Source of the DNA: an uncultured Opitutaceae bacterium
GTDB taxonomy: Bacteria; Verrucomicrobiota; Verrucomicrobiia; Opitutales; Opitutaceae
NCBI GenBank assembly: GCA_951813085.1
Contig: OX638348.1
Location: 3,481,627 to 3,545,626 of the forward strand
Reading direction: 5' to 3'
Length of the DNA stretch: 64,000 nt
Shown here: positions 1 to 64,000 of the stretch, in pieces
Layout: each line of letters starts with the position of its first letter
How positions within the stretch are numbered: the stretch's first letter is position 1
Notes under the pieces: generated by a model
Databases searched by the model: none
Told to the model about the DNA's origin: nothing
What the model saw: only the letters and a program-made list of their open reading frames with translations
Position numbers and translations under genes: made by a program

Positions 1-4
1 CCCA

Positions 5-508
5 ATGAAATGGTATTGCATTCACACAAAGCCAAAAAAGGAGCCATACGTCCAAAAGTACCTGCACCAGGAGCTTGAACTAGCAACCTACTATCCTCAG
101 CTGAGCCGAAAACGGGTAATCCGCCGCGTAAAGAAAACGGTCCTGGAACCCTTATTCCCTCGCTATCTTTTTTGTCGCCTTGAGCTGGCAACAAGCTACA
201 GGGCAGTGACTTATGCACGTGACGTACTGGGAGTCGTCAGTTCCGGTGACGTGCCGATAGAAGTGCCAGATCACACAGTAGAGCAGCTTCAATCTTGGAT
301 CGAACGTTATGCAGAAAGCATCGAACTCGCTCTCAAGCCTAAACAAGGAGATCGCGTAAAGATCACAGAAGGTCCCATGCAAGGTCTCGAAGCGATTTTT
401 CTAAGCGACCCTTCTCAAAATGAGCGTATTGCTCTGTTGCTAGACTTGATGAACTCACAGGCGCGCGTCCAAATTAGGCGCGACCAGGTAGAGCCGATTA
501 AAAGCTGA
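5..508 (+). CDS. NusG-like (UpxY/RfaH-type) transcription antiterminator
   Basis: 167 residues. An N-terminal NGN fold (about residues 1-95, opening MKWYCIHTKPKKE, with the conserved PLFPRYLF segment) is followed by a KOW motif near residues 113-128 (GDRVKITEGPMQG). Specialised NusG paralogues of this size (RfaH, UpxY, LoaP) bind RNA polymerase and help it read through long polysaccharide or secondary-metabolite operons. The 12 kb downstream hold a peptide-export locus and exopolysaccharide genes, which suits that role, but the target operon cannot be told from sequence. A housekeeping NusG is less likely because secE/rplK are not adjacent, though only 4 bases upstream are visible. The ATG at base 5 fits the family start. 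Confidence 0.85.
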   Translation: MKWYCIHTKPKKEPYVQKYLHQELELATYYPQLSRKRVIRRVKKTVLEPLFPRYLFCRLELATSYRAVTYARDVLGVVSSGDVPIEVPDHTVEQLQSWIERYAESIELALKPKQGDRVKITEGPMQGLEAIFLSDPSQNERIALLLDLMNSQARVQIRRDQVEPIKS

Positions 509-706
509 GCTCGCAGTGCTTGGCTTTTAATGATACGTCGCCAATACCATCCTCTATTTCCGAAGCCGCCGTAGTTTGTCCAGAATAAGTAGGTCCCTTT
601 ACGCATGCCTGGAAACTGCGGGAAATTGAGTATACTGAACACATGCCAACGGTGCCGGTCGAGTGATAACGCAATCCCAATCCTCGCTGACTTACTCCGC
701 GACTAT

Positions 707-814
707 CGCCTAACTCGCCGTGCGATTCCGTCGCACAAACGATAGAAATTGCTCTTTGAATCAAGCGACTCCAGCTCAGCCAGAAACTAGAGGTTTCAAC
801 CTGACCTCGAGCGG
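707..814 (+). pseudogene. Fragment: duplicated 5' end of wzz
   Basis: Bases 707-814 align without gaps at a constant offset of 13,300 to 14007-14114, that is ~49 bases of leader plus the first ~20 codons of the wzz gene at 14056. By eye about 86 of 104 bases from 711 agree. The ATG of the intact start is TTG here (756-758). The reading LNQATPAQPET parallels MNQANPAQPET and then runs into a stop after about 34 codons. It is a relic of a second wzz locus or of a duplication, lying just downstream of the NusG-like gene. Confidence 0.75.
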
Positions 815-968
815 CTGGAAGATCCTCCACGACCACGCCTCCGCTCAGCCCGCTGAGTAGGTATCGACCAATTAGCTGCCAAGCCCGCAACCATCGCAAA
901 AGGCTGAGAGAATGCTGCCTCCGATTCCGGTCCAGACTCAAGCCAGCCCGGCGAATCGAGTCAACGCT

Positions 969-1260
969 CTAGTAAACGCTGAACAGCTTGAATTCAATAT
1001 CAGGGAAAATCGAATAGTGTTTTAGGTTGGATGAACACAAAGCCATCCCGTTTTCAGCTGCAGCCGCGGCAAACAAGGCGCCTCTCGCCCTCATTTCGTG
1101 TTCCACACTATATTTGATCGATGTAAACCGCGGCTCGATCCCCTATTTTTTTCGATAGCGGGATCGTTTGGAAATCAAAGTCCCTAAATAAATTCTTTGT
1201 AATGCATTGCTGTCTCTTCAAGGACGTGCACTGCATGAGTTCCAAGTACGTACGTAAAGA
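969..1260 (-). pseudogene. PIN-domain (VapC-like) toxin remnant
   Basis: Read on the minus strand, this stretch gives FQTIPLSKKIGDRAAVYIDQ and then, one frame over, GALFAAAAAENGMALCSSNLKHYSIFPDIEF before a stop at 969-971. That matches the C-terminal half of VapC PIN proteins (IPLTxxIADRAA..., DALIAATALENG..., TxNxKHF...IP.LE). The Asp expected before ALIAATA is Gly here, a frameshift lies near 1115, and no N-terminal half or antitoxin is visible. It is a dead toxin gene. The upstream limit is approximate. Confidence 0.5.
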
Positions 1261-1530
1261 TATGGAGCGTCGCCTCTCCTTTCCACCAACCGAGCAACCT
1301 TACCGATTCCGAAAACCCCTCTTCGGAGACGCAGTTACACGGATCCGACGATCAACAAGCTAAGTGGGACTTCAACCTGCCGACGATCATTGCAACACCT
1401 TCTTAATCGATTGTAGTGGGACGCCGGAAACTGGCCCCCCGCTTACGTTCAGCTAAATTGGACGCGTTGTGAATAAGCGTTTCTGCATTGAACTCATCTA
1501 ACGCTGCGAACCCTTTCCCAAGTCAGGTAA

Positions 1531-1558
1531 CTCATTTTGGTAACGTTACCAAAATGAG
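1531..1558. promoter_or_regulatory. Perfect 28-bp palindrome, operator-like (copy 1 of 4)
   Basis: A perfect inverted repeat centred between 1544 and 1545 with inner core TTTTGGTAACGTTACCAAAA. Related copies lie at 2428-2455, 13545-13572 and 13679-13706. This one is 29 bp beyond the stop of the PaaX-like gene. It has no loop and no T-tract, so it is a better operator than terminator. The AACGTT centre is also typical of LacI-family operators, so the cognate regulator is not settled. Confidence 0.65.
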
Positions 1559-1587
1559 CTACCGGGCTAAGAGCGCTCAATCTGATG

Positions 1588-2403
1588 TCAAGGATCCAAC
1601 TCTGAGATGAGGTGTTCGCTAAGATGCTTGAAGGTCACTTGTCTCTTGTTCCAAGCTATTTTGCCCAAGTATCCGGAAGGGAGTAGTTCTTCGGAAAGAA
1701 AGGGATCCATTTGAAATACCTGCTTCCAGCTCGCCGTTTCATTCCTCAACCAGCTCGCACGCTGATCGCTTATCTCAGCAACTTTATGTAAACTCGACTC
1801 GAGAAACGCTATGTGAATTTGGTACTGCTCGTTGATCTTATCGAAATCCCAAGCGGAAGACACATAGTCCTCGCTGCTGTGATGGCCCAAAGGAATGCAT
1901 TCTTGAAAGAGCACAGAGCTGGGCTTCACATTTATATTTCGCAATTCCACAGACCAATCGCTATAAGGTCGGTGCGAAATCCATACGCTCCCTTGAAGGT
2001 GACCAAATCTGTTTTTTCTAAGCCAAGAATCGAGGCGTCGCCGTTCTTTTCTAGCGTTCCGTGGAAGGTCAAACGTTAGCGTACGCCATTTACCATCCCA
2101 ATTCTTATTCCAAGACGCTTCTGGATCTATACTTCCCATCAGCGTTTCTTTGCCTAGCTCCGTTATTCTGAGAACCCAGGATTCGTCTTTCGATTTGCTG
2201 TCCCAATCGATCCAACCTTCCCCGCGCAGCTCGTTGAGATGCCGATCGAAGTTTTCCTCAGAAGTCCATCCAACAGCGTTTAGAAACGAGAGAGGCGGCC
2301 TCGCGGAGGCTTCAATCAAGTCCAATCCAGACATGAAGAGCAAATCGAGCAGAACTCTAGCCTTAGGACCCAGCCTCATGGTGTAGCTCCCAGTCGAAAC
2401 CAA
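1588..2403 (-). CDS. PaaX-like transcriptional regulator
   Basis: 271 residues. A winged-helix N-terminal region (about residues 9-90) precedes the PaaX core near residues 103-135 (WDGKWRTLTFDLPRNARKERRR, then KNRFGHLQGSVWISHRP), which in PaaX proteins forms a Cas2-like ferredoxin fold. PaaX itself represses phenylacetate catabolism; no paa genes occur here, so the effector is unknown. The gene follows the C39 exporter on the same strand. A palindrome lies 25-52 bp upstream of the start and another just past the stop, which suggests autoregulation. A start at residue 9 (MRLGPK) is a reasonable alternative. Confidence 0.75.
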   Translation of the reverse strand: MVSTGSYTMRLGPKARVLLDLLFMSGLDLIEASARPPLSFLNAVGWTSEENFDRHLNELRGEGWIDWDSKSKDESWVLRITELGKETLMGSIDPEASWNKNWDGKWRTLTFDLPRNARKERRRLDSWLRKNRFGHLQGSVWISHRPYSDWSVELRNINVKPSSVLFQECIPLGHHSSEDYVSSAWDFDKINEQYQIHIAFLESSLHKVAEISDQRASWLRNETASWKQVFQMDPFLSEELLPSGYLGKIAWNKRQVTFKHLSEHLISELDP

Positions 2404-2427
2404 CTAATGATTAGGATTCTCGAGCAA

Positions 2428-2455
2428 CTCATTTTGGCAACGTTACCAAAAATAG
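2428..2455. promoter_or_regulatory. Operator-like palindrome before the PaaX-like gene (copy 2 of 4)
   Basis: An imperfect version of the same 28-bp palindrome with core GGCAACGTTACC, in the 120-bp gap between the exporter stop and the regulator start. The spacing of ~25 bp to the start codon would overlap a promoter or 5' leader, so binding could repress the regulator. Regulator identity is inferred from position only. Confidence 0.6.
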
Positions 2456-2523
2456 CGGAAAATCGAAGTATTCTCGCTTTGTCCATAGTCTTGCGGTAGT
2501 TTGTAATCGGTAAACCCATACAT

Positions 2524-4722
2524 CTAGTCTGAGTCTACTTTGCCTTGCCCGCGGGGATGATTGGAGAGTGAAAACCTGGAATGGTTTTCCCACAGAGCTT
2601 GGAACTTTCCGTTTTTCTCCAACACCGAGTCTATCGGTCCGCTTTCCACTACCTTTCCCTCCTCCAACACTACAACGTTGTCAGCGTTAAGTATCGTTTC
2701 CAGTCGGTGGGCTACGATGATCACTGTCTTGCCCTGCATTCGTAGCATGTCCACGGCCTCGTAGGTCGCTCGTTCCGCCTTGCTGTCCAGGCTCGATGTT
2801 GCTTCGTCGAGAATTAGTATTTCCGGATCTCGATAGAGCGCGCGTGCGATGGCGATGCGTTGGCGTTGTCCGCCAGAGAGGGACAGACCACGTTCTCCGA
2901 GCAGAGTATCGAAACCATCTGGCAATCTCTCGATGAAATCAGATATACCAAGATTCTGGCAGATCCTCGAGATTTTTAAAATATCAGGGCGATCCAAACC
3001 AAGAGCTATGTTTTCCTTAACCGTTCCGCTAAACAAATCGATGTTCTGCGGCACGACTGATACGATTTCTCTAAGACTACTTGGGTCTACATACGACAAG
3101 TCATACTCGCCAACGACTATCTTACCTTCATCGATCGGATAAAGATTTTGCAAAATGGATACGAGTGTTGTTTTCCCAGATCCACTTTCACCAACTATCG
3201 CCGTCATTTTTCCGGCGGGAATCGTAAGATCTAGGCCGTTGAAAACGTTCGCTCGCGAACCATAGCGAAATGAAACGTTCTCGAAACGAATTTCTCCTAA
3301 GCGGGCTGGATCCATGTAGACCTCGCGGCTTTGGCTATCTCGTTGAATGTCCATTAATTCGAATAGTCGATCTGCCGCGATCAAGGCCCCCTGTACTGAA
3401 GCATTCGCTCCAATCAGCTTTTGAACGGGCCCCGTAAATCGTCCGGTAATAGCGTTGAATGCCAGGAGAGTGCCGGCGCTTAGTTCATTATTGAATACAT
3501 AGTAGCATCCAAAATACAGTATCGATATCGTGAATATCTGCGTAAGCATTCCAGTCGCTGAACTTGAAAAGAGTCCGAACTTCGTCGATTTGAATCCCGT
3601 CTTGAGAACTTTTATGAAAGCTCCTTCCGTTTTTTGACTGACCATTTTTTCTAAGCCAAATCGTTTAATCGTTTCCACTCCATTGATCGATTCAACGAGA
3701 TTAGATTCCAGATCTGCGGACTCCTCCATGATGGTTCTCAAATTCCGCTTGTTGAAACGATTCGTTATATAGTAGGAGAAAATATAGATTGGCAGTAGAC
3801 ACAAAATTATAAGCGTTAGCTTGACTGAATATAGAAACATTAGAGCGAGCCCAAAGAATAGCGTGAACAAACTTACAACCAGATCTGTCGCCACTTCATT
3901 GATGAACGAACGTATCTTTATAGCATCGCCAATCCTCGACATAATCTCGCCGACACGCATGGAGTCGAAAAATCGCTGTGGCAGAGTGAGCAAGTGTTTG
4001 TAATACCCCAATACGAGCCTCGCATCGATTTGCTGGGCAGTGGAAACCATGAAGAGCGATCGAATGACTCCGATGAAAGTCTGCAAAAGAATAAGAAACA
4101 GCATTCCCAAAGTAATAAGGTTCAACAAACCTGTGTTTCTACCTGGAAGCACATGATCAACGACCTTTTGCAAATAGACGGCCGAGGCTAATCCTAGTAC
4201 TACGGAGAGAATAGCCCCCACGAGGGACTGAAGCAGCACCGACTTGTGCGGCTCGATCAGAAACCAAAATCGCTTCCAGTTTGAAGCTTTAAAATTTCCC
4301 GAAATAAAATCGGCATTTGGAGCCAACAGAATCAAGGCCCCAGTCCAGATCTCCATAAACGCTTCTACCGGAACTTTGTTCATTTGTCCGGTTCCAGGGT
4401 CCATGTATACTACCGTATCCGCTTTTACTTTGTAGATCACTACATAGTGGTGCAAACCCCCGCTCAATATGACATGGGCAATTGCTGGCTTCGGTATCTT
4501 GAAGAGGCTGTCTTTCTCGCCTTTTACACCTTTCGCCGAGAAACCAAGTTCCTCGGCTGCTTCAATCATTCCTCGTATGTTCGTTCCCTTCCTGTCAGTA
4601 CTCGCTAGCTGCCTTATCCGAGTTACTGAGAGAGACAACTTGTAGTACTTTGCAACCGATCCTAAACAGGCGGATCCGCAATCGGTTATATCTCTTTGCC
4701 TGACGCAGTATCTCGACATCAT
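2524..4722 (-). CDS. C39-peptidase ABC transporter (bacteriocin-type exporter/processor)
   Basis: A peptidase-containing ABC transporter. The open frame reaches 4779, but an ATG pair at 4722/4719 (MMSRYCVRQRD) lies just past the stop of the HlyD gene and places the protease domain at the N-terminus as usual. Numbering from 4779: C39 Cys34 (ITDCGSAC) with Gln28, His111 (LHHYVV) and Asp127 (YMDPG); a six-helix export domain at about 180-470; Walker A GESGSGKTT 530-538; LSGGQ 634-638; Walker B ILILDE 654-659; H-loop His691. Such proteins cut Gly-Gly leaders and export the core through the inner membrane with an HlyD partner. Two Gly-Gly precursors lie upstream. All catalytic residues are present. 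Confidence 0.93.
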   Translation of the reverse strand: MMSRYCVRQRDITDCGSACLGSVAKYYKLSLSVTRIRQLASTDRKGTNIRGMIEAAEELGFSAKGVKGEKDSLFKIPKPAIAHVILSGGLHHYVVIYKVKADTVVYMDPGTGQMNKVPVEAFMEIWTGALILLAPNADFISGNFKASNWKRFWFLIEPHKSVLLQSLVGAILSVVLGLASAVYLQKVVDHVLPGRNTGLLNLITLGMLFLILLQTFIGVIRSLFMVSTAQQIDARLVLGYYKHLLTLPQRFFDSMRVGEIMSRIGDAIKIRSFINEVATDLVVSLFTLFFGLALMFLYSVKLTLIILCLLPIYIFSYYITNRFNKRNLRTIMEESADLESNLVESINGVETIKRFGLEKMVSQKTEGAFIKVLKTGFKSTKFGLFSSSATGMLTQIFTISILYFGCYYVFNNELSAGTLLAFNAITGRFTGPVQKLIGANASVQGALIAADRLFELMDIQRDSQSREVYMDPARLGEIRFENVSFRYGSRANVFNGLDLTIPAGKMTAIVGESGSGKTTLVSILQNLYPIDEGKIVVGEYDLSYVDPSSLREIVSVVPQNIDLFSGTVKENIALGLDRPDILKISRICQNLGISDFIERLPDGFDTLLGERGLSLSGGQRQRIAIARALYRDPEILILDEATSSLDSKAERATYEAVDMLRMQGKTVIIVAHRLETILNADNVVVLEEGKVVESGPIDSVLEKNGKFQALWENHSRFSLSNHPRGQGKVDSD

Positions 4723-4726
4723 TTCC

Positions 4727-5266
4727 CTACGCCCTACTAGTTGGCTCTCTCGATTGATAGGGACTGAACCAATCGTCAAGTTGATCTCTTAACAGCTGGA
4801 ACAATGTCCTCTCGGCAATTTCAAAACGCGCTGTAAAGGTGAGACCCTTTTTCAGATTGCCAATAGCCCCATTTTTCAAATGGAGTGATTCCGTCCCCAT
4901 CTCGCACAAGATTCGAAACATTGGCAAGCTGTTTACTATGTAAACGTCTTTAGAAATCTCTGATATCGTAGCCTCGACTTGCCCCCAATCGAGATGGTTA
5001 AATGCGTCTATTTGAAGAACAACTGGAGACTCGTAGTCGATCAAACCGACATCTTTGGTACTCACGAAAATCTCTGCCATCAAGTTCTCTCTGGGAGATA
5101 TTGTGGCTAAAATTTGGCCCGCTGATACAAAGCTGCCAATCGATAAAGTTTCAATTTGCTGAACGATTCCATCAGAAGGCGATGTAATGATAAAAAGCTC
5201 CTTCTCAATCTCCAACTGTTTAAGTTCATTATTCAGTTTATCGATTTGACGATTTGCTACGTGCAA
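4727..5266 (-). CDS. HlyD-family adaptor, C-terminal part (frameshifted)
   Basis: The second half of a membrane-fusion protein: end of a coiled coil (IDKLNNELKQLEIEKE), a second lipoyl half (SDGIVQQIE...GSFVSAGQILATI), and a beta-barrel/membrane-proximal region ending 4 bp before the exporter start. It is in a different frame from the N-terminal half. Adding one A to the A8 tract at 5284-5291 (minus sense) joins them smoothly through EEKKTKWETELHVANRQ. The apparent TTG start at 5266 is just an internal Leu codon of the full protein. It would link the C39 exporter to the outer membrane. Confidence 0.8.
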   Translation of the reverse strand: MHVANRQIDKLNNELKQLEIEKELFIITSPSDGIVQQIETLSIGSFVSAGQILATISPRENLMAEIFVSTKDVGLIDYESPVVLQIDAFNHLDWGQVEATISEISKDVYIVNSLPMFRILCEMGTESLHLKNGAIGNLKKGLTFTARFEIAERTLFQLLRDQLDDWFSPYQSREPTSRA

Positions 5267-5946
5267 TTCCGTTTCCCACTTGGTTTTTTTTCCTCAGAGG
5301 CGATTAATAGACTGTTACGTTTTTGTTCGAACTCTCGTTGGATTTTATGCATCTCTGCCAATGTCACGATTCCCTGCTCGTGCAAGGAGCTAGAGACCTT
5401 CACTTGGTGATCGTAATAATCGACTTGTTCTGCTAGCTCTATTTTCTCCCTACGCGCTTGAACATATTCAGATTGATATAGATTAGTTTTAAATATATAA
5501 CCATCTAATCCATTCGAAACATCCCCGTTGACCAATACTTCTAAGTCATCTTTTTCATTCTCAAGTGATTGCAGCATATCCTTATGCAATACTTCTTTTA
5601 TATTCAATTGAGGTGATTCAACTCGCGCCATGGGCTCGCCTTTCATCGCCACATCATTCTCTTCGAAATAGATATGGGCGATTTTTCCTGAAACCCCCGA
5701 AACTACAGTCGTGTTCGCTTGTTTAGATCGTATCAGACCTTTACTCTGAATGCTTACTGGCACTTGAATGAACGGCATGGCTGCGAGCATTAAGATCACC
5801 ACAGAAACAACCAGGATGTAGATAACCTGACTGCACACTCTGATCCTATCAGTGTACGATTCCGCAGTAAATTCTATAATCTCCTTGGGAAAGAGCGAAG
5901 TCTTAAAACTAGTTCTGTAGCGAAATGCGTTACTTCGAGGCATCAA
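5257..5946 (-). CDS. HlyD-family adaptor, N-terminal part (frameshifted)
   Basis: 230-codon frame with a short cytoplasmic tail, one membrane helix (about residues 41-60, VIYILVVSVVILMLAAM), a first lipoyl half near 77-110 (TTVVSGVSGKIAHIYFEENDV) and a long coiled-coil region to about residue 215. The frame then runs through an A8 tract (5284-5291) into EKKPSGKRNCT and stops. Its continuation is in the overlapping frame ending at 4727. The split may be a sequencing indel, a real mutation, or a site where polymerase slippage on A8 restores the frame. Adjacent to the C39 ABC gene, as in type I peptide secretion operons. Confidence 0.85.
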   Translation of the reverse strand: MMPRSNAFRYRTSFKTSLFPKEIIEFTAESYTDRIRVCSQVIYILVVSVVILMLAAMPFIQVPVSIQSKGLIRSKQANTTVVSGVSGKIAHIYFEENDVAMKGEPMARVESPQLNIKEVLHKDMLQSLENEKDDLEVLVNGDVSNGLDGYIFKTNLYQSEYVQARREKIELAEQVDYYDHQVKVSSSLHEQGIVTLAEMHKIQREFEQKRNSLLIASEEKKPSGKRNCT

Positions 5947-5997
5947 TCATGGGGTAACGATAAAGAATAATACTCTATTGGTGAATTGGATATCCAC

Positions 5998-6816
5998 TTA
6001 GATAGTATCAAAAAAGCGACTAGACTTGGGACTTTTGACTGTAGAATCTACTAAGGATTCCGTCACTCTTTGCGGGCAGTTCGATGTTTCAGCTGACAAG
6101 ACCGACATTCTGTTTAAACGATCCTTACATACCAGATACGCCATTTCCGCTTGATCCAGCAAATTCGAGGGTACAAAAACATCAGTATGTTTACTGGTTG
6201 TTTTTACTGTTCCATATCTAATATTATCAGACGGATCTCCATGCCACGCCAGACCTGTATTTTTGAAAAATGAATACTTAGGAGATAGAGGTTCCTTGAG
6301 ATTCAGCCAAATCGTCAACTGCTCAAGGAGTTGTGATGTATTCTCAACCAGACAATCAGACTCGATGAAAAAGAAGTTCCCGCGCAGCTTTTCAGCATAG
6401 GTTTGTAGCCATTGCATTGAGGCGCAGTAGTACTGACACACAGCCTCCGGATTAGTATGCCATTCAATCCTAGTTGATCGGCCCATCTTTATCAGGCTGC
6501 GAATGGAATCACTAGGATTTCTCAGCAGAAAGATCACTTTTGGCCGGTAAACCTCGAGCACGTTATCAGAAATCTCGCGATTGAAGAGCAATTTATCCAA
6601 CAGGTACTTGTTCCGCACCGAACCTCTATGCTCGCTCCATAGACTCGCGCGCAACGCGAACAGGCTCAACCAACCAGAGTAATTTCGATGCATCTCGCTG
6701 TAACCGCATATCTCGGAATTACTCCCAAGAATATGCGATAGAAGCGACGATCGACTTCTCATGTGAGATAGGACAAAAAGGTATTTTGATCCAAACAATG
6801 TTTTTGACGGGATCAT
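5998..6816 (-). CDS. Sulfotransferase-family protein in the peptide-export locus
   Basis: 272 residues. The N-terminus (YLFVLSHMRSRSSLLSHIL, about residues 12-30) has the position and shape of the 5'-phosphosulfate loop of PAPS sulfotransferases, and PKVIFLLRNPSDSIRSL (about 92-108) fits the 3'-phosphate-binding strand/helix with its RxP-S pattern. These enzymes move sulfate from PAPS to hydroxyl or amine groups. It lies between the precursor genes and the HlyD/C39 genes on the same strand, so it may modify the exported peptide, a carbohydrate, or another metabolite. Substrate is unknown. The sequence is more AT-rich than the housekeeping genes. Confidence 0.75.
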   Translation of the reverse strand: MIPSKTLFGSKYLFVLSHMRSRSSLLSHILGSNSEICGYSEMHRNYSGWLSLFALRASLWSEHRGSVRNKYLLDKLLFNREISDNVLEVYRPKVIFLLRNPSDSIRSLIKMGRSTRIEWHTNPEAVCQYYCASMQWLQTYAEKLRGNFFFIESDCLVENTSQLLEQLTIWLNLKEPLSPKYSFFKNTGLAWHGDPSDNIRYGTVKTTSKHTDVFVPSNLLDQAEMAYLVCKDRLNRMSVLSAETSNCPQRVTESLVDSTVKSPKSSRFFDTI

Positions 6817-7281
6817 CTCACTACGTGCACAATGGTCTACAAACCCAAATTATCTAAACTACTTTTTGCTACTTCAATGGACTATTTAAAAAAGCCTTAC
6901 GACTCCATATTTCTATTACCAAAAAACCCTGCATAGAACATAAGCCCTTGCTCAATCGCTGGAACAAACCAAATTCGGTTGTTTTTATCTACCGCTGCAG
7001 ACGTAATAATTACAACACCGATGAGGAAAATCACTATAAACTTGATTATTGCAGGAATCCAAAAATCTAATAAGGCCTACTGTTTCTATAAGCATCTCTC
7101 AAGTTGAAGATTAGACAAATATCAAAAAGAAGCAATAGATCTATTTTGTTCCTATCAACGAAACAAAAAGCGTAAACAAAGCTCTCTTCTATTTGTATTG
7201 TAATACTCTACTCTAGCGAGTCCAAAACTCGCTATATTATATGTATATAAACATATAAGGAACAATATTTCTTTGTTTTCC
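6817..7281. other. AT-rich stretch between sulfotransferase and small membrane gene
   Basis: 465 bp of AT-rich DNA. The only protein-like signal is the small hydrophobic frame at 6897-7076 listed separately. Bases 7081-7281 show no convincing gene, promoter or terminator beyond A/T-rich composition. Confidence 0.45.
6897..7076 (-). pseudogene. Small two-helix membrane frame without a proper start
   Basis: A minus-strand open frame of 59 codons reads LDFWIPAIIKFIVIFLIGVV..., then a polar link, then a second hydrophobic stretch (GLMFYAGFFG). Layout and some positions (aromatic-W-[IV]-P-x-II at the start, a second helix ending in FFG or GFF) resemble the 60-residue protein at 7282-7464. A stop (7077-7079) precedes it directly and there is no ATG; the first possible start is a GTG at 7034. 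It is probably a third, decayed copy of the immunity-like protein, or a gene whose start is hidden by an indel. Confidence 0.35.
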
Positions 7282-7464
7282 CTAAGACTTACGACTCTTG
7301 CGTGATTGAAAGAATCCGAATACTCCAATAAAGAATGCTAGAGGCGTTATCATAGCGTGCAATTTCCAGAGGAAGTGGTTTGAGTCTATTGTCATCATCA
7401 CACAAATTCCGGTTATTCCGACGATTATTGGGGGCACCCAATAGTATTTTGATATTTTTTCCAT
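7282..7464 (-). CDS. Small two-helix membrane protein, putative immunity protein
   Basis: 60 residues, starting MEKISKYYWVPP, with two hydrophobic segments (about 11-27 and 38-52) and a basic tail (QSRKSRKS). It lies 102 bp downstream of precursor A1 on the same strand. The other precursor has a similar two-helix 59-residue protein in the same relative place (8335-8514). Small basic membrane proteins beside double-glycine peptide genes are commonly self-protection factors; that role is inferred from position and shape only. The competing frame at 7289-7471 lacks the helix pattern. Confidence 0.55.
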   Translation of the reverse strand: MEKISKYYWVPPIIVGITGICVMMTIDSNHFLWKLHAMITPLAFFIGVFGFFQSRKSRKS

Positions 7465-7566
7465 AGCCCAATTAAACTAAAAATCGCTCAAAAACATATC
7501 AACTGCATTAATAGGAAGATTTTAATGCGCTATTGAAACAATGGTCTCTGAATATTGATTTCAAGT

Positions 7567-7869
7567 TCATTCGTCAACTATTGTTCCATCATTAAAGTGG
7601 CTCATGATACCAATAGCACTCAAACCTGCTCCACTAACACTTGCAGCTAAGCCTATAACTGACAATGCAGTTCCAGTAGTTGCTGAAGCACCAATAAGCC
7701 CAGCTCCTATGGCCAAACCAATCCCTCCCGTAGCGACTCCAACCGCTCCAATTGCAAGTCCCGCAACTGCCAGACCAAGTCCAGTAGTCCATTCTCCTCC
7801 CGCAATCTCCAGCTCTTCATCAAAAGACAGAGAGACTACACCGATATCATTTATATTTATAGTATTCAT
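7567..7869 (-). CDS. Double-glycine leader peptide precursor A1 (cysteine-free core)
   Basis: 100 residues. The leader MNTININDIGVVSLS continues FDEELEIAGG, matching the C39 leader pattern (Leu at -12, Ser -11, Glu -8, Ile -4, Gly-Gly at -2/-1). Cleavage after Gly25 would release a 75-residue core starting EWTTG, dominated by Gly, Ala, Val, Leu and Ile with small-residue repeats and a polar tail (HFNDGTIVDE). There is no Cys or Tyr in the core, so thioether rings are impossible. It resembles pore-forming unmodified bacteriocins in composition. The C39 exporter, HlyD, LanC-like and sulfotransferase genes share the strand. The leader is almost identical to that of A2. Confidence 0.8.
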   Translation of the reverse strand: MNTININDIGVVSLSFDEELEIAGGEWTTGLGLAVAGLAIGAVGVATGGIGLAIGAGLIGASATTGTALSVIGLAASVSGAGLSAIGIMSHFNDGTIVDE

Positions 7870-7950
7870 ATTTTATGTTTATTGTTTTAGGTTAACGATT
7901 ATAAATTCTATTTACTACAAAGCAGCCCATTCTCCATGGCTTCCTTAATT
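7825..7950. repeat. Direct repeat copy 1: precursor start plus copied 3' end of the LanC-like gene
   Basis: Bases 7825-7950 repeat 8822-8940 almost exactly, apart from a ~7-bp insertion near 7878. The copy covers the start of the precursor leader, its upstream region, and a second copy of the last ~13 codons of the LanC-like gene (IKEAMENGLLCSK then stop, at 7903-7950). Similarity fades beyond ~7985. This shows that the precursor cassette was duplicated together with the tail of the gene upstream of it. Confidence 0.85.
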
Positions 7951-8064
7951 AGCTCAATGTTGATTTGGGCAGTATTTCGTCAACCAACCTTTTCCATCCT
8001 TTGATTCGACTCTAGCTGAAAACTTGACATTAGTTGCTAGGCACCAATTTATTCCAACGCTCAT

Positions 8065-8334
8065 CCAAATGCGAGTATCGCTGTTATAGTATATCTAGCC
8101 ACTTAAAATTTTATTACTAGTGATTTCTACATGATTTTTCTGAAGTTAGATTTTGCAGACTCTTTTGTTCTGAGCTATTATGAACATGTGCTGGAACACA
8201 TAGTACCTCTCTTGGACTTATGTATTAGAAATAATTGTGAATGAATGCACGATTATCCAGTTACGATATAGCCCATGCAGCAAGATGCTGCATCCAGATG
8301 GACAGTTCAACAGTCAAAAAACTTAATATTTATT
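8065..8334. other. Non-coding AT-rich spacer between duplicated precursor cassettes
   Basis: 270 bp of AT-rich sequence between the small membrane gene of cassette 2 and the duplicated segment upstream of precursor A1. I see no gene, repeat or clear hairpin. A promoter for precursor A1 could lie here, but no convincing -35/-10 pair stands out. Confidence 0.35.
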
Positions 8335-8514
8335 TTAACTTATCTTAGATCTGCTTTTTTGTACAACAACAATTAGAAGTGCAAAAAATATGACTGAAGC
8401 AGTTAACCTAATATACATAGTATACTGACCATCGAACATCGGATTTATAGCAACTAAAAATAGTCCGACTAATGACAGTTTTTGCCCTGTACTAATTTTA
8501 ATTTTTTTATTCAT
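8335..8514 (-). CDS. Small two-helix membrane protein, putative immunity protein
   Basis: 59 residues from an ATG at 8514 (MNKKIKISTGQKLSL...), with two hydrophobic helices (about 13-24 and 39-52) and a basic end (QKSRSKIS). It lies 94 bp downstream of precursor A2 on the same strand, just as the 60-residue two-helix protein sits below precursor A1. Size, charge pattern and position suggest the pairs are precursor plus self-protection protein. Function is inferred; no family is recognised. Codon use is AT-rich, like the neighbouring small genes. Confidence 0.5.
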   Translation of the reverse strand: MNKKIKISTGQKLSLVGLFLVAINPMFDGQYTMYIRLTASVIFFALLIVVVQKSRSKIS

Positions 8515-8608
8515 ATTCTAGAATACTCAGATTTGATACATTAAGTGTAGGAGAAAGAATCACGACAATACCCAATAGATAGGGATATTTTAACAAACTT
8601 GCAAACAG

Positions 8609-8866
8609 TTATTCTCCGAACAACTGTAATGCATAGAGGGCAAGAGCATGCCCACCAGCAGATATACCTAGAGCGCCAGCGTAGGTACTCACCGGTTCAG
8701 GAGCTAAGACTCCTACGACACCCGCGACTACACCAACTCCTCCGAGAACAGCCCCCGCAAATCCAGCCCAACCTCCAGCCGATTCCCAGCTCCCTCCATT
8801 TATTGAAAATTCATCATCAATAGACAGAGAGACGACACCGATATCATTTATATTTATTGTATTCAT
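8609..8866 (-). CDS. Double-glycine leader peptide precursor A2 (cysteine-free core)
   Basis: 85 residues. The first 15 residues are identical to precursor A1 (MNTININDIGVVSLS), continuing IDDEFSINGG, so the leader fits the C39 Gly-Gly pattern. The predicted core of 60 residues after Gly25 starts SWESAGGW and is rich in Gly, Ala and Val, with two Tyr, one Pro-Glu-Pro and no Cys. Cores of A1 and A2 differ strongly while leaders are conserved, as expected for paralogous substrates of one exporter. It lies 31 bp below the LanC-like gene, probably in the same transcript. Confidence 0.8.
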   Translation of the reverse strand: MNTININDIGVVSLSIDDEFSINGGSWESAGGWAGFAGAVLGGVGVVAGVVGVLAPEPVSTYAGALGISAGGHALALYALQLFGE

Positions 8867-8940
8867 ATTTTATGTTTTAGGTTAACGATTATAAATTCTA
8901 TTTACTACAAAGCAGCCCATTCTCCATGGCTTCCTTAATT
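8822..8940. repeat. Direct repeat copy 2: precursor start plus 3' end of the LanC-like gene
   Basis: The intact partner of the repeat at 7825-7950. Here it spans the first codons of precursor A2, the 31-bp spacer and the true 3' end of the LanC-like gene, so this copy is the likely parent and 7825-7950 the derived one. Confidence 0.85.
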
Positions 8941-10946
8941 TGCTCGAATGTTGTTTTGAGCACCTTTGCGCGTTCTGCTTCATTTTTGGGAGAGAGTTGA
9001 TTTAAGATTTTTTTGATCACCGTCTTAGGTTTGTTCGGTTTCTCGAAACCAGATAGCACAAGATAGTTAAATAGAGGCAACTGAGCCTCGAATACTCCGT
9101 AGGGGCGCTGATGAAGCAGGTAGTAAGTCGTCTCTTCTTGATAAATGAGTGCTCGATTTTCGTTCCGAGACCATCGGTAGTCGCTTTTTCGAATACGAGC
9201 CTCCGTGGACATTTGGAGTTTTTTCCCAAGAATTTTCTTCTCATTCGCTGTTTCAAGAAAAGTCCTATTGATCTCTTTGTCGTACTCTAGCTTTAACCCC
9301 AAATACCGGTCACCCCTTGGGCAAAAATCGAGCTCCTGCCGTAATTTTTCGATCAGATAAGTGTCATTGAAAACCTTATTCTCATCAGCATTCAGATCAT
9401 CGTTTTGGTGCCCTTCACAGATTGAGCGAAATCGTTCTATTATTAAATTTTCGCTACCAAAACTTTCTAGATTTTTTTCAAACGCGTTGACATTGAAATT
9501 CATTAACAGCTTTGAAGTTCTCGGATATACGGATATCAAAGATCTCCTAACGGTATGCTGTTTGGAAACCGCGAGCTCTCTTGAGGTATCAGAATGAAGA
9601 CCTTCTTTGCTATTGATGACGGGCGCGAGCAGTGAAAAATCCGTTTTCTCTTCAGAGAGTTTGAGCAGAAAATAGCCGATTCCAGCACTCCCGGTAGGGA
9701 ACCCCAAATCTTCTCCATCTTCAATAGCTTTCAAATTCGATCGATAGAATCCAATATCCTGACTTTGTTTGAGAGCCAACCCACCGATTTTATCCGCGAA
9801 CTCTCGGTAAGAAAAATCCCTCGTTCTACCGAAAATTCCAAGGCACGCCATTCCTACACCCCCCAATCCTGCTACAAGCGAAAAATCTGCTGATTCGAAA
9901 TTAGAAAGCGCTGATTCGATCTCTCGGCCAATTTGAATCTTCGCTCTTTCGATATCATCTAAGCACGCATCAGTTCCAGCTACCTCGCTACAAGCCGACC
10001 TGGAAAGCGCGATCCCTGAAACGCCACTTGACCAAGAAGCGCTTTGACCGAATTTTGAGAAAATGGCATCATCGACCTTCTTTAAAGCCTGTCTAATCTT
10101 CTTTGGAAGACTCGCAATATCATCTAGGGTCCAAGTTGAATAGGACAAATCCGGCCAATAACCTTCATTATCAGGCAAGAAAGAATTCTCGTATCGCATC
10201 CCCTGGCCTACTAGCCACTCAAACGATTCAAATGGAACCAGTTTATAGGCTTGGGCCAATGCAAACAGGATACCCGACGTCCCTGAAATGAAACCGATCG
10301 GAGGGCGAATGGTTTCACCCATTCTGTCCCAGTAGATTCCATCCGAGGCAAGTCTACCGCGAGATGCAATCAGTCGAATTAGTTTTGATGAAAGCTCCCG
10401 AACCTCTTCGTCCTGCGTCTTGTCGAGCACTCGAAGCGAAGCAAGCAATACGCCTGCAACGCCACCACCGATACTATATGTAATTGGAATATCAGGACTG
10501 TTTTCGTCGAAAAAGGACCGACTGCATTTAATTGAGAGGAGCCGTGCTTTTTCGAGCGCTCCGGAATCTCGGGTCGCTTCAAAAAGAGCTAGATAAGCTT
10601 CAACGGCTCCGCATTGACCAAACCAGAGAGTCCTGGTGCCTTGGTTCGTTTTGCTGCACTCGTTTTCTAGCCAATCGATCGCTCTGACAGCCCCTTCAAG
10701 TAGATTTGTATTAGCGGTTTTCCTATAAGCTTCGCAAAGAAAGACCGAAATTCCCGCATTCCCAGAGGCAAGCGTGATATTTGGCTGACGGACAATTCGA
10801 TCCTTGGAATAGGCCCCGCTGATACTAGGCCAGCACAGGCCCTTCGATGTAATGATCGCTCGAGAAAGCAGTCGCTCTGCTAACGATTCGGCTTCAGCCA
10901 AATAGGGGTTAAAAACAACGGGTTCAGCCATTCTTTTCGGCTTCAC
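8898..10946 (-). CDS. LanC-like alpha/alpha-toroid protein lacking zinc ligands, with extra C-terminal domain
   Basis: 682 residues. Residues 1-430 show LanC-type repeats: SGNAG (61-65), GGGVAG (160-165), GFISGTSG (218-225), SWSSGVSG (304-311), GLGGVG (360-365) and GFPTGSAG (415-422). In true cyclases the fourth and fifth repeats carry the zinc ligands (WCYG/WCHG and CHG); here they read WSSG and VAG, so no zinc site remains. That agrees with the cysteine-free precursors next door. Residues ~460-682 form an extra domain whose end (LPLFNYLVLSG...EQIKEAMENGLL) resembles a PqqD/RRE-like winged helix; this is a guess. It heads the minus-strand locus. Likely a substrate-binding or non-canonical modifying protein rather than a cyclase. 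Confidence 0.75.
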   Translation of the reverse strand: MKPKRMAEPVVFNPYLAEAESLAERLLSRAIITSKGLCWPSISGAYSKDRIVRQPNITLASGNAGISVFLCEAYRKTANTNLLEGAVRAIDWLENECSKTNQGTRTLWFGQCGAVEAYLALFEATRDSGALEKARLLSIKCSRSFFDENSPDIPITYSIGGGVAGVLLASLRVLDKTQDEEVRELSSKLIRLIASRGRLASDGIYWDRMGETIRPPIGFISGTSGILFALAQAYKLVPFESFEWLVGQGMRYENSFLPDNEGYWPDLSYSTWTLDDIASLPKKIRQALKKVDDAIFSKFGQSASWSSGVSGIALSRSACSEVAGTDACLDDIERAKIQIGREIESALSNFESADFSLVAGLGGVGMACLGIFGRTRDFSYREFADKIGGLALKQSQDIGFYRSNLKAIEDGEDLGFPTGSAGIGYFLLKLSEEKTDFSLLAPVINSKEGLHSDTSRELAVSKQHTVRRSLISVYPRTSKLLMNFNVNAFEKNLESFGSENLIIERFRSICEGHQNDDLNADENKVFNDTYLIEKLRQELDFCPRGDRYLGLKLEYDKEINRTFLETANEKKILGKKLQMSTEARIRKSDYRWSRNENRALIYQEETTYYLLHQRPYGVFEAQLPLFNYLVLSGFEKPNKPKTVIKKILNQLSPKNEAERAKVLKTTFEQIKEAMENGLLCSK

Positions 10947-11163
10947 GCGAGGAGTACAAGAGTTGGGGAAGGGTAATACCTTGAGTAGGTCCAGCTAGTA
11001 AACGAGGGTCAAGATAAATTTTAAAAGTTTTTAGTTACTTTACCTTTAGTAGATTTTATTTTTGGTTCTCCGTATAAACAGTAAATAGTCTTCCCTCATC
11101 TAGCATACCCCATCAGTAAATATTCGCATTCTGATTGTTTCTACTTGCAATCAAGACCTGTCC

Positions 11164-12120
11164 ATGACCGCTAAACCCTATAGCGTTGGCCCCGCTTTTA
11201 TTGGAATCGGCGCCCAAAAAGCTGGAACGACCTGGCTCTATTCTCAACTTTGCCAACATCCAAATATCTGGATGCCTCCAATCAAGGAGCTTCACTACTT
11301 CGATCGGTCACCGCAGTACGCTTCACCTAGCGGACTCGATACTTCATCGGCTTTTCGAAGACTTAGGAGTAGAGACCCCTATCATCGTCACCAGTCTAGC
11401 AAGATTGTTCGTTCGCTCCCTGGCTATATTGTTTCCGGAAACCAAAAGATGTTGAAATGGAGCCTCCGTTGGCTCCTCGGGAACTGCGATGATCGTTGGT
11501 ACCAATCGCTTTTTGATCTTAGAATTCCAGGGCTTATATCAGGTGAGATCACGCCCGCCTACTCGATTTTAAATACCGATGATATCGAGTGGATGAGCCG
11601 GCTGTGTCCCTCAGCCAAAATAGTTCTCTTCGTCAGAGAACCCGTAGATCGAGCTTGGTCCGCAATGCGGTTCTACAAAAAAATTGGCCGATACCGCGGT
11701 GAACTCGACTGTGTGAGCAATGCGCTAGCCGTACTCTCCGACGAGGAACATCGCAGGCGTGGAGACTACGCGAGCATCATAGAGAATTTCACTCGTTTCT
11801 TCCGCCCCAATCAGATTCTAATCTGCTTCTATGACTGCATCAAGGACAAGCCGAAGCAGCTCCTAGCCGAAATCTTTTCCTTTCTTGGCGTTCCTGCTGT
11901 TCCTAGCGACGAGCGCCAGCTATTTACCAAGCGGAACGTATCGCCTCCTCACAACATGCCTTTGGAGGTCCGTGATTGGCTCGTGGATACGTACAAGCCA
12001 TCAATCGAGAGGCTAGCGACAAAGTATGGCGGGTATTTCACGTATTGGTACGAGAACTTGGGTCGAGAGCATTCCCGGCTCAACGCCGACTCAGACTTTC
12101 CTGCGGCTATCAATCCATAA
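11164..12120 (+). CDS. PAPS-dependent sulfotransferase (Sulfotransfer_1-like)
   Basis: 318 residues. FIGIGAQKAGTTWLYSQL near residues 12-29 is the 5'-phosphosulfate loop (QKAGTTWL), followed by the usual HPNI..P.KELHYFD segment; AKIVLFVREPVDRAWSAM (about 156-173) is the 3'-phosphate site. The layout matches carbohydrate sulfotransferases of the heparan/NDST type. It is transcribed away from the LanC-like gene and followed at 18 bp by a glycosyltransferase, so it probably sulfates a glycoconjugate or polysaccharide; the acceptor is not known. It is unrelated in detail to the sulfotransferase at 5998. Confidence 0.85.
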   Translation: MTAKPYSVGPAFIGIGAQKAGTTWLYSQLCQHPNIWMPPIKELHYFDRSPQYASPSGLDTSSAFRRLRSRDPYHRHQSSKIVRSLPGYIVSGNQKMLKWSLRWLLGNCDDRWYQSLFDLRIPGLISGEITPAYSILNTDDIEWMSRLCPSAKIVLFVREPVDRAWSAMRFYKKIGRYRGELDCVSNALAVLSDEEHRRRGDYASIIENFTRFFRPNQILICFYDCIKDKPKQLLAEIFSFLGVPAVPSDERQLFTKRNVSPPHNMPLEVRDWLVDTYKPSIERLATKYGGYFTYWYENLGREHSRLNADSDFPAAINP

Positions 12121-12138
12121 AGATTGCAACTACAAGAG

Positions 12139-13527
12139 ATGTTGCTTATGCAAACGATGCCGAAAGCGCTTTTTAGAGTCCTGCCAGAATCGGGGCACAT
12201 GAATGCCAGTTTCGAGCTTGCTCGAGAATTGAAAACCCGCGGCTATCAAATCGCCTACGCATCCGTCGGCGACTACGAGGATGCAATTGAAGCCCAAGGG
12301 TTCGCATTCCATCGACTTGAAGGCGAAGTCGGTTGGACTAGCGGTTCTCGGCTTCCAGCATATAGAGATCGATCGCCCATCATTTGGATTCGAAAACAAA
12401 TCGGCAGATACCAGTGGCTTAAGTCGAGGCGTAATGAATTACTGAATTCAAACGCCTTCATTGAGGAAATAGAGAGTTTTCAGCCAGATTTGGTGTTCAT
12501 CGACAGTACATTCGTTTTATACGCGCTTCCCCTGCTAAAGACTGGCATTCCTTTCGCGATCATCGAATCTCAAGTTTGTCCAGACTATGGCAAGAATCTG
12601 CCGCCTCCAATCTCGTATCAGGTTCCTAACGACAGCTTGATATCTAGGATTCGGTGCTGGTTCGAGTGGACCCTCTATTTTGCGAGCCGCAGAACCCTAC
12701 AGTTCTTCGGTATGCATCCATTGGAATCAAAGGGGTTTATGAAAAAACTGTGCAAAACCGCGGGAGCCGATATGCGAGCGATCGATTTTAAGCGATGCTT
12801 CCGGATTGGTCTGCGGTCGGTTCCCGAAGTGTTCCTGTCGACGCAGGAACTAGATTTCCCTCGAAAACCCAAAGCGAATCAGGTCTACATCAAAACCAAG
12901 ATCGAGCAATCGCGGGCTGAAAGCTCCTACGACTACATGTTCGACCAGCGGTTCTCGGAGGTCCTGGCGAAGAAGCGGGCGGAACCTGCCCACAAACTCG
13001 TTTACTGCTCGATGGGAGGAATGTCGTTTCGCTATGTGGGCGTGGAATCGTTCTTCAAGCGTCTGATCGATGCCTGTAAAGGGATCAGCGATCTCACTTT
13101 GATCCTTTCGATCGGGAATGAACTCAAAATCGAATCATTCGAATCCGAGTCTGACAACATTCATGTGTTTCGCCGCGTTCCACAGCTGAGAGTCCTCAAG
13201 TCTAGCGATCTAATGGTCATGCACGGCGGTACAAACTCGATCACCGAGTGCATTCTGGCCGACGTTCCCATGTTGGCCTATCCGGGCTCCGTCGATCAAC
13301 CGGGAAACGCCGCCCGCATGGTATATTATGGCATGGGCCTCATGGCCAAAGCAACCAGCGAAGACCTACAGTCAAACATTGAAACGATTTTATCCGATGA
13401 AACCTTCCAAACTAAAGTTCTGAATAAACGCCAGGAAATCGAACGCAACTCAACACCTGAGAATATCGACGCCTCTATCAGCGATATGTTAAGGCTCGTG
13501 ACAACAATCCGCCAGAATTCCCGGTAA
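12139..13527 (+). CDS. MGT/UGT-type glycosyltransferase (GT1-like)
   Basis: About 460 residues with the GT-B pattern of MGT/UGT enzymes: an N-terminal acceptor domain opening ALFRVLPESGHMNASFELARELKxRGY and a C-terminal nucleotide-sugar domain with MVMHGGTNSITECILADVPMLAYP followed by DQPGNAARM (the HGG...E...P...DQ signature). Such enzymes glycosylate small molecules or lipids using UDP- or dTDP-sugars. A TTG at 12124 and ATGs at 12139, 12148 and 12157 are possible starts. It follows the sulfotransferase by 18 bp and dTDP-sugar genes lie 8 kb away, so a sulfated glycoside is a plausible product. Confidence 0.8.
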   Translation: MLLMQTMPKALFRVLPESGHMNASFELARELKTRGYQIAYASVGDYEDAIEAQGFAFHRLEGEVGWTSGSRLPAYRDRSPIIWIRKQIGRYQWLKSRRNELLNSNAFIEEIESFQPDLVFIDSTFVLYALPLLKTGIPFAIIESQVCPDYGKNLPPPISYQVPNDSLISRIRCWFEWTLYFASRRTLQFFGMHPLESKGFMKKLCKTAGADMRAIDFKRCFRIGLRSVPEVFLSTQELDFPRKPKANQVYIKTKIEQSRAESSYDYMFDQRFSEVLAKKRAEPAHKLVYCSMGGMSFRYVGVESFFKRLIDACKGISDLTLILSIGNELKIESFESESDNIHVFRRVPQLRVLKSSDLMVMHGGTNSITECILADVPMLAYPGSVDQPGNAARMVYYGMGLMAKATSEDLQSNIETILSDETFQTKVLNKRQEIERNSTPENIDASISDMLRLVTTIRQNSR

Positions 13528-13544
13528 CGGCTGCGACAAAACAA

Positions 13545-13572
13545 CTCATTTCGGTAACGTTACCAAAAACAG
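13545..13572. promoter_or_regulatory. Operator-like palindrome (copy 3 of 4)
   Basis: Same 28-bp motif as at 1531, with core CGGTAACGTTACCA and an outer AACT...AGTT extension. It begins 17 bp after the glycosyltransferase stop and about 485 bp before wzz. Three mismatched pairs, the core intact. Confidence 0.6.
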
Positions 13573-13678
13573 TTGGATGATTGAGGGAGTGGCCAGCACG
13601 ATTTTGAGTAAACAAACTTGGGGAAGCGTGACAACGTCTAGAAATTGGCTCTTGGTTCGCGATCAACCTAGCAGGACA

Positions 13679-13706
13679 CTCTTTTTGGTAACGTTACCGA
13701 AATGAG
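13679..13706. promoter_or_regulatory. Operator-like palindrome (copy 4 of 4)
   Basis: Same motif with core TTTTGGTAACGTTACCGAAA, about 350 bp upstream of wzz. Two sites 134 bp apart would suit DNA looping or cooperative binding by one dimeric regulator. Confidence 0.6.
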
Positions 13707-14055
13707 TTGTAAAATTGGAGGAGACTCTAGTTTGAGGGACGGTTTTGGTGGGATAGTGGCAAATTCGATCAGCGATCCTTGATTTATGCGACTAGGAATC
13801 GAGGCACCCATATTGGTTCGCTCCAGGTTTCCCTTAGCGGGGCATCAGCTCTAGCCTATTTGTTTTGCGAATGATTCGAAATCAATTGATTTGCGATCTC
13901 CAAGGGCGATGCTACTCTGTTCAACTCATTCGATAAGCAGTCTTTTTACATTCGTTCACGTAAACTTGAGCCGATTAGCTACGACCAGTAGATTTTTGCT
14001 CCCAGTCGCTTAACTTGCGTCTCGATTTCGTCGTACAACCGATAGCAATTGCTCT

Positions 14056-15114
14056 ATGAATCAAGCGAATCCAGCTCAGCCAGAAACAGGAGGTCTCAAT
14101 CTGACCCCCAGCGACATCTATTTTATCATCTTCCGCCACAAGGCGAAGATACTCCTATTCATACTTCTGGGCCTTGTTTCCGGAGCTACGGTTTACAAGC
14201 AATGGCCTGAAACCTTCATTTCCAGCGCCCAACCGCTAGTTCGCTATGTCACTGAAAAAAGAGATGTCGTGGACTCCGAGCAAGATACGCGTGTAACGTC
14301 AGCTGGAGGACGAGGCAGCGAGTATATCCTCCAAACCGAAATCGCCATTCTCAACAGCCTCGATTTGGCAGAAGACGTCGCTAAGTCAGTCGGTCCAGAA
14401 ATGCTCGTCCCTGAACCACCGGAAAACAGTAATGCACCTCTAGCCACAATCGCAGCGGGTGTCGTAGCAGGCGGGATTGAGACAGAAGCAAGGTCGAATG
14501 TCATAACAGTAACGTTTACGCATTCAGATCCAACCATCCCTCAGCCCGTACTGAAATCTGTAATTGATACGTATATCGAAAAACATGTTCGAATACATCG
14601 AAGCGCAGGGGGGACGTTCGACGACTATCTGACCCAACAAACAGTTCAACTAAAGTCTAAGCTCAATCAAGCTGAAAACGAACTCCTTAACGCTCCCAAA
14701 AAGGCCGGCGTAATGGATATTGCGGAAGCAAAGACAACTCTCTCAACAGAAATGGCTCGTATCCAGCGAACTATTCTCGAGGCTGAAGTTGAGCTCGCTG
14801 AAAACCTGACTTCGATCGATGAAATTCAATCCACCGGATCATCAGGAAACTCGAATGTTGAACCCAATCCTAACGCAGACGCAGAAGACTCCACATTTGA
14901 AATAGACACCGAACTCGCAGATGCTGTAGAAGAGTATGAAAATACGAGGACTGCTTTAGAAATACTGCGCTCTCGAGAGCGAGAGCTCCTTTTGAGCTAC
15001 ACGGGAGTCAACCGTTTGGTAAAAGGAGTTCGAGAGCAGATTCAGGATTCCGAGAACATACTCACACAAATTGAGGAGCATTTTCCTGAAGTCAACCAGC
15101 CTAGGATAGGCTAG
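14056..15114 (+). CDS. wzz: Wzz/GumC-type polysaccharide co-polymerase, N-terminal part (frameshifted)
   Basis: 352 codons: a Wzz domain with first membrane helix near residues 32-50 (AKILLFILLGLVSGATVY), then a long periplasmic region rich in coiled coil (HPDVQ-type end FPEVNQPRIG). It stops at 15112-15114, while a protein-like frame, displaced by one base, continues from 15105 to the second membrane helix. Wzz/GumC proteins set chain length of exported polysaccharide in the inner membrane. The ATG is supported by the duplicated copy at 756. A CpsD-like ATPase follows. Confidence 0.85.
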   Translation: MNQANPAQPETGGLNLTPSDIYFIIFRHKAKILLFILLGLVSGATVYKQWPETFISSAQPLVRYVTEKRDVVDSEQDTRVTSAGGRGSEYILQTEIAILNSLDLAEDVAKSVGPEMLVPEPPENSNAPLATIAAGVVAGGIETEARSNVITVTFTHSDPTIPQPVLKSVIDTYIEKHVRIHRSAGGTFDDYLTQQTVQLKSKLNQAENELLNAPKKAGVMDIAEAKTTLSTEMARIQRTILEAEVELAENLTSIDEIQSTGSSGNSNVEPNPNADAEDSTFEIDTELADAVEEYENTRTALEILRSRERELLLSYTGVNRLVKGVREQIQDSENILTQIEEHFPEVNQPRIG

Positions 15115-15611
15115 GAGGGGGAGCATTAAACAGTGCAGCAACAAATAGCTTTATATCGAAGGCCAATCTCTTAGCTGCTCAACGAATTCGAGTAAGAGCG
15201 CTCCAAGCTAAATTGGAGGTTTTGAAAGACCAACTTGAAGCGCTTCCATCCAAAGCAAATCGGATTGAAGAGGTCGAAGTATCGGTGAATGAACGCCTGC
15301 GACGCAAATCACTCGAGGAGGCAACCTATCAAGATTTCCTTTCTAGTTTATCTCGTTCACGCCTCGATGAAGCATTGAGCTCAGGCAAGATTAACAATAT
15401 CAGCGTCATTCAAAATCCTACCCCGGTTTCAATCGCCCTGTCAGGCAACGTTAAGATTGCCGGAGGCGTTACTGGGGCGATCACAGCGTTGGGAATTGTA
15501 TGGGCTTTTCTCTGGGAACTATTTATCGATCGCACAATAAAACGGCCCATAGAAATTCAACGAGAAGTGGGTCTACCTCTTTTTCTCACATTGCCAGATG
15601 CCAAGGGATAA
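15105..15611 (+). CDS. Wzz/GumC-type co-polymerase, C-terminal part (frameshifted)
   Basis: Continuation of the wzz gene in another frame: GGALNSAATNSFISKANLLAAQ, a coiled-coil region (LKDQLEALPSKANRIEEVE), the conserved NPTPVS segment and the second membrane helix (VTGAITALGIVWAFLWELFID), ending before a CpsD-like gene. A single-base loss between 15105 and 15115 explains the break; the G5 run at 15117-15121 is close but beyond the stop. No credible start precedes it, so it is not a separate gene. Confidence 0.75.
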   Translation, partial: DRLGGGALNSAATNSFISKANLLAAQRIRVRALQAKLEVLKDQLEALPSKANRIEEVEVSVNERLRRKSLEEATYQDFLSSLSRSRLDEALSSGKINNISVIQNPTPVSIALSGNVKIAGGVTGAITALGIVWAFLWELFIDRTIKRPIEIQREVGLPLFLTLPDAKG

Positions 15612-15647
15612 ACGTTTCGCGAACTCTATAGACGCTCTTCAATCCGG

Positions 15648-16445
15648 ATGAAGCTTTTAGACGGTAAGAAAAAAGCAGCTAAAGCGAAAACAAAGGAAGG
15701 ATATACGCCCAAATCGAGTACCCTACGGGCAGCGGCTAAAAGCGACCCAGAGCGCTACGGTACTAGTGGTGATGAGAATGGCAGCAATGGCGATATCACT
15801 CCTTGGGATGAACATCATCCGCTCCATAACTACTTCGAGGCGCTCCGCGATAAAGTGATTCGTTATTTCGATAGCAAGAACTTGCAGCATAAGCCCAAGC
15901 TCATCGGCCTAACTGGGCTGGGTGAAGACCCAGGAGTCAGTACCATTGCATCTGGCGTCGCTAGCAGCCTTTCCAAGACAGAGGGCGGCAACGTCCTGCT
16001 CGTGGATATGACCCTAGGAAAGGAATCCGCCCACCAATTTTACAAAGGAGAGGAGGTCTCAGATCTCGAGGAAGCCCTCGAAAAACCTAAGAGAGCTCAA
16101 TTGCAAGATAATCTTTATGTAGTCGCCGAAGGAACCAATGGCTATAAATTGCCGAAATTGCTTCCCAGTAGATTAAATTCAATCATTCCAAAACTCAAAG
16201 CCAGCGACTTTGACTATATAGTTTTCGATATGCCAGCTGTTAGCCCCATTAGCGCCACACCTCGCCTCGCTTCTTTTATGGATGTCATGCTCATGGTAGT
16301 CGAATCCGAGAAGACCAACAAAGAGGTCGTGAAACAGGCTGCTGATTTGCTATCCGAGTCAAAAGCTCACTTAGGTGCCGTACTCAACAAAACGAAATCT
16401 TATGTACCCAAGCAGTTGGAGCAGGATTTCATAGGTCTATCGTAG
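15648..16445 (+). CDS. CpsD/CapB-like cytoplasmic ATPase with degenerate P-loop
   Basis: 265 residues related to the ATPase domain of bacterial tyrosine kinases that pair with Wzz. The expected Walker A (PGEGKST) reads GLGEDPGVST (90-99), with Val where the invariant Lys should be. Walker A' keeps Asp120 (VLLVDMTLG) and Walker B Asp194 (FDYIVFDMP). There is no C-terminal tyrosine cluster. It is probably a non-catalytic partner of Wzz rather than an active kinase. The first 60 residues are charged and low-complexity. It lies 36 bp after wzz. Confidence 0.7.
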   Translation: MKLLDGKKKAAKAKTKEGYTPKSSTLRAAAKSDPERYGTSGDENGSNGDITPWDEHHPLHNYFEALRDKVIRYFDSKNLQHKPKLIGLTGLGEDPGVSTIASGVASSLSKTEGGNVLLVDMTLGKESAHQFYKGEEVSDLEEALEKPKRAQLQDNLYVVAEGTNGYKLPKLLPSRLNSIIPKLKASDFDYIVFDMPAVSPISATPRLASFMDVMLMVVESEKTNKEVVKQAADLLSESKAHLGAVLNKTKSYVPKQLEQDFIGLS

Positions 16446-16653
16446 CTTCAGAATACTGCTCTAGCGCCTTCGACAATCCGTACTACCGACTACCGAGTGG
16501 GTTTAGTTTAGCAGGGACTTCCTCTATACCAGAAACCATTTTGCCATAAGTAATAAACAGGATCGAAATAGAACACTTTTTCTTCCTAGCTCTGCCCCAA
16601 TGGCCGAATGGTAATATTCTAACCAATCAGAAAGATTAATTAGAGTGACCGAT

Positions 16654-17940
16654 CTATGCTTTCCAAAGTTGTCCTTCACTCATTTCAACGTTCACCAATG
16701 CATTGCGCGTATCCACGATGCAGTGACTCCATTGGGCGAGTTCGCCGTAATCGATGGATTGGTGGTTGGTGGCGATCAAAACGCAATCGTACGAAGCGAT
16801 GGTCGCTTGGTCCCATGCGACCGACGCGGTTCCTGCCCAATGCGGGTGTTCGCGGGTCGGTTTGATGATAGGTACGTAGGGGTCGTAGTAGGCCACCTCC
16901 GCTCCGCGTTCCTTGAGCAGGTCAAGGAGGATATAGCTAGGCGATTCGCGATCGTCGTCAACATTCGGCTTGTAGGCTAGGCCGACCAGAAGTACCTTAC
17001 TGCCATTGACCGATTTCTTCTGGGCGTTGAGCGCTTCGGCAGTCTTGTGGATCACGTGCTCGGGCATAGAGGTGTTAATCTCGCCAGCAAGCTCGATGAA
17101 ACGCGTGCTGTGCCCGAACTCGCGCGCTTTCCAGGTCAGGTAGAAGGGGTCGATCGGAATACAATGTCCGCCGAGGCCGGGCCCAGGGTAGAACGGCATG
17201 TATCCAAACGGTTTAGTCTTGGCCGCGTTGATGACTTCCCAAACATCGATGTCCATCGCTTCGTAGATCAGCTTGAGCTCATTGACGAGAGCGATGTTGA
17301 CGCTGCGGAAGATGTTCTCGAGAAGTTTGGTGGCTTCGGCCGCTCGACAGGAAGAAACTGGTACGAGGGTCTTGAGGGCCTTGCCGTAAAGCTCCTTGGC
17401 CTTTTCCAAGCACGCGGGCGTGTATCCGCCGATTACTTTCGGTATAGTGGCGACAACGCTCTGCGGGTTGCCAGGGTCTTCGCGTTCGGGTGAGAACGCG
17501 AGATGAAAGTCCGAGCCGGCGACGAGTCTCGAACCCTTTTCGAGGGCCTTTCGAAGATCCTCATCGGTGGTGCCAGGATAAGTAGTGGATTCGAGAACGA
17601 CCAAAGTTCCTTTGGACAAGTGCGGCGCGATCGATTTGGCAGTCATGAGAACATAGGAAATGTCCGGTTCGCGATTCTTACTCAGTGGTGTAGGTACGCA
17701 GATGACGACCGCGTCTTTCTCGGTGACCTGGGAAAAGTCAGTGGAAGCGGAAAGGCGTCCTGAGTTCGCTTGCTCGGCGACGTCAGCATCCGTAATATGT
17801 TTTATGTAGGAGCGCCCTGAATTCAGGGCGTCTACTTTCTTGTCGTCGATATCTAAACCAAGAACTTCCACGCCTGAGCGGGCGAACTGGAGGGAGAGCG
17901 GAAGGCCGACATAGCCAAGCCCGATGATTGCTATTTTCAT
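16654..17940 (-). CDS. UDP-N-acetyl-sugar 6-dehydrogenase (WbpA/TviB/WecC type)
   Basis: 428 residues, normal length. N-terminal Rossmann fold (MKIAIIGLGYVGLPLSLQFA), DID at the end of strand 2, conserved PTPLSKN and the catalytic Cys in GLGGHCIPIDPFYL (about residue 266), then the UDP-binding C-terminal domain (VLLVGLAYKPNVDDDRESP). These enzymes oxidise UDP-GlcNAc or UDP-ManNAc twice to the uronic acid for capsule or O-antigen. Substrate (WbpA versus WecC) is not decided. It faces the wzz/cpsD genes on the other strand. Confidence 0.9.
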   Translation of the reverse strand: MKIAIIGLGYVGLPLSLQFARSGVEVLGLDIDDKKVDALNSGRSYIKHITDADVAEQANSGRLSASTDFSQVTEKDAVVICVPTPLSKNREPDISYVLMTAKSIAPHLSKGTLVVLESTTYPGTTDEDLRKALEKGSRLVAGSDFHLAFSPEREDPGNPQSVVATIPKVIGGYTPACLEKAKELYGKALKTLVPVSSCRAAEATKLLENIFRSVNIALVNELKLIYEAMDIDVWEVINAAKTKPFGYMPFYPGPGLGGHCIPIDPFYLTWKAREFGHSTRFIELAGEINTSMPEHVIHKTAEALNAQKKSVNGSKVLLVGLAYKPNVDDDRESPSYILLDLLKERGAEVAYYDPYVPIIKPTREHPHWAGTASVAWDQATIASYDCVLIATNHQSIDYGELAQWSHCIVDTRNALVNVEMSEGQLWKA

Positions 17941-18008
17941 ATTGTATTGATCCTATCTTCGTAATGGTCGTTTATTTATAACCTCTATATAACAAGTAAG
18001 TGGCGCTA

Positions 18009-18149
18009 TTATATTCCGTGTCTATCCGGCAAATTCAGCTTCTCGGGTAGATCGACAATTTTATCATAGACGCTCGCCAATCCGTAAAGCGCCCCCAGAA
18101 ATATATCGCTGGAAAGACCTGAGCACAGTTCTACATATAGTGTATTCAT
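18009..18149 (-). pseudogene. larC: larC fragment (N-terminal 46 codons only)
   Basis: A minus-strand frame starts at an ATG overlapping the larB stop (ATGA) and reads MNTLYVELCSGLSSDIFLGALYGL..., the start of LarC (typically TLYxDxxSGxSGDMFLGAL). It stops after 46 codons at 18009, and the next gene is an unrelated dehydrogenase, so about 350 residues of LarC are missing. LarC inserts nickel into the pincer cofactor of lactate racemase. The operon order larE-larB-larC is kept but the pathway is broken. Confidence 0.75.
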
Positions 18150-18820
18150 TGTTTCACTATGTCCTTGCCTGTTTGTTTGAGAATCCGAAACGCCGCCATC
18201 GCCGCTCCGTATCCATTGTCAATGTTTGTAACCGCAATGCCATTGGCACAACTAGAAAGCATGGCATTGAGAGCGGTGCGGCCTGATTGGGCTGCACGGT
18301 AGCCTACGCTGGTGGGGACTGCAATTATCGGTTGCGGGAGCAGTCCTCCGACAACGCTGGGCAGCGCTCCTTCGAATCCTGCCACAACGACTAGGATTTT
18401 GAACATTCGCAATTCGTCGAGTCTATCGAGCAATCGATGAATACCAGCGACGCCGACATCGTTGATGCGTGTTGCAGGTGTCTCCAGGAAGTTCAATGTA
18501 AAGCAGGCTTCGTTGACTGCGGGGAGATCCGAGCTTCCAGCGTTGATGATGCCGATATTCGCTTTGGTCGAGGCAAGTTCGTTCAAATGCAGAACGAATG
18601 ACTGGGAGGTGTCATCATAGCGGGAATCCGGATACGCTTCTAGCAAGACTGCTGCTTTCTCTGGCTGAACTCTGGTAGCAAGCGCGTTCTTTCCGAGAAC
18701 TTCGTAGTCGTCGAAAATCCGTCTAAGTCGTTCGCTTGATTTATTCGCCCAAAAAATCACCTCTGGGAAGCCAATCCGGTTTTCGCGATTCAAATCGAGT
18801 ATATAGTCATCCATTGCCAA
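18146..18820 (-). CDS. larB: LarB, pyridinium-3,5-biscarboxylic acid mononucleotide synthase
   Basis: 224 residues of the AIR-carboxylase (PurE-like) superfamily. Features are the N-terminal region with GFPEVIFWANKS, the NADP-like NIGIINAGSSDLPAVNEA loop, VAGFEGALPSVVGGL and the ending AVPTSVGYRAAQSGRTALNAML...GIAVTNIDNGYGAA. LarB carboxylates nicotinic acid adenine dinucleotide in nickel-pincer cofactor synthesis. Its start overlaps the larE stop by 14 bp and its stop overlaps the larC start. The gene looks intact while both partners are damaged. Confidence 0.88.
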   Translation of the reverse strand: MAMDDYILDLNRENRIGFPEVIFWANKSSERLRRIFDDYEVLGKNALATRVQPEKAAVLLEAYPDSRYDDTSQSFVLHLNELASTKANIGIINAGSSDLPAVNEACFTLNFLETPATRINDVGVAGIHRLLDRLDELRMFKILVVVAGFEGALPSVVGGLLPQPIIAVPTSVGYRAAQSGRTALNAMLSSCANGIAVTNIDNGYGAAMAAFRILKQTGKDIVKQ

Positions 18821-20060
18821 TTACCGCTCGGTTGAGTTTTCCGGGGACCAGCCCTTCGGTGTCAACAACGGTGTCTTTGAATCCCAGCTCACAGAATTGC
18901 GATTTGACTTGAGGTAGTAGCTCTTGGAGCTGCTCAAGCGATTCTTTGGGTACTTCGATCTTAGCTTGATCGCCGAAATGTCGGACGCGCACGTTGCTCA
19001 ACCCACACTCGTTTAGAGCCTTTTCAGCATTCTCGATCTGAAGGAGCTTTTCTCTTGTGACCGGTTGCCCATAGGGTATCCGGGAGCTGAGACAAGGACT
19101 GGCAGGTTTGTCGAAATTCGGAAGGCTGAATCGCTTGGCGAGCGCCCGAATCCCTTGCTTGCCTATGCCGCATTCGGCGAGCGGGGAGCGAATCGACGAT
19201 TCCTCAGCAGCTTTCAGGCCGGGTCGGTAGTCGCCGAGATCGTCCTCGTTCGTCCCATTAAGGATCGTGAAACTTGGGAATTCCGACGCCCGCTCTCGCG
19301 GCGTCTGGCTAAGCTTGTCGCGCTCGATCCGCAGCGCGGTTTCCAGGGGGGGGCCGCAGAAGAGCCATTTCAGGCGCGTCTGCCGCTTCACGTACACGTA
19401 GCGCAAAGGCTTGATCTGGGCAGCCTGGACCGCCCTGGAATACATCTCCGCCGAATGGGCGTCACGAGCCATGTCCCGCTCATGCACGATGCGAGCGGCC
19501 TCCTTCCGGTCCTCGCGCCGTTGCTCGAGCAGGTTCTGGACGGCGCCCACGAGCGCCCCGCCCGCAGGCGAGGCGAGGAACGTTACCAATGACCCGATCA
19601 TCCTCCAGCCAAGCCGCGGCCATTCGCAATCTCGATGCGCGGCTCTCCATATTCCGGCAAAGCCGTCTGTCCACTTGAAGCCGCGAGCCAAAACGCTTTC
19701 AGGCGCCACCGTCGTCCTCCATTCCAATCCGGTTGCCAGTTCGGCTGCACGCGTGTCCCTGCGCGCCTCCAGAAATGTATCGTACACCTTCGGCGCCTGC
19801 TTATCGAAGGGCAGGAACGTTCCGTCGTAGCCCCTATAGAGCACGGTTACGCCCTCTCCCACGCGCGTCACCACGTAAGGGTTCTCGAGGGGGTTCTTTT
19901 CCCGTATATCTTTTCCATATCGAATCAAAGGGCCATACTGCGTAGCGACAACAACGTGCAGAAAGCGCCTGCCGTCAAGCACGGAAAGCCGGAATTCCCG
20001 AAAAAAGCGCGTTTCGATCGGTTTTGCGGACACCATTCGGGGGGGCAAAGAAACACACAT
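18807..20060 (-). CDS. Chimeric frame: unrecognised N-terminal half fused to LarE C-terminal half
   Basis: 417 residues. From about residue 265 (ILNGTNEDDLGDYRPG..., genome ~19268) to the end it is LarE, the sacrificial sulfur transferase, including the sulfur-donating Cys in ASPCLSSRIPYG. The N-terminal ATP-pyrophosphatase domain of LarE (SGGVDS motif) is absent. Residues 1-262 are GC-rich, Arg/Ala/Glu-rich sequence with a possible short helix (MIGSLVTFLASPAGGALVGAV) and a basic coil, unlike LarE and not recognised; they may come from a phage or plasmid gene. Composition changes near 19283. LarE function is almost surely lost. Confidence 0.75.
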   Translation of the reverse strand: MCVSLPPRMVSAKPIETRFFREFRLSVLDGRRFLHVVVATQYGPLIRYGKDIREKNPLENPYVVTRVGEGVTVLYRGYDGTFLPFDKQAPKVYDTFLEARRDTRAAELATGLEWRTTVAPESVLARGFKWTDGFAGIWRAAHRDCEWPRLGWRMIGSLVTFLASPAGGALVGAVQNLLEQRREDRKEAARIVHERDMARDAHSAEMYSRAVQAAQIKPLRYVYVKRQTRLKWLFCGPPLETALRIERDKLSQTPRERASEFPSFTILNGTNEDDLGDYRPGLKAAEESSIRSPLAECGIGKQGIRALAKRFSLPNFDKPASPCLSSRIPYGQPVTREKLLQIENAEKALNECGLSNVRVRHFGDQAKIEVPKESLEQLQELLPQVKSQFCELGFKDTVVDTEGLVPGKLNRAVIGNG

Positions 20061-20216
20061 GAAAGGGAGTGAATATTGAATTTCATATACATATATACAA
20101 TATTTGCGCTATATAGGTAATACCACTTGTGTTTGTGATTACTATACTAAATGTAATTACCTATATTTTCGTATTTGTGTGTCTTTCGCGTATAAATTGA
20201 ATATTCACTCCCTTTC
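20061..20216. repeat. 156-bp imperfect inverted repeat
   Basis: Outer arms 20061-20090 and 20187-20216 pair over GAAAGGGAGTGAATATT and partly beyond. Inner arms pair TATAGGTAAT (near 20113) with ATTACCTATA (near 20158). The element is AT-rich and sits directly upstream of the chimeric larE frame, between GC-rich segments. It could be a foldback or MITE-like element, or a site left by the recombination that replaced the larE 5' end. Confidence 0.6.
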
Positions 20217-20283
20217 TCCCCCTTCTTATTAATAATGTATATATATTATATAAAGTATTAATTATTAAGTATTTATAAAAAGA
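20217..20283. other. Very AT-rich spacer beside truncated insertion element
   Basis: A run of nearly pure A/T with weak inverted symmetry (CTTATTAATAAT ... TAATTATTAAG) between the inverted repeat and the broken IS3 transposase. No gene. It marks the right junction of the foreign segment. Confidence 0.35.
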
Positions 20284-20670
20284 TTAAGAGTAGGGGAGAC
20301 ATGGGAGGCGAAAGGCGAAGCCCCAGGCCCAGACGCGATTGCGGCGAAGCGCCTTCCGCGGAAGCCCCGCGCAGAGCCCCTGCCGCCGCCTGCGAGGGCG
20401 GCGAGGCGGCACCTGCAGCCCTTCCTCCCTGCGGACGCGCTGGACCAGCTTCTTGTTCGCGCGGTAGCCAAGCGTCGGATGCTCCCCCGGAAGGCGGACG
20501 ATCTCCGGCTCCAGCAAGCGCTTCCCCTCGGGCTTGGGCTTCGGAAGGTAGCGGAGCGTCGAGCGGCTGATCCCCAGCCACCGGCAAACGGCTCTCCCGG
20601 AACGCGACAGCGCGGACTGGACCTTCGCCGCAATCCCGCGCTGCCGCTCCGGGCTCAGAGGTTTTTCCCC
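20284..20670 (-). pseudogene. IS3-family OrfB transposase, truncated N-terminal fragment
   Basis: In the -1 frame relative to OrfA, the sequence reads EKPLSPERQ..., then VCRWLGISRSTLRY and EHPTLGYRANKKLVQRVRREEGL, the HTH_21 region of IS3 OrfB. It degenerates after the basic run PRRPRRRRQ and ends near 20284. The integrase core with the DDE residues is missing. A short A5 tract (GGGAAAAAC) at the OrfA/OrfB overlap is where the usual -1 frameshift would occur. Confidence 0.7.
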
Positions 20671-20921
20671 AGCGCGATCTCCAAGGCCTTGGTCTTGAGC
20701 AGCTGGTCGGCAAGCAGCTTCTTGAGCTCGGTGTTCTCCTTCTCTAGGTCGCGGAGGCGCTGAGCCTCCTTCAGATCCATGCCTCCGTACTTGCTCTTCC
20801 AGCGATAGAAGCTCTGCGAGCTGATGCTGCGCCTGCGGCAGATCCCCTCGGTCCGAAGCCCCGTGTCGGCCCCCCTCAGTATGCGGATTATCTGCTCGGT
20901 CGCGCGTCTTGTCTTTTCCAT
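20655..20921 (-). CDS. IS3-family transposase OrfA
   Basis: 88 residues, complete: helix-turn-helix (EQIIRILRGADTGLRTEGICRRRSISSQSFYRWKSKYGG, in pieces about residues 9-47) and a leucine-zipper (LRDLEKENTELKKLLADQLL). It matches the HTH_Tnp_1 proteins that bind IS ends. Start ATG at 20921. Overlaps the OrfB remnant in the -1 frame. Confidence 0.85.
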   Translation of the reverse strand: MEKTRRATEQIIRILRGADTGLRTEGICRRRSISSQSFYRWKSKYGGMDLKEAQRLRDLEKENTELKKLLADQLLKTKALEIALGKNL

Positions 20922-21012
20922 CGATGATGTCCTTTCGTTGATCGACGAAAATCACCTCATCAAAAGTGGGCCAGTTCGCGGGGTCCCAACCAAATTCTTG
21001 CCCAGAAGTCTC

Positions 21013-21894
21013 TCAATCGAGTAGGGTTCTTAGATAGGTGGCGTAGCTGGTTTTTCCAAGAAACTCTATGCGGGTATCTAGGGTGTCTCGGTCTAGCCAA
21101 CCATGCTCGAAAGCAATCGCTTCCAAACAGGCCATCTTGAGTCCTTGGCGCTCTTCGATAACCCTTACGAATTCCGCAGCATCTAACAGAGAATTGTGCG
21201 TTCCGGTATCCAACCAAGCTGTACCCCTCCCGAGAAGCTCCACATTGAGCTCGCCGCGATCGAGATAGGCTCGATTTAGGTCCGAAATTTCCAATTCGCC
21301 GCGAGCAGATGGCCTGATCTGCTTGGCGAATTCTACCACTTGGACATCATAAAAATAGAGCCCCGGAATGGCGTAGTTTGATTTCGGTTTCTCCGGCTTT
21401 TCCTCGATAGACAGAACGCGTCTATCGTGCGCAAATTCCACAACGCCATAAGCGGTTGGATTCGATACCTGATAGCCAAATATACTAGCCCCTTCACTCC
21501 GGGCATCGGCCGCTTTGACGGTATTCACCAGATCGTGTCCATAAAACAAGTTGTCGCCTAATACGAGGGCTGCCGGCGAATCACCAAGAAAGTTTTCTCC
21601 GATCAAGAACGCTTGAGCCAAGCCTTCTGGACGAGGCTGCACCTCGTATTCGAAGCTCACGCCGAAGTCGCTGCCATCACCGAGTAACCTTTGGAAAAGA
21701 GGTGTATCTTGAGGTGTCGAAATAATGAGAATGTCCCGAATGCCCGCTAGCATGAGCAGGGAAACCGGATAGTAGATCATCGGCTTGTCGTATATCGGCA
21801 TCAGCTGTTTGGATACCGCTATGGTACAGGGGTAAAGCCGTGTACCGGAACCACCGGCAAGCACGATGCCTTTTCGTTTGGAATTCGAAGTCAT
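21013..21894 (-). CDS. rmlA: Glucose-1-phosphate thymidylyltransferase RmlA
   Basis: 293 residues, normal length. [16 protein letters not shown] is the nucleotide-binding loop, followed by [26 protein letters not shown] and [12 protein letters not shown], all RmlA signatures. It makes dTDP-glucose from dTTP and glucose-1-phosphate, the first step to dTDP-rhamnose and related deoxy sugars. rmlB lies 307 bp upstream on the same strand; no rmlC is visible. The truncated IS3 element lies just downstream. Confidence 0.95.
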
Positions 21895-22201
21895 TGATTT
21901 GATATGAAAGAATTAGTCAACCGCGGAGTTCGGAGAGAACGGGGAGAGATTGTTATGAAACTGGTTTTTAATAACTGCAAAGGACGCAAAGGCTTTTTGT
22001 TGATATAGATTTTATCAATGAGCGATCTCCGAGAAGGTCTATCAAAGCCATAAATTTATCGGTTTCTCATTGTTAGACAATCCTCCGAGGGCTCTGTGGT
22101 TCAATCTCTTTCTAATCCGAAGAATACTATCTTAGCGATCTTTGCGTCCTCTGCGGTTAGTTTCTTTTTTACCCGGTACCCAAGCGTTCGCGGCCGTAGG
22201 T
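21895..22201. other. rmlB-rmlA spacer with AACCGC-AGAGGACGC-type repeats
   Basis: 307 bp without a gene. It contains short related motifs in both directions: AACTGCAAAGGACGCAAAGG (21973-21992) and, inverted, CTTTGCGTCCTCTGCGGTT (22140-22158), plus degenerate AACCGCGGAG and CTCTGTGGTT pieces. These resemble small intergenic repeats seen in many environmental genomes; the two main copies could pair as a long hairpin between rmlB and rmlA. Confidence 0.5.
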
Positions 22202-23269
22202 CTATTCGGCTATGTCTCGGCACCAGCTTTGGTTTTCAAGATACCACACTACAGTTTTGCGGATGCCGGTATCGAAGGTTTCCGCAGGGCTCCAGCCACA
22301 TTCGGCTTCAATGCGATCACAGTTTATAGCGTAGCGACGATCATGACCGGGGCGGTCTTTCACATAGGTAATCAATTCTTCGTAAGATCCTTTACCTTCG
22401 AGATTCGGATTCTCAGAAGCCGATCGCAATTCATCGAGGAGGGAGCAAATTCGTTTAACAATTTGGATGTTTTCCATCTCGCTACGCCCACCAATGCAAT
22501 AGGTTTCTCCTAATTCACCCTTAATTAGGGCCGCTAAGATACCCGTGCAATGGTCCTCCACGTACAGCCAATCACGTATCTGTTTCCCATCTCCATAGAT
22601 CGGAAGCAGTTTGCCTTCCAGGGCATTGAGCAAGACTAGAGGGATCAGTTTTTCCGGAAACTGATAGGGACCGTAGTTATTGGAGCAATTCGTGGTCACT
22701 ACTGGCATTCCGTAGGTTTGAAAATAGGAACGCACGAGAAAATCGCTGGACGCCTTTGAGGCAGAATAAGGGCTATTTGGGGCGAATGGTGTGGTCTCGC
22801 AAAAAGCAGGATCATCCGGTGAGAGTGTTCCGAAAACTTCATCGGTGGATACGTGGAGAAAGCGGAACGCGCTCTTGCGTTCGCTTTCTAAGGCCTCCCA
22901 TCGACCTTTGGCCGCCTGGAGCAATCGGAGCGTCCCCATCACATTCGTTTGCACGAAAGGTTCGGGACCATCGATGGATCGGTCTACATGGCTCTCGGCT
23001 GCAAAGTGGACAATCGTATCGACCTCGTCTTCATCCAACAGGGAGGAAACCAGCGCTTGATCGCAAATATCACCTTCAACAAAGCGATAGTTTTCGCTGC
23101 TCTCGAACTCAGTCAAATTTGCCCGATTTCCCGCATAGGTCAGAGCATCTAGGTTAACAAGGCGATCGTATCCATTTTCTGATAGCAAGGAGCCCTTGTT
23201 TTGCAGGAATAGACGAACGAAATTCGACCCGATAAAGCCGCAGCCGCCAGTGACTAAAATTGATTTCAT
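22202..23269 (-). CDS. rmlB: dTDP-glucose 4,6-dehydratase RmlB
   Basis: 355 residues, typical extended SDR. NAD-binding ILVTGGCGFIGSNFVRLF, then FAAESHVDRSI, STDEVFG, the YSASKA catalytic Tyr-Lys pair (PNSPYSASKASSDF) and NCSNNYGPYQFPEKLIPL. It converts dTDP-glucose to the 4-keto-6-deoxy sugar. Neighbours rmlA and an RmlD-like SDR support dTDP-deoxysugar synthesis for the exopolysaccharide. Confidence 0.95.
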   Translation of the reverse strand: MKSILVTGGCGFIGSNFVRLFLQNKGSLLSENGYDRLVNLDALTYAGNRANLTEFESSENYRFVEGDICDQALVSSLLDEDEVDTIVHFAAESHVDRSIDGPEPFVQTNVMGTLRLLQAAKGRWEALESERKSAFRFLHVSTDEVFGTLSPDDPAFCETTPFAPNSPYSASKASSDFLVRSYFQTYGMPVVTTNCSNNYGPYQFPEKLIPLVLLNALEGKLLPIYGDGKQIRDWLYVEDHCTGILAALIKGELGETYCIGGRSEMENIQIVKRICSLLDELRSASENPNLEGKGSYEELITYVKDRPGHDRRYAINCDRIEAECGWSPAETFDTGIRKTVVWYLENQSWCRDIAE

Positions 23270-23479
23270 GATTGTGAAGATATTTTGAGCCCGCTAAACA
23301 CGCGAAAATATTTTATTTGGTGTAGTGTTGTTTGTGTTCAAATAATAAGGATATCTATTCTCCCTATTTCGACCCACGCCTGTAGGAACAGCTACAAAGA
23401 GCATGTGAAAATCGTTTACCCATCATTCGATAATGACAATCTTTCGCGTAATTTCGCGTTTTTAGCAGATAATATTCTT

Positions 23480-24397
23480 CTAGCTTTCTCGTTTCCAGTT
23501 TTTCAGGGACCACTCAAGCGCCTCCTCTACGGGTCTCATAGAGATCCCAGCATCTTGAAGCTTCGTCGTGTCCAATACGCAATTTGAGCGAGGGGTTTTC
23601 GCTGCTTTAGCCATAAACTCTTCTTCGCTATCGAAGAATTTGTAATTCTTATTATTTACGGCGTACTTTAGAATCAACTCTACGACATCCGATGTCTTGA
23701 CGGAACCGGGATTCGTAACGTTATATATCCCATAGGGCAACTTCTTTTCAACGCATTCCCAACAGGCATTAACGAAGTCATCGAGTTGGCTCAGCGAGTT
23801 TCTGGCTTGAAGCAGATTATCGTACCGCTGCAATTTCGACAAATAGTTCCGCGGGCCGTCTAATTCGTTGAACGGTATCCGCAATCTCCATACATATCCT
23901 TCTGGATCGGATTCATGTTCCCATTTTGGCCATTCGCCTCCCGCATCTCTTTCAGCCCAACCAAGTACCTCTTCTCCCAATGCTTTTGTACCGCTATAGA
24001 AAGAACAAGGTGGTTGACGAAAAGAAAAATTTGGCGCGTCGTCTTCGCGCCACCCACCACCTCCAGGCCGTTCAAGAGCATAAATGCAGCCACTCGATAC
24101 GTGACCCCAATCTATTGAGAGCTCCCTACAGGCATCACGAATAAGCGCAGGAAGAACAGCATTTCCATCCAAACAGTTCCCCTTGTCCAATTCGCACGCG
24201 TCAACGTTTGGCTTTCCTGTGTACCCTGCACAGTTTATCAGGAAAGAGACATTCTGGTCCCTCAAATATGACAGAGCCTCTCTTGCACTAACAGAACTGA
24301 GTCTTCTGTTCAATGTCATCCAGGGGACGTTTCTGCAATCGAGCAACTCGGCAAATTTTTTCCCGACGTATCCAGAGCTACCTAATAGTAATATCAT
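23480..24397 (-). CDS. RmlD-like SDR, sugar-nucleotide epimerase/reductase
   Basis: About 305 residues from the ATG at 24397 (MILLLGSSGYVGKKF); the open frame extends 11 codons further to 24430. It has a Rossmann GxxGxxG, LINCAGYTGKPNVDACE, HVSSGCIY and YSGTKALGE with the YxxxK pair. Best described as RmlD-substrate-binding family. It may reduce or epimerise a dTDP- or UDP-sugar; the exact reaction is unclear because RmlD hallmarks are only partly present. It follows wza and precedes rmlB on the minus strand. Confidence 0.75.
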   Translation of the reverse strand: MILLLGSSGYVGKKFAELLDCRNVPWMTLNRRLSSVSAREALSYLRDQNVSFLINCAGYTGKPNVDACELDKGNCLDGNAVLPALIRDACRELSIDWGHVSSGCIYALERPGGGGWREDDAPNFSFRQPPCSFYSGTKALGEEVLGWAERDAGGEWPKWEHESDPEGYVWRLRIPFNELDGPRNYLSKLQRYDNLLQARNSLSQLDDFVNACWECVEKKLPYGIYNVTNPGSVKTSDVVELILKYAVNNKNYKFFDSEEEFMAKAAKTPRSNCVLDTTKLQDAGISMRPVEEALEWSLKNWKRES

Positions 24398-24399
24398 AG

Positions 24400-24420
24400 T
24401 TCCAGCAATTATTGCTGGAA
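24400..24420. promoter_or_regulatory. 21-bp palindrome just upstream of the SDR start
   Basis: TTCCAGCAAT-T-ATTGCTGGAA is a perfect odd-centred inverted repeat ending 2 bp before the ATG at 24397, so it covers the ribosome-binding region and lies in the short gap after wza. It could be an operator or an RNA hairpin that limits translation. No family is recognised. Confidence 0.4.
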
Positions 24421-24437
24421 TGGAACACAATAGAATT

Positions 24438-25100
24438 TCATCGACCGTTCCAAATAAATTTCTCCGGTACCTTCACTGTGTCAGAAGGCTTGAGAAAAAA
24501 CGGCTTTGCTTTGTCTCCATCAAGAATTGCCTGCAAGTTGAGATTGAATCTTTTGTAATCCTCCCCATCTACTCTAAGAACAGTTACTTTCTTCAAGTTC
24601 GCTTGCCGCGGGTCATAGCCTGCTTTCAATACGGCTTCCAACGCCGTGATGCGACGGTCACTAATAATTTCACCTGGTCTCAAAACCGTGCCCTGAACAT
24701 ACACCGGAAACGAAGACGATATTAAAATCACGGTAACTTCCTTAGTGACAATCTGATCGTCATACCATTCCAATAACTTCTCTTCGAGTTGCGAAGATGT
24801 CAATCCGGCCACTTCCTTCTCACCGACAAACACTAACGTAATTTTGCCATCGCGTCGGATCACTCCCAGAACATCCCTCAGAGCCTGTTCACGGTTTGGA
24901 AATCCTTTCTCATAGCTTACGTCCCATCCGAACCGCTTCATGATTTCTAAGCGATCTTTCGGTTCGGACACCAAAAGCGTATTGAGGAGCGCGCCGGAAA
25001 ACCTTGCCGCGCCTTGACCGAGCCCCGGCCCAATCTCCTCCAGATTCCAAAGCTCCTCCGATATGCTATTCTTCCAAAGCTTCTCCTTGTTGAGCTCCAA
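24438..25100 (-). CDS. Polysaccharide export protein (Wza-like), C-terminal part (frameshifted)
   Basis: The frame holds the core of the export domain (RRDGKITLVFVGEKEVAGLTSSQLEEKLLEWYDDQIVTKEVTV, in pieces) and an SLBB-like region (SSFPVYVQGTVLRPGEI...ALEAVLKAGYD). The beginning of the export domain is in the other frame (25066-25509). The TTG start at 25100 is only nominal. Wza-like proteins form the outer-membrane channel for exopolysaccharide and work with Wzz. Confidence 0.75.
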   Translation of the reverse strand: MELNKEKLWKNSISEELWNLEEIGPGLGQGAARFSGALLNTLLVSEPKDRLEIMKRFGWDVSYEKGFPNREQALRDVLGVIRRDGKITLVFVGEKEVAGLTSSQLEEKLLEWYDDQIVTKEVTVILISSSFPVYVQGTVLRPGEIISDRRITALEAVLKAGYDPRQANLKKVTVLRVDGEDYKRFNLNLQAILDGDKAKPFFLKPSDTVKVPEKFIWNGR

Positions 25101-25509
25101 GGGCCGCCTGTTCCTCGAGACGGCGCTGTCGCAGATCAGTGAAGCTTGCTGTCTGTTCAGGCATTACTCTGGAAGCGTTATCACCGGCCCCCCCTTCTAT
25201 TTTTTGAGCTCCAGGGGACGCGACAGGTTCAGCCTGTCCCTGGCGCTCGCGCCTTTGCTTGAGCCGAGCATAGTAGTCTATTGGCTGTTCAGGCATTTGC
25301 TGACCGCTAATATCGGGCGCTCCGGGAAAGGTTATCTCCAGTACATCCCCCTCCAATAGCTGCAGGGAACTGCTACTATCCTCCTGAGCGCTCGTGGGTT
25401 GAGAACTCTTTTCTGTCTTAGCAAGAGAAGCCGTAGCCGGAATCAATAGCAATAGGATTGCCGCACTTGTTCGAATTAGCAGATTTCTAGCATTTAGTTC
25501 CATGGGCAA
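25066..25509 (-). CDS. Polysaccharide export protein (Wza-like), N-terminal part (frameshifted)
   Basis: 148 codons with a signal peptide (LLIRTSAAILLLLIPATASLA) and the opening of the export domain (LQLLEGDVLEITFPGAPDISG). Next come two charged, Gln/Arg-rich imperfect repeats (PEQPIDYYARLKQRRERQ and PEQTASFTDLRQRRLEEQ) before a stop at 25066. The rest lies in the overlapping frame ending at 24438. Even after repair, ~150-180 residues separate GAPDISG from the RRDGKIT strand that normally follows directly, so the family domain appears to carry an insertion. Confidence 0.7.
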   Translation of the reverse strand: MPMELNARNLLIRTSAAILLLLIPATASLAKTEKSSQPTSAQEDSSSSLQLLEGDVLEITFPGAPDISGQQMPEQPIDYYARLKQRRERQGQAEPVASPGAQKIEGGAGDNASRVMPEQTASFTDLRQRRLEEQAALGAQQGEALEE

Positions 25510-25653
25510 ATGAGTTCATTTGACGTAGCCGATGCCAATTAGGTAAGCAAGGTGAATTGTCGCAATACATCGCTTAATACCAAAAACGACACAATCCGAT
25601 AAAAATTGATCCCAATTCTAATCCTCCCCAACCTATTTGTGAGGATTTCTCAC

Positions 25654-26166
25654 TCAATCTACTTCGTAGACCTCGACAAGAACAACGCCACTCGAACCAG
25701 TCGCGCTTTGGGCAACCGCTGTATAAAGTCCGGGATCTAGCCAAATGACTTTAGCGGCCGACTTTGAAGTTTCGTCAAATGCGAATGCTCCAGAGCTCAA
25801 TGAAGCCTCTCGGGCGATCTCTGCTTCTTCCTGCCAATCATTGTTTTCCTCTATAAGTACGGGTCCGTCATCAGTAGCTTGATAAATTGATAACCTAGGA
25901 TCATCCAAGGCGCCCGTAACGCCGTATTCTTGGAGCTCGGACCCCATCGCTCGAACGAGTAGTCGCTTTGGTGAATCTCCCATCACAACAAATCCCGCAA
26001 TGGTTACATCGTCACCCGTACTCACCTCGCCACGCATCGATATATTCACCAGCGACGCGCCTGAATCCTCTCCCTCGGCCTCGCTTACATCAAAAATTTC
26101 AACTAAGGCAGTTCCTTCGCCGCCTACCACATTCTCTACGACTGCGGTGTAAATGCCCGACGGCAA
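25654..26166 (-). CDS. Secreted Ig/cadherin-like protein, C-terminal fragment
   Basis: Beta-rich repeat units: PSGIYTAVVENVVGGEGTALVEIFDV, then SMRGEVSTGDDVTIAGFVVMG...LVRAMGSELQEYGVTGALDDPRLSIY, which repeats a unit in the preceding fragment (SIRGQVRGGSSTMIAGFVVGG...LIRGLGPAMTSLGV). A one-base indel at ~26163-26172 separates them. Repeats of this kind are common in very large secreted proteins of Verrucomicrobiota. Ends VEVYEVD. Confidence 0.65.
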   Translation of the reverse strand: MPSGIYTAVVENVVGGEGTALVEIFDVSEAEGEDSGASLVNISMRGEVSTGDDVTIAGFVVMGDSPKRLLVRAMGSELQEYGVTGALDDPRLSIYQATDDGPVLIEENNDWQEEAEIAREASLSSGAFAFDETSKSAAKVIWLDPGLYTAVAQSATGSSGVVLVEVYEVD

Positions 26167-26168
26167 CT

Positions 26169-27566
26169 CTAAGAGAAAGCCGCATCCTTGCTGTTGCTAG
26201 CCAATGGAGGAGCGCCAACCATTTGCGCCCCGACTGATATCTCCGATGCATTGCTCGCCGCGCCCCAATCATCATTCTCAGCGATCAGCTCATTGTCGCT
26301 CAGGCGATAGAGCCGGATTCTTGGATCAGAAACAGCGTTATCAACGCCTAAGCTGGTCATCGCAGGCCCTAGTCCACGAATGAGTACTTTTTTGGTTCCA
26401 GCACCTCCGACTACGAAACCAGCGATCATGGTGCTGGATCCCCCTCTTACCTGACCCCTGATAGATGTATTGAAAAGCTGAGTATCGACCTCGATATCCT
26501 CTCTATGACCATCCAAGGCATAGTTTTCGCTATCCACGAGCAAGGCTCCTTCAATGCTCGCAAATGATTGATCTAGTGAAGCGGCCACGATGTAACCAGA
26601 ATTCAAGGACGCTGAAATCAAACCCGAGGAATCAATCGAACCCATTCCGGATTCTCCAGTGCCACTAAGCCTAACCGACACGAAACTCTGTCCATCTGGA
26701 CCAACAATAACTCGCACTATTCCATCGGAAGTATTGGGGATTGCGGCAGCGTAGAATCCTCTGAAAGCTGAAGACTCGCCGTCTATATCTGAAATCTGCC
26801 CAGAAAAATTCGCGTTTGCGAGCCCAAAGATTCCTGATACGGTTTCTCCTGTCACTTCCCCAGAAACTACAAGCGTTTCATTGCTATCCCGGTATTCGAA
26901 ATAGCCGCTCTCGGCAACGACCATGTCGTTTATCTCAAAGGGCTCGTTTTGAAAATCTACATTCGCAAGAAAAATCGCTGTATCGTCATTTCGAATATAC
27001 AGCCCAAACGAGCCTCTATTTCCAGGGCCTACGTTTCCGAAGAAATACCGTGCGGGCTCCCTGTACAAGACTTCTATTGTTGAGCTATTTACGGTTTCAA
27101 GCCCCTGGGCGACTCCACCTGTCTTTATTTCAACCCAGAATTGGGCATTAGAAGAGAGCGTATCGGTTTCATAGGTACTGGCAGTCGCACCCGGTATCGG
27201 ATTGCTTTTGTCTCCCGATTCCCCACGATACCATTGATAGGTGAGTCCAGGGCCCGTTGCTTGAACAGATAGCGTTGCTGTTCCTTCCCCTTCTAAGGTT
27301 ACATTTACTGGTGCCTGAACAATTTGAATTAGGCTATCGATGACCAATTGCGCTTCTTGGCTCGTGACACTTCCATATTCGTTTGCCAGGACGACAGAAT
27401 AGATTCCTTCATCAGATGCTTCCAATTGTTGAATCAACAACTCGCTTTCATTGGCATCCTGAATTGCTTGTCCGTTACGTATCCACTGATAGCTCGGCTC
27501 AGGATAACCCGTAGCCTCAACTTCGAAGCTCGTCGTGTCTCCAACCGTATGCTCTCTATCGACGGG
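26169..27566 (-). CDS. Secreted Ig-like protein, middle fragment
   Basis: Open from just after a stop at 27567. It starts with an Ig-like domain (VGDTTSFEVEATGYPEPSYQWIRNG...DEGIYSVVLANEYG), then a second (VTLEGEGTATLSVQATGPGLTYQWYRG), a beta-rich middle region and a repeat ending GLGPAMTSLGVDNAVSDPRIRLYRL. Frameshifts join it to the fragments at either side. No anchor or sorting signal is visible in this part. Confidence 0.65.
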   Translation of the reverse strand, partial: PVDREHTVGDTTSFEVEATGYPEPSYQWIRNGQAIQDANESELLIQQLEASDEGIYSVVLANEYGSVTSQEAQLVIDSLIQIVQAPVNVTLEGEGTATLSVQATGPGLTYQWYRGESGDKSNPIPGATASTYETDTLSSNAQFWVEIKTGGVAQGLETVNSSTIEVLYREPARYFFGNVGPGNRGSFGLYIRNDDTAIFLANVDFQNEPFEINDMVVAESGYFEYRDSNETLVVSGEVTGETVSGIFGLANANFSGQISDIDGESSAFRGFYAAAIPNTSDGIVRVIVGPDGQSFVSVRLSGTGESGMGSIDSSGLISASLNSGYIVAASLDQSFASIEGALLVDSENYALDGHREDIEVDTQLFNTSIRGQVRGGSSTMIAGFVVGGAGTKKVLIRGLGPAMTSLGVDNAVSDPRIRLYRLSDNELIAENDDWGAASNASEISVGAQMVGAPPLASNSKDAAFS

Positions 27567-27868
27567 CTACGCACACTATAGCAGGAACGCTATAAACTAT
27601 AATTTCAAACGACCCTATGGCCTCCGCTGTTCCGTCGCTAACTGTTATCGTCACTCTTGATGTCCCGACTACGCCATCTACAGGGTCGATGTTGAGCGTA
27701 CGTTGGCTTCCGCTCCCTGAGACGCTTAGATTCTGAAGAGGTAGCAATGCCTGGTTTGTCGACCCTATGCTTACGATCAGATCACCCGCAGCGCTTTCTT
27801 GGTCTGTAACTGTAAAGTTCACTGAATCAATTGCATCCCCCAAGGCAGATACGATATCATCAATCGTC
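27556..27868 (-). CDS. Cadherin-like repeat fragment, 5'-truncated start of the Ig-like protein
   Basis: Reads TIDDIVSALGDAIDSVNFTVTDQESAAGDLIVSIG...GSGSQRTLNIDPVDGVVGTSRVTITVSDG, a tandem-95/cadherin-like repeat, and stops at 27556 by a frameshift. Upstream coding ends abruptly near 27868, where the sequence becomes a receiver domain on the opposite strand. The signal peptide and earlier repeats are therefore missing. A nominal ATG at 27900 would include antisense of the other gene. Confidence 0.6.
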
Positions 27869-28870
27869 ATAATGATGTCCGGCCACGCGAACGTGGACAA
27901 CGCGCTTGCGTCTCTAAAGCTCGGCGCCTTCGACTACCTGACAAAACCCTTTAAGGTCGACCTCCTTATGGCAGCGATCAACCGAGCCAACGAAATGATT
28001 CGCAACGCCATAGAAAGCGATGCTCACGAATCGAATCTCGCTCTCCTCGGCGAGTCCGCCGCGACGCAAAAGCTAAAGCAGTCAGTCAGTCGTGTTGCCG
28101 CTTCGGCTTCGCCATCGCTTATCAAAGGGGCGCCCGGAGTCCAGAAAGCGCTTATCGCCTCCGCAGTGCACAATTCTCAAGGGAGCGACGAAGGCGAAGC
28201 TCCCTTTGTCACGTTCGATTGCAAAGACGCTTCCGAGAAAGAGATCAAGGAGACCTTGATGGGCTCGAAGAACAAAGGAGGTAGCGCTTTCGAGAATGCG
28301 AAAGGCGGCACACTGTTTATCGAGAATATCGATGTTATGCCCCAATCCCTCCAAAAGGCCTTCGGCGTCATCATCCGAGAATCCAAGGACCAGGTTAAGC
28401 TGATCTTCGCTACGAGCCAAAATCTCGGAGAGAAAATCGCATCCGGAGACTTCGACGACTCCCTGTTCTATCGAATCTCTGCTCTCACGGTCGAGGCCCC
28501 TGCCTTGAAAAGTAGACTAGAAGATATTCCTCTTTTCGCAAAGTCCACGCTGCAAAGCTTGAATCGCGAAAGCATCAGCCTCAGCGACGGCGCCCGCGGC
28601 CTCTTGCAAAGCTACGACTGGCTAGGAAACTTCGTTGAATTCAAGGAAGTGATCGACGAGGCCTCCTCGCAATGCGCTGCTAATCAAACCATCGCCGAGG
28701 AAAACCTCCCCGACCGTATTAGAAATGTAGCCAGCTGGTCCAGCCTAGCCGACTACATCGGGCAGGCGAGCGAAGACTACAAGAAACGCGTACTGCTTGC
28801 TTGCCAAGGCGACTCCAGCAAGGCCGCCGAAATTCTTGGCTGCGACATTGAAGAAATCGCCCACTCTTAG
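27866..28870 (+). pseudogene. NtrC-like response regulator, 5'-truncated
   Basis: Begins in the middle of a receiver domain (VIMMSGHANVDNALASLKLGAFDYLTKPF with the conserved Lys), so the phospho-acceptor half (~75 residues) is absent. A sigma-54-type AAA+ domain follows, but the Walker A is IKGAPGVQKAL (no GKE) and the GAFTGA loop is missing; R-finger region and DSLFYRI are kept. The C-terminal end (DYKKRVLLACQGDSSKAAEILGCD) resembles a Fis-type HTH. An ATG at 27872 could start a shortened protein. Probably non-functional, or a degenerate regulator of the FrzS/HupR type. Confidence 0.65.
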
Positions 28871-29064
28871 TAGTCAAACTAGGTTCGGCCCGTGCCAGGA
28901 ATCCCGTTCAAATTAGATTCCTAGATGTTCTACGAGCATTGAAATAAATTGATGCGACAGGCCTTTGCGCGATGAGATGCAAATGCGCTTGCCATTAGGA
29001 AAGATTCGATTCTTTTCACGCTTGCCCACTATTCCTCCCGTGTGGCACAACGGACTAATTTATC

Positions 29065-32000
29065 ATGCCTAAACGCGTTGACATCGAATCAATTATCATA
29101 ATCGGAGCCGGTCCAATCGTAATCGGCCAAGCCTGCGAGTTCGACTATTCCGGCACTCAAGCTTGCAAGGCGCTAAAAGAAGAAGGTTACAAAGTCATTT
29201 TGGTAAACAGCAATCCCGCTACCATTATGACGGATCCTGAATTCGCGGATGTCACTTACATCGAGCCCCTGACCGTCGAAGCGCTCACCAAAATCATCGC
29301 GAAAGAAAAGCCCGACGCCCTGCTCCCCACGCTCGGAGGGCAAACTGCATTGAACCTTTCGTTGGAACTGGAGGCCGCAGGAATTCTGGCGGATCACGGC
29401 GTCGAAATGATCGGGGCAAAGCCCGAAGCGATCAAGAAAGGCGAAGATCGCGAACTGTTTAAGGAAGCCATGTTGAAGATCGGGCTCGACGTGGCCAGGT
29501 CCCGCACCGTCAAGAGCTTGGACGAGGCCCGCGAGGCCGCTACCGAAATCGGCTCCTACCCACTTATAATCCGACCGAGCTTCACTCTCGGAGGAGCCGG
29601 GGGCGGCATAGCCTATAACCGCGAAGAGTTTGAAGACATCGTCTCGAACGGACTCGACGTATCCCCCGTCACCGAAGTGCTTATCGAAGAGTGCCTGCTC
29701 GGATGGAAGGAGTACGAGATGGAAGTCATGCGCGACCGCAAGGATCAATGCGTCGTCATTTGCTCAATCGAGAATTTCGACCCAATGGGCGTTCACACCG
29801 GTGACTCTATCACCGTGGCTCCCGCGATGACCTTGTCAGATCGGGAATATCAAGCCATGCGAGACGCCTCTTTCGCCGTTATTCGCGAAATCGGAGTCGA
29901 GACCGGGGGTTCCAATATCCAATTTTCACTCAGCCCCGATACCGGACGCATGGTCGTTATCGAGATGAACCCGCGCGTATCCAGAAGTTCCGCGCTCGCG
30001 TCGAAAGCAACCGGATTCCCAATCGCAAAATTCGCTGCGAAACTGGCTGTAGGTTATAGCCTAGACGAGATTCAAAACGACATCACCCGAAAAACGCCGG
30101 CCAGCTTCGAACCCACCATTGACTACGTCGTTACAAAAATACCGCGTTTTACATTCGAGAAATTTCAAGGGGGTGACGATACCTTGACCTCATCGATGAA
30201 GTCCGTTGGCGAAGCAATGGCTATCGGACTCACATTCAAGGAATCGTTCCAGAAAGCCCTACGATCGCTCGAAACCGGTGCCTGGGGATTTGGAGGCGGT
30301 AAGCTAGGGGGCGACGAGATACCACCGGAGGAAGTTATCAATGGGAAGCTCGTTCGCCCCAATGCAGAGCGCGTATTCTACATTCGCTACGCACTGAATG
30401 CAGGTTATTCTTTGGAAAAGCTTTTTGAACTAACCAAGATTGACCCGTGGTTCCTTTATCAACTCAAGCAGATTAACGATCTGGAGTCACAGTTGCGAAA
30501 AGAGAAATTGGATACAATCGATTCCGAATTGCTCAGAACCGCAAAAGAGTACGGATTTTCCGATCGCCAGCTCGGCAGCTTCTTCGACTGCGACTGGAAA
30601 CAAGTGAGCGACCATCGCAAAAGCCAGGGAATCGACACCGTGTACCGCTTGGTCGATACCTGCGCTGCGGAGTTTGAAGCTGAGACACCGTACTACTATT
30701 CTTCATACGGGGAAGAGAACGAAATCATACCTTCTAATAAGAAGAAGGTAATGATTATCGGCGGCGGACCCAATCGTATTGGCCAAGGAATCGAGTTCGA
30801 CTATTGCTGCGTACACGCTTCTTTCGCCCTGCAAGAGCTTGGCTACGAATCCGTGATGATAAACTCGAACCCCGAGACTGTATCCACAGATTACGATACA
30901 TCCGATAAGCTTTATTTCGAACCGCTCACTCTGGAGGATGTACTTGAGGTGTACAATCAAGAAGGTTGCAGTGGCGCGATCGTCCAGTACGGAGGACAAA
31001 CCCCTCTCAATCTAGCCGCAGCTTTAAAGGCCAATGGGGTCAACATAATTGGCACGTCTCCTGAGAGCATCGACGCCGCTGAGGACCGAGAGCTATTTAA
31101 GCAAATCCTTGACGAAGTCGGCTTGAAGCAACCCGACAATCTCACTGCCCTCGATGAAGCGGAAGCGTACGAGCTCGCCGAGAAAGTCGGATTCCCGCTT
31201 TTGGTTAGGCCTTCGTTCGTCCTGGGGGGCCGCGGTATGTTCATAGTGCATGACATGGATGAACTCCGCTCCGTGATTCGCGAGGCGTTCGAGGCATCGC
31301 CAGGCAAGCCTGTGCTGCTAGATAAATTCCTCGAAGACGCGATCGAGCTAGATGTCGACTGCATCTCTGATGGGGAGCTAACGCTCGTCGGCGGGATGCT
31401 TGAGCATATCGAGTACGCCGGAGTGCACAGCGGCGATGCGGCCATGGCCCTCCCCCCACACACGTTGGATGACGCGATGATCGAGACCGTTCGGCAAGCA
31501 AGCTACCGCCTCGCCAAAGCCCTAAAGGTCGTGGGCCTAATGAATATCCAGTTCGCGATAAAGGACAACGAGCTCTACGTCCTGGAAGTGAATCCACGCG
31601 CATCGCGAACAGTCCCCTTCGTCTCCAAAGCAATCGGAGTTCCGCTCGCGAAACTTGCCGCCAAGATCATGACTGGCATGACGCTGGAGGAACTCGGATT
31701 CACGGAAGAGATGAGCCCGAAACATTGGTGCATCAAGGAAGCGGTATTTCCTTTCGTTCGCTTTCCCGGGTCAACCATTCGACTCGGCCCTGAAATGCGC
31801 TCCACTGGAGAAGTTATGGGATTGGATGAGGATTTCGGAATCGCTTTCGCTAAGACACAGGCCGCCGCTAAGCCAAGCCTCCCATTGGATGGAAACGTGT
31901 TCCTCAGCGTAAAGGACCAAGACAAGCCCAAAGCCGTCGATCTCGCTCACGAACTCGTAGCGCTCGGTTTCAACATATACTCCACCAGTGGCACCGCGGA

Positions 32001-32301
32001 TCACCTGAAGGAAAATGGAATCGAATCCCAAAGGCTTTTCCGGATCGCAGAAGGAAGGCCCAACGTTCTGGACCTCATCAAGAACGGCGGCATGCAAATG
32101 ATTATCAATACGCCATCAGGCATGATGCCTCGAAAAGACGAGAACCATATCCGGTCCGTCGCCTATGCGAACAATATCTGCATTATGACAACGCTGACCG
32201 GCGCAACAGCCGCCGTAGCCGGAATTCAAGCGCTAAAGAATAAGGACTTCGCTGTTCGCTCCCTGCAGAGCTACGTCAACAAGAACGTGGCGACCGTTTG
32301 A
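29065..32301 (+). CDS. carB: Carbamoyl-phosphate synthase large subunit
   Basis: 1078 residues, full length. Two duplicated ATP-grasp halves: [30 protein letters not shown] and, from ~residue 555, [34 protein letters not shown] and [30 protein letters not shown] and [18 protein letters not shown]; then an MGS-like allosteric domain ([21 protein letters not shown]). It makes carbamoyl phosphate for arginine and pyrimidines. Here it is single and apart from carA. Intact over 3.2 kb, which contrasts with the broken genes around it. Confidence 0.97.
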
Positions 32302-32344
32302 GCCCTCCACTTAAGGGTCTCGCTCTGGTGACGATTAACACTCC

Positions 32345-33205
32345 ATGACCTCCGATACTCCCAAGTTGATCGCATTGCTATCAGGTCCAGACCAGCGTGG
32401 TCTTGTCGCAAAGGTATCCAATTGGATCTTCGAGCGTGACGGCAACATTATCCACGCCGACCAGCATAGAGACCACGAGGAGGGCGTTTTCTTTCAACGG
32501 GTCGAATGGGCGATAGAAGGAGGCCGATCCGCTCAAGAGGAAAAAGATGCGTTCCGATCATTCGGAGATTCTATCGGGATGCGTGCCCATGTAGCCATCG
32601 CGGGGAAGAAGCCGAATGTTGCCCTCTTCGTCTCGAAGTCGGATCATTGCTTTCACGACATCATTCTTAGATGGAAAGCGGGCGACTATCCCTGCGACCT
32701 CAAGCTCGTGATTTCAAATCATGAAACGCTTCGAGAAGCCTCTGAGCAATACGGTATCCCATTCGAGTGCATTCCCGTAACCAAGGAAAGCAAGTCCGAA
32801 GCGGAAGCAAAGCAGCTTGCTCTTCTAAATGGGAACGAAATCGACCTCGTCATCATGGCTCGATACATGCAGGTGCTCTCCTCCATTTTCCTGGATACTT
32901 GGGGGAAGCCAGTCATCAATATCCACCACTCCTTTCTCCCTGCTTTCGCTGGCGCCAAGCCCTACCACCAAGCCCACAAAAAGGGGGTGAAGCTCATCGG
33001 CGCCACCGCCCACTATGCGACCGCAGACCTGGACCAAGGTCCGATTATCCACCAGGCCGTCACCCAAATCACGCACGGAAACAGCGTCAAGGATCTCGTG
33101 CGCAAAGGCCGCGACCTGGAGAAGCTCACGCTCGCTCAGGCGGTATCCTGGCATCTCGAGAATCGAATTCTGGTCTACGAAAACAAGACCGTTGTCTTCG
33201 ATTGA
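32345..33205 (+). CDS. purU: Formyltetrahydrofolate deformylase PurU
   Basis: 286 residues. N-terminal ACT domain (LIALLSGPDQRGLVAKVSNWIFERDGNI, in pieces residues 8-36), then a formyltransferase-type hydrolase domain with MARYMQVLS, INIHHSFLPAFAGAKPY (Asn and His of the active site) and HYATADLDQGPIIHQ (Asp). It hydrolyses 10-formyl-THF to formate and THF. It lies 44 bp after carB on the same strand, perhaps co-transcribed. Confidence 0.93.
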   Translation: MTSDTPKLIALLSGPDQRGLVAKVSNWIFERDGNIIHADQHRDHEEGVFFQRVEWAIEGGRSAQEEKDAFRSFGDSIGMRAHVAIAGKKPNVALFVSKSDHCFHDIILRWKAGDYPCDLKLVISNHETLREASEQYGIPFECIPVTKESKSEAEAKQLALLNGNEIDLVIMARYMQVLSSIFLDTWGKPVINIHHSFLPAFAGAKPYHQAHKKGVKLIGATAHYATADLDQGPIIHQAVTQITHGNSVKDLVRKGRDLEKLTLAQAVSWHLENRILVYENKTVVFD

Positions 33206-33214
33206 GCGACTTGA

Positions 33215-33582
33215 TCAATCCTCGCGGCTCTCGCAAACGCTTTCACACAGGCCAATGAACGTCTCCTCAATCAAGGAGAGCTTACGCCCCTTCAGATAGC
33301 AAACTCCCCACTCACGCTTCAGCGTCTTCTTTCCCATCTCAACCATGTGAAGCGACTGATCCGCGATCTCCGATCGCGCCACCCAAGGCGCTAGGACACC
33401 TACCCCGATTCCGATCTTAACCAATTCCTTGATTGCTTCCATGCTCCCCAATTCAATGACATTGGCTAGATCCCTACCATCTGCTCTGAAGTACTTCCGC
33501 ACACGCTCGAACGTTAAGCTACGCTTGCTGTAAGTAACATAGTTTTGCTCCCCAATCTCATCAACCGGAGCCCGTTTTCCTC
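33215..33582 (-). CDS. LysR-family regulator, C-terminal part (frameshifted)
   Basis: Effector-domain remainder: EIGEQNYVTYSKRSLTFERVRKYFRA..., then NVIELGSMEAIKELVKIGIGVGVLAPWVA, a standard LysR substrate-binding end. The nominal start is a GTG at 33502, but the frame is open back to the indel at ~33582-33584. Removing one G from the GGG there (minus strand) joins both parts through AGGKRAPVDEI. It overlaps nothing and ends 10 bp from the purU stop (convergent). Confidence 0.75.
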
Positions 33583-34127
33583 CCTGCCCAAGAATGCATA
33601 GGCGAAACAGCGAACTTTAGGGAATCTGCGAAGACATGCTGAGCGACGATATCGTCCAAAGAGTCCGGAACTAGCGTGAGCGCTAGATCGATCTCGTTCA
33701 CGCGAAGCAATTCGAATAGCTCTTTCGCATCATCCGGATTCACCGAAAGTTGGCATTCGGGGAAGGTCTCGCGAAATTCACGAATCATCGTTGGCAAAAT
33801 ATATTGGCAAGCTGTAGTTCCCGCGCCGATACGCAATCTTCCAACTCCCCATTTCCCCAATCCCTCGATCTCGCTGCAAACACTTTGCATTTGGCGAATC
33901 ATCCGCTCGGCCGAAGTGAGAAATATTTCCCCCGACTGCGTCAAATGAACCTTTCGACCCAGGCGGCTTATCAGGGAACAGCCCAAATCTTCTTCTAGAG
34001 CCTTTATCGAATGGCTCACGGCAGACTGGGTTAAGTGCAATTGCTTTGCTGCTTTCGTAAAACTCCCCGTCTGAGCAAGCGCTTTAAACGCGAGCAATTG
34101 GCGGCTATCGATAACTTCTTCTCTCAT
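33561..34127 (-). CDS. LysR-family regulator, N-terminal part (frameshifted)
   Basis: 188 codons: an HTH (LLAFKALAQTGSFTKAAKQLHLTQSAVSHSIKALEEDLG, in pieces residues 11-50) and the first half of the effector domain (GRLRIGAGTTACQYILPTMIREFRETFPE). It stops at GRKTGSG through a one-base gain near 33582. It is divergent from the nitrate transporter, so as in Cbl/NtcB/CysB-type systems it probably regulates nitrogen or sulfur assimilation. Confidence 0.8.
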   Translation of the reverse strand: MREEVIDSRQLLAFKALAQTGSFTKAAKQLHLTQSAVSHSIKALEEDLGCSLISRLGRKVHLTQSGEIFLTSAERMIRQMQSVCSEIEGLGKWGVGRLRIGAGTTACQYILPTMIREFRETFPECQLSVNPDDAKELFELLRVNEIDLALTLVPDSLDDIVAQHVFADSLKFAVSPMHSWAGRKTGSG

Positions 34128-34472
34128 GAATTAAATTAATGGGTAGTTTCAATTGATTAATTTTTCTCATTTCAAGTCAAGAGAGCCACCGGCTCGTATC
34201 AATTTTAATCAGAGGGTCGTTCGACCAAGGCCAGGAAGCGCGCCGATTTCTCGAAAACTCCTGCTCTCGCAAAGCCGATATTCTCGGTTCAGGTCGGAGC
34301 ACCCGCGTAAAGCAGTTCCTAAGTCTTTGCAGAAAAGCGACTAGTGTGACGTCCGATCGAACATGAATCTCATTCATGGCTATTCCAAATAATGATACTC
34401 GGGCTCATGAGGGTGATTGGCGCGGCGGTGGCTACAGGGGAAACGACAAACCGATTTTCACCACTCAAAATC
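34128..34472. promoter_or_regulatory. Divergent control region between LysR regulator and nrtA
   Basis: 345 bp with no gene. Short AT-rich dyads near the regulator start (AATTAAATTAATGGG...AATTGATTAATTTT, about 34128-34165) fit the T-N11-A style of LysR sites. A hypothetical frame preceding nrtA (34392-34472) is in frame with it but not protein-like. The layout suggests that the LysR protein controls nrtABCD. Confidence 0.45.
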
Positions 34473-34835
34473 ATGAAAACAATAAAGCGTTCTATACTTA
34501 CCGCTCTTTTAGCGGCTTTTCCATTAGGATACGCCGGTCAACTCGATCTAGAGAAAGACGAGTTGAAATTCGGCTTTATTAAGCTAACCGACTGCGCGCC
34601 AATCGTCATAGCAAAAGAAATGGGCTACTTCGAAGATGAAGGGCTCCAAGTTGAAGTCACTGCCCAGCCGAACTGGAAGCAACTGCTCGACAACGTGATC
34701 AATGGAGAGCTGGACGGCGCTCATATGCTTTCTGGCCAGCCCATCGCCGCGACCATCGGTTTTTGGAACCAAGGAGCATATCGTTACAGCCTATACACTC
34801 GATCTCAATGGCAACGGGATCACCGTATCGAATGA
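34473..34835 (+). CDS. nrtA: Nitrate ABC transporter substrate-binding protein NrtA, N-terminal part (frameshifted)
   Basis: From ATG 34473: signal peptide ([19 protein letters not shown]) and the NrtA/SsuA-like fold start ([21 protein letters not shown], in pieces; then [19 protein letters not shown]). After the T5 run at 34760-34764 the frame goes out of register (WNQGAYRYS...) and stops at 34835. With four T instead of five, it reads [21 protein letters not shown], as expected for NrtA. Periplasmic nitrate/nitrite binding is inferred from family and neighbours. Confidence 0.85.
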
Positions 34836-35823
34836 TATCTGGAAGCAGATGCAAGAGAACGATCCTGCGCTCGATACCGACAATCCCACCCATCCTATCA
34901 CCGCAGATGCTCTGAAACCCATCGTCGATGATGCCAAGGACTTTGGCGAGAAACTACCAATGGGCATGGTATTTCCTGTATCCACGCATAATTACGAAAT
35001 TCGATACTGGCTCGCGGCAGCAGGTATCCAACCAGGGATGTACACTTCAACCAATATCAAAGGAATGACAAATGGGGATATAGAGCTTTCAACAACGCCT
35101 CCTCCTCAGATGCCTGCTACACTCGAATCAGGGAAGAACGTTGCATACTGCGTTGGAGAACCTTGGAACCAGCAAGCGGTAGCAAAAGGTATAGGCGTAC
35201 CTGTTACCACGAACTATGACATCTGGAAGAACAATCCAGAGAAGGTATTTGGTGTTACCAAGAAGTGGGCTGACGAGAATCCTAATACGCATATCGCTGT
35301 CATAAAAGCGCTCATTCGAGCCGGGAAATGGCTCGACGCAACTGACGCTTCAGGGACCTTTCTCAACCGCGAAGAAGCCTGCCGCATTCTTTCGCAAAAG
35401 AACTACGTAGGAGCTGACTACGATGTCCTAAAGAATTCGATGACCGGATTCTTCTACTTCCAAAAGACAGATAAGCGAGAAATGCCAGAGTTCAATGTAT
35501 TCTTCAAGGGGCATGCGACCTATCCATGGTATTCAGATGGAGTATGGTTCCTGACTCAGATGAGACGTTGGGGTCAGGTCACCGAACCAAAACCGGAAAA
35601 CTGGTATCACGAAACCGTTAGGGATGTGTATTTACCAAGTGTATACCTCCAAGCAGCCGAGCATTTGCTCGAGGAAGGTTTCATCAACAAAAGCGAAGCC
35701 CCATGGGAGACTGATGGATACAAGCCACCGACGAACGAATTTATAGATGGTATCGCATTCGATGGCCGAGACCCGATTGGGCACCTGAATTCTCACACAA
35801 TCGGGAATAAAGACGATTCTTAA
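34765..35823 (+). CDS. nrtA: Nitrate-binding protein NrtA, C-terminal part (frameshifted)
   Basis: The continuation in the +1 register, starting [24 protein letters not shown], through the family pattern [32 protein letters not shown] and [18 protein letters not shown], to the stop at 35823. The nominal start at 34702 is out of frame with real coding before 34765. The length of the repaired protein (~450 residues) matches NrtA. A strong hairpin follows before nrtB. Confidence 0.85.
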
Positions 35824-35850
35824 TCACGTTAGTTGTTCAGTAGTAGTAGT

Positions 35851-35878
35851 AGCGAGGCCGATACGTATCGGCCTCGCT
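35851..35878 (+). terminator. Perfect 28-bp hairpin between nrtA and nrtB
   Basis: AGCGAGGCCGATAC followed directly by its reverse complement, a perfect GC-rich inverted repeat in the 85-bp nrtA-nrtB gap. There is no T-tract, so it is less likely a full terminator than an RNA element that protects nrtA mRNA or lowers downstream expression, as is common after binding-protein genes. Confidence 0.6.
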
Positions 35879-35908
35879 CTCTGATCAATCAGCTAAACGA
35901 ATTGCTCC

Positions 35909-37537
35909 ATGTCTGAAAAAACTCCAGAAAAAATCAAGTACAGCATACTCAGATTTCTAGACGTAACCGGCTTTACGGTATTTGATCCTCTCGTGAGGCT
36001 CGCGTTTCGTGAAGAACCTCGCAAGCAGGTCGAATCTCTCGTCAAATTTCTGATTATTCCTATCATTTTTATCGCCGCGTGCACGGGGCTTTGGTGGGTC
36101 GTAGCGCCAAATCACAAGACCAAGTCCGGAGAGGTTCCGACACCCGATATTGTTATCAGCTCTGCTCTAATCAACGACACCTTTAGCAATCGGGAGAAGA
36201 CTAAGGAATCTGATTTCCTGCTCCAAGGTGAAGACCGACTAGAATCCCTAAAGGAAGTCGAGCACCTGATGGCAGAACGAGCAACCGAGCTCGAATTCCT
36301 AGAGGCGCACCTTGCTGAGCAAGAATCCATCTATAAAACTAGAACCGAATCGCTAATCAGTCCTATTGAAGCTCAGCTGAATGCTCTGAAGGAAAAGAAC
36401 CGAGCCGCCCGAACAGGGCGCTCTAGCGAAATCGATACGCTATCACTGCAAGTCGCCTCAGGGGAAAGGCCCTACGAAGCATTGGTACGAGCGATTCGGG
36501 AGGACGGCGAATTATACGCAATGGGCCGCGGCGAAGAGAGTGTATTCAAAGACCAGATCGAAGCTATACGTTCCGACAAATACAAGCCTCTCGAGGACGC
36601 GCGCCTCGCAGTGAATGCTGTAGCCGACGAGATTCAGTTTCTCAAAAAACGCCAGGGTTTCCTATCAGAAAGCAACCGCAGCGTGAAGCTCGAACAAACC
36701 AAGGAAAAGCTCGTGGCTCAAGACGGCAAGCTCTCGAATGCGGAAGACGCCAAAGCGGTATTGAGAGAGGCAAAAGCATTCGTTAAGCTCGAAGATGGCA
36801 TTGGGCGCCTGGAAACGCAGCAGTACGCATCTGCCATGACCGTGTACCTACAAATCAAGCGCAGCATATTCACCGTTTTCGTAGGATTCCTCATGGCGGC
36901 AGCAATCGCGATCCCAATCGGAATACTGTGCGGGCTCAATAAGATCGCTATGGCTTGTCTCACACCGATCATATCCATTTTTAAGCCAGTCTCTCCAGTT
37001 GTTTGGCTTCTCATATTTCAAATAATCGTTGGGGCGTTCTTCCCAGATCCGGAATCACATCCGTTCTTTCTCTTTTTTGACAGTATTCCATTCATAAATA
37101 CGCTTGGAATAAATCCCTCCCTGATTTTTTCCGCCTGCACCGTAGCGATGTGCGCAGTATGGCCAGCGCTCGTGAATACAGCTCTCGGCGTCGCCTCTAT
37201 CGACAAGGATCACCTGAATGTTGCCCGTGTGCTACGTCTCAATTTCTGGGATCGACTTACTAAAATCATCATACCTTCATCACTGCCCCTCGTATTCACC
37301 GGTCTACGTATATCTCTCGGGGTCGAATGGATGGTGTTGATCGCCGCCGAAGCTCTTTCCTCCTCGGATGGGCTGGGGAAGTTCGTTTGGGACGAGTACC
37401 AGAACGGGTCTTCCTTCTCCTTCGCGAATATCATCTATGCCTGTTTCGTGGTAGGACTGATCGGATTCCTACTTGATCGCATGATGATCGTCCTGCAGAG
37501 ATTTGTCTCTTTCGACGGTTCAGAAACCGCAGTATAG
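35909..37537 (+). CDS. nrtB: Nitrate ABC transporter permease NrtB with long coiled-coil insert
   Basis: 542 residues, almost twice the usual NrtB (~270-300). A membrane helix near 45-65 is followed by a hydrophilic, Glu/Lys/Leu-rich helical insert (about 95-305, e.g. [20 protein letters not shown]) and then the binding-protein-dependent permease core (about 315-530) with the EAA loop near [21 protein letters not shown]. The insert would lie on the periplasmic side. Its role is unknown; it might reach to NrtA or the porin. nrtC-like gene follows by 19 bp. Confidence 0.85.
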
Positions 37538-37556
37538 CCCAGCAGCTACAGAGTAA

Positions 37557-38471
37557 ATGTCTTATTTAGAAATCAGAAACGCGAGTGTCGGCTTCGGCCC
37601 CGAAAGCAATCGGGCCAATGTACTCAAAGGCATAAACCTATCCGTCGAGAAAAACGAGTTCGTCGCAATCATCGGATTTTCAGGCAGCGGGAAGAGCACC
37701 TTGATGTCCCTTCTTGCCGGACTTGAGACTCCAGATAGCGGAAGCGTGTATCTTAACGGCAAGGAAGTCACTCAGCCCAGTCCAGAACGAGGGATCATGT
37801 TTCAAAACTATTCACTACTCCCATGGCTTACCGTCTATGAGAATATAGAGCTCGCCGTACGGAAAGTATTTACTGGATACAGCAAAGCGCAGGTGAAGGA
37901 CCACGTGCTAAAGTATATCGAGATGGTCAACCTGCTGCCCGCAGTAGAGAAAAAGCCGCATGAACTCTCTGGAGGCATGAGGCAGCGCGTATCGCTCGCC
38001 AGGACGCTGTCCATGAAACCAGATGTCCTATTGCTAGACGAACCACTTAGCGCCCTCGACGCTTTAACGCGCTCCAATATTCAGGATGAGATCATTCGGA
38101 TTTGGGAAGAAGACAAGCGAACGGTTGTAATGATCACCAACGATGTCGACGAGGCTCTGCTTATGGCAGACCGAATCATCCCCCTCACCATGGGTCCGGA
38201 CGCAACCCTCGATACGCCATTCGAAGTTCCTCTGGAACGGCCAAGAGATCGAGCAACGCTAAATGCTAATATGCGCTATCGCCAGTTGCGAACCGATATA
38301 GCGAGTTTCCTAATCGAGATGAACGAGGAGTCCAAGCGCCTTCGATCCAAGACCGTGCTAAAAATGCCGGACGTTACACCTCGCGACTTTACGATCGCGA
38401 CCTCCACGGCGCTTCGTGAATTCGATGAGGAGGACGCATTCCAATTGGAAGAAGAGGAGAAAGCAGGATGA
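37557..38471 (+). CDS. Nitrate ABC transporter ATP-binding subunit (NrtC/NrtD type, first)
   Basis: 304 residues. Walker [11 protein letters not shown]-loop [12 protein letters not shown], signature [13 protein letters not shown], Walker [13 protein letters not shown], typical of NrtD/SsuB/TauB ATPases. The C-terminal substrate-binding extension of cyanobacterial NrtC is absent. The stop overlaps the next ATPase start by 4 bp (ATGA). Part of nrtABCD. Confidence 0.9.
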
Positions 38472-39367
38472 ACGATGATCGATTTCTAGAGATTTCGCAG
38501 GTAGTAAAGGCCTATCCGAATCCGTTTGGTGACGACGTTGCGGTCGTAGATGGATTCGACCTGAAGATACGAAAAGGGGAGGTGATCTCTGTCATCGGCC
38601 ATTCGGGTTGCGGCAAGTCAACTGTGCTTACCATGGTCGCAGGTCTGAACGAGATTACATCCGGAGGGATCATCGTCGACGGCAAGGAGGTAACAGAGCC
38701 TGGACCCGATCGAGCGGTTGCTTTTCAAGCGCCTTGCCTTCTCCCTTGGATCACTGCATTCGACAATGTCGCGCTTGGCGTCAATCGCTCATACGCCCAC
38801 GAATCGAAATCGATACGCAAGGAGATCGTCGAGTACGCGCTCTCCGCGGTTGGCCTTGCAGACGCCATGAACAAGAGGCCCAGTGAAATGTCCGGCGGTA
38901 TGCAGCAACGCGTGGGAATCGCGCGAGCAATCGCGCTGAAGCCAAAGGTGCTCCTACTTGATGAGCCATTCGGGAGACTCGACTCGCTCACGCGCATGGA
39001 ATTGCAAGATGTGATTCTCGATCTTCTCGATCGAGATAAGATCACTACGATGATCATCACTCATGATCCAGATGAAGCCGTATTCATGTCCGATCGAATT
39101 TGCATGATGACCAACGGCCCTGGCGCCAAGGTTGGCGAGCTAATGGAAATTGACTTTGAGCGACCGCGCGATCGGAAGGAAATCCTCGGCACCGACGCAT
39201 TTTTCGAATATCGGCGGAGGTTGATCCAGTTTCTGGACGACTGCGAGCACGAGAAGGAAGATCGTCGAAAACTCAAGGCAGGCCCCGAAGCGTTGGAAAA
39301 CAAACCAATGCCACATGCGTCAAAACCCGCTTTCAAGGAAGAGTCAGGGCCCAAGGTCGCTGTATAA
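38468..39367 (+). CDS. Nitrate ABC transporter ATP-binding subunit (NrtD type, second)
   Basis: 299 residues with Walker [11 protein letters not shown]-loop [16 protein letters not shown], signature [13 protein letters not shown] and Walker [13 protein letters not shown]. Together with the preceding ATPase it should form a heterodimeric motor for the NrtB permease. Start codon overlaps the previous stop. Ends with a polar tail. Confidence 0.9.
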
Positions 39368-39461
39368 GTATTGCTCATACAAATCTACCCGAACAACGTG
39401 ATGTAACCTCTATGCGAATACAATCGCATTAACCTAGAGACTGAAATAGAAATCAAATCGG

Positions 39462-40673
39462 ATGAAAAACACAATCAGAAGGCGCGTTCCGATAGGAACG
39501 CTTTCATTAGGACTAGCATGCAGCATCGGCTTTACGGACCTCGTCCAAGCAGATGCTATAAAGGAAATGATCGAAGGGGGTAAAGCGAGCCTGAACGCTC
39601 GCGCCCGCTACGAATACGTAGACAGCGTCGGAGGAAGCGACGTGAATGGGTACAGCATTCGAACGCGGCTCGGGCTTTCTACCGCTGAGGTGGAAGGCTT
39701 CAAAGCCATGCTCGAGCTCGAGGACCTGAGCTTCGCAAATGATAACGATCGACCTGGATTGGATGTCCCTACTACCGAGATTAACCAAGCTTGGCTGTCC
39801 TACAGCGCCGAAGGCGGGTCCGGTAAATTGGGCAATCAAGTCTACACGTTAGACGACCATCGCTTCATCGGTCATGTAGGATGGAGGCAGAATATACAGA
39901 CTTTCGACGCGCTCACGACAACCTTTCAGGCTGGCAGCGCAAACGTGAATCTAGCTTATCTTTCACGTGTAAATCGAGTCAACGCGACCTCTCAGGACCT
40001 TGATGGCCTCGTTGCGAACGCCGCCTTCAAGATCGACGATAGCCATAGCGTCAGCGCCTTTGGATACTCGCTGGATTTCGACAGCGCAGGCTGGGCACGA
40101 ATGTCGACCCAAACCTTAGGGTTTCGCGCATCCGGAACCTTTGGAGACGACCAACCAGTAAGCTATGTGTTCAGCTTTGCGAATCAAACCGACGCTGGAC
40201 CCAATCCATTCGACGTCGATGTAAACTACATTCATGCAGAAGTGTCGTCGTCTTTCTCAAAAGTAAAGCTCGCCCTGGGCTATGAATCAATGGAAGGGGA
40301 CGGAGCGAACGGATTCACGACTCCGCTAGCGACGGCACATAAGTTCGCTGGATTTGCGGACGTATTCGCTGGCCGATCGATAGGCCTGGCAGGTGGGTTG
40401 TCCCAAGGATTAGATGATACGTATGTATCAGCCAGCTACAGCTTGCCGATTGGTCCTGGCGTCCCGGTTACTCTTTTCTATCATATGTTCGAGAGCGAGA
40501 ACAACGGGGTAGACCTCGGAAACGAAATCGATCTCGTATCCACCTACAAGCTGAATGAGAACACGCTTCTCATCGGTAAGTATGCGTACTACGAAGCAGA
40601 CCTGGGCAACACCATCGGTTATGGTGGCGTAGACGCCTCAATGTTTTCGGTCGAAGTCAATTTCACCTACTAA
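39462..40673 (+). CDS. Outer-membrane porin of the nitrate-uptake cluster
   Basis: 403 residues: signal peptide (IGTLSLGLACSIGFTDLVQA), then alternating beta strands with aromatic ends (LNARARYEYVDSVGG, IRTRLGLSTAEVEGFKAMLELEDL) and a C-terminal strand ending in aromatic (MFSVEVNFTY), as in alginate-export/OprB-like porins. It follows nrtABCD at 94 bp and ends before a terminator, so it likely lets nitrate through the outer membrane. Confidence 0.8.
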   Translation: MKNTIRRRVPIGTLSLGLACSIGFTDLVQADAIKEMIEGGKASLNARARYEYVDSVGGSDVNGYSIRTRLGLSTAEVEGFKAMLELEDLSFANDNDRPGLDVPTTEINQAWLSYSAEGGSGKLGNQVYTLDDHRFIGHVGWRQNIQTFDALTTTFQAGSANVNLAYLSRVNRVNATSQDLDGLVANAAFKIDDSHSVSAFGYSLDFDSAGWARMSTQTLGFRASGTFGDDQPVSYVFSFANQTDAGPNPFDVDVNYIHAEVSSSFSKVKLALGYESMEGDGANGFTTPLATAHKFAGFADVFAGRSIGLAGGLSQGLDDTYVSASYSLPIGPGVPVTLFYHMFESENNGVDLGNEIDLVSTYKLNENTLLIGKYAYYEADLGNTIGYGGVDASMFSVEVNFTY

Positions 40674-40704
40674 CCATAGCAATAGGGAAACTGCACATTT
40701 CAAG

Positions 40705-40731
40705 GGAGGTCGAGCATTCGACCTCCTTTTT
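40705..40731. terminator. Bidirectional intrinsic terminator
   Basis: GGAGGTCGA - GCAT - TCGACCTCC followed by TTTTT, between the porin (plus) and the flavoprotein (minus) genes. It is a 9-bp stem with a 4-base loop and T-run on the plus side, closing the nrt transcript. On the minus side it has no strong T-run. Confidence 0.85.
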
Positions 40732-40752
40732 CGTGTCAGCCTGGCGAGCCAA

Positions 40753-42300
40753 TTAGTAAACGTCCCTCAAGTAGCGTTTGCTCGATTTTAACGACTTAAC
40801 GTACGCGCAAGCGCTGTCGGTATCCATTTTCCCATGAGCCTCGACGATTTCATGAAGCGCTGCATCTACGTCCTTAGCCATTCGAGACGCGTCGCCACAA
40901 ACGTAGAAATAAGCGCCACGCTCAAGCCATTCAAAGAGTTCTGCTCCATTTTCAAGCATTCTATCCTGGACGTAGATCTTCTCCGATTGGTCTCGAGAGA
41001 ACGCCGTATCCAATCGATTCAGAGCTCCCTCACGAAAGTAGTCTTCCAATTCGTCTTGATATAGAAAGTCTGACTGCGCTGTCTGGTCCCCAAAAAAGAG
41101 CCAATTCTCTCCCCGCTCTCCTCTGGCTTTGCGCTCTTCGATAAACGCTCTAAACGGGGCGATCCCAGTGCCCGGCCCCACCATAATGATCGGAGCATCG
41201 CCATTTTCCGGGAGTCGAAAAGAATTCGTGGAATGAAAGAAGATTCGAAGTGACTCATTCTCTGGTCTCTCGGCAAGATAGCTCGAGCAAACTCCTTTCC
41301 GAGCGCGATCGCACGTTTCATAGCGAACGACTCCCACGGTAATGTGCACTTCGTTGCGATGAGCCCTTGGACTTGATGATATCGAATAAAGTCGTGGAGC
41401 CAATTTGGGCAGTATGGAGAGGAAGTCAGATGGGGAATCAAAGGATGGATTGAAGTCCTCTAAAAGATCGATGAGTTCACGTCCTGATGCATACTCGATA
41501 AACGCAGCGCGGTCAGAGACGAGGTCGCTCAAGCACTCATCGTCCGAGCGGTTCGACAACCCCTTCAAGGAAAGCTTGGAGATGTCATGGGCAGTTAGCA
41601 GGGCGTCTTGAAGCGGAATGCTCTCGTCGCCATCGACTAGGACTTCCGCCCCTGGTTCGAACCCGAGGGCCGCGATTAATTCGTTTACGCGCCCAGGATC
41701 GTTTTCTGGAACTACGGCAAGCGCATCCCCGGGCGAATATTCAAGCCCTGAATCGTTCAAGGATATCTCTACGTGCCTTGTCTCCTTGGCGGAATCAGGG
41801 CCATTAAGATTCACGTTCTTCAACACCTTCGCAGAGAATGGGTTCTTCTTATTGTATACGTTTTTCTCTGACGACTCCGTCTTAACCGGCCCACCCTTGG
41901 TCTCTTGCTCACTTGTTGCAAAAGTCTGTTTTATGGAGTCAAGCCACTGTTGGAAAGGCTCATCGAAATCAACGTCGCAATCGAAACGCTCAGCAATCCG
42001 ACTAGCTCCCAGGGATGAAAGCCGTTCGTCGAACTCTATTCCGCATTTGCAGAAATCTGGATAGTTCGTGTCGCCCAATGCCAGAACGGAGTACTGCAAG
42101 CTATCGAGTTTCGGAGCATCCTCAGATGAGAGCCAACCATGAAAGTCCATCGCGTTATCGGGCGGGTCCCCATCACCGTATGTAGAGGTCATGATAAGGA
42201 GCCGTTTCTCTTCAGGGAGATGGCTCCTATCATACTCCGCCATGTCGATCGCCTTTGGATCGAATCCAACTTTAAGGAGCGTTTTCGCGGCCTTTTTGGC
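40753..42300 (-). CDS. CysJ/NADPH-type flavoprotein reductase, main part (frameshifted)
   Basis: From KVGFDPKAIDMAEYDRS (rest of the FMN flavodoxin domain: TSTYGDGDPPDNAM, LGDTNYPDFCKCG) through the FAD domain (RLYSISSSP, about residue 285) and the NADPH domain (GPGTGIAPFRAFIEER, LFFGDQ, YVCGDASRMAKDV), ending DVY-type. This is the diflavin reductase partner of assimilatory sulfite or nitrite reductase. The nominal start of the intact frame is 42243, but coding continues to an indel near 42298. It is placed directly after nirA. Confidence 0.85.
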   Translation of the reverse strand, partial: AKKAAKTLLKVGFDPKAIDMAEYDRSHLPEEKRLLIMTSTYGDGDPPDNAMDFHGWLSSEDAPKLDSLQYSVLALGDTNYPDFCKCGIEFDERLSSLGASRIAERFDCDVDFDEPFQQWLDSIKQTFATSEQETKGGPVKTESSEKNVYNKKNPFSAKVLKNVNLNGPDSAKETRHVEISLNDSGLEYSPGDALAVVPENDPGRVNELIAALGFEPGAEVLVDGDESIPLQDALLTAHDISKLSLKGLSNRSDDECLSDLVSDRAAFIEYASGRELIDLLEDFNPSFDSPSDFLSILPKLAPRLYSISSSPRAHRNEVHITVGVVRYETCDRARKGVCSSYLAERPENESLRIFFHSTNSFRLPENGDAPIIMVGPGTGIAPFRAFIEERKARGERGENWLFFGDQTAQSDFLYQDELEDYFREGALNRLDTAFSRDQSEKIYVQDRMLENGAELFEWLERGAYFYVCGDASRMAKDVDAALHEIVEAHGKMDTDSACAYVKSLKSSKRYLRDVY

Positions 42301-42490
42301 CAGTGTTTCCGGTTTGCGATCCCCAAAGTATGGTTACTGGCTCTTGGGATTTCGCCTGCCCGTCAGGATCGCATTCCGCGACCTGAGCATTCGTTGAAAA
42401 TATCCCCGCGAGGAAGCCATTGAGATAGGAGCGCTGCGCCTCGGTGAATGGAGCGCTGTTGGGAATAAAGGGTGGATCGATACGATTCAT
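42272..42490 (-). CDS. Diflavin reductase, N-terminal part (frameshifted)
   Basis: From ATG 42490 (7 bp after the nirA stop): MNRIDPPFIPNSAPFTEAQ, then RSYLNGFLAGIFS, a linker, and the start of the FMN domain (PVTILWGSQTGNT). It then slips out of frame near 42298 and stops at 42272. Adding one base restores AKKAAKTLLKVGFDPKAID. The N-terminal motif FTxxQ..YLNGF also begins NirA, so it may be shared for docking. Confidence 0.8.
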   Translation of the reverse strand: MNRIDPPFIPNSAPFTEAQRSYLNGFLAGIFSTNAQVAECDPDGQAKSQEPVTILWGSQTGNTGQKGRENAP

Positions 42491-42497
42491 AGTGACA

Positions 42498-43235
42498 CTA
42501 GTTTGCAATTGCAATGTTAGCTTCCATTCCGGGTAGAGCATAAAGCTCCACCAATGCGGATACTTTGTATCGTCGATTGAATGCAACGAAACGCTCTCCT
42601 TCGGTTCGGTTTTCCAAGTACCTCTCCAGAATATTCTTCAAGAGCGGCCTCGTCTTTTCAAAAGGCACTCCCTTGAACAATTCCTTGGCGATGCCTTGCA
42701 GGTCATCGACGCCTCCTCCTACAGCAACATTGTATCCTTCAACGGTTTCATCGCCCACCTTTACCTTAACCGCCTGCAATCCAATATCTCCTATATAGTG
42801 CTGGGCGCAGGAATGAGGGCAACCCGTCAGATGCAGATTGATCGGCTCTTCCAAAAAAACGCTTTCGTCTAGGAAACGGGCCAAGTCAATCGCATGGGCC
42901 TTCGTATTCGACGCGGCAAACTTGCATCCCGAGTTTCCAGTGCACGCGACGACACCGCCTTCTAGAGAATTAGCAGCGAAGCGGAGATTTGCATCCGACA
43001 ATTCACTACGCACGGCATCTAGATTTTCGTTGGCGATATGAGGAATCAAGAGGTTTTGCCATACCGTTAATCGGATGTCCCCACTTCCATACCGTCTCGC
43101 AATCGCAGCGACTCGCCTCATTTGTTCCGGAAACAATCTTCCTACGGGAGCGATGACTCCGATGTAACTCACTCCATCTCCTTTCTGAGGATGGAGCCCG
43201 ACGCTGAACCGGCTTACGTCCCTCGCAAGCTGCAA
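42498..43235 (-). CDS. Ferredoxin-type nitrite/sulfite reductase NirA, C-terminal part (frameshifted)
   Basis: Contains the siroheme/[4Fe-4S] motifs [18 protein letters not shown] and [17 protein letters not shown]. The nominal TTG start at 43235 is internal ([18 protein letters not shown]), with the rest in the overlapping frame. It reduces nitrite to ammonia, or sulfite to sulfide; the nitrate reductase upstream favours nitrite. It ends 7 bp before the diflavin reductase start. Confidence 0.85.
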
Positions 43236-44262
43236 GAGGAAAGCGCACTAATTCAAAATCTAGCTTCTTCTGGGACTCGTCCACGAATCGCTCAATTCCC
43301 CAACTATCGATTAAATACTTTAGCCGCACCTTCTTGCGATTAGTACGATCTCCATTCTCAATAAATACGCGTATCATCGCTGCTGCAGTCGCTACGCACT
43401 CTTCCGGGCGTATCAGTATTCCCGAGTCCGTCGCAAACTGACGGTGGCCTGCTATCCCAGCGAGCTGCAAACGAAAGTAAACTCCGGGAGGGACGTCGTT
43501 ACCTTCTTCGACCCGAACCGCATAGAACGCTATGTCATTCGTGTCCGCGCAAGTGCTGATCGTCCCTCCTCCGTCGAAAGAAATATTGAATTTTCGAGGC
43601 AGACCATACAGATCGCGCGAATTGAGTATGCAGTGATGCATCGCCTTCGCCAACGGGCGCGTATCATATAATTCTTCACAATCAAAGCCGGCGGTGGGAG
43701 AGCAGGTGATGTTGCGCAGGTTATCCGCTCCGGAACCTCTCGATGTGAGACCCAAATCAACTAGCTCCTCAATCGCTTTGATAGAGTTTCGAGGCTCAAT
43801 CTCCCGAAATTGCAAGTTCGCTCGCGTCGTTATATCTGCATACCCGCCCGCCAATTCCTCAGCAATTTCCGCGAGTCCCTCGAGCTTCTCAGAATTCAAT
43901 AGCCCGCTCGGGATGCGACATCGGAGCATGTAGCCGTCTTGAGCTGGATTGACATTGAAAAGTCCATAATACTTGAAACGGAATACGTCCCCACCGCTCG
44001 CCATCTTCCCATCGTTCGCTGCTTGGACAATGCTTTCATAGCAGTCCAACCCGTTGCGTTCGCACTTAATCTGCTCCTCTTTGCACAACTCGTCAACGGG
44101 GGTTCCGTAGACGGTTTCTTCTGACGCTAGATTAGCAGCGCCATTGCCTGAAGTCGCCGTAAACCGCCGTTGCTCGTCCTGCCCAACGAAGGGAGAATCC
44201 CAGGTGAAGAAGCCATTTAAGTACTCCTTCTGCTCAATCGTGAATTCTGTTTCAGTTTTCAT
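43006..44262 (-). CDS. Ferredoxin-type nitrite/sulfite reductase NirA, N-terminal part (frameshifted)
   Basis: Real coding spans 44262 to about 43240: [13 protein letters not shown], then the parachute domain ([27 protein letters not shown]) and the siroheme-binding [17 protein letters not shown]. The tail beyond ~43240 ([12 protein letters not shown]...) is out of frame. Its start overlaps the nitrate reductase end by 11 bp, so they are translationally coupled. Confidence 0.85.
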
Positions 44263-46477
44263 CGTATTTCCTTATGGATACAGCGCAGTATTTGTAAGAA
44301 GGCTGTTTTGAGTAGAGGTCGAACGACGCATGAGTCAGCTTGTTCGTCACTTGATAATGCATGGAGACAAAAATCTGACCTAGCCTTACCGTTGAGGTTA
44401 CCATTGCTTTCGCGACTATTGATGCTCTTCGAGAAGCAATTTTCGATAGCGTTCCGCTTTGGATTTGAAGATTCGATGCATCCTCTGGATTAATTTCAAA
44501 GTACACGTCTTTTGGGTACAGTTTGCGCAGTACATCGGATTTCGAAGTTCGCGTCTGAGTATGCCACTGCGCGGATGTCCCTCTCCCAGATAGCATCACA
44601 AAAGGATAATTCTCATCTACCTCTTCTGGCAAAGAGCATGGGCGTTCGAAAATCAGTTTCGCCTTCCCGTTTGGATGATAGAACTTACCATCTTCAAACA
44701 GACGCCTTTGGACCGAATCAGAGCGATAATCACTTGGGTATGGCCACTGAATGCCTCCTTTTTCCTCCAACATTTCGTAACCCCCTATTCCACTGATATC
44801 GCAGGGTCTCCCTTCGGTTAATTTAGCTAGAATTTTGAATATATTTTCAGGACTGCTCCAACTATCAAATACATTCAAATCGCCCCAATATCGGGACACC
44901 AATCGAAAGATGCTGAAATCTGCCAGCGCCTCGCTAGGAGCTTGCCTTACTTTCCGAGTACGCCCAATCCGCCGCTCAGAGTTGATGAAGGTCCCTTCTT
45001 TTTCTCCCCATCCTGCAGCAGGCAAAACCAAATCCGCCATGGCCGCCGTTTCTGTCGTACAGTACATGTCTTGCACAACTAGAAACTCCAGCTTCTCGAA
45101 TGCCCGTCTAAGTCGGTCCTGGTCAATCCATGAGTGAGCGGAGTTCGTCGCTACGATCCAGAGACCTTTGACGACCCCCGCTTCAATTTGATCTACAATC
45201 TGATCGTATGACCACCCAGGAATGGAAGGAACATAAGACTCTTCAATACCCAAACGGCTAGATACGAGCGAACGATGATCAGGATTCACGAAATCGTATC
45301 CTCCAATCAACGACGACGTATTCGCGAATAGCCTAGATCCCATGGCATTGCATTGGCCCGTGATTGAGTTCGCTCCCGTTCCTGGCTGGCCAATATTTCC
45401 AGTTATGAGCGCTAAGTTTATAATCGACTGAGCAAGACGTACCCCTTCATAATTTTGATTCACTCCCATCGTCCACCAGAACGAAACCCGTTTCCCCCTC
45501 TCAATCGAAGTAGCTAGTCGCTCCACCTCTTCATAGGCGAGCCCCGTTCGTTCGATTGTCTCTTCAATCGAAAAGTCCTGAACGAACGCTTTGTACTCAT
45601 CAAATCCTTCAACGCTGGAATCAATGAAGCGCTCATCCACGCAGTCTCTTTCGATCAGCATCCGTCCCAGGCAATAGAACAACTGTAGATCCGATTTCGG
45701 CCTCAACGCGTAGTGCTGGCTGGCCGCCTCCGCAGTTTCCGTCTTTCGCGGGTCCAAAACAATGATCTCTGGCCGATTGCGGTTCCGCATGACACGCTGC
45801 CACATGATCGGATGCGCTATGCAAGGATTCGCTCCCACGAAAATGAGCGTATCGGAATCCTCGAAGTCTTGATAGGTGTAAGGGGGCGCATCGAATCCAA
45901 AGGACTGCTTGTAGGCGACGACGGACGTTGCCATACACTGGCGCGTATTGCCGTCGCCATGACGGATCCCCATCCCAAACCTTCCAAGCGCTCCTAAGTA
46001 AGCTAGCTCTTCCACGGTAATCTGTCCCGTACCGAGCCAGGCTAAGGAGTCCGGCCCGAAGGTTTCTTTTATCATTTTGAACTTCCCGACGAAAGCCTTC
46101 AGAGCCTCGTCCCAACTGGCTTCCTGTAGAGTTCCTTTTGAGTCGCGAAGCAATGGAACCGTAGATCGGTCGCCGGAGTTCAACACCGTCAAGGCTTCCC
46201 AACCCTTCGGACAGGCTAATCCCTGATTCACAGGATAGTTCGGGTCCACGCTCAAGTTGACGGCTTCGCCCTCTCTCATATGGGCTCTTAGCGAGCACCC
46301 TGTACTGCAATAGCCGCAAACAGTTTCAACCGCGCCATCCCCAGTGAATCGCTTTGGGACCCTATCCAATCCATGTCGGGAAGGGCTCAACACAAGGTCT
46401 TCTGTCAACGGCCCGGTCCATTCTCGAAGAAGACTGTTGTTTCGCGGCCTATCTGGGAAAAGCGCCTGACTCATCAA
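44252..46477 (-). CDS. nasA: Assimilatory nitrate reductase catalytic subunit (NasA/NarB)
   Basis: 741 residues, molybdopterin-bis-guanine dinucleotide family. [4Fe-4S] cysteines at 54, 57, 61 and 89 (CGYCSTGC ... ACPKG), the likely Mo-ligand Cys in [24 protein letters not shown] and the MGD-binding ends ([17 protein letters not shown]). It lacks the C-terminal [2Fe-2S] domain of some NasA. It reduces nitrate to nitrite in the cytoplasm. Its start overlaps the FeS/DmsC gene stop by 4 bp, and the NirA gene overlaps its end, so electron donor, nitrate and nitrite reduction are one operon. Confidence 0.92.
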
Positions 46478-47838
46478 TTGAATCCCCCTGGCATTTTGGA
46501 TACATCCACTGATTTAAAAAACAGCGCCCTCTCGACAAGTTCGCCTATGAACAAGACCCCTACTGCGCCGATGACGAATCCAAGCGGGGAATGGACCAGC
46601 TGAGCCATAGCAAGCCCCAAAGCTCCTATTCCTGCTCCAGTCAAGATCAGACGACTACGCCACCATATGTTCAAGTGTTCAACTATCAATAGTCGGCTCG
46701 TCAAGGACCCTCCCTGATACCACGTAGATCTCCACTCTATCCATATTTTAACTACAGATACAATTAACAACCAATCAACTGCGCACGGTAACGTCTCGCT
46801 ACTGAATACGACTGCTAGACCCAGACCTCCTAAGGCAATAGTTCCAAAAAACTTCGAGAGAGTCATCGATAAGCGCCAGAACTTTCGCCGCGTATCATGA
46901 TACAAGTATGCGGAACAGAAAGTCGCCAGTATTCCCAGCGCGAGCAACGCTATCGACGATGTTCTGTAAAGCCAATCCAGCTCGGCTAGCTTGCCAACCA
47001 GCAGGAGTGAGCTTGCAGCCGAAGCAGTCCCAAAAACCAATGCTTCCCGGCTTAGCCAGGACTTTCGGATACCCAAAAATATCCGCCATGCTTTTAGCAG
47101 CTGACCCAGATGAGCGATGCTAACTGCCAATCCTATATGGAATGCAATCCAAGACGTCCACGTCAATCCCATGGAACGAATCGGGCTTAAGTGTTCTTCA
47201 AGAACGAGCAATGCAAAGAATCCCCCCAAGCCCAATTGAGTCAACGTCAACATGAAAACGAGGGGCCAATGGGCTTGTTGAACCTGTATCGCACTCGAGT
47301 CTGCAGCCATTAAGTTGCTTGGAAGGGCCCGACTAGACAGATATGTCGTTGCGGGAATAGTGTAGCCTGATTTCGGAGACGCGGGAACCAGACTCGAATT
47401 TACTCGCTTTTTTGAACGACATTCATCTTCGCTGATGACTACAATTTTTATAGCCTCGTGAGGACACGCATCCACACATGCGGGGGACTCGCCTTGAGAC
47501 AATCGGGAGTAGCACATATCGCACTTTCGCACGATTCCACGACTCGCGCTGTATTTAGGAACATCATACGGACATTTTAGTACGCAATACTGGCATCCAA
47601 TGCACTGGTCGTCCAAATGCAGGACGATTCCTGTCGTATCATCTTTCTCATACGCATTTACGGGACATCCATTTAGGCAGGCTGGGTCGACGCAGTGATG
47701 ACACGCGCTCGTTATGGTTTGCTGAATCGGATTTGAATCCTCTTCTCCAATCAGCGCTCCCACATCACGCCAGATCTCGCCCTCATTGAGCCCATTCAAG
47801 CTGTGACACGCCGTCACGCAACCTTTGCAACTGAACAT
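46474..47838 (-). CDS. Ferredoxin-DmsC fusion, electron-transfer/membrane anchor subunit, main part (frameshifted)
   Basis: 454 codons. Residues 1-150 carry four [4Fe-4S] cysteine groups ([39 protein letters not shown]...CVDACP) and residues ~185-450 form a DmsC-like anchor with about eight helices. Such DmsB-DmsC fusions are found with NasA-type nitrate reductases and would feed electrons, possibly from quinol. The first 85 residues are in the next frame (47814-48086): adding one G near 47830 gives [16 protein letters not shown]. Confidence 0.8.
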
Positions 47839-48086
47839 CGATCCAGATCTACTTGAAACCCATATTGATATCCAGGTTCAGGCACCGACAGAGGGATGAG
47901 CGAATCAAAGACGGGCCCAGACCCAAAACGTTCACTGCGTTTTGCATCCTCGGATACCTTTCCGATAGGCGTATCGATAGATCTCTGCTCGTCCAAGAGC
48001 AGGTCTATGAGGGTCTTATCTGACGATTCGTAGATATCTTTCATCGCAAGGGGCGACATTGCTGTAGCTGTCCCTGCGCCAATCAT
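47814..48086 (-). CDS. Ferredoxin-DmsC fusion protein, N-terminal part (frameshifted)
   Basis: From ATG 48086: [44 protein letters not shown], matching the N-terminus of DmsB-like proteins before the first cluster. It leaves frame at SVAKVA and stops at 47814. The first Cys of the first [4Fe-4S] motif is in this part. The gene starts the minus-strand nitrate operon. Confidence 0.8.
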   Translation of the reverse strand: MIGAGTATAMSPLAMKDIYESSDKTLIDLLLDEQRSIDTPIGKVSEDAKRSERFGSGPVFDSLIPLSVPEPGYQYGFQVDLDRCSVAKVA

Positions 48087-48286
48087 GACGATTGATCAAA
48101 TTAACGAATCTCAACTTCTTCATGATTTAGATGAATATAATTCATGGTTTCCCCGTTCGATAAATCCCTGTCCAAATTTGAGCGCAACCGCAGTACGATT
48201 CGCATCGAAATTGCCCAAAACGCGCTGAAATCAGTCAATTGCGGCGTACCTGGCTCAATTGGCGCGGGTCCCGCTGAATAGCGGTA
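48087..48286. promoter_or_regulatory. Divergent promoter region, nitrate operon and NasS-like gene
   Basis: 200 bp between the FeS/DmsC start and the NasS-like GTG. The only visible pattern is a weak dyad in the AT-rich part near 48110-48150 (TCATGATTTAGATGAATATAATTCATG). It is the natural place for nitrate control, but no known motif is clear. Confidence 0.4.
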
Positions 48287-49387
48287 GTGGAAGAACCTGA
48301 TCTTAAAACCATCTATTTCCCTCGGATCTCGCATCCTAAAAATCTTTCGAAGCCTGCATCAATACGCGTTGGATTTGTAAGCCTAGTCGATTCCGCTCCC
48401 TTGTTCGTTGCGGCTGACCTCGGAATTTTCAAGAAGTACGGGCTTGATGTCCGCTTAAGCCGCGAAGTGGGATGGGCCACCGTACGAGATAAGTTGCTCA
48501 ACGAAGAGCTCGATGCCGCTCAGGTTCCATGCCCTATGCCCTTAGCAACTACCCTAGGGCTCCAGTCTCTTCCAACGAATTGCGTCTCAGGGCTGATAAT
48601 GAGTGAGGGAGGAAACGCGATCGTGCTTTCCGAAGACCTGTGGAAACGAGGCGTCCACGATGTGCAATCCCTGAAGGTTGCGGTCAGCAACACCCGCTAT
48701 TTTAGAAAGTACGTGCTCGCAACTGTATACCCCTATTCCGCGCATACCTTCCTTCTGAAAGACTGGCTACGCTCGGGAGGGATAGATCCGGACCACGACG
48801 TTCAAATCGTAACTTTGCCGCCTAGTCAAATGTGCCGCAACCTCTCCGCAGGCACGATTGACGGTTTCTGCGCTGGGGAGCCCTGGCCTTCCATGGCAAT
48901 ATCCAATGAAATCGGATGGTCGCCAGCGACTTCAATCGACATTCAACCCGGTCATCCGGAGAAGGCCCTAATGACTAAAGAGTCCTTCGATCACGATCGC
49001 CGCGAGCAGCATATCGCCTTGGTCGCTTCATTGATTGAAGCCGCAATCTACTGCGAAAATCCCGCGAATCGGAAAACAGTCGCTAGACGCGCCTCCGATC
49101 GAAAACGCGTCAATTGCTCCGAGTCCTTCGTATACGAATGCCTTTCGCCAAGATTCAACTATGGAATGGGTCGTATCGAGGAGCGTCCCCGCTTCATGTC
49201 GTTCCATATCGGTTCCAACCGCTCTGATGGCGATGTAGCGCTTGAATGGATATTTCACGGGCTAGCGGGGAATGGACAGGAAATCCATTGCTCCGATCGA
49301 TCCAGCTTGATTGAAAGTGTCTTTAAGTCAGACGTTTATGACAATGCGCCCGAGCTTATTCAGCTGAGAGGATCAGCCCAATTTTAG
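48287..49387 (+). CDS. NasS/NrtA-like cytoplasmic nitrate-binding protein
   Basis: 366 residues from a GTG at 48287. It has the NrtA fold (IRVGFVSLVDSAPLFVAADLGIFKKYGLDVRL, in pieces; GATVRDKL-like, PPSQMCRNLSAGTIDGFCAGEPW) but no signal peptide, which is the hallmark of NasS, the nitrate sensor that holds the antiterminator NasT. No nasT is visible here. Divergent from the nitrate reductase operon. Sensor versus transporter role is inferred from the missing export signal. Confidence 0.75.
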   Translation: MEEPDLKTIYFPRISHPKNLSKPASIRVGFVSLVDSAPLFVAADLGIFKKYGLDVRLSREVGWATVRDKLLNEELDAAQVPCPMPLATTLGLQSLPTNCVSGLIMSEGGNAIVLSEDLWKRGVHDVQSLKVAVSNTRYFRKYVLATVYPYSAHTFLLKDWLRSGGIDPDHDVQIVTLPPSQMCRNLSAGTIDGFCAGEPWPSMAISNEIGWSPATSIDIQPGHPEKALMTKESFDHDRREQHIALVASLIEAAIYCENPANRKTVARRASDRKRVNCSESFVYECLSPRFNYGMGRIEERPRFMSFHIGSNRSDGDVALEWIFHGLAGNGQEIHCSDRSSLIESVFKSDVYDNAPELIQLRGSAQF

Positions 49388-49564
49388 TTGAATCCCAATA
49401 GGTTCCCTCTTCATTAAGCGGGCCAATCGCGTTGAATTCAATGCAAGGGCTCCAAAGGGAGCAAGCGCGCCCTCGACGCACTTGGACGCTTGAGCGAGCG
49501 AAATTGCTTTAAATTGGCCCAAAAGCGCGCTCAATCACCCTTTCCAAAAAAAACGCCGACGATT

Positions 49565-50248
49565 ATGGCCCGAACAACCGATTCAAAACCGAACCCAAAG
49601 AGCGACGAGCGCAAGATCGTGGCCGCCGTAACGAGCGGCGCTGACCTAGAGGATCAACTCGCTATTATCTGGGAGAAGAATAAGACCCTCATCGTCTACT
49701 CGATCGTAGGAATTTTCGCGGTCTTCGGAATCTATCACTTAAGCGCCTTCATGATCGAGCGAGGAAAAATCGCCGTGCAAGAGGACTATGCTGCCGCTGA
49801 TGACAGCGCCTCGAAGCTCGCTTTCGCGGAAAGCGAATCCGGCAACCCACTGAGCGGTTTCGCCTACAAGGAACTAGCCGCAGAGGCATACGACTCTGGC
49901 GACTACGCGAAAGCGGCCGAATACTTCGAAAATGCTGCGAAATCCGCAAAGGACGCTATCAAGGACGCCGCCATGATAGGGCAAGCCATGTCCTTGATTC
50001 AATCTGGCCAACCGGCCGAGGCAAAAGCCATCCTGCAAAGCATCGTCGCAAACGAGTCAGCGGGAAACATCGCAGAAGCGCGCTATAGACTAGCCGCGCT
50101 TGCCGTAGAGGAAGGGAATTTCGAGCAGGCGCGCACCCTTATAACCGATCTTCAGGCCAATTTCTCGCAAGAGACATTTTACTGGATCCAGAAGGCGGTA
50201 GCCTTGCAAAGCAAGCTTCCCCCAGAGCCCGCGCCAGAATCTCTCTAA
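49565..50248 (+). CDS. YfgM/BamD-like TPR protein with one membrane helix
   Basis: 227 residues from ATG 49565 (MARTTDSKPNPKSDERK); an upstream start at 49490 would add a low-complexity lead. One helix (TLIVYSIVGIFAVFGIYHLSAF, residues ~45-65) then TPR-like helices (AYDSGDYAKAAEYFENAAKSAKD; GNIAEARYRLAALAVEEGNFEQA). The layout matches YfgM-type periplasmic chaperone helpers (tetratricopeptide_2-like). Partner unknown. Confidence 0.7.
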   Translation: MARTTDSKPNPKSDERKIVAAVTSGADLEDQLAIIWEKNKTLIVYSIVGIFAVFGIYHLSAFMIERGKIAVQEDYAAADDSASKLAFAESESGNPLSGFAYKELAAEAYDSGDYAKAAEYFENAAKSAKDAIKDAAMIGQAMSLIQSGQPAEAKAILQSIVANESAGNIAEARYRLAALAVEEGNFEQARTLITDLQANFSQETFYWIQKAVALQSKLPPEPAPESL

Positions 50249-50344
50249 GACTCCCTTCCCTCCTCTTTAGGGAAACTCGTATTCGACCTAAATGGGTCGA
50301 CAATCAGGCAGGATTCACTATCCTTGGCTCCAAAACGAAGCCTG

Positions 50345-51613
50345 ATGCCCCATACCCCAAACCGCCGTCAGTTTCTCAAGGGAGTCGGTGTAAGCCTAGC
50401 GCTCCCGATGATGGAATCTCTCCTTCCGCGCTCGCTTGCGACCACCTCTACTCAGACGCCCAAGCTGAAGCGACTGGTCTGCGTGGGCACCTACCTGGGA
50501 TTCTATCAAGACGACTTTTTCCCGAAGCAAATCGGGCGCGGCTACTCGATGCCTTCCGTCCTGGAACCTATCAGCCGATTTCGGGACGATATGACCATCT
50601 TCTCCGGTCTCGACCACAGAGGTCGAAATGGCCACGAAGGCTGGAAAGCGTGGATTACCGGTTCGGCCAGCGGCAGCGTGTCCTTTGATCAACTCGTCGC
50701 CGACCAAATCGGGGGGAAAACACGATACGCATCTATCCAGCTCACTTGCGGTACGCCTCCGGGCGATGCCCAAATGAGCTATACGAAAGAAGGCGTCGCC
50801 CTCCCTATGATAGGACGACCCAGCGTTTTCTATCAGACGCTCTTCCGCTCCGACTCCGACAAGGCGCGGATCGAGTACCTCTTAAAAGGTAATTCCAGCG
50901 TTCTCGACGGCGTTCTGGAAGAGGCCCACTCCTTGCAACGGAATCTATCCCAAGCCGACCGTCGCAAACTCGACGAGTACCTGTCTTCCGTTCGCGACGT
51001 AGAAAAGAAGCTGCAAAAGCAGAAAACTTGGCTCTCAACGCCCTTTCCTACCACCGACTACGAACTCCCTCCATTCGATCCTGTCTCTCCAGAACAGTCC
51101 TTCGAGTGCGAATCCATCATGTACGACCTGATGTCGCTCGCCCTCTCCACCGATTCCACTCGAATCCTAACGTTCATGGTCCCTGGGTGGAGTCAGGTAT
51201 TCAATATTGAAGGACGTCGTCTCAGTGCCGGCTACCACGGTCTTTCCCACCACGGGAACGAGAGAAAGAAAATCGAAGAGTACAACATTGTTGGACGCGA
51301 ACATGTGAAACGATTCGAGCGATTCCTAGATAACCTGAGCAATCACAAGGACGCCGAGGGTCAGTCGCTCCTCGATACGACCGCCGTCGTTTTCGGAAGC
51401 GGTATGGGCGATTCGAATACGCACGACAATAGCAACTTGCCGACGCTCGTAGCCGGTGGCGGATTCAATCATGGCAGCCACCATGCCATCGACCGTACTG
51501 CCCCCAACGCCCGCCGCCTCGGCGACCTCTACCTAACGCTCATGCAGAGCTTCGGGATGGAAATCGACCAGTTTGCCGGCGCTCGTAGCAATTTGAACGA
51601 AGTCTTCTCCTGA
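50345..51613 (+). CDS. DUF1552 protein, Tat-exported
   Basis: 422 residues from ATG 50345 (an alternative TTG at 50324 adds 7). A twin-arginine signal (NRRQFLKGVGVSLALPMME) is followed by a DUF1552 domain (VGTYLGFYQDDFFPKQIG, GLDHRGRNGHEGWKAWITG, GLSHHGNERKK, VFGSGMGDSNTHDNSNLPTLVAGG). Function is unknown; members are Planctomycetota/Verrucomicrobiota and nearly always pair with DUF1592 proteins, as here (10-bp gap). Confidence 0.9.
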   Translation: MPHTPNRRQFLKGVGVSLALPMMESLLPRSLATTSTQTPKLKRLVCVGTYLGFYQDDFFPKQIGRGYSMPSVLEPISRFRDDMTIFSGLDHRGRNGHEGWKAWITGSASGSVSFDQLVADQIGGKTRYASIQLTCGTPPGDAQMSYTKEGVALPMIGRPSVFYQTLFRSDSDKARIEYLLKGNSSVLDGVLEEAHSLQRNLSQADRRKLDEYLSSVRDVEKKLQKQKTWLSTPFPTTDYELPPFDPVSPEQSFECESIMYDLMSLALSTDSTRILTFMVPGWSQVFNIEGRRLSAGYHGLSHHGNERKKIEEYNIVGREHVKRFERFLDNLSNHKDAEGQSLLDTTAVVFGSGMGDSNTHDNSNLPTLVAGGGFNHGSHHAIDRTAPNARRLGDLYLTLMQSFGMEIDQFAGARSNLNEVFS

Positions 51614-51622
51614 TCGTTTTCC

Positions 51623-54337
51623 ATGCGTTTGTGTTCAACGAGATTGCTCCTTTCAGTCGTCGCACTGCTCTACAGCGTAGCGTTCAATTCGCATTTACAG
51701 GCCGAATCCCTGCCCGCGGACTTTCAATACTTCTTGCAGTCGCACTGCTTCGAATGCCACTCGGGCGATCCCGAATTTATCGAAGGCGACATCGACCTGG
51801 ACCGGATCGAGGTCGACTGGTCCTTCCCAGATGCTGCCCCCTTCTGGACGAGCGTTTACGATGCTCTCGAAACCAGCGAAATGCCTCCCCGCGATGCGGA
51901 ATCACGCCCGACTCCCAACGAACGGGCAGAAGCGCTCGAATGGCTCGAGCGCTCGTTGACGAATCATTCTAAAGTGGGTGGCACCTTGCCCCGCAGGCTG
52001 AATCGTACCGAGTACGAACATACAATCCGCGATCTGATGGGACTCGAGGATTTCACCGTTCCTCACTCGTTTCCTTCCGATGGAACCGCGAAGAGCTTTG
52101 ACAATGTCGCATCTGGGCTCGTCCTTTCTCCACCGCTGCTCGCCCAATACCTTGAAATCGCCACGGGTATCGCCGACGAAGTGCTTCCTCCTGAAGTTGA
52201 GCTGGGGACCACCCCGTCACGCCGATACGAGATCGACCCTTCAAGTTTAGGTAGCAGCGCCGGAAGTGGAGCGAAACAAATTGAGGACCGATTTCGACTT
52301 TCCTCTTCCCGAGACATGAGCAACTCCGCAGCCTGGACGAGTGTATTCGAAGCTCCATACAGCGGCGCCTATCGCCTAACCACGAATGCCCTACCCTTCC
52401 AGACGGACCGGATGCCCTACCCGCATCAAACCGAACCCTTTGTATTGGCAGTCTACGCGCGCGGCAACGGAAAGCAGCAATACGACCAATTCGAGAAACT
52501 GCGCTTTCTGGGCGAATTCGAAATTTCCGCCGACGAAGGGAGTCCGACCACCATCTCAACCGAGGTCGAACTCTACAAAGGGGAAGTCCTCGGGCTTCGC
52601 TGGACAAACGGTCCCATCGTTTCTCAGCCTGGAGGGCGCAACCTCCGACGAGACATTGTAGCAGACTGGCTGTCGCGGGACCGAGGGCTCTACGCGGCTT
52701 TTCTTGAACTCAACGGTGGCAAGCGAGGCGACAGCCAGGTCGCGTTTTACGATGATATCGAAGCGCTCAGGAAAAGCGGTTCTCTGGACCTGACGGACCC
52801 TCGTCTTGACACCATTCCCGAAAACCTAAAAGGCGGCCTTAACGACAAGCTCCCGCACAATTGGGTAAAGAAATACGTATACGAGGAGATGCACCGTCAT
52901 GGACCCGCGCTCGACATACTCGGGGCAAATGTTGAAGGTCCCTTTCGGCTTATCGAAGATTTGCAAACGCGGTTGCGCAAGGAACGTTCCGAGCGTTTGT
53001 TAGGGGATCGATCGATTTACCCAACCGAAGACGCCCACGCTCGTTCCTTCCTTCAAGAATTTCTTTCGGCGGCATTTAGACGACCCGTTTCCACCACCCA
53101 GCTCGACGCCTACGTTAAGTCTTACAAAGACCACCGTACCCAGTTTCCGAATGCGAGACTAGAAGAGGGGCTTCATCAAGCAGTAAGGCGCGCCCTCGTT
53201 TCCCCTGCGTTCCTCTTCCGAGGTATTTCACCCGGTAAACTTGACAATTGGGACCTCGCCAGCCGGCTGAGCTACTTCCTTACTTCGGCCCCGCCCGACG
53301 CGCGGCTGCGGGAACTCGCGGCGAGTGGCGAGCTAACCACCTTGAAGGTCCTAGAGGAAGAAACCCGCCGACTACTAGATTCTCCGCAACGCGAACGCTT
53401 CGTTAGCAACTTCACAGGCCAATGGCTAAGCACCCGCGCCCTCGCCGATATCATGCCGGATCCTCGACTATTTCGGTCTCAGGAAATCTTTACCCGAATC
53501 TTCACGAGCGCCCATCGGAACGCGATGATCGACGAAACGGAAATGCTCTTCGATGAGATTCTGGTCGAAAACCACCCAATCGAAACTTTCATCGATCCCG
53601 GGTTCAGCTTCCGAAGCGCGCGGCTCAACGACATGTATGGAGCCACTCTGGAGAGCCAGCAAATGCAGCGAGTCACGTTTCCAAAAGGAACGCAGCAAGG
53701 CGGCATTATTGGCCTCGCCAGCGTAATGATGGCAACCGCCAACGGAGTCGACACCCACCCCGTCCACCGCGGTGTCTGGCTCCTTGAAAACGTACTCGGC
53801 CAGCCCACTCCATCGCCTCCTCCCGACATCCCAGCGATCGCTCCCGACACCAGCGGAACCGTCACCATGCGCGAGCAGTTGCTCGCCCACCAAGCAGACC
53901 CCAGCTGCGCTCGATGCCACGAACGAATCGATCCGCTCGGATTTGTTATGGAGAATTTTGACCCCGTCGGTCGCTGGCGGGAACACTACCCCATCTACGA
54001 CGAGTCCGCCGACGGTGCGCAGGAGTTGGAGACAGAGTTTTATTCGAACCAAGGCAAGGCCCCGCGATACGGACCCGCAATCGACCCATCCGCAATCATG
54101 CCGGATGGAACGACCCTCAATGACGTCACTGACCTAAAGCGATATTTGCTCAAGCATGACAGCCTCTTCGCCCACTGCCTCACCGAGAAACTGCTGGTCT
54201 ATGCCACTGGACGCGAACTCGGATTCGGCGATCGGCGCGTCGTGGAGGAGATCGTCAAAAACCTCGACAAAAACGGCAGAGGGTTCACCGATCTCGTCGT
54301 AGCAGTCACGCTGAGCGAATCGTTCCGTACGCGCTAA
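51623..54337 (+). CDS. DUF1592/DUF1588/DUF1587/DUF1595/DUF1585 protein with N-terminal cytochrome
   Basis: 904 residues. Signal peptide (LLLSVVALLYSVAFNSHLQA), a haem c motif CFECH near residue 40, DUF1587 (RLNRTEYEHTIRDLMGLED), a carbohydrate-binding-like middle, then DUF1595/1592/1588 (LVSPAFLFR..., LASRLSYFLTSAPPDARLRELAASG, RQGG-like GIIGLASVMM...HPVHRGVWLLENVLG) and DUF1585 at the end (FAHCLTEKLLVYATGREL). A second motif CARCHERIDPLGF suggests another c-type haem. Probably periplasmic electron transfer or carbohydrate oxidation; not proven. Confidence 0.9.
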   Translation: MRLCSTRLLLSVVALLYSVAFNSHLQAESLPADFQYFLQSHCFECHSGDPEFIEGDIDLDRIEVDWSFPDAAPFWTSVYDALETSEMPPRDAESRPTPNERAEALEWLERSLTNHSKVGGTLPRRLNRTEYEHTIRDLMGLEDFTVPHSFPSDGTAKSFDNVASGLVLSPPLLAQYLEIATGIADEVLPPEVELGTTPSRRYEIDPSSLGSSAGSGAKQIEDRFRLSSSRDMSNSAAWTSVFEAPYSGAYRLTTNALPFQTDRMPYPHQTEPFVLAVYARGNGKQQYDQFEKLRFLGEFEISADEGSPTTISTEVELYKGEVLGLRWTNGPIVSQPGGRNLRRDIVADWLSRDRGLYAAFLELNGGKRGDSQVAFYDDIEALRKSGSLDLTDPRLDTIPENLKGGLNDKLPHNWVKKYVYEEMHRHGPALDILGANVEGPFRLIEDLQTRLRKERSERLLGDRSIYPTEDAHARSFLQEFLSAAFRRPVSTTQLDAYVKSYKDHRTQFPNARLEEGLHQAVRRALVSPAFLFRGISPGKLDNWDLASRLSYFLTSAPPDARLRELAASGELTTLKVLEEETRRLLDSPQRERFVSNFTGQWLSTRALADIMPDPRLFRSQEIFTRIFTSAHRNAMIDETEMLFDEILVENHPIETFIDPGFSFRSARLNDMYGATLESQQMQRVTFPKGTQQGGIIGLASVMMATANGVDTHPVHRGVWLLENVLGQPTPSPPPDIPAIAPDTSGTVTMREQLLAHQADPSCARCHERIDPLGFVMENFDPVGRWREHYPIYDESADGAQELETEFYSNQGKAPRYGPAIDPSAIMPDGTTLNDVTDLKRYLLKHDSLFAHCLTEKLLVYATGRELGFGDRRVVEEIVKNLDKNGRGFTDLVVAVTLSESFRTR

Positions 54338-54346
54338 AGGCGCGGG

Positions 54347-55576
54347 CTACTGCTCGATGAATTCCTTTTGGGAGCCAAAGCGGGCTCTCAGTCGGAGCCC
54401 TTGCAAGCGGATGAAACCGGTAGCGTCGTCTGGATTATAGTCGCTTTCAACCCCTTCCATGGAAGCAATATCTTCGTTATAGAGAGAATAGGGGGACTTG
54501 CGGCCGACCGTCGTGATGTTGCCCTTATAGAGCTTGAGCCGAACGGTTCCGGTGACGCTTTTCTGGCTATTGTCGATCAGCGCTTGCAAGGCTTCGCGCT
54601 CAGGAGCGTACCAGAAACCATTATACACCAACTCCGCGTACTTCGGGATCAAGCTGTCGCGCAAATGCTCCAAGTCGCGGTCCATTGTGATCGACTCGAT
54701 TTGCTTGTGCCCCATCATGAGAATAGTGCCGCCTGGAGTTTCGTAAACGCCTCGGCTTTTCATGCCGACGAAGCGATTTTCCACGATATCCACTCTGCCA
54801 ATACCATGCTTGCCTGCTAAGGCATTTAATTTCTTGAGAACTCCAGCAGGACTTAACGAATCTCCATTGACAGCGACGCAGTCCCCTTTCTCGAATTCGA
54901 GATCTATGTACTCCGCTTCGTCCGGAGCGTCCTCAGGATCCACCGTCAGCTTGTACATCGCCTTATTTTCTGGAGTGGTCGGGTCGAACCAGGGATCCTC
55001 GAGAATGCCCGCCTCGTAGGAAATATGGAGAAGGTTGCGGTCCATCGAATAGGGATTGGACGCAGAAGCTTCGACATCGATGCCATTCTCAGCGCAATAG
55101 TCGATCATCTCGCTGCGTCCCGGGAACGCGCTCCGAAACACATCCATCCGCCAAGGAGAAATCGTCTTCAAATCTGGAGCGAGCGCGGCGTAGGCGAGTT
55201 CGAATCGAACTTGATCATTCCCTTTCCCAGTCGCGCCGTGAGCGAGGGCCTCGGCGCCCACTTTTCTAGCGAGATCGATATGGGCTTTGCCTATAAGCGG
55301 CCGCGCAATCGATGTTCCCAGAAAATACTGTCCTTCGTAAATCGCGTTCGCACGCATGATCGGATAAATGAAGTCCGACGCGAATTCCTCGACGAGATCC
55401 AATGTATAGTGCTCGGAGGCTCCAGTCGCTTTTGCTTTTTCCTCTAGACCATCGAGCTCTTCTTCCTGCCCGACATCTGCTGCGAATGTAACAATCTCAG
55501 CGTTGTAATGATCTTTTAACCACCGAACGAGCACCGAAGTGTCCAGTCCGCCTGAATATGCAAGTGCGATTTTCAT
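54347..55576 (-). CDS. argG: Argininosuccinate synthase
   Basis: 409 residues, typical. ATP-pyrophosphatase loop [10 protein letters not shown] at the N-terminus, then [19 protein letters not shown], and [14 protein letters not shown]. It joins citrulline and aspartate. Last gene of the minus-strand arg group, 104 bp after argF. Confidence 0.97.
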
Positions 55577-55594
55577 ATGTGAATATACTTGAAT

Positions 55595-55626
55595 GATTAA
55601 CCACGAATTTCACGAATTCACACGAA
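55595..55626. repeat. ACGAATT-type short intergenic repeat
   Basis: GATTAACCACGAATTTCACG followed by AATTCACACGAAC in the argF-argG gap. CACGAATT occurs twice in tandem. Repeats of this wording are common between genes in Verrucomicrobiota and other environmental genomes. No function assigned. Confidence 0.45.
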
Positions 55627-55680
55627 CAATTTTCAAATTCTTGAAATTGCAAGCATCCACGAAATTCCAGGGCCCATGAA

Positions 55681-56625
55681 CTATGCTCGGACTCCTTGCG
55701 CGAGAACAGCCATGATGGCTTTTTGCGTATGCAATCGATTTTCCGCTTGGTCGAAGATGATCGACTGGGAGCCATAGAGCACGTCCTCCTGAACTTCCAT
55801 TCCCTTGTATGCAGGCAGGTCATGCATGAACAACGCGTCCGCTTTTCCTAGGCGCATCAGATCAGAAGTCACCGAGTAGGGCTTCATCGCTTCAATCCGA
55901 TCCGCCGACTCTTCTTCCTGGCCCATGCTCACCCAAGTATCCGTATAGAGAACGTCTGCATCGCAAGCCGCCGCCTCGGGATCCTTCGTAAAGGAGTAGG
56001 TGGGCGCATAACCGCTCTCCGCTAGAACTTTCTTGATGTCATCACCCGGTTCGTACCCTTCAGGTCCCGCAAGGACTAGCTCCATGCCGAACATCGCAGC
56101 CCCCAGTATCCAAGAGTTAGCGATATTGTTAGCGGTATCGCCAAAGTAAGCCATTTTCTTCCCTTTGAGCGACTCGAGGTGATTGGTCCCATCCGACCAG
56201 CGTTCGGTCATCGAAAACGCATCGGTATAGGTCTGGCAGGGATGAAGGAAATCGGTCAAGGCATTGATAACCGGGATGCTACCCAGCTCGGAAAGCTCCT
56301 CCAATTCGCGATGCTCGAAGGTCCGCACGATAAGGCCATGAACGAAGCGTGACAGAACATTCGCGGTATCATAGACGGATTCCCCTCGACCTAGCTGGAT
56401 ATCATTCTTGTTGAGAAATATCGGATGCCCACCCAGCTCGTGGATGCCTACATCGAAGGATACGCGTGTACGTGTGCTCGACTTGGAAAAGATCATGGCC
56501 CACGTCTGTCCTTTCAGGGACGGAGGCGTGTGACGGCCTCTTCCCTTCTTAAAGCTTTGAGCCAATGCGAACACTTCGCTCGCCTGATGCGGAGCAAAGT
56601 CGGTTTCTTTCAAAAAATGCGCCAT
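55681..56625 (-). CDS. argF: Ornithine carbamoyltransferase
   Basis: 314 residues. Carbamoyl-phosphate loop SSTRTRVSFDVG, HPCQTYTDAF, and HDLPAYKG (in place of HCLP) toward the C-terminus. It makes citrulline from ornithine and carbamoyl phosphate, the latter supplied by CarB. 39 bp after argD. Confidence 0.95.
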   Translation of the reverse strand: MAHFLKETDFAPHQASEVFALAQSFKKGRGRHTPPSLKGQTWAMIFSKSSTRTRVSFDVGIHELGGHPIFLNKNDIQLGRGESVYDTANVLSRFVHGLIVRTFEHRELEELSELGSIPVINALTDFLHPCQTYTDAFSMTERWSDGTNHLESLKGKKMAYFGDTANNIANSWILGAAMFGMELVLAGPEGYEPGDDIKKVLAESGYAPTYSFTKDPEAAACDADVLYTDTWVSMGQEEESADRIEAMKPYSVTSDLMRLGKADALFMHDLPAYKGMEVQEDVLYGSQSIIFDQAENRLHTQKAIMAVLAQGVRA

Positions 56626-56664
56626 AGTTTATGTCGTTGTATTTCGTTTTCGCTTTCGTTTCGG

Positions 56665-57894
56665 CTAGGCATCTACCTTCGCCCTTAGAGCCTCCGCTCG
56701 TTCGCTAGCCACTGATTTAAAGATATCCAGCGCCTCGTCGAAATCGTCTTGAGTCGCCGTCAACGCAGGCAGGAATCGGACTACATTCGACCCCGCGGGT
56801 GGAACCACAAGACCTTGGTCGCGAAGCTCGTTTACGACTTCAAGCGGCGCTTCCGCGATTTGAATACCTATCATGTAACCGGATCCGCGTATATCTAGAA
56901 TATAGTCAGGGAGTTCCTCTTGAAGCTCCCGCAATTTTTGGAGCACGTATTCACCATTTCGGGACACGTTCTCAAGAAGGCTTTCTTCTTCTATCGTCTC
57001 TAAAACCGCAAGCGCTGCTGCAGATATTAGAGGCGTACCCCCAAAGGTCGTACCGTGCGTCCCAGGAGTAAAAAGACCCGCATGGTCATCGCGGATCCAA
57101 ATAGCCCCGATCGGAGCGCCCCCTCCGAGACCCTTGGCCATACCGATAGCATCCGGCTGGATACCCGCTTTTTCGTAGGCAAAGAACGTCCCTGTCCGAC
57201 CGACGCCGCATTGAACTTCATCGAGAATAAGCAGGATACCCTTCTCGTCGCACAAGGCTCTCAGGTCTTGCAAAAACGGAATGGACGCGGGGAAAATACC
57301 GCCTTCGCCCTGAATCGTCTCGATAAAGACCGCAGCAACCGTGTCATCAATCGCATTCCTAAAGCTCTCAATGTTATTGAGTTCCGCAAAGAGAAAACCA
57401 TCGACCAGCGGTCCGAATCCTTTTTGGACATTCCCTTTGGGCGTCGCGCTCATTCCACCGAAGGTTCTTCCATGAAAGGCATTCTCCGCGCAAACCACTT
57501 TGTAACGCTTGTTTTCTTCCCCCGAAACGCTGCAACCATACAGTCGAGCTAGCTTGATAAGCGCCTCGTTAGCTTCAGCGCCGCTGTTGCAGAAGAACAC
57601 TTTCCCGGCGCCGCCCGCTTTCGTATTCAACGCCTGTGCCAGGCGCGCCTGGTTTTCATTGCGATAGAGATTGCTGACGCAAATGACGGTTTCTGCTTGT
57701 TCCTGAATCGCTTTTACTAACTTTGGATGGCAATGCCCAATGCTCGTCACCGCAATTGCGGAGCAGAAATCTAGATACTCTTTGCCCTGGTCATCCCAAA
57801 GCCGCGTACCGCGACCGCGAACGAATGTTACGGGCGGCAATCCGTAATTGCCGAGTATGTTGTCTTGATAGAGCGTCTCGGTATTCGTGTTCAT
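56665..57894 (-). CDS. argD: Acetylornithine aminotransferase
   Basis: 409 residues, class III aminotransferase. FCNSGAEANEALIKLAR, LDEVQCGVGRTG with the PLP Asp, and the PLP lysine in MAKGLGGGAPIGA. Converts N-acetylglutamate semialdehyde to N-acetylornithine. 35 bp after argB. Confidence 0.95.
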   Translation of the reverse strand: MNTNTETLYQDNILGNYGLPPVTFVRGRGTRLWDDQGKEYLDFCSAIAVTSIGHCHPKLVKAIQEQAETVICVSNLYRNENQARLAQALNTKAGGAGKVFFCNSGAEANEALIKLARLYGCSVSGEENKRYKVVCAENAFHGRTFGGMSATPKGNVQKGFGPLVDGFLFAELNNIESFRNAIDDTVAAVFIETIQGEGGIFPASIPFLQDLRALCDEKGILLILDEVQCGVGRTGTFFAYEKAGIQPDAIGMAKGLGGGAPIGAIWIRDDHAGLFTPGTHGTTFGGTPLISAAALAVLETIEEESLLENVSRNGEYVLQKLRELQEELPDYILDIRGSGYMIGIQIAEAPLEVVNELRDQGLVVPPAGSNVVRFLPALTATQDDFDEALDIFKSVASERAEALRAKVDA

Positions 57895-57929
57895 GGTGAG
57901 TTCAGGTGTTCGTATCTATAATAATATTA

Positions 57930-58823
57930 CTAGTGGACGATTTCCGTTCCAATACCCTTGTCGGTAAAAATCTCCAACAGGAGGCTATGAGGTAACCTTC
58001 CATCGATGAAGTGGACTCTATGGACGCCCGCGTCGAGCGCCTTCATAGAGCTGTCGATCTTCGGAAGCATACCTTGGCTTATCGTGCCGTCCTCCTTCAA
58101 TCGATCGACTTGCCCTACTTTCAGCGTTGGGATGAGAGAGTCCGGATCGTTAGGGTCTCTAAGCAAGCCGGGAACATCGCTCAAGTATACCAGCCTTCTG
58201 GCTCTAAGCGCAGCGGCTACGCAAGCGGCGGCCACATCCGCATTCACGTTGTACAAGCTCCCATCCTCTCCTCTGGCCACGGGAGATATCACAGGCGTAT
58301 AGCCATCGCGAATGGCTTTCTTGATAATCTTCGACTTAACGGCAACGATATTGCCTACGAAGCCCAGATCTACCGGGTTGCCTGCGCTATCGACGGTATA
58401 CTTTTCCCCTTCGAGCACTGCAGGTCCCGCGATTCCCAGCGGCCGATCGTTCCGGATCTGAAGCATCTCGCACACCTCGCCATTCACCTGCCCGCTTAGC
58501 ACGTCTTCGACGACACTGATCGTCTCTTCGCAGGTATACCGGAGTCCATTTATGAACTTCGCCTCAATCCCTTTTTCGCCGAGAGACCGGCTGATCGCTT
58601 TGCCGCCGCCGTGGACAACAACCGCATGAATCCCGACCGCAGAAAGAAAGGCGATATCTCCCGCGACTCTCGAACGGATCTCAGGATCGGGATCATCCAT
58701 AAAGCTGCCCCCATACTTGATAACGAAAATGGAATTCCGAAATTCCTGCACGTACGGCAGCGCTTCTACAAGTACCGCTGCTTTGGAAATGATTTCCTGC
58801 ATCTTTTTCGATTTAACGATCAT
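57930..58823 (-). CDS. argB: Acetylglutamate kinase
   Basis: 297 residues. [12 protein letters not shown] (phosphate-binding Lys-Tyr-Gly-Gly), [25 protein letters not shown] and the closing [13 protein letters not shown]. Phosphorylates N-acetylglutamate; this length class is often arginine-inhibited. 7 bp after argJ. Confidence 0.96.
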
Positions 58824-58830
58824 AATCCAA

Positions 58831-60051
58831 TCACTCGCTCTTGTTGAAATCTACGTATCCTTCAGTTAAATCGCTCGCCCGAAGCCGATAGACCGAATCG
58901 CCTTGATGCATATCGATCGCTATCGAAAACCGAGGTTTTGAAACGACTTCCTTCCACTTCTGTTTGTTCTCCGGTACTGGATTTCCCGATACCAAGGCAG
59001 GCACATCATCATAACTGATATCGATTACGTACTGATCGATTTGCGCATCGGCATAACCGAGGGCATCCATAAGGCGCCCCCAATTTGGATCGTTGCCATA
59101 CCAGGAAGTCTTTACCAAAAGAGAGTTGCCAATCGCGCGAGCGATGTTCTCCGCATCTCGCTCGTTCGCCGCTCCCTTTATCAATATCTCTACGACCTTC
59201 GTGATGCGCTCCCCATCCGCCACGATCTTTTCCGCAAGGGTGTCGCAAACCTTGAAAAGAGCCTCTTTGAAACGAGCGCTTGTTTTGCCATCGAACGAAA
59301 CTCCGGACTCTCCGTTTGCGAGCGCGAGCACCGTATCATTCGTACTCATATCTCCGTCTACGGTGATGGCATTGAACGTATGGTCGATCGCTTCCTTTAG
59401 CGCTGATTGCAGGTCACTCGACTCGATTGCGATATCCGTAGTAACGAAGGCAAGCATTGTAGCCATGTTTGGCTGGATCATACCCGCCCCTTTCGCAACG
59501 CCTCCAACAGTCACCTTTCTTCCTTCAACTTCAAAAGAGGCCTCGCACGTTTTTGTTCTAGTATCTGAAGTCAGAATACATTCGGCGAACTTCAGCCCAT
59601 CGCTCTCGCCGTCTACGATTGTGGCTCCTAGCCGTTCTATCGCCGGAGTGATACGGTCCATCGGTAGCAAGTCGCCAATGCGCCCCGTCGAGCACAAAAA
59701 AAAACTATCCTTAGGGGACAGGCTGCTCGATTCCGCGATCTGTAGCATTTGAAGCGAATCTTTAATACCTTGCTCCCCCGTGCATGCATTGGCGTTTCCA
59801 CTATTCACAACGATCCCGTGAATAGGCGTTCCTAGCTTAAGCACACGTTCGCAATCAAGAACGGGCGCCGCCTTGACCGCATTGCGCGTAAAGACCCCAG
59901 CTGCTGAGCACGCCGTTTTTGAATACAAGATCCCAATATCCAACCGATCACTTTGCTTGTTCCGGATATCAGCGCTCGTAGCGACCGCGCAAAACCCTTG
60001 GGGGCTTGCGACTCCACTTCCGTCTTCGCTAAAAGTTACGACCTCAGACAT
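58831..60051 (-). CDS. argJ: Bifunctional ornithine acetyltransferase / N-acetylglutamate synthase
   Basis: 406 residues. The autocleavage site is present ([20 protein letters not shown], cut before Thr), with [14 protein letters not shown] and the C-terminal [13 protein letters not shown]. Recycles the acetyl group from acetylornithine to glutamate; with ArgJ the cell uses the cyclic pathway. Overlaps argC by 8 bp. Confidence 0.96.
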
Positions 60052-61075
60052 GGATCAACCCGGTTGTTTCATCCCAGCCCTGCCAGAGATTCATTATTTG
60101 GACTGCTTGCCCAGCGAGTCCTTTCATGAGATTGTCCTCAGCGGACGTGATAACGAAGTTTCCTGTCCTCGAATCCTTGACCGCAGAAATATCGATTCGA
60201 TTCGTACCTACCGTGTATCTTGATTCAGGACGCGTATCCGGTTCTAGGATATGTACGAAAGGCCGATCGCCATAAGCGTCATTCCAGACACCGTAGAGGT
60301 CTTCAATACTAGATTCAACCGCTGGAACGGTAATCGTACTGATGATACCGCGATTCATTGGGGCGAGGTGAGGATTGAATTGAATTATAACATCGCCCTG
60401 TCCTGCGTTGCCTAGCTGCTCCTCGATTTCCGAAAGATGCCGATGCTTCGGAATTCCGTAGGCCTTCGCGCTTTCGTTTACTTCACAAAAGGAAAAGGCG
60501 AGATTCGACTGCTTTCCCGCTCCGCTTGTCCCACTGAACGAGTTCGCTACGATATGCTTCGTTCCAATAACCTTCTTTTGAATCAGCGGGAAAAGGGGGA
60601 CGAGAATGCTAGTCGGATAGCAACCGGGACAAGCGAACAAAGATTTGTCCGTCCAGTCTTCGGTCGCGATTTCCGGTAGAACATATTGCGAATCGGCAAG
60701 TAGTTCTGTATCCGGATGAGGGTTACCGTAATATTCTTCATACACGCTCGGATCCGATATCCTGTAGTCCGCGCTGCAATCGATCACTTTCTTTCCTGAT
60801 CGAGCGATTGGCCCCGCAAATTCAGACGCGACCCCGTGTGGAACCGCTAGAAAGACGCAATCGATATCGTCACGATCCGCAATCGCAGCAGGGTCCGACG
60901 CTTCAAACTTGAGCTGATCAAGCGCTCCACGGAGTTCCGGCATTACTTCACTTACGCTTCTACCAACTTCGCTTCTCGAGGTAACCGCTACGAGATTCGC
61001 TTTCGGATGAGCCGCTAGAAGTTTGACGAGAATTTCCCCGCCATATCCGGACGAGCCTACGATTGCTGTATTCAT
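60044..61075 (-). CDS. argC: N-acetyl-gamma-glutamyl-phosphate reductase
   Basis: 343 residues. NADP-binding AIVGSSGYGGEILVKLL, active-site Cys in FACPGCYPTS, and NSFSGTSGAGK, the usual ArgC signatures. First gene of argCJBDFG on the minus strand. The rpsI terminator lies upstream. Confidence 0.96.
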   Translation of the reverse strand: MNTAIVGSSGYGGEILVKLLAAHPKANLVAVTSRSEVGRSVSEVMPELRGALDQLKFEASDPAAIADRDDIDCVFLAVPHGVASEFAGPIARSGKKVIDCSADYRISDPSVYEEYYGNPHPDTELLADSQYVLPEIATEDWTDKSLFACPGCYPTSILVPLFPLIQKKVIGTKHIVANSFSGTSGAGKQSNLAFSFCEVNESAKAYGIPKHRHLSEIEEQLGNAGQGDVIIQFNPHLAPMNRGIISTITVPAVESSIEDLYGVWNDAYGDRPFVHILEPDTRPESRYTVGTNRIDISAVKDSRTGNFVITSAEDNLMKGLAGQAVQIMNLWQGWDETTGLIHV

Positions 61076-61180
61076 TGATTGTTTTGCGTTAAATTATTTT
61101 GGTATCTTAAACGATAGCAGGAGTTCGAATCCACTTTGCCGTTTCGAAAGAGTAATCTTAATGGGTTGATATATGAAAAC

Positions 61181-61219
61181 AAAAAGACCCCCTGTGGTGG
61201 TGAAACCAGAGAGGGCCTT
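61181..61219 (-). terminator. Intrinsic terminator after rpsI
   Basis: On the minus strand, a GC-rich stem (GGCCCTCTCTGGT pairing imperfectly with ACCACAGGGGGTC, loop ~6 bases) is followed by TTTTTG. It lies 25 bp beyond the rpsI stop and separates the ribosomal operon from arg. Confidence 0.8.
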
Positions 61220-61243
61220 GTCGAAAAATTCTTTTGATTTGGC

Positions 61244-61642
61244 TTAGCGCTTTGAGAATTGGAATTTCTTGCGCGCCCCTGGTTGTCCCGCTTTCTTACG
61301 TTCCTTCATTCGAGGGTCTCGTGTAAGGTGACCGGCTTGTTTCAATGGAGTTCGCAGTTCCCCATCGAACTTCAGCAACGCACGAGCGATTCCATGCGCC
61401 AAAGCGCCTGCCTGGCCACTGTCGCCGCCGCCATGTACGTTTGCGCTCAAGTCGAACTTATCCTTCGCCTCGATGGTCGCGAATGGGAGAAGCGCCGCTC
61501 TAGAAAAATTTTCGTGAGAGAAGAAGTCTTCCTTGGATTTGCCGTTGATGGATACCTTGCCGGAACCTTCGGTCAAACGGATCCGAGCGACTGCTGTCTT
61601 GCGGCGGCCGATTCCGAGATATACGCTGTTGTTGTCTGCCAT
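61244..61642 (-). CDS. rpsI: 30S ribosomal protein S9
   Basis: 132 residues. YLGIGRRKTAVARIRL at the start, VHGGGDSGQAGALAHGIARAL, and the classical ending RKKAGQPGARKKFQFSKR. Follows rplM by 16 bp, the standard rplM-rpsI pair. Intact. Confidence 0.98.
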   Translation of the reverse strand: MADNNSVYLGIGRRKTAVARIRLTEGSGKVSINGKSKEDFFSHENFSRAALLPFATIEAKDKFDLSANVHGGGDSGQAGALAHGIARALLKFDGELRTPLKQAGHLTRDPRMKERKKAGQPGARKKFQFSKR

Positions 61643-61658
61643 TTTCGGAAAGCGTTAT

Positions 61659-62087
61659 TTAAAGTGAAACTGCTTTGGGTTGCTGCGCTTCATGCGGATG
61701 CTCTTCGCCCGCGAATACCTTGAGCTTAGTCAGCATCTTGCGAGCGAGCCGGTTCTTCGGGAGCATTCCCTTGACTGCGTGCTTAACGACGAAATCCGGT
61801 CGGCACTCTTGCATTTGAGCCACGCTGAGATACTTCTCGCCCCCAACGTAGCCGCTATAGAACATGTACTTCTTTTGCTCTTCTTTCTTGCCGGTGAGTA
61901 CGATCTTGTCCGCGTTGATAACGACAACGAAATTCCCGGTGTCCACGTGCGGCGTATAAGTAGGCTTGTCCCGACCACGAAGCAAGTTTGCGATTTTCAC
62001 GGCCAAACGACCCAGGACTTGATCCTTGGCGTCGACGATGACCCAGTCGCGTTTCACGGTTTCCTTCTTGGCGAGATATGTTTTCAT
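61659..62087 (-). CDS. rplM: 50S ribosomal protein L13
   Basis: 142 residues. DWVIVDAKDQVLGRLAVKIANLLRG, then VINADKIVLTGKK and MLPKNRLARKMLTKLKVF. Normal length and order with rpsI. Confidence 0.98.
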   Translation of the reverse strand: MKTYLAKKETVKRDWVIVDAKDQVLGRLAVKIANLLRGRDKPTYTPHVDTGNFVVVINADKIVLTGKKEEQKKYMFYSGYVGGEKYLSVAQMQECRPDFVVKHAVKGMLPKNRLARKMLTKLKVFAGEEHPHEAQQPKAVSL

Positions 62088-62195
62088 CGGATTTCGAGAA
62101 AAAGAGGAGAACTCCTACCTTCCGGAGAAAGCATGTCAATGATTTTGCGAGTTTTTTTGCTAGGCTTTCAGCCCCGAATTCCTGAGTTGCAAACC

Positions 62196-62876
62196 CTAGA
62201 ATCCGATACGAATCGAAGTCGACCCATGAAAGTGGGCTTCCGGTGTAGGCGACCCCGGATCGCTGTCTGAATAGTGCGCCCCGATCGACAGCACCGCGTT
62301 TTCATTCAGCTCAAATGGGAATACGACGTCGGCGCCGTAATAGAGGTACTTGCCTAGATCGTCTACATCCACCAGCCCGATGCGAGCTCCCAGCTCCACA
62401 ACCGAGTTCGGGCCGATAGGCAGGTTATAAGTCGCGGATCCCTCGGAAGTGGTCGCATCCAGCTCCAGGTCCCGGTAGAGATAGAGTGACGCCGCGACGC
62501 TCTTGATTTCACGTGTGATTCCAACGTAGGGCTCGAGCCGGTTCTCTCCGGTGGGAAAATAATAGTAAGCGGCTCCCACATCGAAGCTGGTATCTTCACC
62601 GATGACCCAGGCCTGCCCCAGGTAGAAGTCGATCTCATCAGCCCACCGCTCCGGGGCTCCTCGGTTTTCGATCGGCTGAGCCGCCCAGATACCTGCGTAG
62701 AAATCATCCTTTCCGAACTCGATAGAGGGATAAAAGACATTGTCGGCGAGCTGCGCTCCGCGAAAGACGTATTTGGTATCGAAGGTGAGATCCAAATTCA
62801 GCGTATAGTCCTCCGCCTGGGAGCAGACTCCGTAGACGGAGGCGAGAAGTCCTAGAAATGCAGTTTTCAGATTCAT
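62196..62876 (-). CDS. Outer-membrane beta-barrel protein (TorF-like)
   Basis: 226 residues: signal peptide (LKTAFLGLLASVYGVCSQA), then LTFDTKYVFRGAQLADN, a pattern of the TorF/TIGR02001 putative porin family, and amphipathic strands ending in an aromatic (STSIRIGF). Role unknown; probably a small porin. It lies 108 bp upstream of rplM on the same strand but is not obviously linked to it. Confidence 0.75.
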   Translation of the reverse strand: MNLKTAFLGLLASVYGVCSQAEDYTLNLDLTFDTKYVFRGAQLADNVFYPSIEFGKDDFYAGIWAAQPIENRGAPERWADEIDFYLGQAWVIGEDTSFDVGAAYYYFPTGENRLEPYVGITREIKSVAASLYLYRDLELDATTSEGSATYNLPIGPNSVVELGARIGLVDVDDLGKYLYYGADVVFPFELNENAVLSIGAHYSDSDPGSPTPEAHFHGSTSIRIGF

Positions 62877-63070
62877 TTTCGACTAGTTCGTGTAGCGATC
62901 GGACAAAGGATTCAATGTTTAGGAGCTGGCTTCATAAATGGCGAGCCGAGAATTGGAAGCGTCCTGAACCGATTTTTTTCATTCAGAGCCCATATCCTAT
63001 CGAAGACCACCGAAAATTCGTCGCTATGCGTTACAATTTTCTAGATTAAAAACGCCACAGGCGAAATTCT

Positions 63071-63439
63071 ATGTCTATGAACTTCCAAAATGCAGGAGCG
63101 ATCTGCGCGACAATCGGCATCGCCTTGGGCGCTTTCGGGGCACACGCGCTAAAAGAGAGCCTATCTTCCAATGGGATGCTCGATGCTTGGGAGACCGCGG
63201 TCCTCTACCACCTGATCCATGCGGTATCCCTTTTCTTGCTCGCTGCAATCAACGCTAGCCACCCAATCGAGCGGGCTCGGCTAGCTATGGGGCTCTGGCT
63301 AGCGGGGATCGTCCTGTTTTCCGGTTCCCTTTATGGTCTGGCGCTGACTCAATGGTCCCTGCTTGGCCCAATAACTCCGATCGGCGGGCTCTGCTTCATG
63401 GCGGGCTGGGTCGTCCTCGCTTTACCGCGCAAGGCATAG
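63071..63439 (+). CDS. DUF423 membrane protein
   Basis: 122 residues, four helices (about 8-26, 44-60, 70-88, 96-118) and the DUF423 pattern GAFGAHALKESL...WETAVLYHLIHAVSLFLLA. Function unknown. Its stop is 13 bp before the CCA-adding enzyme start. Confidence 0.9.
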   Translation: MSMNFQNAGAICATIGIALGAFGAHALKESLSSNGMLDAWETAVLYHLIHAVSLFLLAAINASHPIERARLAMGLWLAGIVLFSGSLYGLALTQWSLLGPITPIGGLCFMAGWVVLALPRKA

Positions 63440-63451
63440 CCTCCAACTCCG

Positions 63452-64000
63452 ATGCCCGATGTCCCACAGCGCGCTCGATTCAACTTCGAGGTCCCCGTAA
63501 ACCTGAGGACCGCGCTGGACCTATTAAAAAAGAAGGGGGGGCAGTGCCGACTGGTCGGCGGATGCGTCCGCGACGCGCTTCTTGGGACTAGACCAAAGGA
63601 TTTCGACATCGAAGTCTACGGATTGGAGCTGGAGGCGATCATAGAGACCCTGAAATCGATCGGTAAAACCGACCTCGTCGGTAAATCCTTCGCGGTAGTG
63701 AAACTCTGGCGAAACGGAAGCGAGTTCGACTTCTCCGTCCCGCGCAAGGAGTTGAAATCGGGCGCCGGCCATCGTGGCTTCGATATCCAGACAGACATCC
63801 ACCTAGACCCCAAATCCGCCCTGAAGCGCCGCGATTTCACCATCAACGCCCTGCAATACGATCCGGATACCGAAGAGATCGTCGACTACTTCGGAGGACG
63901 GGAAGATCTCGAGAAAGGCATTCTGCGGCACGTGAGCTCTGCGTTTGCCGAAGATCCGCTTCGCGCGCTGCGAGCCGTGCAATTCGCAGGACGATTCGGA
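63452..64000 (+). CDS. cca: CCA tRNA nucleotidyltransferase, 5' part (runs off the window)
   Basis: Open to the end of the window, so only the first 183 codons are seen. ATG 63452, then CRLVGGCVRDALLGTRPKDF and DIEVYG (the GGxVRD ... DxD active site of the polymerase-beta superfamily), GKSFAVVKL, RRDFTINALQYDP and LRALRAVQFAGRFG. Class II CCA-adding enzyme or poly(A) polymerase; the C-terminal part that would decide is missing. Confidence 0.88.
   Translation, partial: MPDVPQRARFNFEVPVNLRTALDLLKKKGGQCRLVGGCVRDALLGTRPKDFDIEVYGLELEAIIETLKSIGKTDLVGKSFAVVKLWRNGSEFDFSVPRKELKSGAGHRGFDIQTDIHLDPKSALKRRDFTINALQYDPDTEEIVDYFGGREDLEKGILRHVSSAFAEDPLRALRAVQFAGRFG

What the first reader, a model, noticed from the sequence alone, without database searches (positions are those of the whole stretch)
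2524..10946. Candidate undescribed peptide system: cysteine-free Gly-Gly precursors with a zinc-less LanC-like protein, a sulfotransferase and a C39 exporter
Seen: on one strand lie a LanC-like protein without the zinc ligands, two precursors sharing a C39-type leader but with Cys-free cores, small two-helix proteins, a sulfotransferase, HlyD and a full C39 ABC exporter. No LanB/LanM dehydratase, radical SAM or YcaO is present. Known: true LanC enzymes need zinc and Cys to make thioether rings. Inference: this is not a lanthipeptide locus but a different peptide modification or export system in which the LanC fold has a new role.
Basis: partly seen in the sequence, partly recalled or inferred. 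Interest (0 to 1): 0.85.

Follow-up and report, generated by a model that had tools for sequence, protein, structure and literature searches.

The report
Zinc-free LanC-like secreted peptide system
A rare bacterial gene set makes small, greasy secreted peptides together with a protein that looks like a ring-forming antibiotic enzyme but has lost its metal site, and with a sulfate-adding enzyme; a second genome from another family carries the same set, which suggests an old enzyme fold has taken a new job.

Summary
On one strand lie a LanC-like protein (8898-10946), two Gly-Gly precursors with Cys-free cores, two small membrane proteins, a sulfotransferase, a HlyD gene (split by a frame break) and a C39 exporter. 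The zinc ligands and active-site His are lost in 3 of 3 family members found, window included. A genome of another family in the same order (G856) has the full-length LanC-like protein (58% identical), directly followed by a precursor with the same kind of leader and a small membrane protein. Elsewhere it has sulfotransferase, HlyD and C39 exporter in the window's order (66%, 43-63%, 73.5% identical). In 384 sampled class genomes, strong sulfotransferase matches occur only in the two genomes with the full-length LanC-like protein. So the set is real, though unlinked in G856. Best reading: the LanC fold is a metal-free, leader-guided carrier for hydrophobic bacteriocin-like peptides, some sulfated (compare RaxX/RaxST), then cleaved and exported. 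By the tests made it is not a lanthipeptide locus, but zinc loss alone does not prove that, since class III cyclases are metal-free. New variant of a known kind; function untested.

The parts
8898..10946 (-). LanC-like protein (682 aa, GTG start; open frame to 10994), zinc ligands lost; C-terminal ~230 aa extension of unknown family
8609..8866 (-). precursor 1: 25-aa Gly-Gly leader + 60-aa core, 0 Cys, 2 Tyr
8335..8514 (-). small membrane protein 1 (59 aa), possible immunity protein
   Evidence: 23-25% identical to its positional counterpart in G856
7567..7869 (-). precursor 2: 25-aa Gly-Gly leader + 75-aa core, 0 Cys, 0 Tyr
7282..7464 (-). small membrane protein 2 (60 aa), possible immunity protein
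6897..7034 (-). possible third small ORF (45 aa, GTG), doubtful
   Evidence: no segment passes the hydropathy cut
5998..6816 (-). sulfotransferase (Sulfotransfer_3), 65-66% identical to the G856 protein
5257..5946 (-). HlyD adaptor, N-terminal piece (frame-broken)
4727..5266 (-). HlyD adaptor, C-terminal piece (frame-broken)
2524..4779 (-). C39 peptidase-containing ABC exporter, the only C39 match in this genome; 73.5% identical to one of the two in G856
8811..8962 (.). copy A of a direct repeat (159 aligned columns): 3' end of the LanC-like gene + intergenic + first part of leader 1
   Evidence: 90.6% identical to copy B
7814..7971 (.). copy B of the direct repeat, carrying the first part of leader 2 and a LanC 3'-end fragment
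1588..2403 (-). PaaX-type regulator downstream of the exporter; palindromic sites on both sides
   Evidence: PaaX_M 3.8e-15
706..813 (.). left copy of a 108-bp direct repeat bracketing the ~13.2-kb probable insert
   Evidence: 83% identical to 14006-14113
14006..14113 (.). right copy of the direct repeat (5' end of the exopolysaccharide chain-length gene)

Best explanation
A two-module system for making and exporting hydrophobic Gly-Gly-leader peptides. Shown: the LanC-like protein, a precursor with a conserved leader and a small membrane protein form one conserved unit; sulfotransferase, HlyD and C39 exporter form a second; both occur in two genomes of different families. Inferred: the LanC-like protein is a non-catalytic (or at least metal-free) partner. 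Its LanC toroid, a fold that in lanthipeptide enzymes receives the precursor, holds the hydrophobic core, and its conserved C-terminal domain, possibly a leader-binding domain related to HvfC/DUF2063, grips the N-terminal leader motif (MNxINIxxIGVVxLS). The bound precursor is offered to the sulfotransferase, which would sulfate Tyr where there is one (precursor 1, G856 precursor) and perhaps not precursor 2. The C39 domain then cuts after Gly-Gly and the ABC-HlyD-TolC-type channel exports the core, which acts on membranes of competing bacteria; the small membrane proteins protect the producer.
For: 3 of 3 family members (window, G856, G010) lack all zinc ligands and the active-site His, while 5 of 7 comparison LanC-domain proteins from the same phylum keep Cys at the ligand positions. 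G856: full-length homologue 58% identical (C-terminal part 52-54%), next gene a precursor; 11 of the first 15 leader residues are identical in all three precursors; next gene a small membrane protein. Sulfotransferase, HlyD and C39 exporter are conserved in the same order (66%, 43% and 63% by HlyD piece, 73.5%). The sulfotransferase profile gives strong matches (572 and 630 bits) only in G000 and G856 of 384 class genomes, the same two that have the full-length LanC-like protein (the two samples have equal tallies and I took them as the same). Given G000, the chance that the second genome coincides is about 1 in 383. Between the two genomes 94, 244 and 311 codons differ synonymously in sulfotransferase, LanC-like gene and exporter, with dN 0.28, 0.33 and 0.20; dS was returned as not computable, which I read as saturated, hence purifying selection. 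Cores are 33-43% Gly+Ala with 0, 0 and 1 basic residues. Same order of sulfotransferase, adaptor and C39 exporter as raxST-raxA-raxB (PMC6637879, passages).
Against: No biochemical evidence. Only two genomes carry the full set, and in G856 the halves are unlinked (4.6 kb beyond the small membrane protein and about 2.6 kb upstream of the sulfotransferase show no other part). G010 has a zinc-less relative (27-29% identical, no C-terminal domain) and no C39 match in its 94%-complete genome, so the LanC-like protein can exist without this exporter. Precursor 2 has no Tyr. The HvfC/DUF2063 likeness is weak: hhalign probability 1.5%, E 0.033, 2 of 100 column-shuffled controls as good; four unrelated or only partly overlapping profiles scored up to 18.8 against 20.8; hmmsearch listed only G856 of 3 proteins (E 0.057). 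Pfam's best match to the G856 C-terminal part is another family, PF24409 wHTH-PRTase associated (0.0012, 19.2 bits against a cut-off of 27). DUF2063-type RREs have no clear leader motif in PMC12710340 (passages). Both structure models were too poor to use. The small membrane proteins are hardly similar (23-25%) and dN is about equal to dS in the one pair tested. The frame-broken HlyD may mean the window's copy no longer works. No composition control was made for the GxxxG-type motif counts.
Confidence: 0.42

Rival explanations
1. The LanC-like protein is an active metal-independent enzyme (as class III LanKC cyclases are) that modifies the cores in another way, for example by dehydration-free crosslinking, lactone formation or an acyl transfer.
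For: Class III cyclases lack the same ligands and work (PMC10604976, passages). The protein is under purifying selection. The G856 core has one Cys.
Against: Precursors 1 and 2 have no core Cys. No LanM, LanKC or LanL elsewhere in the genome (one search finds one LanC domain), so no supplier of dehydro residues of those classes; LanB and class V were not searched. The active-site His is also lost.
Confidence: 0.13
2. It is an ordinary Gly-Gly bacteriocin locus, and the LanC-like gene is a leftover of a LanM lanthipeptide locus or is there by accident.
For: Gly-Gly leaders, C39 exporter, HlyD and hydrophobic cores are the usual class II bacteriocin/microcin parts (the comparison is recalled). 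The best NCBIfam match of the LanC-like protein is LanM.
Against: The LanC-like protein is 58% conserved over its whole length between two families, including a C-terminal part that the LanM profile lacks, and sits directly before the precursor in both.
Confidence: 0.15
3. A RaxX-like secreted signal: the exported peptide is a sulfated signalling or host-interaction peptide, not a bacteriocin.
For: Order sulfotransferase-HlyD-C39 as in raxSTAB; the G856 core ends in a Tyr-rich tail (GYTGYEIWKYYFVE); Gly-Gly leader as in RaxX (PMC6637879, passages).
Against: Cores are long, hydrophobic and Gly/Ala-rich, and precursor 2 has no Tyr. Small membrane proteins after the precursors suggest immunity. 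The RaxX and RaxST sequences themselves were not compared.
Confidence: 0.17
4. The LanC-like protein and the sulfotransferase act on polysaccharide: the locus sits inside an exopolysaccharide region and both are carbohydrate enzymes.
For: NusG-like and chain-length/BY-kinase genes flank the probable insert. Distant sulfotransferase relatives sit in polysaccharide loci: 2 of the 4 plasmid records were looked at and both do, and the G818 match lies between export and glycosyltransferase-like genes. The G856 LanC-like protein also passes Pfam's cut-off for a GH127 barrel (1.4e-9); the window's does not (21.9 bits against 24.9). PMC10352776 (passages) suggests that zinc-less Bacteroidales LanC proteins resemble endoglucanases.
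Against: In G856 no polysaccharide gene was recognised beside either module, though most neighbours there were judged by eye only, while precursor and exporter persist. LANC_like scores 102.8 bits against 37.9 for GH127.
Confidence: 0.13

Closest known systems
Xanthomonas raxX-raxSTAB (sulfated Gly-Gly peptide RaxX)
   Same: Gly-Gly leader peptide, sulfotransferase, adaptor and C39-type exporter in the order ST-A-B (PMC6637879, passages)
   Different: The four-gene rax cluster as described has no LanC-like protein and no small membrane proteins; RaxX is a 60-residue precursor sulfated at Tyr-41, whereas here the cores are Gly/Ala-rich and precursor 2 has no Tyr
LanM (class II lanthipeptide synthetase), cyclase part
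   Same: Best NCBIfam match of the N-terminal ~450 residues; Gly-Gly leader and C39 exporter are usual for class II (recalled)
   Different: No dehydratase half, no zinc ligands, no active-site His, Cys-free cores in the window, extra C-terminal domain
Class III LanKC metal-independent cyclase
   Same: Zinc ligands replaced (PMC10604976, passages)
   Different: No kinase or lyase domains; no Cys in the window's cores
Zinc-less LanC-like proteins of Bacteroidales RiPP-like loci
   Same: LanC domain without the C/C/H triad and without LanB (PMC10352776, passages)
   Different: Those lie with radical SAM enzymes or CAZymes; none is described with a sulfotransferase and C39 exporter in the passages seen
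Gly-Gly leader class II bacteriocins/microcins (recalled)
   Same: Leader, C39/HlyD export, small hydrophobic cores, a small membrane protein after each precursor
   Different: A dedicated LanC-like protein and a sulfotransferase; no core matched a Pfam or NCBIfam family above cut-off

Membership tests
Lanthipeptide (classes I, II, IV) | LanC cyclase with Cys/Cys/His (or Cys3) zinc ligands | tested here: not met
   W-C-x-G and C-(H/C)-G motifs replaced by WSSG/WSNG/WGTG and VA/AS/LY in 3 of 3 family members
Lanthipeptide (classes II-IV) | dehydratase in the same protein or genome | tested here: not met
   The LanC-like protein has no dehydratase half; the genome has one LanC domain only
Lanthipeptide (classes I and V) | separate LanB, or LanK/LanY, dehydratase | not tested
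   None among the ten ORFs; no genome-wide search made
Lanthipeptide (all) | Cys in the core | tested here: not met
   0 Cys in precursors 1 and 2; but 1 Cys in the G856 precursor
Class III lanthipeptide (metal-free cyclase) | LanKC with lyase and kinase domains | tested here: not met
   Only the cyclase region matches (73.5 bits against a cut-off of 575)
Rax-type sulfated peptide system | sulfotransferase-adaptor-C39 exporter gene order with a Gly-Gly precursor | tested here: met
   window 5998-6816, 4727-5946, 2524-4779; G856 L038 same order, precursor elsewhere in that genome
Rax-type sulfated peptide system | sequence relation to RaxX and RaxST | not tested
   no Rax sequence was fetched
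Rax-type sulfated peptide system | acceptor Tyr in every core | tested here: inconclusive
   2, 0 and 4 Tyr in the three cores
Rax-type sulfated peptide system | Tyr sulfation of the precursor | not testable with these tools
   needs an enzyme assay or mass spectrometry
Gly-Gly leader bacteriocin/microcin | Gly-Gly leader with dedicated C39 exporter | tested here: met
   in G856 exporter and precursor are at different loci
Gly-Gly leader bacteriocin/microcin | antibacterial activity and immunity | not testable with these tools
   no core or small protein reaches a family cut-off
HvfC/DUF2063 leader-binding partner (C-terminal domain of the LanC-like protein) | sequence match to the family | tested here: inconclusive
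   no PF09836 match listed; hhalign E 0.033, 2 of 100 shuffled controls as good; two collinear local matches in G856, none listed for the window protein

The most novel reading that the evidence does not exclude
A new class of modified-peptide pathway in which a LanC toroid that has lost its catalytic metal is fused to a leader-binding domain and works as a carrier that keeps membrane-active peptides soluble and presents them to a sulfotransferase and a C39 exporter: a LanC pseudoenzyme with a chaperone role.
Probability: 0.3. Interest if true: 0.8.

Novelty: new variant of a known kind. Interest (0 to 1): 0.6.

Why it matters
The role of LanC proteins outside lanthipeptide making is open (recalled). 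Here a metal-less LanC-like protein is tied by gene order in two families to a specific precursor, and by co-occurrence to a sulfotransferase and exporter, so a concrete substrate can be tested. If it holds, it adds a LanC-dependent, possibly sulfated peptide type that ring-based genome mining could misread as a broken lanthipeptide cluster.

Tried and rejected
Neither was used, and no fold search was made.

C-terminal domain as PqqD/HvfC-like: tested with Pfam, NCBIfam, a PDB profile search and hhalign against eight DUF2063 proteins. It stays a hint. Other weak matches of the C-terminal part: PF24409 0.0012 and PF04084 0.13 (G856, Pfam), NF047654 0.024 (window) and NF041207 0.061 (G856, NCBIfam), one PDB chain at 0.013 (9h74, an initiation factor); none reaches a cut-off where one is given. 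In one search one of the eight DUF2063 proteins (L046) was read in the wrong frame; it was corrected. The script stopped with an error in its second (global) control, so only the local control of 100 shuffles exists (mean 12.3, sd 2.5, maximum 22.2, real 20.8; reversed alignment 12.0). Global hhalign aligned only 5-8 columns. Four other profiles against the same HvfC alignment scored 8.7-18.8 (two of them contain the C-terminal part), and the C-terminal part against DUF692 scored 15.5.

Empty-site comparison: the chain-length gene of five genus mates is only 32-36% identical. I fetched three of the five; in two of the three a NusG-like gene lies about 5 kb upstream with other genes between, so no clean empty site was found.

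Wider searches: LanC-like protein in 150 and then 252 family genomes (4 and 6 matches at E<=0.001), 387 phylum genomes (2), 384 class genomes (6) and 8 genomes of G856's family (1, G856 itself); PF05147 in 387 phylum genomes (5, of which 4 over the cut-off). These samples overlap. Genome contigs found only L018, identical in its LanC-like protein to G010; viral contigs none; plasmids 9 records with LanM/LanC-type proteins at 21-26% identity; the C-terminal part alone none in plasmids. Rfam found nothing in window 1-20000. Weak LanC hits in G119, G127, G090, G582, G615, G837 and G643 were not counted as family members: I looked at loci of five of these seven (G119, G090, G582, G615, G643), which have LanM-type frames with Cys ligands or, in G119, a W-S-H-G motif; G127 and G837 were judged from the hit table alone. 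G455 was not looked at.

Full report
What is there. The minus strand from 10946 down to 2524 carries, in order, a LanC-like gene, precursor 1, a small membrane protein, precursor 2, a second small membrane protein, a sulfotransferase, a HlyD adaptor in two frames, and a C39 ABC exporter. The LanC-like protein has 682 residues. Residues 73-451 (numbered from the open frame, 16 residues longer) match Pfam LANC_like (2.7e-26), and its best NCBIfam match is the cyclase part of LanM (8.2e-38, positions 546-931 of 932, far below the family cut-off). It is the only LanC domain found in the 4.85-Mb genome and the exporter is the only C39 match there. The window genome is in the same family as G010, whose LanC-like protein is the same as that of a record titled Verrucomicrobia bacterium WAS_Bin_16.

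Zinc site. In an alignment of three family members with seven other LanC-domain proteins from the same phylum, the first ligand (W-C-x-G) is Ser, Ser and Gly, the adjacent pair (C-H or C-C) is Val-Ala, Ala-Ser and Leu-Tyr, and the active-site His of GFxHG is Ser, Thr and Gln in window, G856 and G010. Five of the seven comparison proteins keep Cys at these places; two (L014, L016) have W-S-H-G and C-T and were not studied further. The loss is thus a family trait. It does not by itself rule out catalysis, because class III cyclases are active without these ligands (PMC10604976, passages).

Does the set recur? Relatives are very rare. With a two-sequence profile, 6 of 252 genomes of the window's family matched at E<=0.001, of which only G000 and G010 are clear members. 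In 384 genomes of the class 6 matched, and one new genome, G856 from another family of the same order, has the full-length protein (691 aa, 58% identical). A single-sequence search of 387 phylum genomes gave 2 matches, G000 and a weak one in G119. In G856 the next gene is an 82-aa precursor with the leader MNGINISEIGVVALSQSEEYDIAGG, and the next a 58-aa protein with two hydrophobic segments, the same order as in the window. Of the first 15 leader residues 11 are identical in all three precursors; of the ten before the cleavage site, four. That pattern fits a binding motif at the far end of the leader, separate from the C39 site (inference from three sequences, two of which share a DNA duplication over the first part of the leader).

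G856 has two C39 exporters. One sits in a sulfotransferase-HlyD-C39 module with the window's gene order: 66% (sulfotransferase), 43% and 63% (the two HlyD pieces) and 73.5% (exporter) identity. No precursor or LanC-like gene was seen near it in the stretch read. So the two modules are unlinked there. In a 384-genome class sample the sulfotransferase profile matched 3 genomes: G856 (630 bits), G000 (572 bits) and weakly G818 (70.8 bits, beside export and glycosyltransferase-like genes). The two strong ones are exactly the two with the full-length LanC-like protein. The samples show equal tallies (384 genomes, 332 of high quality, 171 genera), and I took them as the same. Taking G000 as given, since it was chosen for this set, the chance that the second genome coincides is about 1 in 383 (2 in 383 if G818 counts). 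G010, with the divergent LanC-like protein that lacks the C-terminal domain, has no C39 match in its 94%-complete genome; its contig ends 77 bases after that gene, so precursors cannot be judged.

Selection and origin. Between window and G856, dN is 0.28 (sulfotransferase), 0.33 (LanC-like) and 0.20 (exporter); dS was returned as not computable, which I read as saturated; 94, 244 and 311 codons differ synonymously. These are selected genes in both lineages. Precursor 1 against 2 gives dN 0.43 and dS 1.50; precursor 1 against G856 dN 0.59 with dS not computable. The small membrane proteins are only 23-25% identical, and for the pair tested (small protein 1 against G856) dN and dS are about equal (1.03 and 1.13), so their link rests on position and hydrophobicity, not sequence. 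In the window a repeat of 159 aligned columns (90.6%) copies the end of the LanC-like gene, the gap and the first part of the leader between the two precursor genes. One precursor was thus fitted with a copied leader, while the cores differ.

Mechanism. The cores (60, 75 and 57 residues) are 43, 41 and 33% Gly+Ala, with 0, 0 and 1 basic residues and 15, 18 and 12 small-xxx-small motifs (no composition control), the look of membrane-inserting bacteriocin helices (recalled knowledge). Such cores would be prone to aggregate in the cell (inference). The simplest role for a metal-less LanC toroid beside them is to bind and hold them, guided by the leader. The conserved C-terminal ~230 residues (52-54% identical) reach no family cut-off; Pfam's nearest for the G856 copy is a winged-helix model, PF24409 (0.0012, below cut-off). 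A collinear but weak likeness to HvfC/DUF2063 was found (hhalign E 0.033, 2 of 100 shuffled controls as good). DUF2063 proteins are listed among RRE-bearing proteins, though without a clear leader motif (PMC12710340, passages). I treat this as a lead. The sulfotransferase stands where RaxST stands in raxSTAB (PMC6637879, passages). Precursor 1 and the G856 precursor have 2 and 4 core Tyr, precursor 2 none, so sulfation may be selective, or its target may not be Tyr.

Setting. The set lies in a ~13.2-kb stretch between a NusG-like gene (5-508) and a chain-length/BY-kinase gene (14056 on). It is bracketed by an 83% identical 108-bp repeat of that gene's 5' end (706-813 and 14006-14113). Its middle is AT-rich: 37-43% G+C in the five kilobases 5001-10000, against 44-61% in the other fifteen kilobases of 1-20000. 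A PaaX-type regulator (1588-2403) follows the exporter. A palindrome GGTAACGTTACC occurs in the whole genome only at 1539, 13553 and 13687, with a one-mismatch copy at 2436 (window search). This suggests an acquired island with its own regulator (inference). The HlyD frame break and a frame break plus stop in the BY-kinase gene may be sequence errors or decay; unbroken frames exist in relatives.

Literature. No paper describing this set was seen in the listings (13 of 14 listed; 12 of 33; 10 of 10; 3 of 3; 0; 12 of 25; 4 of 4; 10 of 67) of the open library; subscription journals are mostly not held. Zinc-less LanC proteins in RiPP-like loci are known from Bacteroidales (PMC10352776, passages). 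Passages were also seen of PMC11251773; the other papers appear only as search listings.

Verdict. Real, rare and conserved; not a lanthipeptide locus by the tests made; works most like a Rax-type sulfated Gly-Gly peptide system with bacteriocin-like cores and an added LanC pseudoenzyme. The role of that protein is the open and testable part.

Noticed in passing
window 1539, 2436, 13553, 13687: Palindrome CTCATTTTGGTAACGTTACCAAAATGAG-like; the exact core GGTAACGTTACC occurs in the genome only in this locus; likely operators of the adjacent PaaX-type regulator. Not present in three genus-mate stretches around the chain-length gene.
   Followed up: partly
window 706-813 and 14006-14113: 108-bp direct repeat (83%) of the chain-length gene's 5' end bracketing ~13.2 kb: probable insertion boundaries.
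   Followed up: partly
window 14056-16445: Chain-length/BY-kinase exopolysaccharide gene is broken by a frame change and an in-frame stop, while five genus mates have open frames of 792-819 codons.
   Followed up: partly
window 4727-5946: HlyD adaptor gene split into two frames; one intact 408-aa frame in G856.
   Followed up: partly
window 11164-13527 (+): A second sulfotransferase and a UDP-glycosyltransferase-like gene on the opposite strand, divergent from the LanC-like gene; could belong to the island or to the polysaccharide locus.
   Followed up: no
L018 8641-9705: A 354-aa gene with no Pfam match at E<=0.01 (glycosyltransferase-like by eye) lies divergently beside the G010 zinc-less LanC-like gene.
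   Followed up: no
L037 1972-9001 (G856): A second C39 exporter locus in G856 (28% identical to the window's exporter) with two large ABC-type frames; a neighbouring frame at 1972-3327 contains a stretch that looks, by eye and recall, like a nitrile-hydratase-type (NHLP) leader.
   Followed up: no
L014, L016: LanC-domain proteins of 403 and 395 aa with W-S-H-G and C-T in place of the zinc motifs: perhaps another non-canonical LanC group.
   Followed up: no
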